Assembly (NCBI GenBank): GCA_037447655.1
Contig: JBBHKE010003299.1
Location: forward strand, 62,001-126,000
Source: Zygnema cylindricum
Taxonomy: Eukaryota > Streptophyta > Zygnematophyceae > Zygnematales > Zygnemataceae
DNA: 64,000 nucleotides
Direction: 5' to 3'
How positions within the stretch are numbered: position 1 is the first letter of the stretch; each line of letters begins with the position of its first letter. A program made the position numbers and the translations under genes. The notes below the pieces were generated by a model, which saw only the letters and a program-made list of their open reading frames with translations, made no database searches and was not told the DNA's origin. Below are positions 1-64,000 of this stretch, one piece after another.

Positions 1-496
1 CAGCCAACTGGAGCTCCTGAATAGTTTCAGCTCTATAAATCTCCACTAAACTCTCCCACAACTCCTCCGCCTTGTAAATGTGAAGATGAGGAGTGGCGAA
101 ACCTTGAGTGAGGTGCCTCAGAATGAAGTTCTTGGCAACCATGTTTACATCCTCCCACATTTGAGTATCGTTCTCCACGGTCTTCACGGTCGCCGCTCCC
201 GATACTGTGGCAATAGGAGTGAGGGGTGTCTCCTTCCCTTTTTCCTTTTCGGACACACTGCTTTCCCCATTATCTGTCTCCTTCGCTGAGGCAGCCGTTG
301 TTGCAGAAAACCTTACTCCCCCAAATCTTGGTGGAGTTCGCGAAGGTGGACGTTTCACTCGTCCACTGACGATACCCCAGTATCGTTTTTCACACAAAGC
401 TCCCATCATCATGGCTTCCCAATAGATGAACCCAAATCCATTGAAGGTGGGCACCCTAGAGGGTGGGCCCATAACCTGCAATTCTGTGTCCTCCAT
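1..496 (-). CDS. Ty1/copia Gag N-terminal part, element A (runs off the window)
   Basis: This is the first ~165 codons of a copia Gag, open without a stop to the window edge. The chosen ATG (496-494) lies inside the 5' LTR and reads MEDTELQVMGPPSRVP across the LTR end and primer binding site; a second in-frame ATG (472-470) is the M of MGPP. The protein continues with the family motif FIYWEAMMMGALCEKRYWGIVSG, an acidic, serine/threonine-rich linker and the helical segment before KAEELWESLVEIYRA. Gag would form the cytoplasmic virus-like particle that packages element RNA. The zinc knuckle and pol lie outside the window. This is the least damaged gag start among the F1-type copies here. Family assignment rests on similarity to the gag-pol copies elsewhere in the window. 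Confidence 0.8.
   Translation of the reverse strand, partial: MEDTELQVMGPPSRVPTFNGFGFIYWEAMMMGALCEKRYWGIVSGRVKRPPSRTPPRFGGVRFSATTAASAKETDNGESSVSEKEKGKETPLTPIATVSGAATVKTVENDTQMWEDVNMVAKNFILRHLTQGFATPHLHIYKAEELWESLVEIYRAETIQELQLA
462..476 (-). promoter_or_regulatory. Primer binding site of element A (half-tRNA iMet type)
   Basis: On the minus strand this reads GGTTATGGGCCCACC, directly after the LTR terminal CA. It is the complement of plant initiator tRNA-Met nucleotides 26-40 (anticodon arm), not of the tRNA 3' end. It contains the ATG of the gag motif MGPP. Confidence 0.75.
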
Positions 497-1527
497 TGGA
501 CTACAGAATACAAGAAGCCTCTAGATATTGTTTAACCTACCCACTTTAAGCCACAACCACTTCTTCCCAAGAAGGCAAACTGACAATTTGATTGCTTCCC
601 TGTGCAGCCTGGACTCCCCTGAGTCCGTAGCAAAAAGAATCAATGAAAACGGCCAACCAGCCGATAAGTTATAGGGTGGCAAAGATGCCAATTTATACAA
701 ACTCTCAGAGAGAGAGGACTATCTACCTAAATTTTCCTAAGTCCTAGTTTTTCCTAATTCCCTCTCACAGCTCCTATCTACTGCCTGTACGAACGAATCA
801 TAAAACTGTATAGTACTAGAAAGTACTACTGCCGATGTACTTTCTGTACGGCCTCTGTACGACAAGGCCATTAAGTGGACGCGTGTCCACTTTCCACTCG
901 TCCGTACGTTCCTCGGAATTCCTGCGACCGAATGATGTCTTCCCACGTGGCGCCAGGTCATGCCATGTCAATAAATGCCAAAATGACCATTCCGGGATTT
1001 CGGCGATGATGTGCGCTGTTAGATTTGACGCGAAATTCAATCTCGGCTGTAATAAATACTTGCGCGATATTTGTTTTGCTGTCGAAACATAATGCGCGAT
1101 ATCCATTTCAAACAAGTACAGTACTTCGTACTTTGTAGAACTGTATCTATGCGTGGCGTTAAGAGTTTCAGTAAAATGAATCTAGTACATTACAATAGTT
1201 TAAATAGTAATGAAACCCTATATCTCTTAACGGACTTCTACGACAGACTGGTTAGAGCTAACGGCTACGCCGCGCTCTGCCGGTCGGGGGTTCGAGTCCT
1301 GCCGGACTCAACCTTTTGTTGAGAGTGGCTTAAGCCACTCTTTAGTCCTTCCTATGGAGTTGAGGCAGCCATGGCTCCATTGCTCTCTCTCTCTCTCCTT
1401 CAGTGACTACAACAAGTATGGGGGCGAGAGAGAGAGAAGAGATAGAGGCAGGCTGCCTACATTTTCTTTTCATGTTTTCTAATAAATTTAGACCTTGAAA
1501 ATATACTAAAAACTACTTATTTCAACA
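477..1527 (-). repeat. 5' LTR of copia element A
   Basis: Minus-strand LTR of ~1051 bp, beginning TGTTGAAATAAG at 1527 and ending TTGCA at 477. In element orientation it holds, in order: an antisense tRNA-like segment (1236-1317 on +), a G-box CACGTG (944-949), GTAC-rich repeats, a TATAAAT box (697-691), a conserved hairpin GACTC-AGGG-GAGTC, and a terminal hairpin whose loop holds the upstream gag ATG. The sequence beyond 1527 is the LTR of element B, starting in the middle of that LTR, so A appears to have inserted into B. The other flank is outside the window, so the target duplication cannot be checked. Confidence 0.85.
1236..1317 (+). other. tRNA-like segment inside the LTR of A (antisense to the element)
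   Basis: An A-box-like motif (TGGTTAGAGCTAACGG, 1249-1264), a B-box (GGTTCGAGTCC, 1289-1299) and a TTTT run (1314-1317) are spaced as in a tRNA gene. I could not fold a good cloverleaf: the D stem partner is missing, and the segment instead forms a hairpin from AGAGC and GCTCT. It recurs antisense in the LTRs of B, E, G, K and others. It is best called tRNA-derived or tRNA-like, not a tRNA gene. Confidence 0.6.
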
Positions 1528-2280
1528 TAGCCGTCACCTCTAACCGATATGTCGTAGAAGTTCGTTAGATTATATAGGGTTTAACTTCTACTTAAATAAT
1601 GTTAAGGAACATTAATCCAATTAACGAAATTATAGATAGCAAGCAAAGAGACTAGTGGTAATATAAGGCGAACCAGAACTCGCACGAAACAAATGTACCG
1701 GACATTTGTTTTAAACGGCTAATATTAAAAACCGGTCTAGATCTGACAGCATGTATTATCGCCGAGATCCCAAAATAACCGCTTTGGCGGTTATCGGGCG
1801 TGACATGACCTAGAGCCACGTGGCACGATAGGATTAGAAAGCAGGAATCCTTGATAGCATGGGAACAAATATAGAGAAGACAAGCGTCCACTCCATGGCT
1901 TTGTTGTACACACGCCGTAGAAAAAGTACATCGGCCATGGTACCTTTTTGTATTTTACAGTTCCCTGATTAGTTAGTACATCAGTAGATAGGGGTTGTGA
2001 CAGGGGTGAAAGACTTAGAGGATTGAGGAAGTTGCTGCCTCTTTCCTAATGAGCTTGTATAAATATTGGTATCTTTGCCACATGATAATTAATCGTTCGG
2101 TTGGGCGTTTTAAGTGATTCTTTTTGCTACGGACTTAGGGGAGTCCAGACTGTATTGGGGTGCTGTCACATTGTCTATTTACCTGCTTGGGTACCATTGA
2201 TCCTAGGTGAAGAAAGGATAGTCAAAAACTATCGAAAGACTTTCTGAATTTTGTAGTCCAATGGGTGACACATAATTGCA
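1528..2280 (+). repeat. 5' LTR of copia element B, 5'-truncated by insertion of A
   Basis: This segment aligns with the B 3' LTR (6695-7689) from its tRNA-like part to the terminal CA at 2279-2280. The first part of the LTR is missing because element A abuts it at 1527. Visible signals are a G-box (1817-1822), a TATAAATA box (2058-2065) and GATTCTTTTTGC followed by the GACTT/GAGTC hairpin. The loop ATG (2261-2263) is followed by a TAA after three codons. Confidence 0.85.
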
Positions 2281-3330
2281 GGTTATGGGTCCACCCTCTA
2301 GGGTGCCCATCTTCAATGGATCTGGGTTCATTTATTGGGAAACCATGATGGTAGGGGCTCTGTGTGAAAAACGATATTAGGGTATTGTCAGTGGACAAGT
2401 GAAACGTCCATCTCAGGGAATCCCACCAGAGTTTAGTGGAGTGAGGTTTTCTGCAGCAACATCTGCCCCAACGGAGGAAGCAGATGATGGGGACAACAAT
2501 GTTTCTGAAAAAGGGAAAGGGAAGGAGACGCCTATCACTCCCATCGCCACGGCATTGGCAGCGGTGGCCATGAAGACTAAGGAAACTGATATTCAAACAT
2601 GGGAATACATAAACATGGTTCCCAGACAATTCATTTAGAGGCACCTCACTCAAGCTTTTGCAACCTCTCATCTTCATATTCTCAAAGCCAAGGAGCTGTG
2701 GGTGACTTTAGTGGAGATCTATAGAGCCGGTACTATTCAAGAGCTCCAAATGGCCGAGCAAAGGCTAGGGGATTACACTTACGAAGGGGGAAAAATGTTG
2801 GATTTGTGTAATGACCTCTCTTGTTTATATATCGAAATAGAAATTGTCGGGTGGACAGGAACAATGAAGATGAAGGTCAACACCCTCATCATGAAGCTGC
2901 CTGATGAGTATAAGACCATAGTATATCGAGTTTAGGAAATGGATGACTGTTCGTGGAAGTGGAATACAATGGTCCGAATGATACTTGTGCAAGAAAACAC
3001 TATTGAGATTCAAAGAGGAGGAAAGAGCGTTCAAGTTTAAGCTGCCGGAACGGACCGATGGGGGAAAGGTTCGAGGAAGCCATACAACAACTTTATAGGA
3101 GAGAAAGATCAATCTGGAGAATCGAGGCTCCCAAAGGGCCTTTGTCATTTATGCAAGAAGCCAAGACACTTCATAGCGGATTGTACCAAGCTGTAGGAGC
3201 TCAAACTCCAAGAGAACCGTGCTGGAGGTTCTTCCAGAGGGAAGAAGAAGGCACTTGTGGTTACACAAGTGAAAGGGGAGACCGAAGAGGACTAGTCCTC
3301 TGAGGAGGAGGATGGGGACCTTTTTCTTGA
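2261..3330 (+). pseudogene. Gag of copia element B (decayed)
   Basis: The Gag family pattern is clear but broken. The primer binding site GGTTATGGGTCCACC is at 2281-2295, giving MGPPSRVPIFNGSGFIYWE, and a TAG follows shortly at about 2378. Later parts are the segment from about 2399 (KRPSQGIPPEFSG), the helical part ending in PDEYKTIVYRV near 2933, and a zinc knuckle of form CX2CX4HX4C (CHLCKKPRHFIADC, about 3146-3190). Several stops and frame changes make it non-coding as it stands. It would be the particle-forming half of the gag-pol polyprotein. Confidence 0.85.
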
Positions 3331-6300
3331 GAAGAACATGGAGGAGAAGGAGATCCCTCGAAAACAGAAGGGTGCCCTTAGAGCCATTCGAAAAGCCCCA
3401 CAGGAAGGTAAGATCATTGACTCAAGTGCATCCATGCATATGTGTCGTGACAAACACCTCTTCACCAAGCTAAGAAAGATCCCTATTGTAGTGATAGAGT
3501 ATAAAGATGGGAGAATAGTTACCACAGATCTAGTGGGCTCGGTAGATATGAAAGTCTGAGTAAAACGAAAGACTTCTATACTTACCTTCTCAAATGTACT
3601 CTACATTGCGTTGTTGAGAAAAAATCTTGTTTCTACATCTGTGTTAGATGATAAAGAATTTGATACCTTCACTAAAAAGGGAGTCTTTATAGCTAAGTAT
3701 TGGGATGAAGTCTACTTCACAACAAATAAGGGTAGCCAACGAATGTTTAGGCTTAACTTGAGTAATGAAAAGAAGAATGCCAACTATGTTGGTGTCCCAA
3801 ACATGATGATGTGGCATAAGCGGTTTGGGCATGTGCATTTTGAAAGGCTGAGGGAAATGAAGAAGCTTCAGGTAGTAGAAGGGATTCAGTTTGGGGACAA
3901 TGAAATGATTGATGATTATAGTGGCTGTGCCCAAGGAAAGGCTCATAGACTCCCTTTTCCCAAAACTACCACATATAGGGGTGAGAAAGTACTAGATCTG
4001 GTCCACACAGATATCCGAGGACCGCCAAAAGAACCTTCGGTCGAGGGAAAGAGGTATATGATGACAATCATCGATGACTGGTCTAGATACTCTAGAGTCT
4101 ACTTTCTAAAAAAATAGTTAGAGGCACCAACTTACTTCAAAGAGTATAAAGCCTGGACTGTGAGGTTGCACGGAACCCCCATTAAAAGGATAAGGAGTAA
4201 CAATGGAGGCGAATATACGTCTAACCAGTTTGAGGAATACTTGAGGGATGAGGGAGTTTAGCATCAGAAAACTATACCGTATAATCGAGAACAGAATGGG
4301 GTAGCTGAGAGGCTGAACCGGACTCTAGGAGATAGTCTATTTAGTATGCTGGCCGACAAGAAGGTAGGAAAAAGATTTTGGGCAAAGGCCATGAACTGCG
4401 CTAACTACATTAAGAATAAAGTCCTTACCTCAACTGTGAAAGGGATGACACCTTATAAGAGATGGGTTGGAAGGAAACCAGATGTCACTCACGTGAAAGT
4501 ATTCGGTAGTCAAGTTTACAGTCTTGATACCGCCAAGAAAAATTGGAAACTAGATGCTAAAAGAAAACTTCGATATTTTGTGGGATATGATGAGGATGTC
4601 AAGGGATATACAATCTATAACTTAGCAAAACAAAATATCATAGTAGTAAAACACTAAGTTGTTATGGATGAACGGAAGTCATTTGATCCCTTCAAATATA
4701 CTAAGAAATTAAAAATCTGTTTTGAGTCCGAGAGTGAGGAGGACTTGGATTCTCTCGAAATGGACAAGAGTGAAAAAATGATTGCAGTTTCAGGGAAGAT
4801 GCCAGATAGGGGAGAAATGCTGGAATCTCTCCATATCCCTATACACTTCGAAGAGACAGAGGAGGAGGACTCGGAACCAGCTTCCATGGATAGGGGAGCT
4901 AATGAGACAGTGAGGAAGAACCTGAGACTTCCCTCTATTCGAGCTTCGGATTTTGAGGGAGGACAAAAATCAGCAAGTGGCTACAGGAAAAACATGCCCC
5001 TTACAAGGTTAACTAAGCTGTCTCACCCTTATGATCCTCAGTCATATTCGGAGGCAATGAACAGTCAGGAGAAAGACAGATGGGTTAGAGCCATAAATGA
5101 TTAGATGGCCTCCATCATGGAAGCGAATACTTGGGAGCTGGTGAATTGAGCCATAAATGATGAGATGGCCTCCATCATGGAAGCGAATACTTGGGAGCTG
5201 GTGAATTTTCCTCGAAACACAAAACCGATTGGGTGCAAGTGGGTGTTTAAACTAAAACTGAACCCAAATAATACCATTGAGAGATATAAGGCTTGGTTGG
5301 TAGCAAAGAGGTTCACCCAAAAAGAGGGGATAGATTATGAGGAGAAGTTTGCTCGAGTAGTTCGGTTCCCATCACTAAGGATTCTCCTCAGTCTAGCAGC
5401 AGCAGAATACACGAAAATACATCAGATGGATATTAAGACCGCCTTCCTGAACGGTGAGCTGGAGGAAGAAATATTCATGCGGCAATGAAAGGGGTTTGTA
5501 GAGGAAGGAGATGAGAGTAAAGTATGTCGACTCATAAAGTCCTTGTATGGATTGAAGCAAGATCCCAGACAAATGAATAAAAAACTAGGTGAGTTTCCCA
5601 CTGGTCTGGGATATATCCGGATCATCTAACCATTCTATTTCTAAGTTTGAGGATGAAATGGTGTTATTTTCATTACAATTTATGAGGATGATTTGTTGGT
5701 GGTAAGTAAGTCTATGGAAAAGATTCATAAATTAAAAAAAGATCTTAGAAGTCGGTTTGACATAAAGGATTAAAGGGAGGCAAGATACATTTTTGGAATT
5801 CAAATGGAGAGAGATAGGGGGAAGAAGATTATCAAACTTACTCAAAAGGAAGCAATAGGTAATATGCTTGAGGAATTTCCGATAGAAAAGGCAAACAACT
5901 GTACCACTTCTATGGACTTGAAGAAAGTAAGTGATGGGAGTGTAGAAGAAGGAGTGATAATCTTAGATGACCAGATGAGTCCAGAAGAGAGACAGTTTAT
6001 GAAGTCTATTTCTTACACACAGGTTGTAGGAAGTTTAATCTACTTTATTAACTATGTTAGGCCAGGCATAGCGGCAGCAGTTGAAGTCCTTAGTAGGAGT
6101 ATAAATGATCCTAGGAAGAGAGACTGGGAGGCAGCCAAGAGAGTCATGAGATATTTGGTGGGAACCAAAGATTTATGGTTGTATTTGGGGGGGGGGAGCA
6201 TACTGACATCACTACTAAGAGTGATGCCAACTATGGGGATACACCTATTAGAAGATGAACATCTGGATATGTATTGTATGTGGTGGAAGGTGCTTGCGGT

Positions 6301-6684
6301 TAGAGTAACAAGCAACAAAAGGTGGTTGCTCAGTACATCATGGAGGCTGAGTACATGGCCTCTTGTTCTGCTGTGAAAGAGCTGATGTGGGTTGTCTTTA
6401 TTGCAAGAATTGGGTTATATCAAGGAGGGAGTGCATGGAGTTTTCTTTTATAACCAGGCTGCCATTATAATTGCCGCCAACCAAAACATCATTTCAAGGC
6501 CAAACATATGGACATAAGATTAAGTTTTGTAAGAGAGAAGGTTAAAAACAAAATTGTGAATCTTGTGTATAGAGGTGATGGGGAAATGGTGGCTGATATG
6601 ATGACCAAACCTGTGGCATCTCCCTAGTTAAAACAATGTAGAGAAAAGTGTGGATTAAAAGAAAAATTAAAATTAGACTAGAAA
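3331..6684 (+). pseudogene. Pol of copia element B (protease, integrase, RT, RNase H; decayed)
   Basis: Domains appear in copia order. Protease: IIDSSASMHMC near 3414 (usual DSGAS changed to DSSAS). GAG-pre-integrase zinc region: WHKRFGHVH to CSGCAQGKAHRLPFP, 3810-3960. Integrase core: DLVHTDIRG, DDWSRY and the NREQNGVAERLNRT motif, 3990-4330. Reverse transcriptase: KPIGCKWVFKLKLN, HQMDIKTAFLNGELEEE, from 5165. RNase H: ends near 6680 just before the polypurine tract. Stops occur for example at 3557, 4115, 4655 and 5486, and a 60-bp tandem duplication lies in the RT region. The domain order INT-RT marks Ty1/copia. Confidence 0.88.
5088..5207 (+). repeat. 60-bp tandem duplication inside B pol
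   Basis: Two adjacent 60-bp copies start GAGCCATAAATGAT at 5088 and 5148 and differ by one base (TTAGATGG versus TGAGATGG). The duplication is in frame in length, but the first copy carries TAG. It is not seen in the matching regions of C, E or K, so it arose after insertion. Confidence 0.9.
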
Positions 6685-6694
6685 ATAAAGGGAG

Positions 6695-7689
6695 TGATGA
6701 AATCACTAGATTTAGCGGGTATTTTCTAGGTCTGAATAGATTAAAGCACATGCACTCTGCCTCCACCTTCTCTCTCTTACCTCCATACTTCTTGTAATTT
6801 TTGAAGGCGAGAGAAAGGGGAGGAGCCATGGCTGCCTTAACTACACAAGCAGGTTTGTAGAGTGACACAAGTCACACATAACAAAAAATGTTGAGTCTGC
6901 AGGACTGAAACCGTCTACCGGTAGAGCGAGGCGTAGCTGTCACCTCTAACCGGTATGTCGTAGAAGTTCGTTAGATTATATAGGGTTTAACTTCTACTTA
7001 AACAGTGTTAAAGAATATTAATCCGATTAACGAAATTATAAATAACAAGCATAGAGACTAGTTGTAATATAGTGCGAACTAGAACCTGCACGAAACAAAT
7101 GTACCGAACATTTGTTTTAAACGACTAATATTAAAAACCGGTCTAGAACAGACGGCATGTATCATCGCCGAGATACCGGAATATCCGCTTTGGCAGTTTT
7201 CGGGCGTGACATGACCTAGAGCCACGTGGCACAATGATTTTGGTAAGCGGGAATCTCACATAGCATGGGAACAAGTATAGAGAAGACATGCGTCCACTCC
7301 ATGGCCCTGTCGTACACAAGCCGTACAAAAAGTACATCGGCCAAGGTACCTTTTTGTATTTTATAGTTCCCTGATTGGTTGGTACATCAGTAGATAGGGG
7401 TTGTGAGAGGGTTTTTAGGACTTAGAGGATTGAGGAAGTAGCCGCCTCTCTCCCAATGAGCTTGTATAAATATTAACATCTTTGCCACTTGATAATAAAT
7501 CGTCCGGTTGGGCATTTTTCAGTGATTCTTTTTGTTATGGACTCAGGGGAGTCTAGACTGCACTGAGGTGTATTCAAGTTGTTTATTTGCTTGCTTGGGG
7601 AGTAGTGATCCTAGCTGAAGAAAGGATAGTCAAAAACTATCTAGAGGCTTCTTAAAATTTTGTAGTCCAACGGGTGTCACAGAATTGCA
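6695..7689 (+). repeat. 3' LTR of copia element B
   Basis: The LTR begins TGATGAAATCACTAG right after the polypurine tract AAATAAAGGGAG and ends ACAGAATTGCA at 7689, ~995 bp. It contains an antisense tRNA-like segment (6883-6966, minus), a G-box near 7226, a TATAAATA box near 7468 and the GACTC-AGGG-GAGTC hairpin. Here the terminal hairpin reads CAGAATTGCA where the 5' LTR has CATAATTGCA. It is followed by CTAGC, a possible target duplication that cannot be checked because the left end of B is broken. Confidence 0.87.
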
Positions 7690-7893
7690 CTAGCCACACC
7701 AAAGGACACGTGGCGCTAATTCATTGGATTGCAGTATCTTTGGAGAGCACCAGAACGAGTCCGAATATGGCAAGCATTAACTCTTTGGCTATGTTGTACA
7801 ATGACCTTAAAGAAAGTACACCAGCACCAATACCTTTCTATACTTTTCATTGTTTTGATTGGTGCCGTATTGTAGGAGTAGATGTTGTACAAT
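7690..7893 (+). repeat. LTR U3 fragment of another copia copy
   Basis: This stretch has the U3 features of the LTRs here: GACACGTGGC, the paired GTACAAT/AAAGTACAC motifs and the TTTTGATTGGTGC tail. It is closest to the LTR at 24942. No coding sequence. Element B probably inserted into it. Confidence 0.55.
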
Positions 7894-8298
7894 GACAACA
7901 GGTGGAGGTGGAGCTGTAGCAGTAGTAGTAGAAGTAGACATTACTAGACAAAAGCTTGACAAAAATTCCTCTCAAACAGTGATATTTAACACAATACAAA
8001 ACCTATCTCACAGGTCCAATTTTCCCCATTTTCAGCATACAAGATAACTAGCATATATACTGTCAAATCCCAAAATTAAAGCATTAATGAACCTGTAGAC
8101 CATAAGATATTAGATCTCCAAGTTTGCCAAAAACTGCCTTTAAATTCTGATAATATGAAAACAGGATACCAAAATATTTCTAAGTCCTAAACTTTATACA
8201 ATGAGTGAGTATCTACTACTCATCGAACAATCAAGTGTTTGTACCTGGAATAGTGGTACTGTACTCTAGTACGACGGAGTACCTAAAGTACTTCCAAA
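7894..8298 (-). other. Unassigned sequence sharing a leader and ATG with 30700-30883
   Basis: On the minus strand a leader ends in an ATG followed by codons for a Ser/Thr run and a Pro run (MSTSTTTATAPPPP), then breaks at an LTR fragment. The same leader and start occur at 30883-30700. Element C inserted into this sequence at CCAAA, so the segment continues at 14774. Function unknown; it may be the 5' end of an unrecognised retroelement or gene. Confidence 0.4.
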
Positions 8299-9365
8299 TG
8301 CAACTCTGAGACCTCCATTGGACCTCAGAGTAAGCAGCTCACACAAAGCCTCTAGGATAACCCTGACCCCTTTGTCTTTAAGCACGAATAACCGCCACCG
8401 TGGAAATAAAAAACTCTGACCACCTTCACCCTGTGAAGGCAAGAATCCCTTAAGTCGATAGCAAAAAGAATCTCTGAATTTGCTCCCCTAAGTAGTAAGT
8501 TATGGAGGGTCAAAGTTGACTTTTTGTACAGAAGCTCTCTGGGAGAGAGGGTCCTATCTACCAATTTTTTATAAGTCTTATCTCTCTCACAAACTCTATC
8601 TACTGATGTACGGAACCAATCATATTACACTTCCGTACATAAAAGTACATCTACAGATGTACTTTATGTACGGAAACTGTACGACATGGCCTAAAAGTCG
8701 ACACATGTCTTATCCGGTTTCGGTCCCGAAATCCTCGGGGATGCCGCGATCCAACGTAATTTTGCCACGTGTCATCCGATGTGGCGATGACCACAAACCG
8801 TCGAGATTCTCTTCCGGGATCTCGGCTTTCTTCTCGGTCGTTTGATTGAATGCAAATTTCAATCGTAGTCGTAATAAATACTTGCGCGATATTTGTTTCA
8901 GTAAAGAAATAAATGCGCGGTACTAGTTTTTTACACATACCGTAATCCGTACTTTTAAATAATTGGATCTATGTATCCCGTAAACAGTTGTAGTTAAATG
9001 AATTATCCTACGTAATAATATTTAAATATATATCAAACCCTATATCATACATCATTAGTCAAAGACTTAACGGCTAAGACTACCGGCTACCGGCTATCTT
9101 TCTTCCGCGGGTACCAGGATCAAATCCCGGTTCTGACATCCATCCATTTAGTAAATAAACTACTTATCGGTATATAAACTAATCCATTTCCCGTAAACCT
9201 CTGGATAGCCAAGGTTGCCATGGCTCTAGCTTCCACTCCAACTTCCCAGTAACTGCGACAAGTTTGGGAGTTTGGAGAGAGAAGTTAGAGATAGACTGCC
9301 TCACCTTCTTTCTGTATTTTAATTTAGATCTAGAAAATACTTAAAAGGAATCATCAATTTCTACA
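8299..9365 (-). repeat. 3' LTR of element C
   Basis: In element orientation it carries: a tRNA-like remnant with a B-box-like GGATCAAATCC (about 9116-9126 on +); G-box CACGTG (8766-8771); a U3 palindrome AAAGTACATCT/AGATGTACTTT (8643-8666); and the GACT-hairpin. The terminal hairpin is ACTCTGAG/CTCAGAGT with CCAATGGAG in the loop, the ATG that is lost in the C 5' LTR. Confidence 0.92.
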
Positions 9366-12300
9366 CTCCCCTTATTTTCTAGTTAATCTTTAATTTTCAG
9401 ACCACACTTCTCCCTGCAGAAAATTAGCTTAGGGGAAGGCACAGGTTTGGTCATCATATCTGCTACCATCTCACTATATGGTCGGTACTCTAAACTGATT
9501 ATTTTGTTTTCTACTTTCTCTCTAACAAAGCTGAGTCTGATGTCCATGTGTTTAGCTTTAAAATGATGTTTAGGATTGGCAGAAATAGCGATTGCTGCCT
9601 GATATCACAAAAAATTTTCTGCACACCACTCTTAAAGTGACCAAGCTCACCAAGCAAAGACTTGACCCACATCAATTCTTTTATAGCAGAGCAAGAGGCC
9701 ATATACTCAACCTCCATGGTGGACTGAGCAATAACCTTTTGCTATTTGCTACTCCAACAGCAAGCCCCATCAACCACATATAATACATATCTAGAAGTAC
9801 ATCTCCTCATCGGAGCATCACCATAACTGGCATCACTCCAAGAAGTGATGTCAGTATTCTTCCCGCCCAAATGCAACCACAGATCCCTAGTTGTATCAAA
9901 TATCTAAGGACTCTCTTAGCTGCCTCCTTATTCTTCTTAGTGGGAGCATTTGGACTTCTACTCAGCACTCCTACAGCTGCAGCTAAATCCGGCCGGGTAG
10001 AATTCATAAAATAGATTAGGCTTCCCACTACTTCTCTGTAAGGAATAGTCTGCATGAACTTTTGTTCTTCAGGACTTAATTCCTCATCTAAGACTATGAC
10101 TCATTCTTCCTCACTCCCCTCACTTTCGTTCTTTAACTCCATTGGAGTTGTACAACTATTAGCTTTATCTATCTGAATTTTTTCCAGCATGTTCACTATT
10201 GTTTCCTTTTGAGTCAATCTTATAATCTTTCTTTCTCGGTCTCTTTCTACTTGAATTCCCAAATTATATTTTGCTTCTCCCATATATTTCATTTCAAATC
10301 TCCTCTAAGATCGGTTTTCAGCTTATTAATTTTTTTCATTGATTTACTTAAAACAAATACATCATCAACATAAATTGCAATATATATAATACCTTCCTCT
10401 TCTTCAAAAACATAGATTGAGTGATCTGAGCTAATCCGGATATATCCTAGACCGGTAAGAAACTCATCAAGTTTCTTATTCCTCTGTCGAGGCGCCTGTT
10501 TAAACCGTAAAGTGATTTAATCAGCCGACATACCTTACTCTCCTCTCCTTCCTCCACAAATCCTTCGGGTTGTCGCATGAAGATCTCCTCTTCCAATTCT
10601 CCATGCAAAAAGGCTGTCTTGATGTCCATCTGGTGCACCTCCTTGTCTTCCGCTGTTGCCAGATTGAGAAGTATGCGGAGGGAGGGAAATCTGACGACCG
10701 GGGCAAAGGTTTCCTTGTAGTCAATTCCCTCATTTTGTGTAAATCCCTTTGGCACTAATCGGGCCTTATAACGCTCAATTGTGTTATCTCGGTTCAGTTT
10801 TAATTTGAAAACCCACTTACAACCGATTGGTTTTCGGTTAGGTGGACAATCCACTAGCTCCTAAGTATCGACTGCCATAATTAAGGCCATCTCCTCATTG
10901 ATGGTTGTCTTCCACCGGTTTCTTTTTGGGCAAGTCATCACCTCTCCATAAGTCTGAGGTTCATTTTGATGAGATAGTTTTGTTACCTTGTTATTAACCT
11001 GTTTTTCCTGCAATATTTTGCTACTTCTCCTTCCCCCCTCAAAATCTGTGGTAGGAATAGATGGTTCTCGTGGGTTCTTTTGAACAATCTCGGCTTCTCC
11101 CCTGTCCTTTGATTCAGAATCAGTTTCCACCACCTCGGGTAGAGTGGTCATTGGAGTTTCCGCAGCCGAGTTCTTTTTGGTCTGATTTGTACCTGCAAGA
11201 ATGTCATCTTCTCTAAAACTTGGATAGTTAGGAAGTTCAAAGTCATCGGAATTTTTTGACTCAAATCTGATTTTTAATAACTTTGTATACTTGAAGGGAT
11301 CCACGGACTTTCCTTTATCCATAACTACTAGATGCTTTACTAAGATTATATCTTCCTTTTTTAGATCATAAACTCTATATCCTTTAACATCCTCATCATA
11401 TCGTAATAAGTATCCCGGTTTTCCTTTAGGATCTAGCTTCCAATTAGACCGATGTGTATCTAGACTGAATACTTGACTGCCGAAAACCTTTAAGTGAGAT
11501 ATGTCTGGTTTCCGGCCTGTCCATCTCTCATAAGGTGTTTGATCTTTTATAGGTGAAGTAAAAACTCTATTTTTGAGGTAATTAGCACAGTTCATTGCTT
11601 CGGCCCAAAACCTTTTTCCTATCTTCTTGTCCGACAACATACTTCTAGCACTCTCACTTAGTGTCCTATTTAAACTTTGAGCTACCCCATTATGTTCTGG
11701 GTTTTCTAGAACTGTCTTTTGGTGTTGGACTCCATCTTCCCTAAAAAAATCCTCAAACTGGTTAGAAGTATACTCTCCACCATTGTCACTCCTTACTCTC
11801 TTGATTAGAGTTTCATGGAGTTTTCGCTCCATGCTTTATATTGTCTAAAATAAGCTTGAGCTTCTAACTTGTTTTTCAAAAAATACACCTTGGAATATCG
11901 AGACTAATCATCAGTGATAGTCATCATAAATATCTTCCCCCCCGGTGAGGGCACTTTGGCCTGTCCCCAAATATCTATGTGTACTAAATCTAGATTTTTT
12001 TCTCCCCTATAGGTGGTTCTTTTGGGAAAGGGCAATCTATGTGCTTTACCTTGAGCACATCCACTATAACCACTTAGATTCTCACTCTCACTGAACTAAA
12101 TTCCTTCCACCACTCTCATCTTTTTCATCTCTCTTAGCTTATCTAGATTCACATGCCCAAGCCTCTTATGCCACATCATTATATCATGAACACCAACATA
12201 ATAAACATTATTCTTTTCATTGCTTAAAATCTACCTAAACATCCCTTGGCTACCTTTTTCAGCGGTGAAATAATCTTCCTTCTCAAAACTAGCAGTAAAG

Positions 12301-12744
12301 ACTCATTTCCTAGTGCTACTATCAAAACCCTTATCATCTAATACAGACGTAGAGATGAGGTTTTTGTTCAGCTCCGGAATAAACAATACATCGGAGAATG
12401 TAACTATGGATGTCTTTCCTTTTACGAACACTTTCAGATCTACCGATTCTACAAGAGTAGTAGTGACTATCCTCCCATCCCTATACTCTATCTCTACGGT
12501 GGGAATCTTTTTTATCTTAGTGAACAGGTGTTTATCCTTACACATGTGCATGAAGGCACGTGAATCTACAATCGAGCCTCCTTCACCTTTGAATCCACCG
12601 AAAGCACATTTATGCTTTCGTGGAATTTCTACCTCGTTTGTCACTTCCAACTCCTCATCCAATAGGAGCTCATCGTCCTCGTCTTCCGATTCCACCTCAT
12701 GTACTTGTGTCACAAGGGCCTTTTTCTACCCTCTTGGGGTTCCC
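9366..12744 (-). pseudogene. Pol of copia element C (decayed)
   Basis: Protease near 12570 keeps IVDSRAFMHMCKDKH (DSGAS changed to DSRAF). A GAG-pre-integrase region follows. Integrase and its C-terminal GKPGYLLRYDEDVKGYRVYDL part are open from 11832 to 10861, including RVRSDNGGEYTS and FWAEAMNCANYLKNRV. Reverse transcriptase 10854-10447 includes GCKWVFKLKLN and HQMDIKTAFLHGELEEEIFMRQPEGF. RNase H fragments run to 9420. Several stops and frameshifts separate the parts. The ATG-proximal residues and domain order match element K, the least damaged relative. Confidence 0.88.
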
Positions 12745-13699
12745 CCGGTCTGCCCCTCCTTTAACAAGAGCTCGGTTAGTTAAGTGCACTCCGCCATATA
12801 GTGCCTTGGTTTCTTACAGAAATGACATAAACCTTTGGGAGCCTTTGGTCCGAACTCGTCGGTCTGATTTTCTACTCCCCCCCTTCGTAATTTTTGACCG
12901 GTCTCCGTGAATCCTTGTTCCTCCAGTCAGTCCCAGCTGCCAAGGCTTGCCCACTCTTTCCTCCCTTTCAGATCTTTAATGTTTTCTTCCGAACAAGAAT
13001 CATTCCTACCACTGAGTTCCATATCCACCTTGAGTCCGGCAAGTCCTACACACGGTTGACTATGTTCTCGAACTCATCGGGTAACATCATCAGTAGACAG
13101 TTAACCTTTTCATTTTCACCAAAATCTTTTCCAGCACTCTCTAGCTCCATAAAAAGTGTAGCAAGCTCATTGCAAAAATCCAACATCTTTTCCCCTTTGT
13201 ATACATACTCTTTAACTTTCTGATCAGCAACCTGTTGTTGCTGAATCGTACCACTTTGGTACATCTCTATGAGAGCCATCCAAAGATCGGATGCCCTTTC
13301 TACCTGCAAATGAGGACATGCAAGTCCTTGAGTAAGATGGCGGAGGATGAAGTGCTTTGGCGCCATATTATTCAAGTCCCAGGCATCAGTATCATTCTCC
13401 TCGTTCCTTGGGGTAGGTGACATGAATGTCGAACCAGTTGCTATTAGTGTGGTAGTTTCTTTCTCCTTTCCTTTGTCCACCACCTCTTCTCCTTTTGTCT
13501 CGTCTGTTGAAGATGGATCTGCATCTCTAGTGAATCTGCCTCTTGTAAACCTTGGAGGTATCCCAAGACTAGATGGACGCCTCACCCGTCCACTCACTAT
13601 TCCCCAAAACCGTTTCTCACATAGAGCTCTTGTCATCATACTTTCCCAGTATATGAAGCCAACTCCATTCAATATGGGGACCCTAGATGGTGGGCCCAT
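12745..13699 (-). pseudogene. Gag of copia element C (decayed)
   Basis: The protein starts MGPPSRVPILNGVGFIYWESMMTRALCEKRFWGIVSGRVRRP at the ATG inside the primer binding site and is open to 13046 (PDEFENIVNRV). The upstream LTR ATG seen in the 3' LTR is changed to TAG in this 5' LTR, so only MGPP could start it. The zinc knuckle CHFCKKPRHYMAEC (CX2CX4HX4C) lies at 12788-12829 after frame breaks. The acidic linker EVESEDEDDELLLDEELEV near 12700-12640 precedes the protease. Confidence 0.87.
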
Positions 13700-13703
13700 A
13701 GCC
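13689..13703 (-). promoter_or_regulatory. Primer binding site of element C
   Basis: Reads GGCTATGGGCCCACC on the minus strand, one mismatch from the complement of plant initiator tRNA-Met nucleotides 26-40. It directly abuts the LTR end fixed by the CCAAA target duplication and holds the gag ATG. Confidence 0.8.
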
Positions 13704-14773
13704 TGCAACTCTGAGACCTCTATAGGACCTCAAAGTAAGCAGCTCACACGAAGCCTCTAGGATAACCCTGACCCCTTTGTGTTTAAGCACGAATAACCGC
13801 CACCCTGGCAAACAAAAACTTTGACCATCCTCACTTTTGTGAAGGCAAGACTCCCCTGAGTCGATAGCAAAAAGAATCTCTGAATTTGCTCCTCTGAGCA
13901 GTAAGTTATGGAGGGTCAAAGTTGACCTTTTGTAAAGATGCTCTTTGGGGGAGAGGGTCCTATCTACCAATTTTTTCGAAGTCCTATCTCTCTCACAAAC
14001 TCTATCTACTAATGTACGGAACCAATTATATGACACTTCCGTACATAAAAGTACATCTGCCGATGTACTTTCTGTACGGAAACTGTACGACATGGCCTAA
14101 AAGTCGACACATGTCATATCCGGGTTCGGTCCCGTAATCCCTGGGGATGCCGCGATCCAACGTACTTTTGCCACGTGTCATCCGATGTGGCGATGACCAC
14201 AAACCGTCGAGATTCTCTTCCGCGATCTTAGCCTTCTTCCTTGGCGTCCGATTGAATGCAAATTTCAATCGTAGCCGTAATAAATACTTGTGCGGTATTT
14301 GTTTCGGTAAAGAAATAAATGCGCGTTACTAGTTTATTACATATACCGTAATCCGTATTTTTACATAGCTGGATCTATGTATCCCGTAAACAGTTGTAGT
14401 TAAATGAATTATCCTACATAATAATATTTAACTAAATATCAAACCCTATATCATACATCATTAGTCTTAGACTTAACGGCTACGACTACCGGCTACCGGG
14501 CTATCTTTCTTTCCGCAAGTACCAAGATCAAATCCCGATTCCGACATCCATCCTTTTAGTAAATAAACTACTTATCGGTATATAAACTAATCCATTTCCT
14601 TGTAACCTATGGATAGCCAAGGTAGCTATGGCTTTAGCTTCCACTCCAACTTCCCAGTAACTGCGACAAGTGTGGGAGTTTGGAGAGAGAAGTTAGAGAC
14701 AGACTGTCTCGGCTTCTTTCTGTACTTTAATTTAGACCTAGAAAATACTTAAAAAGAACCATCAATTTCTACA
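13704..14773 (-). repeat. 5' LTR of element C
   Basis: 1070 bp, with the same layout as the C 3' LTR. The U3 palindrome reads AAAGTACATC-TGCC-GATGTACTTT (14047-14070). A tRNA-like remnant with ATCAAATCCCG lies near 14526. Many small differences from the 3' LTR show the insertion is not recent. Confidence 0.92.
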
Positions 14774-15329
14774 CCAAAAACCTATTTGCAACTAGCCTAA
14801 AGCTAAATAGTGAAACACTATTATCTTATGCACTACACAACAAAATCTTGTTTCTTCAATTATTCTCAATTTGGCGCCGTACACATAATGTTGCTGCATA
14901 GTCATCAATAGTCAAATAAGTCGAATCGGCTGTGGTTATCTTTGTACCAATATTTGGAGTGCTTTCAATGCAACTAGTCAACCGTGGTCCCCACTTGAAT
15001 CTTGACTGTCCGTATGGTTGAAATCTGCATCTAGTACTTGTACGATATATTTGATTTCCTGGATGTTTTGTTCGCTTTACGTCCGTCCGATTTGCGGAAA
15101 ACACTCGTTGGATGTGCAACATGTGCTCAGAGCCATTCCACAATACATGCGATATCTTCAAATGCTGACGCTTGTCTATGTGATTGTACCATACACTCTA
15201 AAGTCGAGTCACTCTTTCACTATCACACTATTTTAGGTAAGTATTATAAGGCTGACCCAAAAATATTCTAAGTCATAAACCTCCCCTCACAGCTCTATCT
15301 ACTTAGGATAAAGCTTTAAAACCAACAGT
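14774..15329. other. Unassigned sequence between C and D
   Basis: It starts with the right CCAAA duplication of C and continues the sequence interrupted by C. A minus-strand open stretch of 101 codons (15161-14856) ends in DDYAATLCVRRQIENN; I do not recognise it. TGGCGCC near 14871 resembles some retroelement primer sites, which is weak evidence. From about 15245, a short segment (CCAAAAATATTCTAAGTC) resembles LTR debris also seen near 8173 and 42016. Confidence 0.3.
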
Positions 15330-15629
15330 AGAGGGTTTAGAGAGGGGTTTAGGACTTAGCCAAATCTTAGGTAGCCGCCTCTCTCTCAGAGTGCTTTTGT
15401 ACAAAAGGTCATCTTTTGACTATATATAATTCAATGCTTAGGGGAGCAAACTACTTGATTCTTTTTGCTATTGACTCAAAAAAGTCTTGTCTTTACATGG
15501 TGAGGCTGGTCAAAGTCATTGCCTGTCAGGTGGCAGTTATTTTTGGTGAAACCGAAAGGGGCCAAGGTTATCCTACATGCTTAGTATAAGCTGTATATTC
15601 TGAGGGCTTATCGAGGCCTCAGAATTTCA
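15330..15629 (+). repeat. 5' LTR remnant of copia element D (R-U5 part)
   Basis: This is the downstream part of an LTR. It has TATATATAA near 15420, GATTCTTTTTGC, a hairpin-like GACTC/AAGTC and the terminal hairpin ATTCTGAGG/CCTCAGAAT before the end TTTCA at 15629. The stem differs from element K (ATTCTGTGG/CCACAGAAT) by a compensatory pair. The start of the LTR is not recognisable, so the left limit is approximate. Confidence 0.7.
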
Positions 15630-16839
15630 GGTTATGGGTCCACCCTCTTGGGTACCCATCTTTAATGGAACTTGCTTTATATACAAGGAGAGTATGATGA
15701 AAGGAGCTCTATGCGAGAAAATGTTTTGGAGAATAGTAAGTGGACGAGTGAGGCGTTCATCTAGTCTAGGCATCCCTCCAAGGTTTGGAGTGAGCAAATT
15801 TACCAGAGATGCATATCGAACTCCATTATAGGAGACCAAGGTAGGGGAGGTGGTAGAAAAAGGAAAAGAGAAGAGATATCCACACCAATAGCAACCGGTC
15901 CGACATTTCTGCCATCGGTTCCGAGAAACGAGGAGAATGATATTGATACTTGGGAGTATAATAATATGGCAGCAAAGCATATTAATCTTCAACATCTCAC
16001 CCAAAGACTTTCATCTCCTCATTTGCAAGTAGAAATAGCACCAGATCTATGGGTGGCACTCATAAATATGTATGGAAGTGGTACTATTGAAGAACAACAG
16101 TTGGCAGATTAGAAAATAGTTACACATGTCTTCAAAGAGGGGATGATGCTAGATTTTTGCAATGAGCTTGCATTGCTCTTTATAGAGTTAGAGAGTAATG
16201 GAAAGGTAGAAATTGAAAAAGAAAAGATTAATTGTTTACTCATGAAGCTACCCGATGAGTATGAAAACATAGTCAATCTAGTATAGGACTTACTTGACTC
16301 CAGGTGGACCTGAAATTCTGTGGTAGGGATGATTCTCGTCCGGGAGAATACCATAAAGATTTGAAGGGGAGGGAACAGTGGACAAGCCTTGGCTCCCGAG
16401 AGTGATTGGAGGAAAAAGGACTCAAAGAAACCCTTCGGAAGCTATGAAAGATGGGGACAGAAAAATCAGTTCGATGAATCCGAACCGAGGGTTCTTAAGG
16501 GACTTTGCCACTTTTGTAAGAAACTAGGTTATTACATGGTAGTTTGTTCGAAGTTAACTGAGCATCGAATAAACAAGGGGCAGACCGGTGGACCTCTAAA
16601 GGAGAAGAAGAAGGCATTTGTGACGCAAGTACATGAGGAGGAGTTTGAGGACGATGATCTCTTGTTAGATGAAGAGATGGTGGTGAAGATAGAGGTTAAA
16701 ATTCCACGAAAACAAAAATGTGCTTTAGGAGGATTGAGATGTAAAAGTAGGCTGGATCATGGATTCCAGTGCTTCTATGCACATGTGTCAAGATAAACAC
16801 TTATGATGGATTTGGGTGCTTCTATTGACATATGTAAAG
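15630..16839 (+). pseudogene. Gag and start of protease, copia element D (interrupted by E)
   Basis: The primer binding site GGTTATGGGTCCACC (15630-15644) gives MGPPSWVPIFNGTCFIYKE, followed by the Gag pattern MKGALCEKMFWRIVSGRVRRS with stops and frameshifts. A zinc knuckle near 16505 reads CHFCKKLGYYMVVC, where the knuckle His is Tyr. Protease starts near 16760 (MDSSASMHMCQDKH in frame pieces). An imperfect ~47-bp tandem repeat of the protease segment (16759 and 16806) directly precedes the insertion of E. The coding sequence resumes at 23197. Confidence 0.85.
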
Positions 16840-17847
16840 TGCAATTTTGTGTCCTCCATTGGACTACAGAATTTAAGAAGCCTCTAGATAGCTTTTAACT
16901 AACCCACTTTTAGCAACAATCCCAGCTGCCCTAGTGGAAATATTGACAGCGTGACTGCACCTCTGTGCAGCTTGGACTCCCTTGAGTCCGTAGCAAAAAG
17001 AATCACTAAAAACGGCCAACCAGCCGATAAGTTATGAGGTGGCAAAGATGTCAATTTATACAAACTCTCAAAGAGAGAGGTGATTGTCTACTGCAAAATT
17101 TCTAAGTCCTAAATCCCTCTCACAACCGGTATCTTCTATAGTATGATCCAATCAAATCACTGTGTAGTACAAAAAGGTACTACGGCCGATGTACTTTCTA
17201 TACGGCATGTGTATGACAAGACCATTGAGTGGACGTGTGTCCATGTTTTACTTGTCCTTATGTTCCCGGAATATCCGTGACAAAATGTTATCTCTCCGCG
17301 TGGCGTCACGTCATGCCACGTCTGAAAACCGCCAAAGTGACCATTCTTAGATCTCGGCGTTGATATGCGACATTGGAACAAAATCCAACATTTAAAGTGA
17401 ACCGTCGAAATAAATGTATGATTCATTTGATTCGTGCGGAGATCATGTTCCCACTATATTTTAAACTGGTTCTATATTCCCTCATTCATAATTCCCGTAA
17501 TTGGATTAACAATCATAACACGGTTTATATATTTATCACACCTTATGTATCCTAGCAAACTTCTACGACAAACCGGTAAGAGCTGACGGCGACGCCTCGC
17601 TCTGCCGATCGGAGGTTGGAGTCCTGCCGAACTCTACCTTTTGTTGAGAGTGACTTATGTCACTCTTAGTCTTGCTTATGGAGCTGAGGCAGTCATGGAT
17701 CCATCACTCTCTCTTTCTCTTTCACTGATTACAACAAGTATGAGGGCTAGAGAAAAGCGGTGGAGGCAAGCTGCCTACGCTTGTCTTGCCTATTTCATTA
17801 AACAAATTAGACTTAGAAAATACACTATAAACCTAGCTATTTCAACA
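16840..17847 (-). repeat. 3' LTR of element E
   Basis: 1008 bp, from TGTTGAAATAGC at 17847 to AAATTGCA at 16840. It includes the antisense tRNA-like segment (17560-17642, +) and a TATAAATT box near 17057. The G-box seen in other LTRs has decayed to GCGTGG. Confidence 0.9.
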
Positions 17848-20800
17848 CTCCTCTTATATTCTAGTCTTATTTCAACTTCTCTTTTATTCCACACTTTTCC
17901 TCACAATACTTTAACTTGGGAGATGGCACAGGTTTGGTCATCATACTAGCCACCATTTCTTCATCAAATTTATACACAAAATTCACAATTTTGTTTTCTA
18001 CTTTTTCCCTCACAAAACTCATTATTGTGTCCATATGCTTAGCTTTGAAATGGTGCTTAGGATTGGCTGCAATTGGAATGGCAGCCTGATTATCACAAAA
18101 AAAATCATGCACTCCCTTCTTTATATACCCTAATTCGTGCAACAAGGACTTGACCCACATTAACTCTTTTTCAACAAAACAAGAGGCCATGTACTGAGCC
18201 TCCATAGTAGACTAAGCAACCACCATTTGTTGCTTACTGCTCGAACATCAAGCACCTTCCCCCATTAACAACATATACCCAAAAGTTGAACTTCTCATAG
18301 GTGCATCCCCATAACTAGCATCACTCCAAGTAGTGATATCAGTGTGCTCCTCTCCCAAATGTAACCATAAAACTCTCGTTTCTACCAGATATCTCATGAC
18401 TCTGTTGGCTACCTCCCAATCTCTCTTCTTACGATCGTTAAGACTCCTACTGAGGGCTTCTACTGCTGCCGCTATGTCCGGCCTTGTACAGTTTATAAAG
18501 AAGATGAAACTTTGTAAGACGTGTCTATAATAAATAGACTTCATAAACTCTCTTTCCACTAGACACATTTGATCATTTAAGATTATCACTCCTCCTTCTA
18601 CACTCCCATCACTTACTTTTTTCAAGTCCATGGGAGTGGTACAACTGTTTGCCTTTTCCATCTAGAATTTCTCAAGCATATTACCTATTGCTGCCTTTTG
18701 AGTAAGTATGATAATCCTTTTCTCCCCCTCTCTCTTTATTTGGATTCCCAAAATATATCTTGCCTCACCTAAATCTTTCATATCAAAATCAACTTCTAAG
18801 ATCTTTGTTTAACTTATTGATCTTTTCCAAAGACTTACTTAACACTAGCAGATCATCCATATAAACTGCATTAAAAATCACACAATTCTCATCTTCAAAC
18901 ATATAGATAGAATGGGCATAGCTGATCCGGATATTGCTCGGACCGGTGAGAAACTCATCTAGTTTTTTATTCTATTGTCGCGGAGCTTACTTTAGTCCAT
19001 CTAAGGACTTTAAGAGCCTGTAGACTTTGCTCTTTTCTCTTTCTTCCACGAACCCCTCTGGTTGCCTTATGAAAATTTCTTCCTCTAACTCACCATTAAG
19101 AAAAAAAGTCTTAATATCCATCTAGTGTATTTCCATGTCTTCCGCTGGTGCCAGACCGTGGAGAATCATTACTAATGGGAACCGAACAACTGGAGCAAAA
19201 GTCTCCTCATAGTCAATCCCCTCCTTTTGGGTGAACCCCTTTGCTATCAATTAAGCCTTATATCTCTCAATGGTATTATCTGGGTTAAGCTTTAGTTTAA
19301 ACACCCATTTACAGCTAATCAGTTTTTTGTCCGAAGGACAGCCCGCTAGGTACAAAGTATTTGCTTCCATGATGGAGGCCATCTCATCATTTATGGCTCT
19401 AATCCATCTTTCTTTCTCTGGACTCTGACCGAGGCTCATCTGATTGAGATAGCTTAATTACCTTATGAGGGGCATGTTTTCTCTTGTATCATTTTGCTGC
19501 TCCTTCTCCCTCCCTCAAACCTTGAAGTCGGAATGGAGGGAAGTCTTGGATTTCTCTTTATCGTCTCATCGGCTCCCCTATACATAAAACCTGGTTCCGA
19601 TTCCTCCTCTTCTGTCTCCCCGAAGTCCATAGGAATATGTGAGATTTCTGATGGATCTCGTGTATCTTGTATCTCCCGTGAATCTGCACTTACTTTTTTC
19701 ACTCATGTCCCTTTCGAGAATGATCAAGTTCTCCTCACTTTCGGACTCAAATCTGATTCTTATCTTCTTCGTATATTTGAAGGGGTCAAATGACTTCCCT
19801 TCATCCATGACAACTAGGTGTTTGACTTGAATGATATCTTTTTTTGCTAAGTCATAGACTTTATATCCGTTAACATCCTCATCATATCCTACAAAGTATC
19901 CAAGTTTTCCCTTTAACATCTAGTTTCCAGTTTTTCCTATCTCTGTCACGATTGTAAACTTGGCTACCGAATACTTTAAATTGAGAGACATCTGGTTTCC
20001 TTCCAACCCATCTCTCATAAGATGTCATTCACTCTACGGCTGAGGTTAGGACTCTATTCTTAATGTAATTCGCACAGTTCATGGCTTTGGCCCAAAATCT
20101 CTTCTCTATTTTCTTGTCGGCCAAAATATTGCATACACTATCTCCTAGTGTTCGGTTCAACCTCTCAGCTACCCCATTTTGTTCTGGGTTATATGGTACG
20201 GTTTTCAGGTGCTAAAATCCCTCATCTCTCAAATATTCCTCAAACTGGCTTGAGGTATATTTCCCCACATTATGACTCTTTATTCTCTTAATGGGGGTTC
20301 CATAAAACTTTTCACTCTAAGCTTTATACTCTTTAAAGTAAGTTGGTGTTTCAGACTTTGTTTTTAGCAAGTAGAATATAGTGTATCCAGACCAATTATC
20401 AGTTATTGTCAACATAAACCTGTTCCCTCCGACCGAAGGTACTTTTGCAGGTCCTCAGATATCTCTGTGGACCAAATCTAGTACTTTCTCACCCCCATAT
20501 GTGGCGACTTTGGGAAAAAGGATTATGTGAGTCTTACCTTGAGCTCAGCCACTAGAATCATCCACCATTTTACTATCCCCAAACTGTATGCCTTCTACTA
20601 CACCAAGCATCTTCATTTCCCTCAGCCTATAAAAATCCACATGCCCCAACCGCTTATGCCAAATCATGAACTTTGAAACACCAACATACTAAGCATTCTT
20701 CTTTTCATTACTCAAGTTAAGCCTAAACATTCTTTGGCTACCTTTATCTGCCGTGAAGTAGACTTCATCTCTATACTTAGCTATAAAGACTCCCTTTCTA

Positions 20801-21740
20801 GTGAAGGTATCAAAGTCTTTGTCATTTAACACAGACGTAGAGACAAGATTCTTACTCAACTAAAAAATGTAGAGTACATTTGAAAAGGTGAGTATAAAAG
20901 GCTTACCCTCCACTTAAACTTTCAGATTTACCGACCCCACTAAATTTGTGGGAACCACTCTCCCATCCCTATACTCTATCTCTACAATAACGATCTTTCT
21001 CAGCTTAGTAAAGAGGTGCTTATCACGACAAATGCATGGATGCACTTGAGTCGATGATCCATCCTTTCTGTGGAGCTTCCCCAATTGCTCCGAGAGCACA
21101 CTTTTGTTTCCGAGGGATCCCCTTCTCCTCCAAGCTCTCGTAAAGAAGAAGCTCCCCATCCTCCTACTCAGAGGACTCGTCCTCAATTTGTCCTTTCACT
21201 TTTGTGACCACAAACTCCTTCTTCTTCCCTCCGGAAAAACCCCCTCCATGGTTCTCTTGAAGGCTCAGCTATGACAGCTTGACAGAATCTGTTATCAAGT
21301 GTCCCGACTTTTTGCAAAAATGACAAAGACCCTTTGGGGGCTTTGGTCCTCCAAACTGATCTCTCTCTCCTTTGAATGGTTTCTTCTGATCCTTCCCCCA
21401 TTGGTTTCCTCCTGAAATTAGAGCTTGGATGCTCTTCCCCCCCCTCCTAATCTCAATTTTGTTCTCCTGCACAAGTATCATCCAGACCATTGTGTCCCAA
21501 TTCCATGAACTGTTAGTCATTTCCTATATTCGGTACACTATGTTTTTATATTTGTCGGGTAACTTCTTGATGAGAGTGTTAAATTTCATCTTCATTGTAC
21601 CTATCCACTCGGCACTCTCCATCTCCATATACAAACAAGAGAGATCATTACAATAGTCTAACATATTTCCCCCTTGTAAGTATAATTTCCTAACTTTTGT
21701 TCGGCCAAATGGAGCTCTAGAATAGTACATGCTCTATAAA
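17848..21740 (-). pseudogene. Pol and 3' half of gag, copia element E (decayed)
   Basis: From the gag side: KVRKLYLQGGNMLDYCNDL near 21690, zinc knuckle GLCHFCKKSGHLITDSVKL near 21320 (last Cys is Ser), protease region 21190-20900 with the CRDKHLFTKLRK sequence, integrase pieces, GKLGYFVGYDEDVNGYKVYDL at 19910-19850, reverse transcriptase 19440-18700, and RNase H 18661-17867 (DITTWSDASYGDAP and WVKSLLHELGYIKKGV). Numerous stops. It follows element K in order and length. Confidence 0.88.
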
Positions 21741-21756
21741 TTTCCACCAAACTCAC

Positions 21757-22206
21757 TCACAACTCCTCGGCCTTGTAAATGTGGAGATGGGGGGTTGCCA
21801 AAGCCTCAGTGAGGTTTCTTAAAATAAAGTTTTTGGGAGCAATGTTGATGTCTTCCCACATTTGGATGTCGTTCCCTGCAATCTTCAAGGTTGCTGCTCT
21901 GAGTGCTGTGGTAATAGGAGCAATAAGAGTAAATGGCGTCTCATTCTCTTTCCCCTTTTCGGACACAGTGTTGTCCCGATTATATACCTCATCTGCTTTA
22001 GCAGAGGGACCTGCATAAAACCTTATTCCACCCAACCCTGGTGGAGTTCCCTGAGGTGGACGTTTCACTTGTCCAGTGACAATACCCCAGTATAGTTTCT
22101 CGCATAAAGCCCCCATCATCATGTCTTCCCAACAGATGAACCCAGATCCAGTGAAGGTGGGCATCCTAGAGGGTGGGTCTATAACCTGGAATTCTGTGTC
22201 CTCCAT
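21757..22206 (-). pseudogene. Gag N-terminal part of copia element E, start codon in the LTR
   Basis: The 149-codon open stretch starts at the LTR ATG (22206) and reads MEDTEFQVIDPPSRMPTFTGSGFICWEDMMMGALCEKLYWGIVTGQVKRP. It passes through the LTR end (22187) and the primer binding site (22186-22172) without interruption. The second ATG of other copies is ATA here (M to I), so in this copy only the LTR ATG could start Gag. The stop comes after HIYKAEEL. This supports the idea that the LTR ATG can be a real start, though the element is dead. Confidence 0.75.
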
Positions 22207-23196
22207 TGGACTACAAAATTCAGGAAGCCTCTAGATAGTTTTTAGCTAACCCACTTTCAGCCACAATCACTACTGCCCAAGAGGCAAAATTGAGAATTTG
22301 ATAGCACCCTTGTGCAGCGTGGACTCCCTTGAGTCCGTAGCAAAAAGAATCACCGAAAATGGCCAACTAGCTGATAAGTGAGGAGGTGGCAAATATGTCA
22401 ATTTATACGAACTCTCAAAGAGAGAGGCGAGTGTCTACTGCAAAATTACTAAGTCCTAAACCCCTCTCACAACCCGTATCTACTATAGTACGATCCAATC
22501 AAATTAGTGTGTAGGACAAAAAGGTACTACGGTCGATGTACTTTCTATACCACCTGTGTATGACAAGACCATTGAGTGGACGCGTGTTCACGTTTTACTT
22601 GTCTTTATGTTCCCCAAAATTTCCGCGACAAAATGTTATCTCTTTGCGTGGCGTCAGGTCACGCCATGTCCGAAAACCGCCAAAGTGACCTTTCTGGGAT
22701 CTCGCCGCCGATATGTGATGTTGGATCAAAATCCGACATTTAATGTGAACCGTCGAAATAAATGTATGATTCATTTGTTTCGTGCGGGGATCATGTTTAC
22801 ATTATATTTTCAATTGGGTCTATGTTCCCTCATTCATAATGTCGTTAATTGGAATTACAATCTTGTTAAAGTTTATATATTTATCACACCTTATGTATAC
22901 TAGCGAACTTCTTTGACAGACCAGTTAGAGCTGACTGCTACGCCTCGCTCTGCCGGTCGAAGGTTCGAGTCCTACCGAACTCAAGCTTTTGTTGAGAGTG
23001 ACTTATATCACTCTTTAGTCTTGCTTATGGAGCTGAGGTAGCCATGGCTCCATCACTCTCTTTCTCTCCTTCAGTGACTACAACAAGTATCGGGGCTAGA
23101 GAGAAGGGGTGGAGGCAGGCTACTTGGGCTTGTCTTACCTTTTTCATTAAACTTCTTAGACTTAGAAAATACACTAAAAATCTAGCTATTTCAACA
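22187..23196 (-). repeat. 5' LTR of element E
   Basis: 1010 bp. It carries the antisense tRNA-like segment (22908-22990 on +; B-box GGTTCGAGTCC at 22962-22972, TTTT at 22987), a TATAAATT box near 22400 and the terminal hairpin with AATGGAG in its loop. Confidence 0.9.
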
Positions 23197-24941
23197 TAAG
23201 GATAAACACATGTTCACAAATATATAAAAGATTCCCACTGTAGAGATAGAGTATGGGATGTGAGGGTAGTCACTACTACTTTGGTAGGATCGGTAGATCT
23301 AAAAGTATTAGTGGAAGGAAAAACATCCATAGTTACATTCTTTGATTTGTTGTTTATTCCTGAGTTGAACAAAAATCTCATCTCAACTTCTGTGTTTGAT
23401 GATAAGGGTTTTGAAACTAGTAGTAAGAAAGGAGTCTTTAGTGCTAGCTTTGAAGAGGAAGTTTATTTCATTGCTGAAAAGGGTAGCCAAGGGATGTTTA
23501 GGCTGATTTTAAGCAATGAAAAGGAAAATCTTTATTATGCTGGTGTTCATGATATAATGTTGTGGCATAAGAGGCTTGGAGATGTGCATTTAGATAATTC
23601 AAAAGAAATTGAAAAGATGGGAGTGGTGGAAGGGATTAAGTTTGGAGGAAGTGATAATTTGAGTGACTGTAGTGGGTGTGCTCAAGGTAAGGCACAAAGG
23701 TTACCCTTCCCAGAAACATCGACTTATAAAGTATAAAAAATTATAGATTTGGTACACACAGATATAATTGGGGACCGGGAAAAGTGCAATCACGTGGAGG
23801 GAAGAGGTTTACGATGACCATCACTGATTATTGGTCTCAGTATTCAAAGGTATATTTTCTGAAAAATTAATCAGAATCCCTTCAGTACTTTAAGCAATAC
23901 AAGGCATGGAGTGAGAAACTCCGTGAAACTCCAATCAAAAGAGTGAGGAGTGATAATGGGGGGGAGTATACCTCAAATTAGTTTGAGGATTTTTTGAGAA
24001 AAGATGGAGTACAACATCAAAAGACAGTTCAAGAAAATTTTGAATAGAATGGTGTAGCCGAGAGGTTTAATAGGACACTAATTGATAGTGCTAAGAGTAT
24101 GTTGTCAGATAAGAAGATAGGGAAAAGATTCTGGGCTGAGGCAATGAATTGCGCCAACTACCTCAAAAATAGAGTTCTTACTTTGGTATTAAAGAACAAA
24201 CACCCTCTAAGAGATGGACTGGCCGAAAAACCAGATGTATCACACTTAAAGGTGTTCCGTAGTCAAGTGTTCAGTCTAGATACAGATCGCTTAAACTGGA
24301 AGTTAGATCTTAAAGGAAAACCAATAATTTAGAGATTATGATCCTAAAAAAGAAGATATAATTCTAGTTAAACACCTAGTAGTTATGGATGAAGGGAAAT
24401 CAGTAGATCCTTTTAAATATACAAAGTCAGTCAAAATAAGATTTGAGTCATAAAACTCTGATGACTTTGAGCTCCCAAACTTTCTACGTTTTCGAGAAGA
24501 TGATAATCTTGCAGGAACAAATCAGATCGGGAAAGAACCGGAAGTGGAATCCCAAGTGACAAACCGACCAGAGGTGGAAAATGTGGTGGAGTTTTTTACC
24601 GGTATAGCATACATTCGAATCAGTTCAAATCACTCAATTTACCTGTTGAAGATGAGGAAGGTATCATCTTTATTGTCATTTACGCTGATGATTTGCTTGT
24701 ATTGAGTCTTTCTATAAATATAAAAAACTGAAAACCAAACTAAAAGGTAGATTTGAAATGAAGGATATAAGGGAGGCAATATACATTTTGGGAATTCAAG
24801 TAGAGAGAGATAGAGATAAGAGAATAATTAGATTAACTCCGAAAGAGGCAATTGAGAATATGTTCGAAAAATTTCACGTGGATAAGGCAAATAGTTGTAC
24901 CACTCCAATGAATCTAAAGAAGGGAAGTGATGGGAGTTTGG
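23197..24941 (+). pseudogene. Pol of copia element D, second part (decayed, internally deleted)
   Basis: This continues the protease after E: TTLVGSVDLKVLVEGKTSIVTF, then the GAG-pre-integrase zinc region (LWHKRLGDVHLD to CSGCAQGKAQRLPFP, 23570-23715), integrase pieces with VRSDNGGEYTS and NCANYLKNRVLT (to about 24200), and a linker. An internal deletion near 24600 joins the post-integrase linker to late reverse transcriptase (YIRISSNHSIYL), removing most of RT. The last part, YILGIQVERDRDKRIIRLT, is cut at 24941 by the next LTR, so RNase H is lost. Confidence 0.85.
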
Positions 24942-26029
24942 TGTTGAATTGAATGTATTTTCTAGGTCTGAATAAAGGAATTATTAATAAAAGGAATTTA
25001 GGAAAGGCAGCCTCCCTCTCGCTCCACTCTCCAAACCCCCACACTTGTCGCAGTCACTTCATGGCTGCCCATGCTGCCCAGAGAGAGAGACAGGCTGTAG
25101 TTTTTGGTAGGTTTACCAAAACGGTCTTGACGAACCGAGGATTTGATCCCGGTACCTACCGTCTATCAAGAATTTGATAGCCGATAGCTTTATCCTATAT
25201 TCTAGGATCAGTGCTAGAGTATTTAAGGTACGATAATTATATAAACATGAACGACGAAATATGTTACATTTAACAAATTACGGGATGGGTTGTACACGGA
25301 AACGGATTAGACCGCACGAATTTATCAAAACGACATTTTATTTAGACGACCAATATTAAAAGTCGGTCTTCATCGAACAACCGTGGCGCGAGCCAGGATT
25401 CCGTAGTGGGTGACTTGGCGTTTTCGGGCACCGCCACTCCGAATGACACGTGGCAAGATCCGGGAGGATTGCGAGATCTCCGGAACGCAAGATGACAATT
25501 CCGAATGTGACAAATGTCACATTATGGCGATGTCGTACATAGACCGTACAAAAATTACGCCGATACCTGTACTTTCTTGTACGGTACAGTCTTATGATTG
25601 GTGCGTACCTCAGTTCTAGGGGGCTTAGAGAGGGGTTTTAGGACTTAGAATAATTTTGGTAGGGTGCCGCCTCTCTCCCGAAGAGCATCTATATAAACAG
25701 GCAAATTTTGCCTTTTAATTACAACTCACTCGGTTGACCATTTTCAGTGACTGTGTTTGCTGCACACTCAAGGGAGTCCACGCTACACAGAGGTGTAGTC
25801 CGTCAAAGTTTTTGCTTGACTGGGTGGCTGGTTTTCTAAGGGAAATTCAAAGTGGGAGAATGTGTCCAAATACTCATATTCTAAATTTTCATTCTGTGCG
25901 GGAACTAAGCACACAGAAAGTCTTCTTTCACGGGGGTTAATCTGTATTAGGATTCTAACTGTCAAGGTGTCATTCATTTGGGTTTGAATAAACTTGGAGT
26001 CGACATTTTTTAGATAAGCATTTTATGAG
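24942..26029 (+). repeat. Copia LTR (third family), 3' end truncated
   Basis: The LTR starts TGTTGAATTGAATGTATTTTCTAGG directly against D coding sequence, without a polypurine tract. It contains a B-box-like motif on the minus strand (rc of GGATTTGATCCCGG, about 25140), CACGTGG near 25448, TATATAAAC near 25690 and the conserved GTGACTGTGTTTGC/GAGTC region. U5 matches the fragment at 30884-31035 in reverse orientation, but the last ~60 bases are missing where the next LTR begins. Confidence 0.7.
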
Positions 26030-26754
26030 TGTGGAAAATCACTAGATTTATAGAGTATTTTCTAGGTCTGAATTGTTTTGTAGAAAAAGAAAAAAAATCG
26101 TAAGCAACCTGCCTCCACCCGTTTCCTCTATCCCCTATACTTATTGTAGTCAGTGAAAGAGAAAAAGAGTAGTAGAGCCATGGCTGCCTCTGCTCCATAG
26201 GCAGTACTAAAAAATAACATAAGTCACTCTCAACAAAAAGTTGAATCTGGCAGGATTCAAACCTTTTACCGGCAGGGCAAGGCGTAGCAGTCAGCTTTAA
26301 CCGGTTTGTTGTAGGAGTTCGTTGAAATACATAGGGTGTGATAAATACTTAAATCGTACTATAATCCTTAATTCGATTAACGGAATTACGAATGAGGGGG
26401 CATAAAACTAGTTAATATATAGTGCGAACAAGATCCCGCATGAAACAAATGAATCGGACATTTATTTCAACGGCTAATATTAAATGTCAGATTTAATCCA
26501 ACGGCACACATCGCCGCCGCAATCTCGAAATGGTCACTTCGGCGTTTTTCGAACGTGGTATGACCCGGTGCCACGTGGAGGGTTAACATTGTGTCGTGAG
26601 AATCCCGAGGAACATAAAGACAAGTAAAATATGGACACTCGTCACCTAAAGGGCATTGTCCTAGAAAGACCATACAGAAAGGACATCAGCCGTATTACCT
26701 TTCTGTACTATGCAATGATTTAATTAGTTCGTACTGCAAAAGATAGGGGTTGTT
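26030..26754 (+). repeat. Copia LTR fragment, F1 type
   Basis: It starts TGTGGAAAATCACTAG, like the B 3' LTR (TGATGAAATCACTAG), and carries the antisense tRNA-like segment (26234-26318, minus) and CACGTGG near 26572. It ends within the pre-TATA region (AGATAGGGGTTGT), where the LTR of F begins. Confidence 0.75.
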
Positions 26755-28470
26755 GCAACTCTTAGACCTCCATTGGCCCTCAGAGTAAGCAGCTCACAAG
26801 AAGCCTCTAAGATAACCTTGAACCCTTTGAGTTCCAGCAAAAATAACTGCCACGCTGGCAGACAAAAACTTTGACCACCTCCACTTCTATGAAAGCAAGA
26901 CTCCCCTGAGTCGATAGCAAAAAAAAAAATTAAATTTGCTCCCATGAGGAGTAAGTTATTGAGGGTCAAAGTTGACCTTTTGTACAGAGGCTCACTTGGA
27001 GAGAGGGTCCTATCTACCAAATTTTTCTAAGTCTTATCTCTCTCTAAAACTATATCTATTAAAGTACGACACCAATCAAAATATTGTGTCGTATAGAAAG
27101 GTACAAGTGTCGGTGTACTTTCTGTATGGCCATTGTAGGACATGGCCAACCATTTGACACATGCCATATCTAGATTCGTTCCTCTAATTCTTAGAGATGC
27201 CGTAATCGAATGTGGTCGTGCCATGTGTCAATCGATGTGGTGGTGACCGAAAACCACCAAAATCATATTCCGAGATCTCGGCATCCTTCGCGGCTGTTCG
27301 ATCGAAACCGCATTTTAATCGCAGCCGTCATAAATCGTTGCGGGCTATTTGTTGCGCTATTGAAACAAAATGCGCGGTATTCGTTAGGAACCATACAATA
27401 CTACGTACTTTACAAACCGGTATCCAGGCGCGACGTTTATAGTTAGAGTTAAATGAATTAGTTCACGCTTCACAGTTTATATATTTGTCACACCCTATAT
27501 GTCTCAGCACCGATCCTAGACTATAAGATAAAGCTACCGTCTATTTCAAACTTCACGGACGGCAGGTACCAAGATCAAATTGTGGGTCCGTCAAGTATAT
27601 TTTGGAAAATCTACCAAAATCTACCACCTATCTCTCTATCTCTTAAGCAGCATAGGCAGCCATGCTCTAGCTTCCTCTTCAACTTTCAATGACTACGACA
27701 AGTGTGGGAGCTGAATAGAGGAGTTAAAAGCAGACTGCCTCGGCTTATTTTCTATCTTTTATTTTAAACTTAGAAAATACTATAAATAACCATTAATTTA
27801 TACACTCCCCTTATTTTCTAGTCACTCTTTAATTTCAGACCACACTTCTCGCGACAGAAAATTAGCTTAGGAGAAGGCACAAGTTTGGTCATCATATCTG
27901 CTACCATCTCGTTATCTAGTCTCTACTTTAAACTGATAATTTTGTTTTCAACCTTCTCTCTAACAAAACTGAGTCTAATGTCCATGTGTTTGGCTTTAAA
28001 ATGATGTTTAGGATTTGCAGCAATAGCGATTGCTGCCTGATTATCACAAAAACTTTTGTGCACACCACTCAAAAGGTGACCAAGCTCACCAAGCAAAGAC
28101 TTGACCCACATCAATTCTTTTACGGCAGAGCAAGAGTCCATGTACTTAGCCTCCATGGTGGACTGTGCAATGACCTTTTGCTGCTTGCTGCTCCAGCAGC
28201 AAGCCCCATCACCCACATACAATATATACCTAGATGTGCATCTCCTCATAGAAGCATCCCCATAGCTCGCATCACTCCAAGTGGTGATGTCAGTGTTGTT
28301 CCCACCCAAATGCAACCATAGAACTCTAGTCACTATGAGATATCTTAGGACTCTCTTAGCTGCCTCCCAATCTTTCTTTGTTGGAGCATTCTGACTCCTA
28401 CCTTGTACTCCTACAGCTGCGGCTATGTCCGAACGGGTACAATTCATGAAATATTAAGCTGCCCACTACT
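26755..28470 (-). mobile_element. Copia element F (C-like): 3' LTR plus RNase H end, truncated
   Basis: The LTR 26755-27804 runs from TGTATAAATTAATGG to GAGTTGCA, with the terminal hairpin loop CCAATGGAGG. Upstream, the polypurine tract AAATAAGGGGAG (27816-27805) and ~660 bp of pol remain. These encode RNase H: TTWSDASYGDASMRRCTSRYILYVGDG, then WVKSLLGELGHL and HHFKAKHMDIRLSFVREKVENKI, open for 174 codons (28447-27923). It is cut at 28470 by the LTR of G. The rest of F is missing. Confidence 0.85.
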
Positions 28471-29474
28471 TGTTGAAATTAACTAAAGGTTTTAATAGTA
28501 TTTTCTAGGTCTAAATAGATAGAAAAGAGTGACAAGCGCACACAGTCTGCCTCCACCTTCCCACTCCATCCCTTATACTTGTTGTATTCACTGAAGGAGA
28601 GAGAGAGAATAGTGGAGCCATGGCTGCCTCACCCTCACGAATGGAGGACTGAAAAGTGACCTAAGTCATTTTGAACAAAAAGGTTCAGTCCGACTCGAAC
28701 TATCGACTGGTAGAGCATGGCGTAGCCGTTTGCTCTAACCGGTCTGTCGTAGTAGTTCGCTAAGGTATATAGTGTTTGACATATATTCAAACTATGTTAC
28801 GTTAATAATTTTGATTAACGACGATGTAAACATAGATACATGGAACAAGTTAAATACAGTGCGGATAGGATTCCGCACGAAACAAATTAGTAAGACGTTT
28901 ACTTTAAACGATTGAGATGAGATACTAAATTCTATCTGACGGCGCTCATCATCACCGAGATCTCGGAATGGTCACTTTGGCATTTTGTGACGTGGCATGA
29001 CTTGGCACTACATGGAGAGATAACATTCGGTCGCGAGAATTTCGAGGAGCGTAGAGAGGACTGAAAGGTGGACACTCGTCTGTTTAATGGCCTTCTCGTA
29101 CAAAGGCCGTACAGAAAGTACATCGGCAGTAGTACTTTCTTGTACTGTACAATGTTCTGATAGGTTTGTAGATTCACTAGATAGGGGTTGTGAGAGGGAA
29201 CTAAGACTTAGGAAAAATCAGGTAGATGGTCCTCTCTCTCTCTTTGAGAGTTTGTATAATTGGCATCTTTGCAACCCTATAACTTATCGCCTGGTAGGGC
29301 GTTTTTCAGAGATTTTTTTTTCTACAAACTCAAAGGTGTCTTGGCTGCATAGGGGTGGAGTGAGATTGTCAACTTGTTTGCTTGGGCAGCAGTGGTTGCC
29401 ATTGAAAGTGGGTTAGTTAACAACAATCTAGAGGCTTCCTGAATTCTGTAGTCAATGGAGGACACATAATTGCA
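28471..29474 (+). repeat. 5' LTR of copia element G
   Basis: 1004 bp, from TGTTGAAATTAACTAAAGG to CATAATTGCA. It has the antisense tRNA-like segment (28675-28757, minus), TTGTATAATT near 29253 and the terminal hairpin with AATGGAGG in its loop. The U5 ATG (29455) runs into TAA after four codons. Confidence 0.85.
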
Positions 29475-29848
29475 GGTTATGGGCCCACCATCTAGGGTGC
29501 CCATCTTCAATGGATTAGGGTTTATCTTTTGGGAAGCCATTATGATAAGGGCTTTGTGTGAAAAATGATACTGGGGTATTGTTAGTGGACAGGTGAAACG
29601 TCCACCTCAAAGAACACCACCAGGATATGGTGGAATAAGATTTTTTGTAGCAACAACTGCTGCAACAGAGGAGGGAGATGATGGGGACAGCAATGTGTCC
29701 GAAAAAGGGAAAAAAAATGAGATACCTCGTACTCCTATTGCTCCTATTTCTACGACACCTGGAGCGGCGATCGTGAAGACCGTGGAGATTGGCGCTCAAA
29801 TGTGGGAAGACAACAACATGGCTTCTAAGAACTTCATTCTGAGACAAT
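29475..29848 (+). pseudogene. Gag fragment of copia element G
   Basis: The primer binding site GGTTATGGGCCCACC (29475-29489) is a perfect 15-nt match to the initiator tRNA anticodon arm and opens MGPPSRVPIFNGLGF. The pattern continues with KRPPQRTPPGYGGIRFFVATTAATEEGDD and WEDNNMASKNFILRQ, then stops at a junction with gypsy sequence at about 29849. An early TGA breaks the frame. Confidence 0.85.
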
Positions 29849-30110
29849 GTCGAGCGTGCTTGGGAACTGTGAGGTTTGGGTAAGAGGTCCGAGGAGGTGT
29901 GCATAAGAAACCTGCATTCCACCCCAAATGTTGATGCTCCCCCGGATCCGTGACAATGCCCTTCTTTGTTCATCCCCCCCTAGGGATAATGCATGGGTGA
30001 GGATAAGGAATTGAGTGCAAAAGAAAAATTATTCCGTACCCACCCCCCCAGATTTCCCCCCTCTTTTAGTCCCGCTTGACTAAGAGGATGAGATAAATTA
30101 GCCGCCAAAT
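29849..30110 (+). mobile_element. Fragment of the DNMT-gypsy family (gag 3' region), inverted
   Basis: This segment matches the reverse complement of about 36230-36460. Both encode ERAW followed later by EEVC(I/M)RNL(H/Q)STPNVDA and DP-stop, and share the next ~130 bases (GGGATAATGCA-type tract). It is therefore a second, inverted copy of the region after the zinc knuckle of the gypsy element to the right. It is not an LTR, because the right copy is internal. Confidence 0.65.
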
Positions 30111-30112
30111 TT

Positions 30113-30754
30113 GTTGTCCCCACAGAACCACGGATTTGCTCATTGAGAACATGGCTCCTAATTTAGCAGTAGCAAGCAGTCATGCCACCCCTAGTGACAG
30201 TGTTCACACATCAACAAGAGGTTGGGTACGGAAAACATATTGCAGGTAGAGGAACAGGAGGGCGGGTCTGCAAAGTAATTGAGGTGGAAGGTGGGTTCGT
30301 CTTCTAGCCCTCACAGATGGCAAGGGGCCACATTGATCTGATCTTCTTAAATTTTGTGGCCATCTTTCCCTTTTTTGGTAAAAACTCCTTTGTTACAGAC
30401 CTCCACTACTTTCAAAATCACTCGTCCGGCTGAGATGTCCAAAGTATCCTTCTTCTGTTGTATGCGATACACAAAATCTCCGGGCACGAAATGTCGTTGT
30501 TGAGGGACATAATTTATGCTCAGGCGTAGGGAATACCAAAGCTGAGCCCTGTGCTGAGTAGCCTGTAAAATGCCCATAGCGAGAGGCATTTCCTGGTGAA
30601 ATACCTTGGCCCTGTCGGCAATCAGTTTTTCTACAATCCCTGAATTGTCCATCTCCGGAAGCACAACCGCTTGAGCCGATGCAGCCCCAAGTAGGTGTTG
30701 TTCTACAACCACCGGTGCAGGTGGAGGAGCAGCAGTAGTAGTAGAAGTAGACAT
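30113..30754 (-). pseudogene. Gypsy integrase C-terminal part fused to an MSTST leader
   Basis: From the ATG at 30754 the frame reads a Ser/Thr/Pro-rich start (MSTSTTTAAPPPAPVV), then about 85 residues typical of a gypsy integrase tail: HRAQLWYSLRLSINYVPQQRHFVPGDFVYRIQQKKDTLDISAGRVILKVVEV, ending GKDGHKI at 30347. Beyond that stop the sequence still looks coding for a few dozen codons (NVAPCHL). The leader is also found at 7894-8000, so the join is probably a chimera. The integrase core that should precede it ends at about 31040. Confidence 0.55.
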
Positions 30755-30883
30755 GATAAACTCTCAGAAGCTATCAAGAATCCTACCAAACAGCTATTCT
30801 TAAGCGCTCACCAATTCTTATACAAGCATCCAAACCTCACAAAACTCTATCAGAATATAGAGAAGCATAAACACTAATTGAAA

Positions 30884-31035
30884 CTCTGAGACCTCCATTG
30901 GCCCTCAGAGTATGCAGATCCAAAAGAAGCTTATCTAGATAGTGCCGACTCCAAGTTAATATAAACCCAAGTGACTGACCCCTTGACAGTCAAAACCCCA
31001 ATATAGATTCACCCCTGTGAAATAACACTTTCTGT
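30884..31035 (-). repeat. Copia LTR 3'-end (U5) fragment within gypsy sequence
   Basis: On the minus strand it resembles U5 of the LTR at 24942, but with the complete end: the hairpin ACTCTGAG/CTCAGAGT with CCAATGGAGG in the loop, then TTTCA. It breaks the gypsy integrase after the residues LSQFGAPA. Confidence 0.7.
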
Positions 31036-31640
31036 GTGCTCAGTTCCACCACAGAATGCTGGCGCCCCAAACTGTGACAGGACTCTCTGGAGAAAGGCGT
31101 CGGAAATGGACTTGGACTCCTTTCGGGGCACGACCACAAGCTCTATCCATTTTGAGAAATGTTCAATCATGACCACAACAAAACGATTCCCACATCTTCT
31201 GGTCGGAAGAGGTCCCAAAAGATCCAAAGACCACCGATAAAACATTCCCCTGATGGGAAGAGAATGGAGCTGAGTCCCGCCCTTTTTTGTCAAAAGCCGC
31301 CTTACCTAGATCGCAGGAAGAGCAAGTCTGTACAATTCGGTTGACTTGGGCCCGCATCCCGTGCCACCAGTAAGAGCCTGTAACCAAGGAAGTGGTTCGC
31401 TTCTGTCCGAAGTGTCCACATTGTTTATGGAGATTGGTAATCAGAGTTTCTCGATCTGAGGGAGGAGGAACCACTCTCCTAGTACCGTCTGTCCATTTCC
31501 AGAGGAGCACTCCTCGGTCCCACTCATACGCCGCCATCCGGGTCTGAACTCGGGATAATTGAATTCCAGCCAAGTGGGGAAGAGGAGATCCCTGCTGAAT
31601 AGATATGAGAGCTTCGAAGTCATTCCAAATGTCTTTCCGT
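31036..31640 (-). pseudogene. Integrase N-terminal and core part, DNMT-gypsy element
   Basis: An HHCC-type zinc region is visible near 31480-31330 (LHKQCGHFGQKRT and later QTCSSCDLGK). The catalytic core start follows: RWSLDLLGPLPTRRCGNRFVVVMIEHFSKWIELVVVPRKES at about 31250-31110, where WSLDLLGP carries the first catalytic Asp. Sequence stops at the copia fragment after FGAPA, so the other catalytic residues are lost here. There is a frame change near 31290. Integrase would insert the DNA copy into host DNA. Confidence 0.82.
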
Positions 31641-32210
31641 CTGACTCATATGGGTGCCTGCCCCTCAACATCTGCTGCAAAAGTTGACAATTTCCCCCCT
31701 GATGAAGAAGCCAAATGAAGGCGGTGGATGCTCGAATGAGTCCCTAACAGATTTCCGGATCCTTGTCGTGCCGAGCCCCGGTGGAATCCAGGGTAGAAGG
31801 ATCGGGGTTTCGGCTCAGTCCGTCGACATTCCCATGAATTTCCCTTGCCCGGTGGACAATGCTGAAACCATATTCCTGCAGGATAAGAACCCATCTGGCG
31901 AGTTTGCCGGTCAACTTACTATTTTCCATGATCCACTTCAAGGGTTGGTGATTGTTGATTAGTGTGAAATGGACCCCGTACAAATAAGGTATGAAATGCT
32001 GGATGGCCCAAACCGCGGCAAGAAGCTCCCCATGATAACTGCTATAATTTCCCTCAGCTCGATTATTGCTCCGGCTGGCGTAAGCCACCACATACTCGGC
32101 ACCTGCGTCGTCAACTTGAGCTAAAACAGCTCCCAATCCAAACCTGCTCCAATCAGTGTAAAGGAGGATCAGGCATCCGGAGCACTGGATGCTGCTTGAG
32201 GGCATCCTTC
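31641..32210 (-). pseudogene. RNase H domain, DNMT-gypsy element
   Basis: Contains ILLYTDWSRFGLGAVLAQVDD (the usual TDAS is TDWS), YASRSNNRAEGNYSSYHGELLAAVWAIQHFIPYLYG with the catalytic E, and REIHGNVDGLSRNP with the late Asp. The frame differs from RT by a small shift near 32200, and another shift lies near 31740. RNase H would remove the RNA template during reverse transcription. Confidence 0.83.
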
Positions 32211-33190
32211 AAGAACTGGAAAGCGATCTGCTGTTCCTCGGCCCACTGCCATTCTTGATCTTTCCGTAATAGCTTATTGAGGGGCTGGGCGTGACTACTG
32301 AACTCGGGAATAAACCTGCGATAGTAGTTAGCCAGGCCGAGAAAGGTGCGCAAGGCAGAAATGTCCTGCGGGGGAGGAAGAGCGTCGAGGGCTGCAACCT
32401 TCACCATATGGGGACCCAATGTCCCAGGAGTTACCTCATGTCCGAGGTAAATGATTTTCTGCACCCCAAAAATACCCTTGCCCGAGTGACATTTCAAGCC
32501 CGCTGCTTGAAGAGCCCGGAGAACGATCTGGATATGCTCCAGGTGTTCTTCAAAGGTCTTGGAAAATATTATCACATCGTCGATGTAGCACCTGGCACAA
32601 TCGATTCCTCGGAGCGCTTCGTCCATGGCCCATTAGAACTTTGCTGGTGCATTCTTCAGTCCGAAAGGCATGTAGATCCACTCATAAAGTCTGGATCCGG
32701 CCCAGAATGTCGTTCTCTCCCGGTGGTTTGGTTCCATGGCAATCTGGTGGAAACCATTCTTCATGTCCAGTGTGGAGAAAATAGTGGCCCCAGCAAGAGA
32801 GTCGAATATCTCTTCCGAAGTTGGCATTGGGTACCGGTCAGGAATGGTGGCCGTGTTCAACATGCGGTAGTCCCCACACATTCCGAAGTCCACAGTTTTC
32901 CCGGATGAATCCTTCTTAGGAGGGAGAACTGTGGGGGAAGCAAACCCATGGAGTCCGGTACTTTCCTGAACCAACCATGCGTCCACCAATGTTTGAACCT
33001 TTGCAGTAATAAACTCTTTCTCTTTGAAGCTGAGAGGATATTGTTTCTGCCAAACCGTTGCGGTTTCGTCGATCAAATCTATCCGGAAGGGGGTTCTTTT
33101 GTAGATTCCGACATCTGTTTCGGACCATGAGAAAACCTGAGTGTTTCTAGCCAAAAGTTCTGTTAGCTGTTCTTTCTGCTGAGGGTCCAG
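32211..33190 (-). pseudogene. Reverse transcriptase domain, DNMT-gypsy element
   Basis: Gypsy RT motifs in order: VQESTGLHGFASPTVLPPKKD, FGMCGDYRMLN, IPDRYPMPTSEEIFDSLAGATIFSTLDMKNGFHQIAM, WIYMPFGLKNAPAKF, then a TAA (32635-32633), then WAMDEAL and the catalytic YIDDVIIFS (32587-32576 for YIDD), FGVQKIIYLGHEVT and FLGLANYYRRFI. The frame is the same before and after the TAA. The changes at that point (TAA TGG where relatives have CAA CGG-like codons) would fit C-to-T mutation. RT follows the DNMT domain without a break, so the two were made as one polyprotein. Confidence 0.88.
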
Positions 33191-33499
33191 CTGCTCCCCT
33201 AGAGTCCAGTCCATTGTTCTCGGCTCAACCGCAGCCCAAGCTTCCGGTGGTCTTCCCCAGAGGTTGATGTCGAATTCTAGCCCAACCTGTGGATCTGCCT
33301 CTATTCCTCCGGATAATACTTTACTGCTATTAACTTCCGCTAAGCTGTCTCCTTCTGAGCTCCTGTTCCCCCCCGCTGAAGGAACTCTCGGGTGTAGATT
33401 TTTTCTCTTTTCTCTCCCCCCCTCAAGCTGCAAAGTTGCTTGCATGGACAGTAACTGTGGAGCTTGAAGGTATTTTATGCGTAAATCTGGAGCGTGGAG

Positions 33500-34534
33500 A
33501 CTGGAATAGGCAAGAGCATGCTTTACAACCCATGTAATGGCATTTAAGTCCATGCTTTGCCCTATGAGGCTGCACCGCTGTAGGTCTGAAATACCTGGTG
33601 CTGCCGTGGTTTCCGGATGAAATCCCATTGCCTGTTCTCGTTCCGATATTGTTGGTGCTGTCCAAAGTCTTTCCTTGCTGTCAAAAATCTTTCCAGCTGC
33701 TCCTTTTCGGTAGGCGTGACTGTGAGGAAAAGATACCAACGTGGGGAGTGCTCGACGTGGGAATCCTGGGATATTGCATTGGAAGAAAGGTGTACGATCC
33801 GGTTTTGTTACAGGTGTTGCCATTCTCCCTTTTCCCAGTATCTGCTGCACTGAAATCTGGGGGTCGCGGGTTTGTGTCTCCAACAGTTGCCGGAGGACTA
33901 GAAAAAGGATCATATTGGTCCAATATGCCCGGAGTCTGTGCGCTCGAGATCCCATTTGAGCAGCATCAAAAACCAAGGGAGGTCCCAGAATACGGGTTAC
34001 CTGATTCCAACTTTCTGCAACTTGCTTTCGTTTGTCATCCCCCGGGTGGACATTCTCCAGAATGTACCCCACTAGTGTGTCTTGGAGCTGCTGAATCCAC
34101 GATATCAATGTAATCATCTGATAGAAGGTTCCACTTCAGTGGTCCTGATGCCCTCTTCCTTGTCCTGCGAGGGAGTATCCCTGACAAGGCCACCCCGTCA
34201 CAACCAGATCTACCCTTCCCAGACTAGCTAAATGAGGTGCCATTATATTATCCACATTCTGGGGAAGACTCCGGTGAGCTTTGGAAATGGAAGACACTCG
34301 AAGCTGTTGAGGATATAAGCGGTGCAGTTGATGTAGGCGGTGTTCGCTGACAGCTCGCGCTTCCGGTGAAATTTTCACTGCTGTGTATGACTCCACCTGA
34401 TACCCTGCTTTTAAAACTGCCTCCAAATCAGAACTGATTCCTGAAAATAAAGATAAAATCCGAAGTCCGGAGTCTGGGACTGTCAATGACACCACTTGTC
34501 GATTGAAGTTTCGCTCCCAGTCTTGGTTTTGAAA
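33500..34534 (-). pseudogene. Cytosine-5 DNA methyltransferase domain inside gypsy Pol (one stop codon)
   Basis: About 340 residues with C5-methyltransferase motifs in the right order. Motif I: LRILSLFSGI (34465-34436). Motif II region: ESYTAVKISPEA, Lys where Glu is usual. Motif IV: VVTGWPCQGYSLAG with the catalytic Cys at 34186-34184. Motif VI: ENV at 34057-34049. Motif VIII-like: GSRAHRLRAYWTN near 33950-33910. Motif X region: REQAMGFHPE and LQRCSLIGQSMDLNAI near 33640-33540. The family transfers a methyl group from S-adenosylmethionine to cytosine C5 in DNA. One TGA (34138-34136) lies just after motif IV, with the same frame on both sides, and the frame continues into RT. The spacing and the RAHR..YWTN motif look closest to the Dnmt3 class, which is my inference. 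As it stands it is probably not functional. Confidence 0.87.
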
Positions 34535-34671
34535 TCATGTGACTGGATTGTCGACTCTGTTTTCGGTAATAGTAAGGCCGAGAATGTTTGATCCACTCCC
34601 CGCCGAAGTTTCGCCACCTGCAATAATCTGTCTGTGTATTCTCTCTCCCACCGCTTGGAAATCGGGAATTG

Positions 34672-35943
34672 CTAGATGTCTTCGGAAATATTTGTGGAAC
34701 TGTCAAACAGCTCCGTCGGAGAGGTGGTAGAATACACGGGGTAACAGCCAGACACCGGAACATTGGTCTTTCCCCGGTTCCATAAATCCAAAGGAACCAC
34801 AACTTTGGTTCCTTCGGGATTTCCTGGGTCTTGAACTGTACATTGCTCTTTCCAAACACTCAAACTCAAATTCATGCGGGTCCAAGTTGCCATTCCCAAC
34901 AGAATTTCAAACTGATTCCCTTCTACCACTAAGAAAGTAAGTCCAATTTTCACCTTCTGTCCCGCATCATGTGAGAATTCAATGTCCATGTCTTTGATGA
35001 TCCCATGGACTGGCTGATTGCCGCTGCTGACTGTGCTCAAGCAGATGTTACTCGGGCAGATCTGGGGTCTGAGTTCTTCCGGCATTTTCTGCAATGCAGA
35101 AGTAGTGATGAGGTTGGCAAGTGCTCCGGTATCCACCACAGCGTCCTGATACCCGTTGTACCCGTTCAGTTTGAAATTCCCGGTCCGGTTTAGAATGAGT
35201 GCCACGGACAAAGTTTTGTAGTTCCTATCTGCCATAGGGGTCTTAGGATCTGAAGACAAGTATACCGCCGTGGGTGGTGTCACCCTGTCGACTTTGTCTT
35301 TTCCAGAATGGATCTCTTCTCCCAGGGCCTGAATGAGAATCTCTTCGGGCAGATTATGGGAGGAAGCATGGGTCTTGACATGGGTCAAGGCATAAGGCAT
35401 CAAATGCCGGACCAGCATAACAAGAGGCTTGGAGGAATGGAGCGGAGCGTTTGGGGAGGATGTCGGCGAATTTTGTTCCTGATCCGGTTCTATCTCTTCG
35501 TTGCCCTCAGTTTCAGAACCGGAATCGAGTACGGGTGGAGTTTTTGGCGCATCTTTGTCCAGGTTTTCGGCCATAAATCGTTCAAACCAATCCTGTGTAC
35601 TTTGGTTGTCCTCTTCCAGTGATTTTGTCTCCTGCTGCAGTTTCTCTTTCTTATAATTTTCGAAACCGGGAGGCAATTTAGGTTGAGGAGGAAGAGGAGG
35701 GGGTTGAGTGGGCATGATCCCAAGGTCTATGTCACTGTTCAGAATGACTGCCCTGGGCGTGAAAGACAAAGGCCCTGTGGCCTTCCGGTTGTGGTCCTTT
35801 TGGCCCATTTTCCGCCTGTCTCTCCTTTGATCTGATGTTGAGGAGCGGAGTTGTCTACGACCATCTCCCACTCCAACATTCCATCCTCTGTGCATGAAAC
35901 TGTTTGCATGGTGGGCATTTGGGGGTTCCAAATCCCAGCCCAT
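34672..35943 (-). pseudogene. Protease region of the DNMT-gypsy polyprotein
   Basis: Open for 423 codons. Residues ~50-210 are charged and proline-rich. The retropepsin-like domain follows: DAVVDTGALANLI with the catalytic DTGA at 271-274 (35133-35122), then a flap region and FEILLGMATWTRMNL, the usual ILG-type end. It would cut the polyprotein into mature parts. It is in the same frame as the zinc-knuckle Gag part but not in the frame of DNMT-RT, and the join lies in 34672-34534, where a third frame is open. This is either two damaging shifts or a true gag-pol frame change; I cannot decide which. Confidence 0.8.
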
Positions 35944-36396
35944 TAAATCATCGTCATTAACACCCGATGTGCTTTGAAGCTCAAGCTCCGCTAGCTTTTG
36001 TAGTAGCTCTTGCTTCTGTCTTTGGAGTCGTTGCGCTGCCGTAAGAGGAGCAGGCCGGTCAGGCGACCCCTAACGGAGTGCAGCCAATTCTGCAACCATG
36101 GGAGTTATTTGCACACTCTTGTGGTCATCTTTGGGTTTGTCCGGAGTTTTTGCGGAAAGGATCGAACGACTCTCATTTTCTTCCTATTCTTTGGAGAGTA
36201 GCTGGGAGTGTGGCATTTAGAGGGCTTCCAGCGGAGTAGCACTAAATCTGGGAAGGGGGGTACAGGGTACTTTTCTTTTCCACTCCATTCCTCCTTACTC
36301 TCATTGCATATCCCTGGGGGGGGAGGGTAATGAACGGAGATGGGCATTATCACGGATCCAAGCGAGCATCAACATTTGGGGTGGATTGCAGGTTTC
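35944..36396 (-). other. Gag-protease linker of the DNMT-gypsy element
   Basis: The stretch between the zinc-knuckle part and the protease contains several stops and a G-run of 9. It encodes no recognised domain. About 36230-36460 recurs inverted at 29849-30110, showing this linker belongs to the repeated family. Confidence 0.5.
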
Positions 36397-37480
36397 TCAT
36401 GCACACCTCCTTGGACATATAACCTGGACCTCCCGGTTACCAGGCACGCTCCACAATCTCGTTGGAGATCTGAGCATCGTCAAACTTTGGCAGTTTGATT
36501 TGCCGCAGTTGGGACTGAAACATTTTCGAAGTTTCGCTCCGGGGAGTGGGTCGGTAATTAATCTTTGTGACCGGTGTTCTCTCCCCCCCCCTGCTTTGAG
36601 CCTTTCTTCATGCTGCTTCTTGCTCCTTTTTGAACGCTCTACCTCCCATTCTTTGAACTTGAGGGCTAGCTCTGGTTTGATTTTTCTTCTGCAGCGTTTC
36701 CATCCATGTCCACGTTGTTGACAATTTAGGCAATTGTACAAAATCACCTGATCGTCGGCCCTCATTGCGTTTTCTGGCCCGCTGTCCACAACTTGCTTCC
36801 CTTTAAGCTTCCGCAAAGCTTGGAGTTCGGCTTGTTCTTCCCCACTTAAGGAAGTTTCCCCGGCGAATCCTGCAAAATTCGCTCTTGCCTTGCCGGTCAC
36901 GGCTTTTTCTCTCGCCTCACTGTGAACGAAGTGGTGTATAACTTCATGGCCACCAAGGATATGTCCTTGGCCGAGGGATTTAAGTCCTGGATGGCCTGTT
37001 TTGCAATCCAGTTATCCAAGGCAGTCTGCCCTGTCGGTCCGAAGGAATTACGGACAGCAATGAAATACTTGGTCGCCATTGCGGGAAGGTCAATGGTAGA
37101 CAGTTTAGTCTACTGACAAAGACTAGAGAGGCGGTTAAAGAGTGTCTGAGGCGTCTCATTCTTCAAACACCGGAATTCCGTGAATTCCATGATGGCTGAT
37201 TGGTTCCTCTCGACAGTAGAGGAGTCTCCAGATGTTTAGAAGAGTGGTGCAAGGGGTAGGATTCGCCACCATACGAGTTGCAGCCCGAGCTGCCTGAATT
37301 GCTTGCAGCTGGTTAACACAGGCCCTCCCTTGGGCCTGCAACTTCATATCATCGGTGAAGGTAGCTGTTACAGGGGTCACCGCTGCAGTAGCCAAATCTG
37401 CCTCCGCTCGTAAAACTTCTGCATCCAGGGCCGGATCTGAAATTTTGATGCTTGGAGCCATCAAGAGGGGTTGACGCCCC
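36397..37480 (-). pseudogene. Gag capsid and zinc knuckle, DNMT-gypsy element
   Basis: Capsid-like part: FRCLKNETPQTLFNRLSSLCQ, then (after one in-frame TAG) MATKYFIAVRNSFGPTGQTALDNWIAKQAIQDL (37190-36960). A CX2CX4HX4C knuckle follows at 36732-36691 (CLNCQQRGHGWKRC) with basic residues RRK after it. Upstream, 37464-37156 encodes a helical Ala-rich segment. These parts would build the particle and bind element RNA. Order and spacing match Ty3/gypsy Gag. Confidence 0.8.
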
Positions 37481-39954
37481 TTCTAATCTGCCAACGCCCC
37501 TCCAGAGAGGTAGTTGACCATCATAGGAAAGAGAGTTGTTTTCGAAGTCGTCAGGAATAGCTCCTCCCCTGTACTTGTTAATTTCAGATTGGGTGAAGGA
37601 TTTCCATAACAATTCGAAATCAGAGAAAGCTATCCCAGAGCTATCTCCTGTAAAGATTCGGATGTCCCCCATTTCCTTTTCCTCCTCTGCCGAATGTGTG
37701 AACTGAGACAACGAAGGTCCGGTGGGACTGACAAACTGGGCTGGCGAAGTGGCTCCTAGGTCCTCTTCCTCGGGAATGGATCCGACTCCTCCTCCGGTAG
37801 GAGGTGTTGCCCTGTGAGGTGTGGAATCTCCTCCAGCAGAGGAAGTACGTGTGCCTAGAAATGTGGTAGGAGGAAGGGTATTCCTTGATGATTCTCTTGG
37901 TGCAGAGGATATCCGTGGGCCTGTCTGTCCGATTGAAGTAGAAGGGGCCCACTCCCCTATATCAACCCCTCTATATTCACTGGAGTATCGCTCGTCCCGG
38001 AGAACTGTTTTCGTGGACGGGATGTGAAGCCGAGGTCGGTTTGCAGGTGGATATTGGGGTAGGGATGGAGAAGAAGATGGAGATGAAGGCCGGTTCTGGG
38101 GAGAAGGTGTCTGTCTCCTGAACGCGGTCGGTTTCCGAGGCCTTCTTCTGGAGGTTTCAAGGGGAGGAGTTCCAGAACTAGAGGATGGGGAACGCCGGTG
38201 AGGAGGGGAGTATACGTCGTACTTATAGGGTAAATTCAGCGGACCTGGGGACCCACGGTCGGCTCCAGTAAGAGAAACGGAAGGAGATGGAGAGGAGATG
38301 GGATTGTCCCGGGGTTCTGCTGCCGGAGCCTCGGAGTGGGAAGTAGGAGGATGAGGAGGGAAAGGAGGAGGATCAGGGGACAGTCTGGGTGGAGGAGAAG
38401 GAGGTGTAGACGGTCTCAAGGGGATGTGAATTCTTTCGTCCGGTCGTAACTCCACTAAGGCCTCAACAGCTTCAGAAACCTCCACCGAAACAAAAGTAGG
38501 CTCTTCCCGCGGAGCCGCTTCGAGTTCAGACGGTAAATCTGCACCCAAACCCCCAATATTAGGTCTTGTGTCTGCCCCCTCTTCCCGCTGAAGAGGAGGT
38601 TCATGACCAATCTCTGAAGAAGGAGCCTAGGGTGGAGCTCCGGGCGAGGTTTCCGCTACTGGTGTTGGAGGGATCCGCCCAAAGAGGATCCCACTGGACC
38701 TCCGCCTAGCTTCCCGAATGAGATTCAATTCCTGCTCCCACAACTTTCTCCGTTTTTCCTCTAACGCTTCCCAATCTACTGTAACGCGTCCAGTCCCCGC
38801 CGTAGCCGAGCCCTGTGATTTTAAAATTTCCACTAGTTCCTTAGCCCTTTCCACTACTCCGGTCAGATCAGCTATCCCTGCTCCTAGAATTTCTGGATCT
38901 GTAGGCCTGGCTCGAAACAATCCCTCGGACAACTCTTCTGGTTCGGTTTCCGGAACCTCTCGGTCAGTGGGTTCGGGTCGCCAGAACCCTCCATCAGGGC
39001 GGACCCGGGGTGCCGGAGGGGTATATCTCTCGGTGGAGACTGGCACTCGCGTTGGGGAAGGTTCTTCCTTGGGAATAGGTGCAAATCTACCCTTGCTATC
39101 CCTGTGGTCAAACTTCTTCCCCCTCCCCAGCTCTGGAACCCCGCTATCGCAGCCACCGGCTCTCCTACGAGACCTCGAAGCTGGGCGCCCACGGGACGGT
39201 AGGCTTGCTGCAGTGTCTTGGGAAGAAGATGGAGGAGGGCGAGAAGGAGGAGCCCTCCTGGGCCGTTCCCGCAAGGACTGGGAGGAACCACTCTCTGAAG
39301 AGCTACTTAGAATCTCCACTACCCCTTCACTGGTTTAACCACCCGAGGTCGATCCGACCAAGACACTTTTTGCACCAACTCCTGCTTAACCTTCAGTTCA
39401 TGAAGATCATGAAGAGCAAGGAGTTCCTTTCGAACAGGGCGGCTAGGATCCGTCAAAACCGCAGGGTCAATCTGAATTTCGGCCTTGGGAATCTTTGATC
39501 TTGTGTGAAGCCCGACCTCCGGAAGGGGACCCAAAAGGGGCTCCCGCTGAGCTTACCTCTTTGGCCTAACCCGGGGTAACACTCGGTTTCTTTCTTGAGC
39601 CTGTGTTCAAGACTCCTTTCTTTCCTCGGCAAAGGTTCTGGAGGACTCTGCCAAGGAGGGAAAATGTTCAGGAGTGAGGCTAGGAGGAAATGGGGGCGAA
39701 GTTTGTGGTTCGGGTGGTTTTGGAGGAGTTTCAACCCTAACAGGCTCAGGCATCATCCCCTGGAGAAACCGCTCTATGTTGGCAAGCGAGGTGAAGGGGA
39801 CGGATTCTTCGGGAATCTGTGACTCTTCTTCTGATACCACCGCTTCTCGATTCGCCCGTTCTTCCGGCCTGGCACCAGAGAGATTCTTATCTTGAGCTTC
39901 ACCTCCCCCCATGATGACGAAGGTCTCGAAAGAGGAATTAACGAAAGAAAACAA
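37481..39954 (-). pseudogene. Long proline/serine-rich N-terminal Gag extension, DNMT-gypsy element
   Basis: Two main open parts (39319-38627 and 38548-37349) and a first part (39954-39607, starting near MGGGEAQDKNLSGARPEE) encode a protein rich in Pro, Ser, Arg and Glu with no recognised domain. The last ~80 residues (EEEKEMGDIRIFTGDSSGIAFSDFELLWKSFTQSEINKYRGGAIPDDF) look folded and resemble the start of a capsid domain. Codon use is GC-rich compared with the copia elements nearby. Breaks between parts are short stops or shifts. Assignment to Gag rests on position and strand. Confidence 0.6.
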
Positions 39955-41003
39955 TACTCGCTTCCGCCAAGAGAGCTTCTAAAGTCAAAAAGCTCCTATC
40001 CCCTCTAATCCGAAGGAGACAGGGTGGGTTTTTCAGTACTGTGCTTATTCCACAAGAAGTCTATAGCATTCGTTCCCTCAAAACCCACTGTTTCGGTGCC
40101 TAGAAATTGAAGTTTTACCCCGGGAAGTCCGCGCCAAAGCAAAAGAGACTAAAAGTGAAGACACAAATGCACTACCACGTGGACATATAAAAATAAATAG
40201 GAATGGCTGTTTCAGATTTAACAATATCACCTTGACCACAGAAATAAAATATAAGATGGAAGATTTAAAAGATGGCGAAGCAAGCTTAACCTACCCTGGT
40301 AATTTACGATGACAATGTGAGAAAGGCGAAATCTCTCCCGATGGCAGTGTAAATAGGTATGGTACTCCTTCAACCCTCGGTGTCCGCAGCTCAGAACCGA
40401 CTAGAGTCTTCTCAGTTTCAAGCAGCGAAAAATCCAAAAATCACCCAAAGGGACGGTAGTGCCAACCACTAGCCCGAACTATGATTCCCAAAATGGACAA
40501 ATCCAAAACAGAGATGGCAATAGAGTCAAACAAAACAAAGATTCTCCAAAAGAAGGTTTGTTGGAATTTCTGAGGGTTTTCACAGGAGACAGTACTGAAA
40601 AGCAACCTGTCTCCTTCGGCCCCAAGCGCCTTATACATCAAAGTTTGTCCAAAATCAGGTCCAAAAGTCGGAACTATGCTATGAACCAATGAGCGGCAAG
40701 CAAGAGCAATCGAACTGACAGAGGACAAAATAGTCCGTATTACACTTGGGGCAAAAAGTTAGACATCTGACTACGGCTAGATCCGCGGCCGGAAGTTATT
40801 ATTTGATCCGTAGTTATAAGCCAAACCATAAAGAAAAGGACACGGAAGTGCCAAGCTTTGACTGAAGGTAATTAATAGACCGCTGGTCAGTTGGACCTGA
40901 ACTGAATTTCTACAGACAGCTAACAGCATAAGCTAGATTACAGTCTGGAAGTCTACGTGGCAATCCACAATGTACCCCCCACTAGGGCTGGTGGAAGCTA
41001 GTA
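39955..41003. other. Presumed leader/LTR region upstream of the DNMT-gypsy element; no gene
   Basis: No coding sequence that I trust. A 5' LTR and primer site are expected here, but no second LTR copy exists in the window to mark the limits, so I cannot place them. CCACGTGGAC near 40177 is a G-box-like motif. Confidence 0.35.
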
Positions 41004-41550
41004 CTATGCGACGGAACTGCGATCTTTGAGACGGTAGAACTTTGTCGTCCGGCCTTCGTTAGGCGCGAAATAAAGTGCGTCTAGTTCAGTTGAGGAAATA
41101 CCATAATCCTTTCGGTTGGTTGCGCTCACTTTTCCGTGCTTTGAGAACAGTACGGGTAGAAAGGGTACGGAAATCCTCGGTAATATAGAAGTGTGCTTGA
41201 AAAGCACTCGAGCTTGACAAAGATAAGACATTACCAATTCTTTTGTCATAAACTTCTTCGAGACGTTGCGGCAGTTGAGATTCTTCTTTCTAATCTGCAA
41301 TCCCATCCACAATAGATGACAAGTCCCTCTCTTCAAAATATGAGCTCAGTATATTTTCCCAGTACAGGTAGTCCGATACATCAAAGATAGGCAATTTGGG
41401 CGGTGGGCCCATAACTTGTTGTAGGTCATGGGCATTCTGACTTGACAGTGATCCACTTGCACTCGGCGTCACACTCGCTCCAGCTAGTATATTCATCCCA
41501 AGCAGGTGCCGGAGGAGCACTTGGGCCAGCAGGGACTAAACCATTATTAA
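41004..41550 (-). pseudogene. Divergent copia Gag-like fragment
   Basis: On the minus strand an open stretch reads SSQNAHDLQQVMGPPPKLPIFDVSDYLYWENILSSYFEERDLSSIVDGIAD (41520-41290). The MGPPPKLPIFD..YLYWE pattern is the Gag start of the copia elements here, including the primer-site sequence GTTATGGGCCCACC. Upstream residues continue open and are not LTR-like. After the stop, frame pieces (EESQLPQRLEEVYDKRIGNVLSL) continue to 41004. It could be the remnant of another copia family or a Gag-derived host sequence. Confidence 0.5.
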
Positions 41551-42850
41551 ACATGACAGCAGAAGCAAACCCAAAGACAAATACCTATTTGACAAGATCT
41601 GTATTGTAAGATATGTAACTCTAAATGAAAGAGGTCTTTCAACGAGAAAAACATAGACCACAACAAATCAAAGACAATAGAACATAACACACCTTAAAGT
41701 GCACTTGGTGCTCTCATTTCTTTAACTCTGTAGAATGTGTATTCTGTGTCAAACTGATCATTTCTAATTGAACTAAATACTCTAAAGATCCTCATAACAT
41801 CTAAAACGTATGTACCGTGTTCACCTGAAAATCTATTCTAAGTGGTTGGACCAGAATTGTCCAATCACAATATCTATACCCTAAAAATCTAGGAGATACG
41901 TTTCACGTCTACATTCATTGGCGGCCGTACACACTAATTTACCCAAAGATAACTACTCGAGTAGATACTACAAAAATCCACAATAAATCTGGTTAACTTT
42001 GAACAGTTGGTAGTCCAAAAATATTCTAAGTCCTAGACTCAAATTTTTAAGACTTACTAATGCTTACTTTTCAATAGGTGGGAGCGAGGGACCGAGCTAA
42101 TTGTTCTCTATTTTTTTATGTTTGGACGAAATCGAAGGTGGTACATAGGAGTCATGAAACGGAGGACAATTGGAATATGGGCCCGTTAGCTACCTGTCAT
42201 CTGTGGAAAAAACATATATACGCTAAAATATGTGTGGTTGTCAAATCTTATGCTACTATCGAGTCCTATTTGCGTATAGTTCGGGTATCGCACAAGCCGC
42301 TCTGCTGACGTATACGAATATTCCCCATTCGGTCGTGTACGACGTGTTCAAAATTGATTTGATAAAAGCCTAGTCGTCCAATTCGTACGGATTTGGACTT
42401 TTTTCCGATTTTTACGTAGTATTCGCTACTTTTATATTTTTGGTAAAATTCGTTTAATTTTCGCTGTACGGAAAATGTACGGAATTTTTAAAAAGAGACG
42501 TTGCACCATTTGCGCGGCCGAAGTTTGAATTTGTTTTGAACCCTAAAATCAAAAAATGTACGGAATTGTACTGGTACTTAGTCATTTTATCTCATTTTTT
42601 TCATCGTTAAATGCATATCGTGCGTAGTATTCGCGAGTTCGTTTCGTGCGTATTACGCGCACGGGACAACTATGGATAAAAACAATATTCCCATGCAAAC
42701 CGCAAGATTTAAAATTTTGGACATTTCGTTTTCGTATTCAACTCGATTTATCAATGTCAATATCGAGGGCAGTCTCGTCCTGTCCGATATGACGATTCTC
42801 TCGAAATGGCGATCTCCCTGATAACCCCTAAATTCTGGTTGGGCATTTTG
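41551..42850. other. Intergenic sequence; no gene seen
   Basis: AT-rich, with a short LTR-like piece near 42012 (CCAAAAATATTCTAAGTCCTAG). Around 42600-42720, GCGTAGTATTCGCG and the following TTTAAAATT part resemble 49560-49760, so this is probably an old repeat. Confidence 0.4.
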
Positions 42851-42978
42851 CGGTCCAGCTGGCAGCATTTGAAATTGGACTTTTCTCCTGTTGCTGAAGG
42901 GCAGCAACTGGAGAGAGTAAAATATTCGAAGGTACAAAAACTGTTTCTGTTCTCTCTCTCCTGCCTTCTCTTGCAGCC

Positions 42979-45819
42979 ATGGCTTTCACTGTTCATTCAT
43001 CCCCTTGGGAACCACTACTCTCTTGGTCAATCCTAAGTGACGTCACAGTGGAGATCGTGCATTCCCTTGATAACTATATCCATAGCTCTACTCCTGCCAG
43101 TAGCATAAATAGTGTGGAGCATAACAACACATATCAGCTGCATAGATTTCCTCTGTTTGCAAGAAGCGAATTCTTCAAACAGAAATGTGAACAAGCAAAA
43201 GATGTTTGTCACGTCACGTTTTACTTGCCATTGGACATGTTGCCAGGTGGCTATCGTACGTTTGACGAAATTGTGAACTTTTGTTACGGTTTATCGCCGA
43301 ATTTGACTGCAGGAAATGTGGCTGGCATTATTGCTGCAGCTGATAATCTCGGTATGACTGAGGAATATTCTGCAAATAATTTGATCAAACTTTGTGAAGA
43401 CTTTTTGAAAGCGGAAGTGTATTCGAGCTGGGAGAGCTCTCTCTCTTTCCTGGAAAATGTTAAAGATACTTCTATCGGTATTGGAATATGTGAGGATATT
43501 TTTAAAAACTGCCAAGAAGTCATATTAGGTGAGTATAAAAGCATATCGGCATTAAAATAAATCTATCAAATATTACAGTGTGCAATGTTCAATGTTTCTC
43601 CTTTGTGTGACAGAAATCACGCACAAAAAGTGGAATTTTTGGCCGCAGTGTTGTTGGAAGTGTAACTGAAATGTGAAACTTTGCAGTGAAATTGTTTGCA
43701 GCTACTTCATTTCAGCGAATACTGTTTGTTTATTTTGGGGGGTTCTACCAACTTTTATGGATTTTTGCGATTGCACTGTTTGTGATGGTTTTCTCCACGT
43801 TTTTAGCGATTTTCCTTCTTTCAGCCAACAAAATTATGTTTTGGTTATCTTGTAAGGTAAACAAGGGAATTTTGTTTCATTTTCTTTATTTGTTTTCTTG
43901 CTTTATGCATGTGATGGTTTATCCGGTTATGCTTTGCTTCGGAATCATCTTGATTATATTTTTTTTGTTTTTCTTGTTGTTTTTAGCTTTGAGGACATAC
44001 ATAGCTATGCTTTGCTATGTTGCAAGTTCAACAAGAGAGTTTTGTTTCATTCTGTTTCTTTCTCTCCTTTCGTCTTTACTGTTGAAGGCATACATGCTTA
44101 TGCTTTGATGGCTAGTAAATTAAGCAAAATAACTTGATTCAATTTGGTTTCTTTAACTTTTTTCGTTATGCTGTACAAGGTTTAAATAGTTATGCTTTGC
44201 TATGTCGTAAGTTAGGCAATAGAATCTTTTTTTTATTCTGTTTATGTTTTGTTTTGTTTTATACTGTTGAAGATATACAGAGATGTGCTTTGCTCTCCCC
44301 TGAGTTAGCAAGAAAATTTAGTTCTTTGTCTTATTGCTTTGTACTGTTGAAGATATGATTAGCTATCAAGGAATACATAGTTATATTTTCCTCTGTCGCA
44401 AGTTTTTAACAAAAAATCTTTCTTTGATTCCTGTTCTCCTCCTTAATACTGTTGACAGTTTGCAGAAGTTATGCTTCGCTATGTCATAAGTGAAGCAAGA
44501 CAATTTTGTTTAATTTTATGTATTTGTCGTCTTCATTTTTACGGTTGATGAAAGACATAATTTATCTTTCTTGTGTTGAAAGTTAAACAAGAGAAATTTG
44601 TTTGGATTTTTCTGGTTGTCTTCTTGCTTGTATACCGTTGAAGGTAAAAAATGTTATGCTTTGCACTTTCCTATGTTGTTGTTTCCTTTTCTTAAGAAGA
44701 GAATTTTGTTTTTTTGGTTTTTTGTCTTCTTGCTTTTATGCTGTTGGAGGTTGTTGTTGAAGGTTGTTTCGAAGCAATGCATTGAAGCATTGAAGACTTC
44801 ATGTTTGCGATTAGCATTTTAGTTTTTACGTACTAATGTTAATTGGATTTTGGGAACAATTTTGGCTTGCAGAGTATGCACTAAAATTGAATGAAGACGA
44901 GCCAGAGTCCACATTGTCGGCAGTGGAAGCTTTCTTCAGGAGGCTAGTGGCCCTATCACCCATTATACTCCGAGGATTATTAGAAGGTCTCCGAAGGAAG
45001 AATTTGAGATTTGTCTCCATTGGAAATTACCTTGCTGAGAAAAATTACGCTATGGTGCTCTCAGATGAATGTCTTATGCCGTCTGACTTTTCTCTGATGG
45101 AAGATTTTCGTTCATGGAATGACCCTGCCGACGTTGATACTTTTTCAGAATATACAGAAATAAACAAACGTTCAATTTTGGATTGCCTTGTAGAATCTTT
45201 GGGGTTTTCTATGGATGGATTTAATGGCGAAAATGAGCAATTCCAGATCTTGTATGCGGTGACACTTTTAAAATATTGTCACAAATTGAATAGCAAGTAT
45301 GAAATTGTACTACGCGAGTTTTTGAGCAAAAAACTGGGCAGTTTCTCTTTGGCGGATTTGCAAGCGTTGGAATTAGACACGGTGGTTTCCCTTATCACTG
45401 ATCATTTTTCAACAGGAAAAGTCAAAGACACGGGCAATGTCACTCCTTTAGAAGATAGGAAAAAGTTTTCTATTGGGGCTCTGGTTGATGGCTATATCCT
45501 TTGGGCAGCCTCTCATTATGAAAGATTCCGACTTTTTGACCTTCAAACTCTGGTGGAGATTCTGCCTGGTTCATATCGAGAAAAATGTGATACGTTATAT
45601 GATGGGATTGATGCATTTCTGGAAAAAAACCCACATGTAATTGGCTACGATGTCATTCTTTTGTGTGAAGCTTTAGATCCTTTTAAGTTATCTGAAGCCA
45701 AAACCGAGATGGCTATTCAGAATTCGCGAATTCCCTTTCAACCAGGCTTTCTTACAACTTTGTATTTGGCACATAATAAGGAATTGAAAAGCCGAAAAAA
45801 CCTTGTATCGACTTTGTAA
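42979..45819 (+). CDS. BTB/POZ and NPH3 domain protein (two exons: 42979-43528, 44873-45819)
   Basis: Spliced length is 498 residues. The donor is TTAG|GTGAGT at 43529 and the acceptor TTGCAG|AG at 44871-44872; the split codon gives Glu (phase 1). Residues ~10-115 are the BTB fold (SDVTVEIVHSLDNYI, HRFPLFARSEFFKQ, GYRTFDEIVNFCYG). The NPH3 domain follows: SSWESSLSFLENVKDTSIGIGICEDIFKNCQEVIL, LLEGLRRKNLRF, NYLAEKNY, FSIGALVDGYILWAASH, and near the end the family hallmark AIQNSRIPFQ (usual form AQNERLPLR). NPH3/RPT2-family proteins are plant adaptors, some binding phototropins at the plasma membrane and linking to CUL3 ubiquitin ligases. ATG context is CCATGGC, and TTCTCTTGCAG just before it could be a 5'-UTR splice acceptor. 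It is shorter than the usual ~580-600 residues because the C-terminal tail is missing. GTAAGC overlaps the stop, so a further exon is possible. Confidence 0.88.
43834..44775 (+). repeat. Degenerate ~90-bp tandem repeat filling the NPH3 intron
   Basis: About ten diverged units lie head to tail. Each begins near TTATGCTTTGCTATG, then GTAAGTT-like sequence, AACAAGAGAATTTTGTTT, a T-rich run, and TACTGTTGAAG before the next unit. Unit starts are visible near 43834, 43926, 44008, 44099, 44190, 44285, 44462 and 44652. The intron (43529-44872) is 1344 bp, and most of it is this array. Confidence 0.75.
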
Positions 45820-45849
45820 GCACAGGTGTGTTGAGATTCAGAAAAAGTG

Positions 45850-46140
45850 GCCATACCTCTCCCTCTCGCTCTCCCTATCACCCTCTCCCTTTCACCTCTC
45901 CCTCTCTCTCTCCCTCTACCTCTCTTTCTCCCTCTCTCTCTTTGCCCTCGCCCTCTCGCTTTCTCTATCACCCTCTCCCTGTCACCCTCTCCCTCTCCCT
46001 CTTCATCTCCCTCACCCCCTTGCTTCCCCTCTACCTCTCCCTATCCCTCTCCTCTCTCTCTTTTTCCGTCTCCCTCCCTCTCTATCCTCCTTATCCCTCA
46101 CGTCTCCCTCTCCCCCCTCCCCCTCTTCCCTTTCCCTTGT
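45850..46140 (+). repeat. Pyrimidine-rich (CCCTCT)n low-complexity tract
   Basis: Nearly pure C/T on the + strand, made of CTCTCCCT-type units, starting ~30 bp after the NPH3 stop. Open reading frames here are only poly-Leu/Pro/Ser artefacts. Confidence 0.92.
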
Positions 46141-46200
46141 GACGCCGATGTCGTCGTATGCTGTCTGGTGACCTTTGACTGACATCATCAGAGTCGGGCG

Positions 46201-46320
46201 CAGCCCATACTAAGGACAAACGTTGAATCCCAGCCGATACTAAGGACAAACGACGAATCCCAGCCGATACTAAAGACAAACGACGAATCCCAGCCGATAC
46301 TAAAGACAAACGACGAATCC
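46201..46320 (+). repeat. 30-bp minisatellite, four units
   Basis: Four tandem 30-bp units, each starting CAGCCGATACTAA and ending GACGAATCC, at 46201, 46231, 46261 and 46291. The first unit differs at three or four bases and the last two are identical. A truncated unit (CAGAGTC) follows. Confidence 0.95.
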
Positions 46321-48785
46321 CAGAGTCTGGTATTCTCGGTGTTAGGTCTTCGGGAATTATTCGGGATAGACGACTGACTGAAAATAAGTACCAGATGAGC
46401 CTCGGGCGAATGGGATCGGTTCATTCGCGGGTACATAGGAAAGGTTCTTGCGGCAGCTGGGAGCGACGACTCGGGGAGGAACGGCACGGCGGAGACATGA
46501 CTACAGCTGTCGCAGTTTGATGCCTCACATTGGAGTTAGGTTTGGGTTTAGCTTGTGTATATTGGTCAGGCCTTTGGAGGGGATTTAGCACTCTCCTTTG
46601 CATTGTAGATAGTTTGATATTGCCCCTCCGGGCCGTAGTTATGGTGTCCCTAAGTTCCCTTCTGGTTTGTAAATATGGAACTCTGGGAAATCATACCTCT
46701 GAGCACGATTTGTATTTAAGAGTCATTAAGTTTTGTAAAAAGCTGTCCATAGACGGTTAAGTCATGCCATTTCCTGCTTTTACGGTAAATTTGGACTAGT
46801 ATTGGCTGAGAATTAGTATCTTGAAGTTTAAATAGTAAAATGCTTTCTGAAACTGTACATATTTATGCTTTATCTGCAGTGTGTAGAACCCCAAAATTGG
46901 CTCCATTTGACAAAGGTCGGCTCCGCTTGAAATGTCATGTATAGATGTACTGGACCTGTATCAACTCTGGTTATGTCATTTGTAGTGCGACTTAGTCATT
47001 GTAGATGTCAAACTATTGAAACCTAAATAAGAATACATAGTTTCTTTCGTAGTTTTGTCTCTTTAATGATCATATAATTCGTGACATGACATGAGAGTGG
47101 TCTCTCTCCCAAACGCAAACACTTGGTCTCAAATGTTATCAATGGAATAGAAGAAAGGAGCATTGCAGGTCATATTTGAATATCTTTTCACCATTGAGGG
47201 GGAGATGCTCGGAAGCAACTGAATCGAGAAGCTCCTGACAAGTGTTTAAGAAAGAGCATCAAATATCTGGATCCATAGTTATGTCTTTGTAAAATCAGAT
47301 TTGAAACTTGATCTAGATTAGTGGAATTTTCACAAAGAGTGATTGAGCCACACAGTGCTCTTGTACAGAATTTCAAACACTCTCTTTCATTTCGTCGGAG
47401 GACCACTCTACTAGTTTTTTGGGAGCATGTTCTGTTGGCAACCTGTGAGGAGAACACCCTCACTGTTTGGTGTCCGCTGAGGAGAAAGTAGCTTATCCTA
47501 TTTGTGTCACTTTACGACCAGAAAAAAAACCTGTCAATGGGACAGGTGAGACTTGCATTGGAGTGTTCTGCTAGTCTCGCGACCTTTCTTTCTTGTTTGT
47601 GGCCATCAAAGGAACACATGCGATAAAGGAAGGAAGTGTAGCGAAGTGGTCACTGCTAATAACTACATAGCGTGCTGTGACTGGAAGTAACGGTCACAAC
47701 GAAGCTACGTGACAGCTAGATAGTGGAACTGTATTAGCGTCGATGACACTGTGTAGGTGCTCCTAAATTTTACCCCCCTAGTTGTCAATATCACTTTGTG
47801 AGTGAGAGGGGAGAGGTGACGGGGGAGAGGGGAGAGGGGAGAGGGGAAAGTGGTCATCCAATTTATTTAATATGAGAGTTTCATCAACTAATTTGGATTT
47901 CTATAAGTGGATTGATCATAAGAATCTCACTTGCCATCCATTGTTAACAAATCTACTCTTATAATTTTGTTTACCATTTTTATTGTCAATTTTATAAAAG
48001 AAAAGAGGCAGAAATCGGGTATTATTTTAAATCCTTTGATTCTCAAAAAGTCTTTGTGGATGCAAAATATTTTATGAATTAAATCTAAAACTCAAAAGTC
48101 TTTACTAAATTTATCGATGTAAGAAATCTCATCCATAATTTTGAATGTGGGCATCTGATTTGGTTATCAAAATCCTTAGTTGAATGCTGCAAACCCATAC
48201 TTTTTATCAATGTAATATATGCTTTCGATGAATTTCAATGCCCAAATCAAAAAGTTTAATCAATAATTCCATCAAGGAGTTTTAAAATTAAAAAGTTATT
48301 TTGATCAAAAAGTTATTTTGTCGGAATCTTATATACAAGTTTTATCGTCAGAAATGAGAATCTTAGGAAGAAATCGACGGTCAAAAGTTTCAAAAGATGA
48401 TTAATTCCGCAAAATTAGATAGACGAGAATCGCATCCACTAATTTAAACGTTAAAATCTCATCAACAATTTCAACCACAATAAACCAAAGTAAATGGTGG
48501 TAAAACACATTTTAACCGTTTAATCGTTTTTATCTCTACCGCTCTCATCACTGAACTTGAGGGACAGAGATAGACAAACATATTTTATCGGATAAAATCG
48601 ACGACAGATTTGACGGTAAGGATCTCCCGGTCCGTCGGAATGTAAAAAATGTACTTCATAAGTTTTAAATTTTGAAATTGTATCGATAACTTGAATGCAA
48701 AATTTTCATTTTCCAATTTCAAAAATTTTAATGGAAGAATTTTGAGAAAGAATTTGACTTTAAGAATCTCCGGTCAAAATGTCTG
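46321..48785. other. Intergenic sequence; no gene seen
   Basis: Nothing with coding character. The first part may hold the 3' UTR of the NPH3 gene (AATAAG near 47028 is a weak poly(A)-like signal). A short purine repeat of GAGAGGG units lies at 47805-47850. The part after 47860 is AT-rich. Confidence 0.5.
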
Positions 48786-49415
48786 CCTCCGAATCCGGCA
48801 GTCTCAGGGAAGGAGGGAGGGAGGGACAGGGAGGAGATCCGACCTACCCTCTCTCCCTCCCTCGCTCTCCCTCTCTCTTTTTCTCTACCTCCCCCCTCTC
48901 TCTCTCCTCACACTCTCCTTTAACTCTCTCTCTCCTCTCTCCTCTCTCGCCTCTCCCTCTCTCTCTTCTCCTCCTCCCCCTCCCCATTCCAACCCCCCTC
49001 CCCATTTCCCTCCCTATCCCCTCCCCGCCCCCGCCTCCGCCTCCGCCTCCCTCCCCCTCCCTCGCCCTCTCCCTCTCCCTCTCACTCTACCTCTCTCTCT
49101 CACTCTCCCTCTCTCTCTCCCTCTCCCTCTCTCTCTCACTTCCCCCCCCCCTCTTGCCTCTCTACCTCGCTCCCTGCATACCTCTCCCTCCCGAGGGAGG
49201 GATAGAGGGAGGCAGGGAGGATATTTCAGGCTTGTTGGAAATCAAAGATGAAATTAGGGTTCAAGAAACGGAGGAAAACTGACCTCTCCCTCTATATCTC
49301 TCACCCCCCCTGCCTCTCTACCTCTCTCCCTCCCTGCCTCTCTCTCTCCGGAGGGTGAGAAGGAGGGAGGGAGGGAGGGAGGGAGGGAAGGAGGGAGGGA
49401 GGGTATTTCAGGTTT
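48786..49415 (+). repeat. Pyrimidine-rich and purine-rich tracts
   Basis: C/T-rich units (CCCTCTCT, CCTCCGCCTCCGCC) fill about 48840-49190. Short purine tracts lie at about 49193-49220, and GGGA repeats at 49351-49403. The facing C/T and G/A runs could form hairpins. Confidence 0.9.
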
Positions 49416-50149
49416 GAAGGAGAGCAAGATGGCATTAGGGTTTCACAAAACCCTAATTGGAAAGCTGACAGTTGTTTCAAATTGAGAGCGTCCGCCGTCC
49501 GCCGTTTGGTTCAACTGCGCGAAAATAACAATTGGATCAGAAATAGTAAAATACGTTTTGTACGTATAGTACGCGTATTATAATGGTCACATCAAGTATT
49601 ATACGCGCAAAGGACGAACAAACCACAAACCGTACAAGTCACCCTGGCGGACGTAAAATGTTGCCCGTGTTGTGTCGTGTCTGACGTGTCCAATATGTTT
49701 TATTCGTAAAAGCGCAATCGCATGTAAATCTGACAAAAGCAAAATTTAAAATTGTGGGCGTTGAAAATTTAGGGTACGTCCCCATGTAATCAGTACTTTG
49801 ATAAAGCATTTTGGACTGTAGTGAAGATTCGCCGTACTACTTTGAAGAGCGTCCCAATGTGCGAAACTGAAATCGGAACTTTGACATGTGACGGTTGTAG
49901 ACGTAGGTACAATTTGTGACGATTGAAACCGACTACGAAACTTCTAACGATTGGAGACGCCAACAAAAGCAGCGAGAGTGGTAGACGTCTAGATTTTTGT
50001 AAAATTGTAGATGTTTAGGGTTTGGTGACATTGTGACGTCACGCTTACTTGTGACAACGTCGACATCACTGATTCAAGAACTTTACGCCATGGTTTCTCG
50101 ATTTCGTTTTTTCTACTTTTCCCATTCGACTTGCCATAAAAAAAAAACC
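49416..50149. other. Intergenic sequence; no gene seen
   Basis: Contains a facing pair of telo-box-like motifs, TTAGGGTTTC and AAACCCTAA (49436-49456). The stretch 49560-49760 resembles 42600-42720. No coding sequence is supported. Confidence 0.45.
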
Positions 50150-51870
50150 TAAATATTGTCAAGAGTAGGTGAGACGAAGAGTTTTAGTGCCTTGTAGACA
50201 ACGAAAGACACGTTTGGCTGCGGCAAGATGACTAAGGGAAGGGTGTTGAAGTAATTCAGTGAGCTTAGTGACAGCAGTGGCAATGCCAAGGCGGGTGGCC
50301 TGCATGGCGTACATAAGGGCCCCAACCATCGAGCGGTAAATGGCATGGAGGGATGGGGAGAGAAGGGATTCAGTGGAAGGGAGGAGAGGGGCATTGGCAT
50401 CTAAAATAGTAAAAAGGGAGGAGCAGTCTGCGATGCCAAAGCGTTCCAAAAGATTAGAGATAAAGGTCTTCGAGAGAGAGAAGGTGCAAGCAGACTTGTT
50501 ACGAGAAACTTGAATGCCCAAATAATATGTGAGCTCACCTAGATTAGCCATGTCAAAATGTGTTTGATAGAGAGATTTGACAATAGAAATTTCAGAGAGG
50601 GAAGGACCAACAAGAACTATATCAGCGACAAAGATGGCAACAATGATCAAAGAGGTGCTAGAGCCCGAGAGTATATGCTGAAATCTGCATCATTTCGGGT
50701 AAATCCTTCTTTCCTCATAATGGCTACTATGGTATGATTCCATACACGAGGGGATTTGTTCAATCCATAGATTGTTTTACTGTGATGGCAAACTACACCG
50801 CGAATCGTTTTTAGTGTCAAAGTCACTAATTTGGGTTCTCAAATATGATACATGATTTTAATTTTTCCTTGACGTTAATTAAGGTACCGTACAAAATAAA
50901 GTAAAGCCCGAAAGTACAATAAAATATAAATAGTGTGGTGTACGGTCGATGTCAGACCGTACATAACTGTACCATTTCAAGTGAAAATTTACAAAAAATG
51001 AATTAAATCAGACGCGCACGCATAGGAACACTGCGCTAAAAAAAACAGGATTAGTCTGACACGTAAATTAGTATAGCATCTACGGATATTTTAAACTTGC
51101 GACGGCGTACGATTTCTAATATTTTGTACGGATACGTATACTAATGTACATAATCGTACGGAGAATATTCCATTTTTGCTGTTCCCAAATTAGCATAAAC
51201 GCCGAAATTAGAATACACCATTTGTTTGAAAATTTTCAAATTCTTAATTAGCATCAATTACGGTAAATTTTCTTCAACATTATTTAAACTTTGACACTAA
51301 TAACGATTCGCGGTGTAGATGTTGAGATCCAGGGGAAATTTATCCATCAGGCTAATGCATTTAAATGTCTTCTGACAAAAACTCATTTAAGAAGGCGTTC
51401 TTAACATCCATCTGATGAACATGGAAATCATGTTCAACAACTAAAGCAAGTAAAGTGTGGATAGATGTCAACCGTGCAACTGGAGCAAATGTTTCAGTGA
51501 AATCTATACTTTCAATTTGGGAAAAGCTTTTTGCCACCAAGCGAGCTTTGTATTTGTCCACAGATCCATCCACTTTTTGTTTTACATGGAAGACCCATTC
51601 GGAGCCAATCGCTTTCCTTCCAAGGGGAAGGGGAACAAGATTCTACGTTTTGCTGGAAATAAAGGCATTGAATTCAGCATCATCAATGATTATCCAAAGG
51701 GAGGCATCAGGACGTTTTAGGGCAATTTTGAGAGAGAGAGGGATTGAAATAAGAGAGGCAGAGGCCCTAGCCGAGTAAGCATAAGCAAGAGAGGCATGGC
51801 CCATCAAGGTAATAAGCGTAGAGGGGGGAACTCACGGGCGTGAGTGTTGAGATTTAGAAAAAGTGGCCAT
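50150..51870 (-). pseudogene. Copia reverse transcriptase fragment H, interrupted by a MITE
   Basis: This belongs to a different copia lineage from the others here. Minus-strand pieces: RRPDASLWIIID-like start near 51690, LGRKAIGSEWVFHVKQKVDGSVDKYKARLVAKSF, FAPVARLTSIHTLLALV and QMDVKNAFLNEFLSEDI (51630-51361). After the MITE come HHSKTIYGLNKSPRVWNHT (about 50785-50720), IFVADIVLVG (the usual YVDD has become FVAD, near 50635) and YLGIQVSRNKSACTFSLSKTFISNLLERFGI to AAAKRVFRCLQGT (50159). The catalytic Asp pair is lost, and stops break the rest. Confidence 0.85.
50796..51315. mobile_element. MITE with ~28-bp terminal inverted repeats and TA target duplication
   Basis: Ends read CACCGCGAATCGTTTTTAG and its reverse complement with one small change (CTAATAACGATTCGCGGTG), extending to TGTCAAAGT on each side. 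TA occurs on both flanks (50794-50795 and 51316-51317). The 520-bp body encodes nothing. Removing it with one TA rejoins the copia RT between the PPGF-like region and the YGL motif. A TA duplication suggests a Tc1/mariner-type source. Confidence 0.85.
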
Positions 51871-51999
51871 AAGATCGATCAATTACAAGACAGGAAGCTA
51901 AGGAAAAGAACTCTCTTTATGAGAAGACAAGCTTAATTAATGAACAAAGAAAAAAATAGATTAACTATACGACAAATAAGCATTTAGTGCGAAAATAGT

Positions 52000-53088
52000 T
52001 GTTGAAAAAACGTATTTTATAATCTATAGAAACATTAAGTCTATGGGCAATCTCATACTTGTCGTAGTCACTAAAAACTGGCAGGCAGCCATGGCTCCCT
52101 CATAAGACATGCAGAAGACAAAGCTCTTGCAAAAGATAGGCAGCGAAGAACAAGATTTGATCCTGTGACCTCCGGATGACAGACTTACGGAATAGCCGTC
52201 CACCTTATCTGGTAGGTCTTGATGAATCGATACCCACATTGTATTTGATAAGTATTTGAAGAGTGACGCGAGGACACATTCCATTTAGCGACTTACGGAA
52301 CAAAATGAAACGTGGAAACGTACAGTACTGCACGAAATACTGTACCGCACGAAATGAATGAAACAAAATCAAATGTCCTTTCGCATTCAACGGTTCACAA
52401 AGAAAGACGAAATTTTAACGGTCAAACTGGATGACGACACTAGAAATTCAACGGGCAACACAGAACGATGACCGTTGAATTTCAACAATCAACATTATTT
52501 GGCGAGCCGTTAGATCGAACGGCCGACATTGATCGCCGAATTAAGAACAGACGGCACGCGTGAGTGTCGGTATGCCGGTAAGATTTTTCTAGGAGTGCTT
52601 CGCCAAAGTTGAGGAAAAGGACACGTGGCACCATCCTATAGGTTGTCGAAGAACAAAAAGAAAGAATGGAGACGACTTATTTTGCCACGTGGCACACTAA
52701 GAGTGGTGGTAATATTTCCGTACCTAAAGTACGACGGCTACCGTATTTTGTATGTACATTATTTAGCCTACGATGTTTTGATTGGTCTAGAGGAGTTATG
52801 AGTAGGTTCTTAGGACTTAAACAATTTTTTGAAAGCCTTCTCTCCCCGAGGCCATCTGCATAAATATGCTCTCATTGAATAGCTATAACTTAATGCTCAA
52901 GTGAGCAATTTTAGTGATTTATTTTGCTGCGGACTCGAGGAGTTCAGGCTACATAGGGGTGTAGTTGGTTAGAGATTTTGCGTGTGAAGGTGGCACTTTA
53001 TATTGCCAAAGTCAAAAGTGCAAATATTATCCTAGAGAATTCATAGAAGCTGGACATTCTGTGTACCACTGGAGGTCACAAAATTACA
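52000..53088 (+). repeat. 5' LTR of copia element I
   Basis: From TGTTGAAAAAACG (52000) to AAATTACA (53088), ~1089 bp. It contains a B-box-like tRNA remnant on the minus strand (near 52155), two CACGTG boxes (52622-52627 and 52686-52691), TAAATATGC near 52862 and GTGATTTATTTTGC with GACTC/GAGTT. The U5 loop has CTGGAGG where relatives have ATGGAGG. Confidence 0.8.
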
Positions 53089-54230
53089 CGTTATGGTCCC
53101 ACCCTGTAGTGTGCACATTTTCAATGGAATAGGGTTTATTAATTACGAAACCATGATGAGGGGTGCATTGTTTGAAAAACGGCTATGGGGCACTGTGAGT
53201 GGTTGTGTGCGTCGGTCATCCGCAAAATTGGGAAATCCACCAAGGTTTGGAGGATCTCGATTCACAAGAGGATCTGGGGGGCAGAGGTGGTAGAGGATGT
53301 TGGAGAAAGCATCATGTCAGACACAGAGAAGGAGAAGGGGAAGGAGAAACTTACACCGATGGCTACTGGATTGGTTCCGGTAGCAGATGTTCAGAAAACG
53401 AATGCAAATGATTGTGAAATTTTGGGTTTTCAACAATACCGTGGCGACTCATTTTATCCTCGGGCGTCTCACTCAAGCAGTGGCTACACCTCATCTTCAT
53501 GTGGACAGGGCTGACGAGATGTGGGAGGCTCTTGTCAACATTTACAAGAGCGGTACGATTCAGCAACAGAAGTTGGCAGATCAGAAGGTACAAGCATATG
53601 TGTACAAATGGGGAACGATGTTAGACTTTTGAAATGACTTAGCCGGGTTATTTATCGAGTTAGAAAATGCAAGAAAAAGGGAGACCGAGAAAGAGAAAGT
53701 GATATTGATGAAACTCCCAGATGACTATGAAAACATTGTTGAAAGGGTTCACGATTTGCCATATCATTGATGGATCTGGAACTCTGTTGTGGGTATGATT
53801 TTGGTTCAGGAAAACACAATTGAGATTCGGAGAGGAAAAAAGAGTGCTCAAGCATTGATTGCTAGAACCAACTAGGGGGATGAGGATTCCAAGGAACCTT
53901 ATGGGAACTTTGGTGGAGGAGGAAGAGGAAACCAATCGGGCATATCTGGATCGAGGCCTCCGAAATGGCTTTGTCACTTTTGTAAGAAGCCGGTCACTAC
54001 ATGGCAAAGTTTACTAAACTGACAGAGCTAAGATTGATGGAGGAACAGATCGCAAGGAAAAAGATGGCATTTGTGGCAACACAAGTCATGGGAGAGGATT
54101 CCGATAATGACGATGGAGAACTTCTCCTCAACGAAGAGCTGGAGGTGAAAGGTGAGCCAGAGATTTCAAAGAGACAAAAGTGTGCTTTTGAAGGAGTAAG
54201 AGAAGCTCCTGAAGAAAAATGAATTATTGA
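53089..54230 (+). pseudogene. Gag of copia element I (decayed)
   Basis: Primer site CGTTATGGTCCCACC (two changes) and MVPPCSVHIFNGIGFINYETMMRGALFEKRLWGTVSG. Later frames give LTQAVATPHLHVDRADEMWEALVNIYKSGTIQQQKLADQKVQAYVYKWGTMLDF, then PDDYENIVERVHDLP, and a zinc knuckle start CHFCKKP near 53975 whose His is shifted out of frame. The acidic linker (DSDNDDGELLLNEELEV) at 54100 leads into the protease. Several stops and shifts. Confidence 0.85.
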
Positions 54231-54905
54231 TTCAGGAGCCTCTATGCATATGTGTAGAGATAAACCATTGCTTACCAAAATAAGAAAAAATCCTACTGTA
54301 GAGATAGAGTATGGGGATGGGAGAATTGTAACCACTAAGTCAGTGGGAACCGTGGATCTGAGAGTCTTAGTTGATGGAAAGACATCTATAGTCACTTTCT
54401 CTGATGTTTTTTTTATTCCAGAGTTGAACAAGAATCTTTTCTCTATGTCGGTCTTAGGTGATAAGGGTTTTGAAACTAGTACTTAAAAAAGAGTCATTGT
54501 TGCTAGCTATGAGAATGATGTGTACTTCATAGCTAAAAAGGGTAGCCAATGAATGTTTAGGCTGAGATTGAGTAATGGAAAGACAAGAGTTTACTATGAT
54601 TGTGTAAGTGATTTAATGATGTGGCATAAAAGATTGGGACATGTGCATCTAGATAGATTGAAAAAAATGAAGAAAGTGGGTGTAGTTGAGAGAATACATT
54701 TTGGAGATAATGAGACCTTAGATGATTGTAGTGGATGTGCTCAAGGCAAAGCCCACAGATTGCCTTTTCCAAAAACCGCAAGATATAAGGGTGAAAAGGT
54801 CTTAGATCTAGTTTATACTGATATATGGGGACCGGCCAAAGTGCCATCAGTTGGAAAAAAAGATTTATGCTTACTATCACTAATGATTGGTCTAGATACT
54901 CTATA
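54231..54905 (+). pseudogene. Protease and integrase start of copia element I, truncated
   Basis: Protease: IIDSGASMHMCRDKPLLTKIRK near 54222-54290 with an intact DSGAS, preceded by a TGA. The GAG-pre-integrase region has MMWHKRLGHVHLDRLKKMKK and CSGCAQGKAHRLPFP. The integrase core starts (DLVYTDIWGPAK) and ends at SLMIGLDTL, where an inverted-repeat segment begins. RT, RNase H and the 3' LTR are missing. Confidence 0.87.
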
Positions 54906-55312
54906 GGTACATCACACTATTCATGAAATAAGTACGGTAATTCCATTGACGCTAATTCACAAGAACGATAATTAACGTCATGGATAAAATAGAATCACTC
55001 ATTGTATTTCAAGTATCAATGTCAAAATTTTGGGGCCCCGATATAGATTACATAAGTCATATAACGATTCACGGTGTACACTTTGAATTGTTATTAGACT
55101 TACGTACTCTATATCGGCGTCCCAAAATTTTGAAATTGATACCTTAAATAGAATAAATTATACTATTTAAGGACGTGGACCATAATTTGCCACGTCTCCA
55201 ACACTAAATTAGCATCAATGACACTAATTAATTTCTGACACTAATAATTTCTTTAGTCAAATAACGATTAACAGTGTGCTCTACAGTACACCGTGAATAT
55301 TTACAATAGTGT
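54906..55312. mobile_element. Inverted-repeat segment, probably one or two MITE copies
   Basis: It holds motifs like the ends of the 50.8-kb MITE (CGATTCACGGTGTA at 55063-55076; TACACCGTGAAT at 55287-55298). An internal inverted repeat of ~35 bp pairs 55010-55044 (GTATCAATGTC, CCGATATAGA) with 55110-55144. Exact ends and target duplication are unclear. No coding sequence. Confidence 0.5.
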
Positions 55313-56332
55313 AGTAGGATCTCCTACCTCTCAGAAAATCCCATTACTACTTCACATTTCTACCACACATTCCACACATTGGAAAATACACATCCACATT
55401 GGAAAGCACTCACATAATGATAAACTTTAAATTAGAAGAGGCTTCTGTCCACATAACATTAGTTTGGTCTCTTGCCCTCGTGGCTCAACCCTTCTTTTAA
55501 AGTGTTTTCCTCTGCTATCCATTCTTAAATAATTCTATCTCTTAACTACTAAAACACTACTTAGTTTTTAAGATATTTCAGTGCAAAAATGCCATTGCTC
55601 CAATTTGGTTTTAATCGCTCAGGACCAAAATCAGTCAAAATTTCTAGAAACTTTTCCCAAAGGAAAAGATGTCTACTCTCCTCTTAGACTTCACTATTAA
55701 TCCATCATCGCCCTAAACTCCCGAGGCCAGACTCAACGCTCCCTTGAACAGGTATTACCTAGACCAATCATTGATCAGCAAGGACTTAGCCCGATCGATG
55801 CAAAAACATGCGAAATCTCTTTCTAACTACGTAGCATTTCTAACCGATCAAACGTTACGTTTCACTGCGTAGCATTTACGTGCAAAAGTACGTGCCAAAC
55901 AAAACATGACTTTGCGCGAATGTGCGTTGCAAATTTTGCACGATAAATTCCTACGAAATTCCATAAAGTGAAAGTGACGTTTCGTACTAAAAATTGTATG
56001 AAATGAACCATTTGTGCGTACCAAACAAAATACTGATTTTGTTTGGTACTTTATAAACGTTCGCCTTAAATTCCGCGGCTAGTTTGACCTTTAACTCATA
56101 ACAATAAGCACCCATTCGTTATTTTGACCTTGCGTTGTCGCCTAAATATATCAATCACTATATTTTTTAAAATACAACTCCAAATCTTACGATTCTTTGG
56201 CGGACGTCTATAAAATTTTAAACTCTATATTCGTAACACTTAAATGCCCATCTACGAAAAAATTCAATCCGCTATTACTATTACATCATCCATTGTTTGT
56301 ATTTAACTGACCTCAGTTAAAACATTTCATTC
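55313..56332. other. Intergenic sequence; no gene seen
   Basis: AT-rich with no open frame that resembles a protein and no clear repeat. Many short CGTA-containing words (TTTGTGCGTACC, TACGTGCC) recur, as in other spacers of this window. Confidence 0.4.
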
Positions 56333-58603
56333 TCAAGACGGGACTTCTATATTATTATCCATCCAATACCTTTGTAAAAACTCAGAATTTTTATCTTCTA
56401 AAGTTAACTCATCTTCTGGCCTTCCTAGATAATGCACTTGCCAAAATATAGTATTGTCGACCTTAAACCGTTGACCAACCCAATCTATTACCCATCTGTG
56501 GACCTCAGGTTCTATGATTATTGAGGGATCCAATTCCAATTCTCTTTCAGTTGGTCGAAGATTTGCTGGTTTCAACTGACTGATGTGTATCACTGGATGA
56601 ATTTTTGTTGAAGGTGGAAAGTCTAATTTGGTAGCAACTGACGATATCATCTCGATTACAGTAAATGGTCTGATGTACTTAGGAGCAAATTTCCCCGTAG
56701 GATCCGATTGTCCCTCGATCTTACACCTGTAATGAGTAGTTGAAAGCCAAACCTTGTCACCTGTGCTTACCACCCAATCACCCCGTTTCCGGTTAGCATT
56801 TAATTCTTGCCTTTTTTGTGCCTCCACCAATCCATCCCAAACTGTTTTCCAAACTGTTTGAATGTATTCCCAAAACTTTGTTCCAGAACCCCTATTCTCT
56901 TGAGTGACCCCTATTATTAAGTCTAATGCTTCGCTGGGTTGGTATCCGTATGCAACTTCAAAGAGTGAGAATCTTGTACTAGCACGTTTACATGAATTGT
57001 ATGCAAATTCCATTAATGGTAGTTTAGATTCCCATTTGTTCTGAACTCCACTGCAAACATGCCTAAGCATTTCCTCCAGTATACGGTTCATCCTTTATGT
57101 TTGTCCATCTGTTTGAGGATGATAAGAGGTACTCATTTTTAAATCAGTGCCTAAATTTTCTTGCAATTCTTTCCAAATCACCCCGTTTCCGGTTAGCATT
57201 TAATTCTTGCCTTCTTTGTGCCTCCACCAATCCATGACGGTCTGTTTTCCAAACTGTTTGAATGTATTCCCAAAACTGTGTTACAAAACCCCTATTCTCT
57301 TGAGTGACCCCTGTTTTTAAGTCTAATGCTTCGCTGGGTTAGTATCCGTATGCAACTTCAAACGGTGAGAATCTTGTACTAGCAGGTTTACATGAATTGT
57401 ATGCAAATTCCATTAATGGTAGTTTTTTTCCATGTGTTCTGAACTCCACTGCAAACAGTCCTAAGCATTTCCTCCAGTATACGGTTCATCCTTTCTGTTT
57501 GTCCATCTGTTTGAGGATGATAAGAGGTACTCATTTTTAAATCAATGCCTAAATTTTCTGGAATTTTTTCCAAAATGCAAACGTAAATTTAGAATCCCTA
57601 TCACTGACTATAGATAGAGGGACTCCGTGATGTCTGACCACGTTATCAAAATATAACTTAGCAATATCCACAACTGAATGAGTAGTTTTTCAAGGGATAA
57701 AGATTGTCATTTTACTGAACCTATCAACTACGACCATGATACTGTCATTTTTTCTAGATGTAGCTGGCAATCTGACAATAAAATCCATCTTGACAGATTC
57801 CCATGGTCTTTCGAGGATATCTAAAGGTTTTAAGAGACCTATAGGTTTTTGGTTACTAGGTTTTCTTTGTTGGCAAGGGACAAAACTTTCCACATGTTTT
57901 GACAACTCATTTGCCATCCGAGGTCAAAACAACCTTCTCTATAACCGACTAAGAGTTTTATCACGAGCCATATGTCCTAAATGCTCATGGGCTTCTTGTA
58001 AATGTTGTTTTCTTAGGTCTCACACTTGAAGAATGCATAATCTATCCCATATTTGCAAATACAGTGAACCATTTTCTATTGTAAATTTTTTGACATGCCT
58101 CTCATTGAATGGGTCAGAATTCCCTCCCAAAATATTCTTGCAAATCACAGCAAAATAAAGATCTTTATCATAACTATTTCGAACAACATCTATAAACAAT
58201 TCATCTTGAACCACCACATTTATTTCAAAACATCTAATTAAAGGATCAGCGACGACATTTGTCTTTCCAGGAATATGTTTGACATTAAATTTAAAATATG
58301 CCAATTTCAACATCCACCTAACTTGTCTGCCAGTCATAATCTTTGCATCACTTAATCTGTGTAGATAAAAGAGTGCCAGTCATAATCAATGCATCACTTA
58401 ATCTATGTAGATAAGAGAGTGCCCTAATTTCACTGTGAAGTGCAAATTCTTTATTATGCAAATAACAATGCAATTCACGAATGCATGAACTATTACGAGT
58501 AATTCGTTTTCTTGTGCTGGATGGTTTTTTTCAGCATCATTGAATTTCTTGGACTCAAAAGCAATAGGGTGAAAATGTTTGCCGACTTTTTGACTTATAA
58601 GTG
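56333..58603 (-). pseudogene. Gypsy chromovirus remnant J: RNase H, integrase and chromodomain
   Basis: From right to left: RNase H end (HFHPIAFESKKFNDAEKNHPAQENELLVIVHA, then VKHIPGKTNVVADPLIRC); integrase zinc region (LQEAHEHLGHMARDKTLSRL near 57990); integrase core (WESVKMDFIVRLPATSRKNDSIMVVVDRFSKM, then MSTSYHPQTDGQTERMNRILEEMLR); a C-terminal part (GDKVWLSTTHYRCKI); and a chromodomain (HRWVIDWVGQRFKVDNTIFWQVHYLGRPEDELTLEDKN) open in 57091-56333. The chromodomain marks a chromovirus. Protease, most of RT and the LTRs are absent. The right end is cut by element K at 58604. Confidence 0.86.
56776..57575 (-). repeat. 400-bp tandem duplication within the J integrase
   Basis: Two direct copies (56776-57175 and 57176-57575) share CCCCGTTTCCGGTTAGC and YHPQTDGQTERMNRILEEM-coding sequence with scattered differences. 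The copy nearer the integrase core carries extra indels. A smaller 46-bp tandem repeat lies at 58329-58420 in the RNase H part. Confidence 0.88.
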
Positions 58604-59493
58604 TGAAATTCTGTGGTCTCCATTGACCCACAGAATGAGCAGCCTATGTAAAGCCTCTAGGATAATATTTGCCCCTTCTACTTTCCCGCTGAATAAGCGC
58701 CGCCCAGGCACACAAATATCTGACCACTCTCACCCTTGTGAGGACAAGACTCCCTTGAGTCAAACGCAAAAAGAATCACTGAATTTGCTCACCCGAGCAG
58801 TAAGTTATGGCTGGTCAAAGATGACCTTTATAGTTACAAGCTCTCTTAGAGAGAGAGGTACCTAAATATTACGAAGTCTCGGTCTGCCTACTCACGACTA
58901 TCTACTATTAAACCCTAGTCCAATAGGAACACTATAAAGTACAAGAAGGTACAATGGGCGATGTACTTATTGTACAACCATTGTACGACAAGGTCTACAA
59001 GGTGGCACCTGTCATATCGGAAGCCATGGTTCCTCCTCCCATCTTCTCCGGTATCAAATAATGTGGCGCCACGTGGCACCGCGTGACGCTATATCCGTAT
59101 GCCGCCAAAAAGCTCACTTCGCGTGGCGGCTATAATGCCGGCCGTCCGATCAAAACATATTTTACACGGTTCAGATTCGCGTACATGCAGAAATTGCTCC
59201 TTTTGGTTAGTCTGCTGTTAATTAGCTGTTTTGTTAATGTTTATATATTTATGAAACCTGTCACGTGTATCGTTTCGTAACGCTTTAATGGTTAAGACGT
59301 TAGGCTATGAATAATCTAGAGGTCATAGGTTCAAATCTAGACCTAGGCATCATTTTAGCCAAAATACCCTTAACTGCAAAAACTGCCACTTTCTAAATAT
59401 GGCGGCAGCCATGGCGCGCTTTTGATCCTTACTCTCTTTCTTTAAAACAAAACTAAAATAGGGAAGTGAACTATTAATTACCTCTTTTCAACA
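58604..59493 (-). repeat. 3' LTR of element K
   Basis: 890 bp, TGTTGAAAAGAGG to GAATTTCA. It carries an antisense tRNA-like segment (59276-59356), a G-box (59070-59075), TATAAAG (58832-58826), hairpin GACTC-AAGG-GAGTC and the terminal hairpin ATTCTGTGG/CCACAGAAT with the loop ATG. Confidence 0.92.
59276..59356 (+). other. tRNA-like segment inside the LTR of K (antisense)
   Basis: A-box TGGTTAAGACGTTAGG (59289-59304), B-box GGTTCAAATCT (59328-59338) and TTTT (59353-59356). The boxes fit the Pol III consensus, yet no convincing cloverleaf forms. The sequence differs from the F1-type segments but sits at the same place and orientation. Confidence 0.55.
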
Positions 59494-59506
59494 CTCCCCT
59501 TAATTC

Positions 59507-62500
59507 CTAGTCACTTTTCAATTTTAATCCACAGTTTTCTCTGCAATAAATCAACTTAGGGGAAGGCACTGCTTTTGTCATCATGTCTGCAATCATTTCT
59601 CTATCAGTTATATGAACCAGTTTAATAATTTTATTTTCTACCTTCTCTCTGACAAAGCTTAGTCTAATATCCATATGCTTAGCTTTGAAGTGATGTTTCG
59701 GATTAGCTGCAATCGAGATAGCAGCTTGATTATCACAAAAAACATTTTGAGTTCCAGACTTCATGAACCCAGGTTCTTCAAGAAGAGATTTAACCCACAT
59801 TAATTCTTTGGTGGCAGCACAGGAAGCCATGTATTCAGCCTCCATAGTGGACTGAGCAACTACTTTTTGTTGCTTGCTAGTCCAACAACATGCACCGGAT
59901 CCAATTTGCAACACATATCCAGTCGTACACCTCCTTAAAGGCACATCTCCATAACTGGCATCACTCCAAGTGGTGATGTCAGTGTGCTCCCCTCCCAAAT
60001 GCAACCATAATTCCCTTGTCCCCACCAGATACCTCATCACCCTTTTGGCAGCCTCCCAATCTCTCTTTCTTGGTTCATTTAGATTTCTACTAAGGACACC
60101 TACAGCTGCAGCTATATCCGGACGGGTACAGTGTATAAAATAAATTAAACTGCCTATAATCTGCCGATAAGGGATATTTTCCATAAATTTTCTTTCTATC
60201 TCGTCCATCTCATCATTAATGATGAATATTCCTCCCTCTTCACTCCCCTCACTCACTTTCTTCAAATCCATGGGAGTAGTACATCCGTTTGCTTTCTCCA
60301 TTTGAAATTTTTCTAGCATATTACCGATTGCTTCTTTTTGAGTGAGCCTTATAATTCTATTCCCTCTATCTCTCTCCATCTGAATTCCCAAAATGTACTT
60401 TGCTTCGCCAAGATCTTTCATATCAAAACTGCTTCTAAGATCCCGTTTTAGTTTGTTAATTTTATCTAAGGACTTGCTTAAGACCAACAAATCATCCACA
60501 TAAATAGCAATAAATATCACTCCATTCTCATCTTCAAATAAATATATAGAGTGATCTGAACTAATTCTGATATACCCCAAACCGGTCAGAAATTCGTCGA
60601 GCTTTATATTCCACTGTCGCGGGGCTTGCTTAAGCCCATAGAGTGATTTTATCAGTTTGCAAACTTTGTTTTCTTCCCCACTTTCCACGAATCCTTCCGG
60701 TTGCCTCATGTAAATTTCTTTTTCCAACTCTCCGTGCAAATAGGCCGTTTTAATATCCATCTGGTGGATTTCCATATCCTCCGCTGCGACTATACTTAAA
60801 AGGATTCTAACAGAAGGAAATCTGACTACAGGTGCAAAGGTTTCTTCGTAGTCTATCCCCTCTTTTTGTGTATAACCTTTTGCAACTAACCTAGCTTTGT
60901 ACCTCTCAATGGTATTATCCGGGTTTAATTTAAGTTTAAACACCCACTTACATCCGATCGGTTTTCGGTCCGGTGGACAATCTACCAACTCCCATATATT
61001 GGCTTCCATGATAGAGGCCATTTCTTCATTTATAGCTGTGATCCACCGGCTACTTTCAGGAGTGTTTATGGCCTCTAAGTATGTTTGAGGTTCATCTGGG
61101 TGAGACATCTTTGTGAGTTGGTTATTTACTTGTCTTTCTTTAAGTCGTTTACTACTTCTTCTTCCCCTTTCAAAATCGGACGCCGGTATGGAAGGCATCC
61201 TTGGGTTTCGTTTTGGGAGATTTTCAGCTTCCCTATCTTCCAATTCCGGTGTCTCATCAAGTTCCTCATCGGTTTTCACTTCGTATTGTGGCGTTGCCTC
61301 GGATGTTGTCCTTTCCTCCTTCTCCTTTGGTAGATCTGCAGATTTTTCTTTTTCTCCCTCTTCCTTCTCTTCATTTTCAAAGTCAAAGTCAAAAAACTGA
61401 TCCGTTTCAAATCTGATTTTGACTTCCTTATTATATTTGAATGGATCAATGGACTTCTCTTCATTCATCACCACTATGTGTTTTACCAAAATTATATCTC
61501 TCTTTTTCAAGTCATACACTCGGTATCCTTTTGTGCTCTCATCATATCCTACAAGATATCCTGGTTTCCCTCTTCCCTCTAACTTCCATTTAGTCTTATC
61601 GGAATCCAAACTGTAGACTTGACTTCCGAACACTCTCAAACTAGACAAATCAGCCTTTCTTTCCTGTCCACCTCTCATACGGAGTTTCCTCCTTATTTGC
61701 TGAAGTTAGGACTCTATTTTTGATGAAATTAGCATAGTTCATAGACTCAGCCCAAAACTGCAGCCCTATCCTCTTATCAGTTAACATACTTCTAGACATA
61801 TCTCCTAAAGTCCTATTCACTCTTTCTGCTACTCCATTTTGTTCCGGATTATAGGGAACAGTTTTCCCATGATGAATTCCTTCTTCTTTAAGATATTCTT
61901 CAAAATCCCTTGAGGTGTATTCTTTCCCACTATCACTTCTTATCTCTTTATTGAGGTTTCATGTAGCTTTTCACTCCATACTTTATACTCTTTGAAACAT
62001 CTTAATACCTCTGACTTATGTCTGAGAAAGTATACCTTCGTGTATCTAGACCAATCATCTGTGATAGTTAACATCCATCTCTTCCCCCCATGTGAAGCAT
62101 ACCTAGCAGGTCCCCAAACATCAGTGTGAACTAGATCTAATACTTTCTCTCTCCTAAATGTGGTTGCCTTTGGAAATGGAAGTCTATGAATCTTCCCTTG
62201 GGCACATCCACTACAATCATCAAAGGTCTCATCATCTTCAAAAGTAATACCCTCCACTATTCATTTTTTCTTCATTTTCTTTAATCTATCTAGATGCACA
62301 TGCCCCAACCTTTTATGCCAAAGCATCATCTCACTTGCACACCAGTAGAGAACACTCTTTTCATTGCAAAGTACAATTCTAAACATTCCTTTACTGCCCT
62401 TCTCAGCTATGAAATAAACCTCATTATCAAAGCTTGCTGTGAAGATTCCTTTCCTAGTTCCTGTTTCAAACTCCTTTTCATCTAGGACAGCTGTTGAGAC

Positions 62501-62917
62501 TAGGTTATTGCTAAGTTGTGGAATGTAAAGAACGTCTGAGAGTGTTACAATTGAGGCCTTTCCATCAACTAGAACCTCCAAGTCAACAGTTCCAACAAGA
62601 CTTGTGGTTTCTACTCTACCATCTCCGTACTCTATCTCAACTGTTGGGATCTTTCTCAGTTTAGTGAACCACCGCTTATCTTTGCACATATGCATTGAAG
62701 CCCCTGAGTCTATGATCCATCCATCCTCAAGTGGATCCCTCTTACCTCCGAAAGCACACTTTTGTCTCCGTGGAATGTCGACATGCTTTTCAGTGTTTTT
62801 CGGATTAAGGGGAAGCTCCTCAAGCTCCTCTTCAGGTTCAGTTTTTTCTTCCACTTCCTCATCAAGAACTTGAGTCAGGAAAGCCTTTTTCTTTCCTCCG
62901 TCCTTTGAGGTTCCTTA
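59507..62917 (-). pseudogene. Pol of copia element K (nearly intact)
   Basis: Protease: WIIDSGASMHMCKDKRWF (62730-62680) with intact DSGAS. Zinc region: LWHKRLGHVHLDRLKKMK to CSGCAQGKIHRLPFP. Integrase: DLVHTDVWGP, DDWSRY, SDSGKEYTSRDF and NPEQNGVAERVNRT (D, D, E present). Long open part 61678-59507 (723 codons): integrase tail and linker to ~220, reverse transcriptase ~225-480 with AIYVDDLLVL (YVDD at 393-396), RNase H ~560-690 (TTWSDASYGD, STMEAEYMAS, VFCDNQAA). Damage: stops at 62915 and 62258, and a frame change at about 61950 that is undone near 61670. Copia Pol cuts the polyprotein, integrates and reverse-transcribes. Confidence 0.9.
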
Positions 62918-63919
62918 ACCATCTTTCAGTCGAAGATCTGCAAGTCTGACACAATCTGCCATATAGTGTCCCGGTTTCTTGCAGAAGTGACATAATCCTC
63001 CTCGAGAAGTTCCTCTCCCCTGTCTATCAAATCTGCCACCTCCTTGTCCTCTTCCACCAAAGTTTCGATAGGGATCTTTCCCTCTCTCCTCATCACGCTT
63101 CCGCCAATCAGCTCCTGCAGACAATGCTTGAACACTTGGACTCCCTCTCCTAAGTTCTATGGTGCTTTCTTTCACTAAAATCATTCCCACAGTGTCATCC
63201 CAATTCCAATTGCTATCTCCTATGTCCTGCAATCGGTTAATGATATTCTCATACTCTTCAGGTAGTTTCATCATTAATGTGTTCACTCTTTGTCTCTCAG
63301 ACCATGAGTTACCTGCACTCTCTAACTCTCCAAACAATGCTCCTAAATCATTGCAATAATTATCCATACTTCCTCACTTATAAGTATAAGCTGCAATCTT
63401 ATTTACTGCCAACTGTTGCTGCTGCAATGATCCACTCTTATATTTGTTAACTAGTGATATCCAAATCTGAGATGAAGATTTGACATGCATAAGGGGAATG
63501 GCAATGCCCTTTGCTACACTTTTAAGAATTAAGAGCTTAGCAACCTTGTCATTGTAGTTCCACTTTTCATACTTTGATCTTTCGGTCTGAACCCTTGTCG
63601 TTGTTGTTGGTGGTGTTGCTGCCGGTATCGCCTTCGACAATGGTGTTACTTGAGTTGCAACTCCTTCCTTTTCTCCTTCCATAACAATCTCTTCTCCTTC
63701 CTCATCTTCATCCTCGGTGATGGTGGCAGCTGTTCTACCAACTGTAGAGGCGGAGGTGCCAGAAAAACGTGTCCCTCCAAACCCAGGTGGAGGTGGGCAT
63801 CGAATTTGTCCAGACACTATGCCCCATAGATGCTTCTCAAATAGTTCTCCCTCCATCCTCATTTCCCAATAAAGAAAGTCTGATCCATCAAATATGGGCA
63901 CCCTAGAGGGTGGGCCCAT
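62915..63919 (-). pseudogene. Gag of copia element K (one internal stop)
   Basis: Starts MGPPSRVPIFDGSDFLYWEMRMEGELFEKHLWGIVSGQIRCPPPPGFGG at the primer-site ATG; the LTR ATG (63943) upstream is followed by TAA after four codons in this 5' LTR. A helical UBN2/RVT-Gag-type segment (WNYNDKVAKLLILKSVAKGIAIPLMHVKSSSQIWISLVNKYKSGSLQQQQLAVNKIAAYTYK) precedes a TGA at 63376-63374. The same frame continues with DNYCNDLGALFGELESAGNSW and the RGQGGGRFDRQGRG basic region. The knuckle CHFCKKPGHYMADC is complete (63002-62961). A TAA at 62917 separates it from Pol, in the same frame. Confidence 0.9.
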
Positions 63920-63923
63920 AACC
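63909..63923 (-). promoter_or_regulatory. Primer binding site of element K
   Basis: GGTTATGGGCCCACC on the minus strand: 15 of 15 complementary to plant initiator tRNA-Met nucleotides 26-40, abutting the LTR end TTTCA. It contains the gag start ATG. Confidence 0.8.
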
Positions 63924-64000
63924 TGAAATTATGTGGTCTCCATTGACCCACAGAATGAGCAGCCTATGTAAAACCTCTAGGATAATATTTGCCCCTTCTA
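63924..64000 (-). repeat. 5' LTR of element K (partial)
   Basis: Only the last 77 bases (U5) are in the window. They match the 3' LTR except at two sites, one of which changes CAGAAT to CATAAT and makes an in-frame TAA after the loop ATG. Confidence 0.9.

Follow-up and report, generated by a model that had tools for sequence, protein, structure and literature searches.

A decayed Ty3/Gypsy element with a DNMT3-class methyltransferase domain in pol, and its multi-copy family with a PHD finger behind the integrase

The window, the whole stretch of 64,000 nucleotides that was analysed, contains a retroelement on the minus strand. From its 5' end, a truncated leader repeat is followed by gag-like, protease (PR), C5-cytosine methyltransferase (DNMT), reverse transcriptase (RT), RNase H and integrase (IN) regions, then by a PHD-finger tail and a 3' repeat (Table 1). 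A plant-type BTB/NPH3 gene adjoins the element on the plus strand (42,898–45,819); the NPH3 neighbour reported in the initial annotation was recovered as a BTB domain (frame 42,898–43,560) and an NPH3 domain (frame 44,815–45,819). The same annotation had placed a methyltransferase between the retropepsin and the RT, in the frame of the latter, and this arrangement is indeed seen on the minus strand. It had also called the motif set complete-looking. All motifs are present, but the single frame leading from DNMT into RT is broken by the TGA listed in Table 1 and by a stop at 32,635–32,633, so that the wording fits the motifs and not the reading frame. The strand had not been stated; the plus strand of 33,500–34,534 is stop-rich in the translated frame.

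Table 1. Features of the element copy in the window, in the order of its coding strand, and the repeat that abuts it.
Feature	Position	Strand	Evidence and remarks
Truncated 5' repeat A1 / 5' leader	39990..40791	−	73–77% identity to the A region of C544
Gag-like region, frameshifted	37706..39915	−	46–53% amino acid identity to the open gag-position frame of C544
Gag zinc knuckle CLNCQQRGHGWKRC	36691..36732	−	Motif scan
357-bp insert in opposite orientation between gag and protease; A2 end joined to B2	36099..36455	+	Alignment to C544
Retropepsin (protease) region	34672..35943	−	DTGA at 35,133–35,122 (motif); Asp_protease_2
DNMT3-class C5-cytosine methyltransferase domain	about 33380..34513	−	One in-frame TGA at 34,138–34,136; class from relatives
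Reverse transcriptase	32432..32878	−	RVT_1 8.1e-10 and 7.7e-8; YIDD at 32,587–32,576
RNase H domain, frameshifted from RT	31870..32166	−	Pfam RT_RNaseH 7.9e-32
Integrase: zinc-binding H2C2 domain plus a portion of the DDE core (rve), the two not in the same frame	31060..31468	−	Pfam
Decayed PHD-finger tail 3' of integrase, three stops in the finger	30101..30346	−	76% amino acid identity to the PHD tail of C544
3' repeat B1, end GCTCGACA at 29,848; no A2 after it	29848..30055	−	Repeat comparison
Outside the element: repeat interpreted as a Copia LTR, starting TGTCTCAG, abuts the 3' end	28471..29846	−	

Several regions of this copy are eroded. The A1 repeat starts (from 40,791) at A position 427, the first about 426 bases being missing. 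No Pfam gag match was obtained for the gag-like region, and at the place corresponding to the zinc knuckle in another copy, C1344, zf-CCHC scored 17.2 bits, below the cut-off. The protease motif lies in a frame different from that of the DNMT, and Asp_protease_2 reached 18.4 bits there (cut-off 24.3). Integrase_H2C2 was found at 1.5e-16, and rve at 1.5e-4, which is below its cut-off. The insert between gag and protease matches A positions 1045–1187 at 96.5% and the B end of C544 at 89.9%; by this similarity, it is a piece of a different member of the family. With the TGA in the DNMT, further stops, frameshifts, the 5' truncation and the inserted fragment, the copy is dead. No direct repeat of at least 60 bases occurs within 26,000–44,000, classical LTRs being absent around the copy because of its split repeats (see below) and its truncation.

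On the minus strand the DNMT motifs follow in the order LFSGIS, GWPCQGYS, ILENVHP, SRAHRLRAYWTN and MGFHPE...LIGQSMDLNAI, after which the RT begins; we take these to be motifs I, IV, VI, VIII and the region towards X, respectively. A comparison with PF00145 (DNA_methylase), which the initial annotation had proposed, gave 21 bits for the N-terminal piece (cut-off 22, E 2.5e-4) and no match for a longer DNMT–RT piece. When the domain was searched in full, the stop being written as X, DNMT3A in the PDB was matched at 5.8e-8.

The assembly from which the window derives comprises 352,776,454 bases in 2,689 contigs. A PF00145 profile search of this assembly scored at least 123 places among 782 candidates. 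Thirty of these loci were fetched, and 29 match element DNMTs; within about 1.5 kb, PR is found in 27 of the 30 and RT in 25, which bears out the claim of a DNMT captured by a Gypsy pol. The 30 loci were found via the DNMT, so RT-defined copies lie outside the count. Over their best segments the loci are 35 to 73% identical to the DNMT of the window. They form three groups, of which A is the nearest to the window and the others are named B and C. With a query from group C, at least 120 places of 1,867 candidates were scored; all 121 rows of this search show at least 66% identity, and 12 of them are full-length (1–335) without a stop. Other copies are thus numerous: the assembly holds at least 143 distinct DNMT places (120 of group C and 23 of groups A and B) in three subfamilies. 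These counts are lower bounds, so more DNMT copies are likely. Near-identical pairs on different contigs (L008/L009, L019/L020 and L022/L023) may be alleles or assembly duplicates.

These copies bear on a possibility which the initial annotation had itself allowed for, namely that the family as such lacks the DNMT, the segment having entered this one copy later, and on the further one that the motifs came together by chance in the window copy only. The window copy is broken and does hold another insertion, the 357-bp fragment; the same domain nevertheless recurs in nearly all PF00145 loci fetched, mostly with RT close by, and at the group-C places. Both possibilities, which we regard as negligible, were ruled out on the strength of these genome copies.

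Copy C1344, a member of group C, consists of a single open frame of 2,395 codons with the layout gag-PR-DNMT-RT-RNaseH-IN-PHD. Searched separately against Pfam, its two halves matched DNMT, RT, RNaseH, the H2C2 and rve domains of integrase, and PHD; the zf-CCHC and PR matches stayed under their cut-offs. The Gypsy domain set PR-RT-RNaseH-IN(DDE) is therefore present, the PR match being weak. No tyrosine recombinase family appeared in the Pfam scan of the pieces of C1344 and of the group-A copy C544, in which DNMT and RT likewise lie within one open frame. Between C1344 and the window copy, identity is 36% across 827 residues of DNMT-RT. By identity and architecture, the window almost certainly holds a decayed copy of a multi-copy Ty3/Gypsy family with a DNMT3-class domain in pol and a PHD finger behind the integrase. 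A search of plasmid DNA gave no match.

The sole non-element locus among the 30, L007, shows an exon-like stretch (1501–1749, GGPPCQGASGHNRFR...ENVTDL), presumably, by its motifs, of a host chromomethylase. Together with the BTB/NPH3 domains this exon points to a streptophyte genome.

To assign the class of the methyltransferase, a profile was built from 10 open relatives and run against the PDB. It reached DNMT3A at 77.5 bits (6.7e-21), a match far beyond chance. Scores were up to 68.5 bits for DNMT3B, 37.6 for M.HaeIII, 36.6 for M.HhaI, 33.4 for DRM2 and 24.0–32.1 for DNMT2/tRNA C38 enzymes; no DNMT1 or CMT chain was among the 55 profile matches at E 0.01. The domain of L024 was modelled by AlphaFold2 with a mean pLDDT of 71.2 and a pTM of 0.74, residues 336–378 being below 50. 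In a Foldseek comparison of this predicted fold with the PDB, the best 50 of 172 rows (E 0.001) were all DNMT3 entries (TM by target 0.38–0.77, identity 21–24%). The DNMT3 motif set, I, IV (Cys), VI (EN), VIII (RxR) and X, is present in the element DNMTs. Profile and predicted fold thus point to the DNMT3A/3B class, as judged by scores and not by a tree. The catalytic class would be common to the element and the animal DNMT3A/3B enzymes, from which the element differs at motif IV: it has PCQG, or ECQG in group C, whereas DNMT3 alignments show SPCND. Neither PWWP nor ADD was found by Pfam in the polyprotein pieces scanned from C1344 and C544.

An origin of the domain from a bacterium, phage or giant virus instead of a eukaryotic DNMT3 was considered, as C5 methyltransferases of phages and giant viruses match the predicted fold (31 viral proteins, E 0.001). 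DNMT3A, however, receives about twice the bits of the prokaryotic enzymes. Of 15 pattern matches in GTDB genomes, none was confirmed as a relative, and IMG/VR yielded four loci, with 43% identity over about 56 residues or 28–30% over about 155–180. No close relative having been found, this origin was set aside as very improbable.

Selection on the DNMT was assessed in 16 copies picked for a frame that is open or, in three of them, broken by a single stop, a choice that may lower the values. The ratio dN/dS was obtained for 31 of 39 within-group and none of six between-group pairs, dS being zero or saturated in the others. It lies at 0.07–0.39 in 30 of the 31 pairs (group A 0.12–0.35, group B 0.16–0.19, group C 0.07–0.39). 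The exception, the group-B pair L018/L030, has a ratio of 1.19 at a dS of only 0.015. These data show that the DNMT is under purifying selection. Open copies keep the methyltransferase in this way, and the enzyme should therefore be useful to the element.

This use need not be DNA methylation. The domain could be kept for another job and methylate little DNA: it might bind or methylate element RNA or act as a structural spacer. A relative from Klebsormidium nitens was inactive in yeast according to the main text of PMC5890265, group C carries ECQG, and a CpG decay footprint is absent here: CpG observed/expected is 0.61–0.75 in group-A loci and 0.59 and 0.70 in the rest of the window, and transition/transversion ratios among copies are 1.35 for CG, 1.37 for CHH and 1.59 for CHG. 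The youngest group-C copy has a CpG observed/expected of 0.89, which may reflect group or age. By these two measures no clear deamination footprint is seen in the copies, and methylation of integrated copies is therefore not supported by the CpG-decay proxy. Against another job stand the Cys of motif IV, the EN of motif VI and the RxR of motif VIII, all invariant in the 10 open copies, and the profile assignment to DNMT3 and not DNMT2. We consider such a job quite unlikely.

A further module is the PHD finger, which was looked for in groups A and C. It lies 3' of the integrase in both, the DNMTs of the two groups being 39% identical (L024 versus L015). It was found in 10 places (C544, an older copy beside C544, C1920, C1042, C507, C2458, C1870, C1344, C1407 and C2526); C1374 has part of it, and the window a decayed form. 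No PHD tail could be recognised in five further 3' stretches (L043, L045, L047, L057 and L059). Pfam PHD scored 2.9e-10 in C1344 and 3.7e-4, below cut-off, in C544. The C4HC3 zinc ligands are present, with one ligand altered in C2458 and in C2526. The best PDB matches by sequence include PHF12, BAZ2B, WSTF, Lid/KDM5B, PHF21A (BHC80), AIRE, CHD4 and UHRF1; the list also holds the double PHD proteins KAT6 and DPF3, and ATXR5. Many PHD fingers of the PHF12, BAZ2B, WSTF, KDM5, BHC80, AIRE, CHD4 and UHRF1 type read unmodified H3. In three of six pairs the dN/dS of the PHD tail is 0.12–0.22, the others being saturated; the tail, too, is under purifying selection.

Chromoviruses, in which a chromodomain follows the integrase, are Gypsy elements that likewise have a chromatin-reader module at this C-terminal place. 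The elements described here differ from them in having a PHD finger and no chromodomain (Pfam scan), an added DNMT and split repeats. A PHD-bearing Gypsy integrase was not described in the literature searched, by titles and abstract openings; in the available part of PMC5408684 a PHD domain occurs in a reference title. A PHD finger on such a Gypsy integrase may be new.

The ends of the elements, examined in groups A and C, are split direct repeats. In C1344, A1 (85,514–86,444) and A2 (94,981–95,911) are 100% identical, and B1 (94,737–94,978) and B2 (95,912–96,154) 99.6%; the outer ends read TGTCATG...CACGACA, with TTGG on both sides. The group-C copy C2526 has the same order with repeats 76–96% identical piecewise, and C1407, also of group C, contains B1-A2-B2, the stretch fetched ending short of A1. 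In group A, C1042, C507, C2458 and C1870 read B1, two bases (GC, GC, AC and GC, respectively), A2 and then B2, and B1-AC-A2 is seen in the older copy beside C544 as well. The other three of the seven group-A copies tried at predicted offsets (C633, C2553 and C1204) showed no 3' match, nor did C1974 and C1662, fetched earlier. The full order A1-body-B1-A2-B2 is seen in C1344, C507, C1870 and C2526; the window copy is without A2-B2 and the start of A1.

A1 and A2 of C507 are 98.3–98.5% identical, and ACGT flanks both of its ends. Matching 4-bp flanks thus occur in two of five full-order copies with both ends read, C1344 and C507, which are the two youngest; they are absent in C1870, C1042 and C2526 (A1/A2 identity 91%, 79% and 76–96%, respectively). 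The A1 of C1042 is perhaps from another element. Three further group-A copies, C544 (L031/L032), C1374 (L041/L042) and C1920 (L035/L036), stop exactly at the B1 end. None of them has A2-B2 in the DNA fetched or a 4-bp target duplication.

The B1-A2 junction is palindromic, CA-NN-TG. A G run opens B1 in C1344, C1407 and the group-A copies, at the position expected of a polypurine tract; reverse transcription would accordingly define the LTR as B-A, while the inserted ends are A...B. From this we infer that a circle carrying the B-A repeat twice gives the full order once one of its palindromic B-A junctions is opened, and the short A-body-B form would be the product expected from a one-repeat circle. 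A deletion between B1 and B2 would likewise yield the short form, but the target duplication should then persist, and none was seen; misassembly of the short forms is possible. The integration model accounts for copies without the 4-bp duplication only through age or rearrangement.

The assembly of K. nitens, about 104 Mb, is smaller than the 353 Mb here. Its Gypsy element KnitGypsy-Dnmt3 encodes a DNMT3 within the Pol frame and has its repeats in a DIRS-like order (de Mendoza et al., 2018, PMC5890265, main text). Our element belongs to this published kind, including the DIRS-like repeat order: both are intronless LTR Gypsy elements with the DNMT3 inside the Pol frame and under purifying selection, Ka/Ks being given there as below 0.2. 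The likeness to charophyte DNMT-Gypsy elements drawn in the initial annotation is thereby confirmed. Of its suggestion that the locus extends or refines that picture, refinement holds; the locus does not open it, the kind being already published. The two are likened by description and not by sequence, and here the elements occupy more than 100 places. The PHD finger, present here, and the term 'split direct' are absent from the main text of PMC5890265 (figures and supplements aside), which does not mention the palindromic B1-A2 junction either.

Other elements share part of this organization. SymbioDIRS-Dnmt3 of Symbiodinium likewise has a DNMT3 in pol and repeats in the order A-coding-B-A-B, but with a tyrosine recombinase and a DIRS RT instead of a DDE integrase and a Gypsy RT (PMC5890265, main text). 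The split direct repeats of Ngaro/PAT and VIPER, as described in the available text of PMC6681497, also place A1 at the 5' end and B1-A2-B2 at the 3' end. These elements use a tyrosine recombinase, in contrast to the H2C2 and rve integrase here and the 4-bp target duplications of two copies. In the accessible part of a 2025 survey (PMC12344493), some DNMT3s are assigned to retrotransposons of streptophytes and dinoflagellates, the LTR ones being called Copia.

The best overall explanation, which we consider fairly probable, is a DNMT3-carrying Gypsy family with cDNA-methylating, PHD-steered integration. The DNMT would be made as part of Gag-Pol and packaged together with the RT. It would methylate the newly made element cDNA, before or at integration, and the methylated new copy might resemble host chromatin or escape host attack. 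The integrase would act at the palindromic B-A junction, so that the cDNA should pass through a circle or a circle-like form, and would be steered by the PHD finger toward chromatin with unmodified histone H3K4. Taken singly, cDNA methylation as the main role of the DNMT has an even chance of being right, PHD targeting of the integrase could as well be true as false, and for the circular cDNA intermediate the balance is slightly unfavourable. Points counted against this explanation are the lack of a clear CpG footprint, the L018/L030 ratio, the ECQG of group C, the missing 4-bp duplications and, from the main text of PMC5890265, the K. nitens Gypsy DNMT that gave no methylation in yeast. The authors call this last result inconclusive since human DNMT3B failed too; in the same text, two Symbiodinium DIRS DNMT3s showed de novo CG methylation in yeast, and cDNA self-methylation was proposed for DIRS DNMT elements.

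Alternatively, the DNMT might act in trans on host chromatin (insertion sites, host genes or rival elements), aided by the PHD finger, and not on cDNA. The high copy number would suit such a role, as would the sequence proximity of the finger to those of PHF12, BAZ2B, WSTF and the other proteins named above. The DNMT, however, lies beside the RT within pol, where cDNA is the nearest substrate, and the K. nitens methylome is land-plant-like despite the (fewer) elements of that genome (PMC5890265, main text). Action in trans seems to us unlikely, and we prefer the reading in which the DNMT methylates cDNA of the element itself, perhaps in circular form.

Methyltransferases recur in elements whose repeats imply circular cDNA. 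Some DIRS-order elements carry one (PMC6681497, available text), adenine methylases in some and DNMT3 in Symbiodinium, and a large split-repeat Gypsy family is now added. Because of this recurrence, methylation may serve the circular cDNA stage. We offer as a tentative and rather doubtful extension that the element is a writer–reader retrotransposon, with a DNMT3 writer by the RT and an H3K4me0 PHD reader behind the DDE integrase as a counterpart of the catalytic and ADD domains of animal DNMT3.

A streptophyte genome can thus house DNMT-carrying Gypsy elements at more than 100 sites, and these fall into three or more diverged groups. The 2018 study (PMC5890265, main text) left open why DNA methyltransferases are taken up by retroelements, a question on which the PHD finger, together with the palindromic junction, gives concrete handles.

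The surroundings of the element are rich in Copia elements. The 1.4-kb Copia-LTR-like repeat against its 3' end (Table 1) is 75% identical to a repeat in the equivalent place of C1920 (L035 1606–2901). It was considered for this reason as the element's own LTR and rejected because no such repeat was seen next to the 3' end of either C544 or C1374. The neighbour common to the window and C1920 may reflect coincidence or a shared insertion preference. The first 28,000 bases of the window are largely built of related pieces. At 3–2754, two repeat arms of ~1 kb lie in opposite orientation (3–1024 versus 2754–1741, 75%). Two elements, probably Copia, at 16,840–23,196 and 1528–7689, have direct terminal repeats of ~1.0 kb and 0.75 kb with 86–87% identity. 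A tandem duplication of ~400 bp (56,773–57,574, 93% identity) overlaps a Gypsy-type ORF with a Tf2-1-like SH3 domain.
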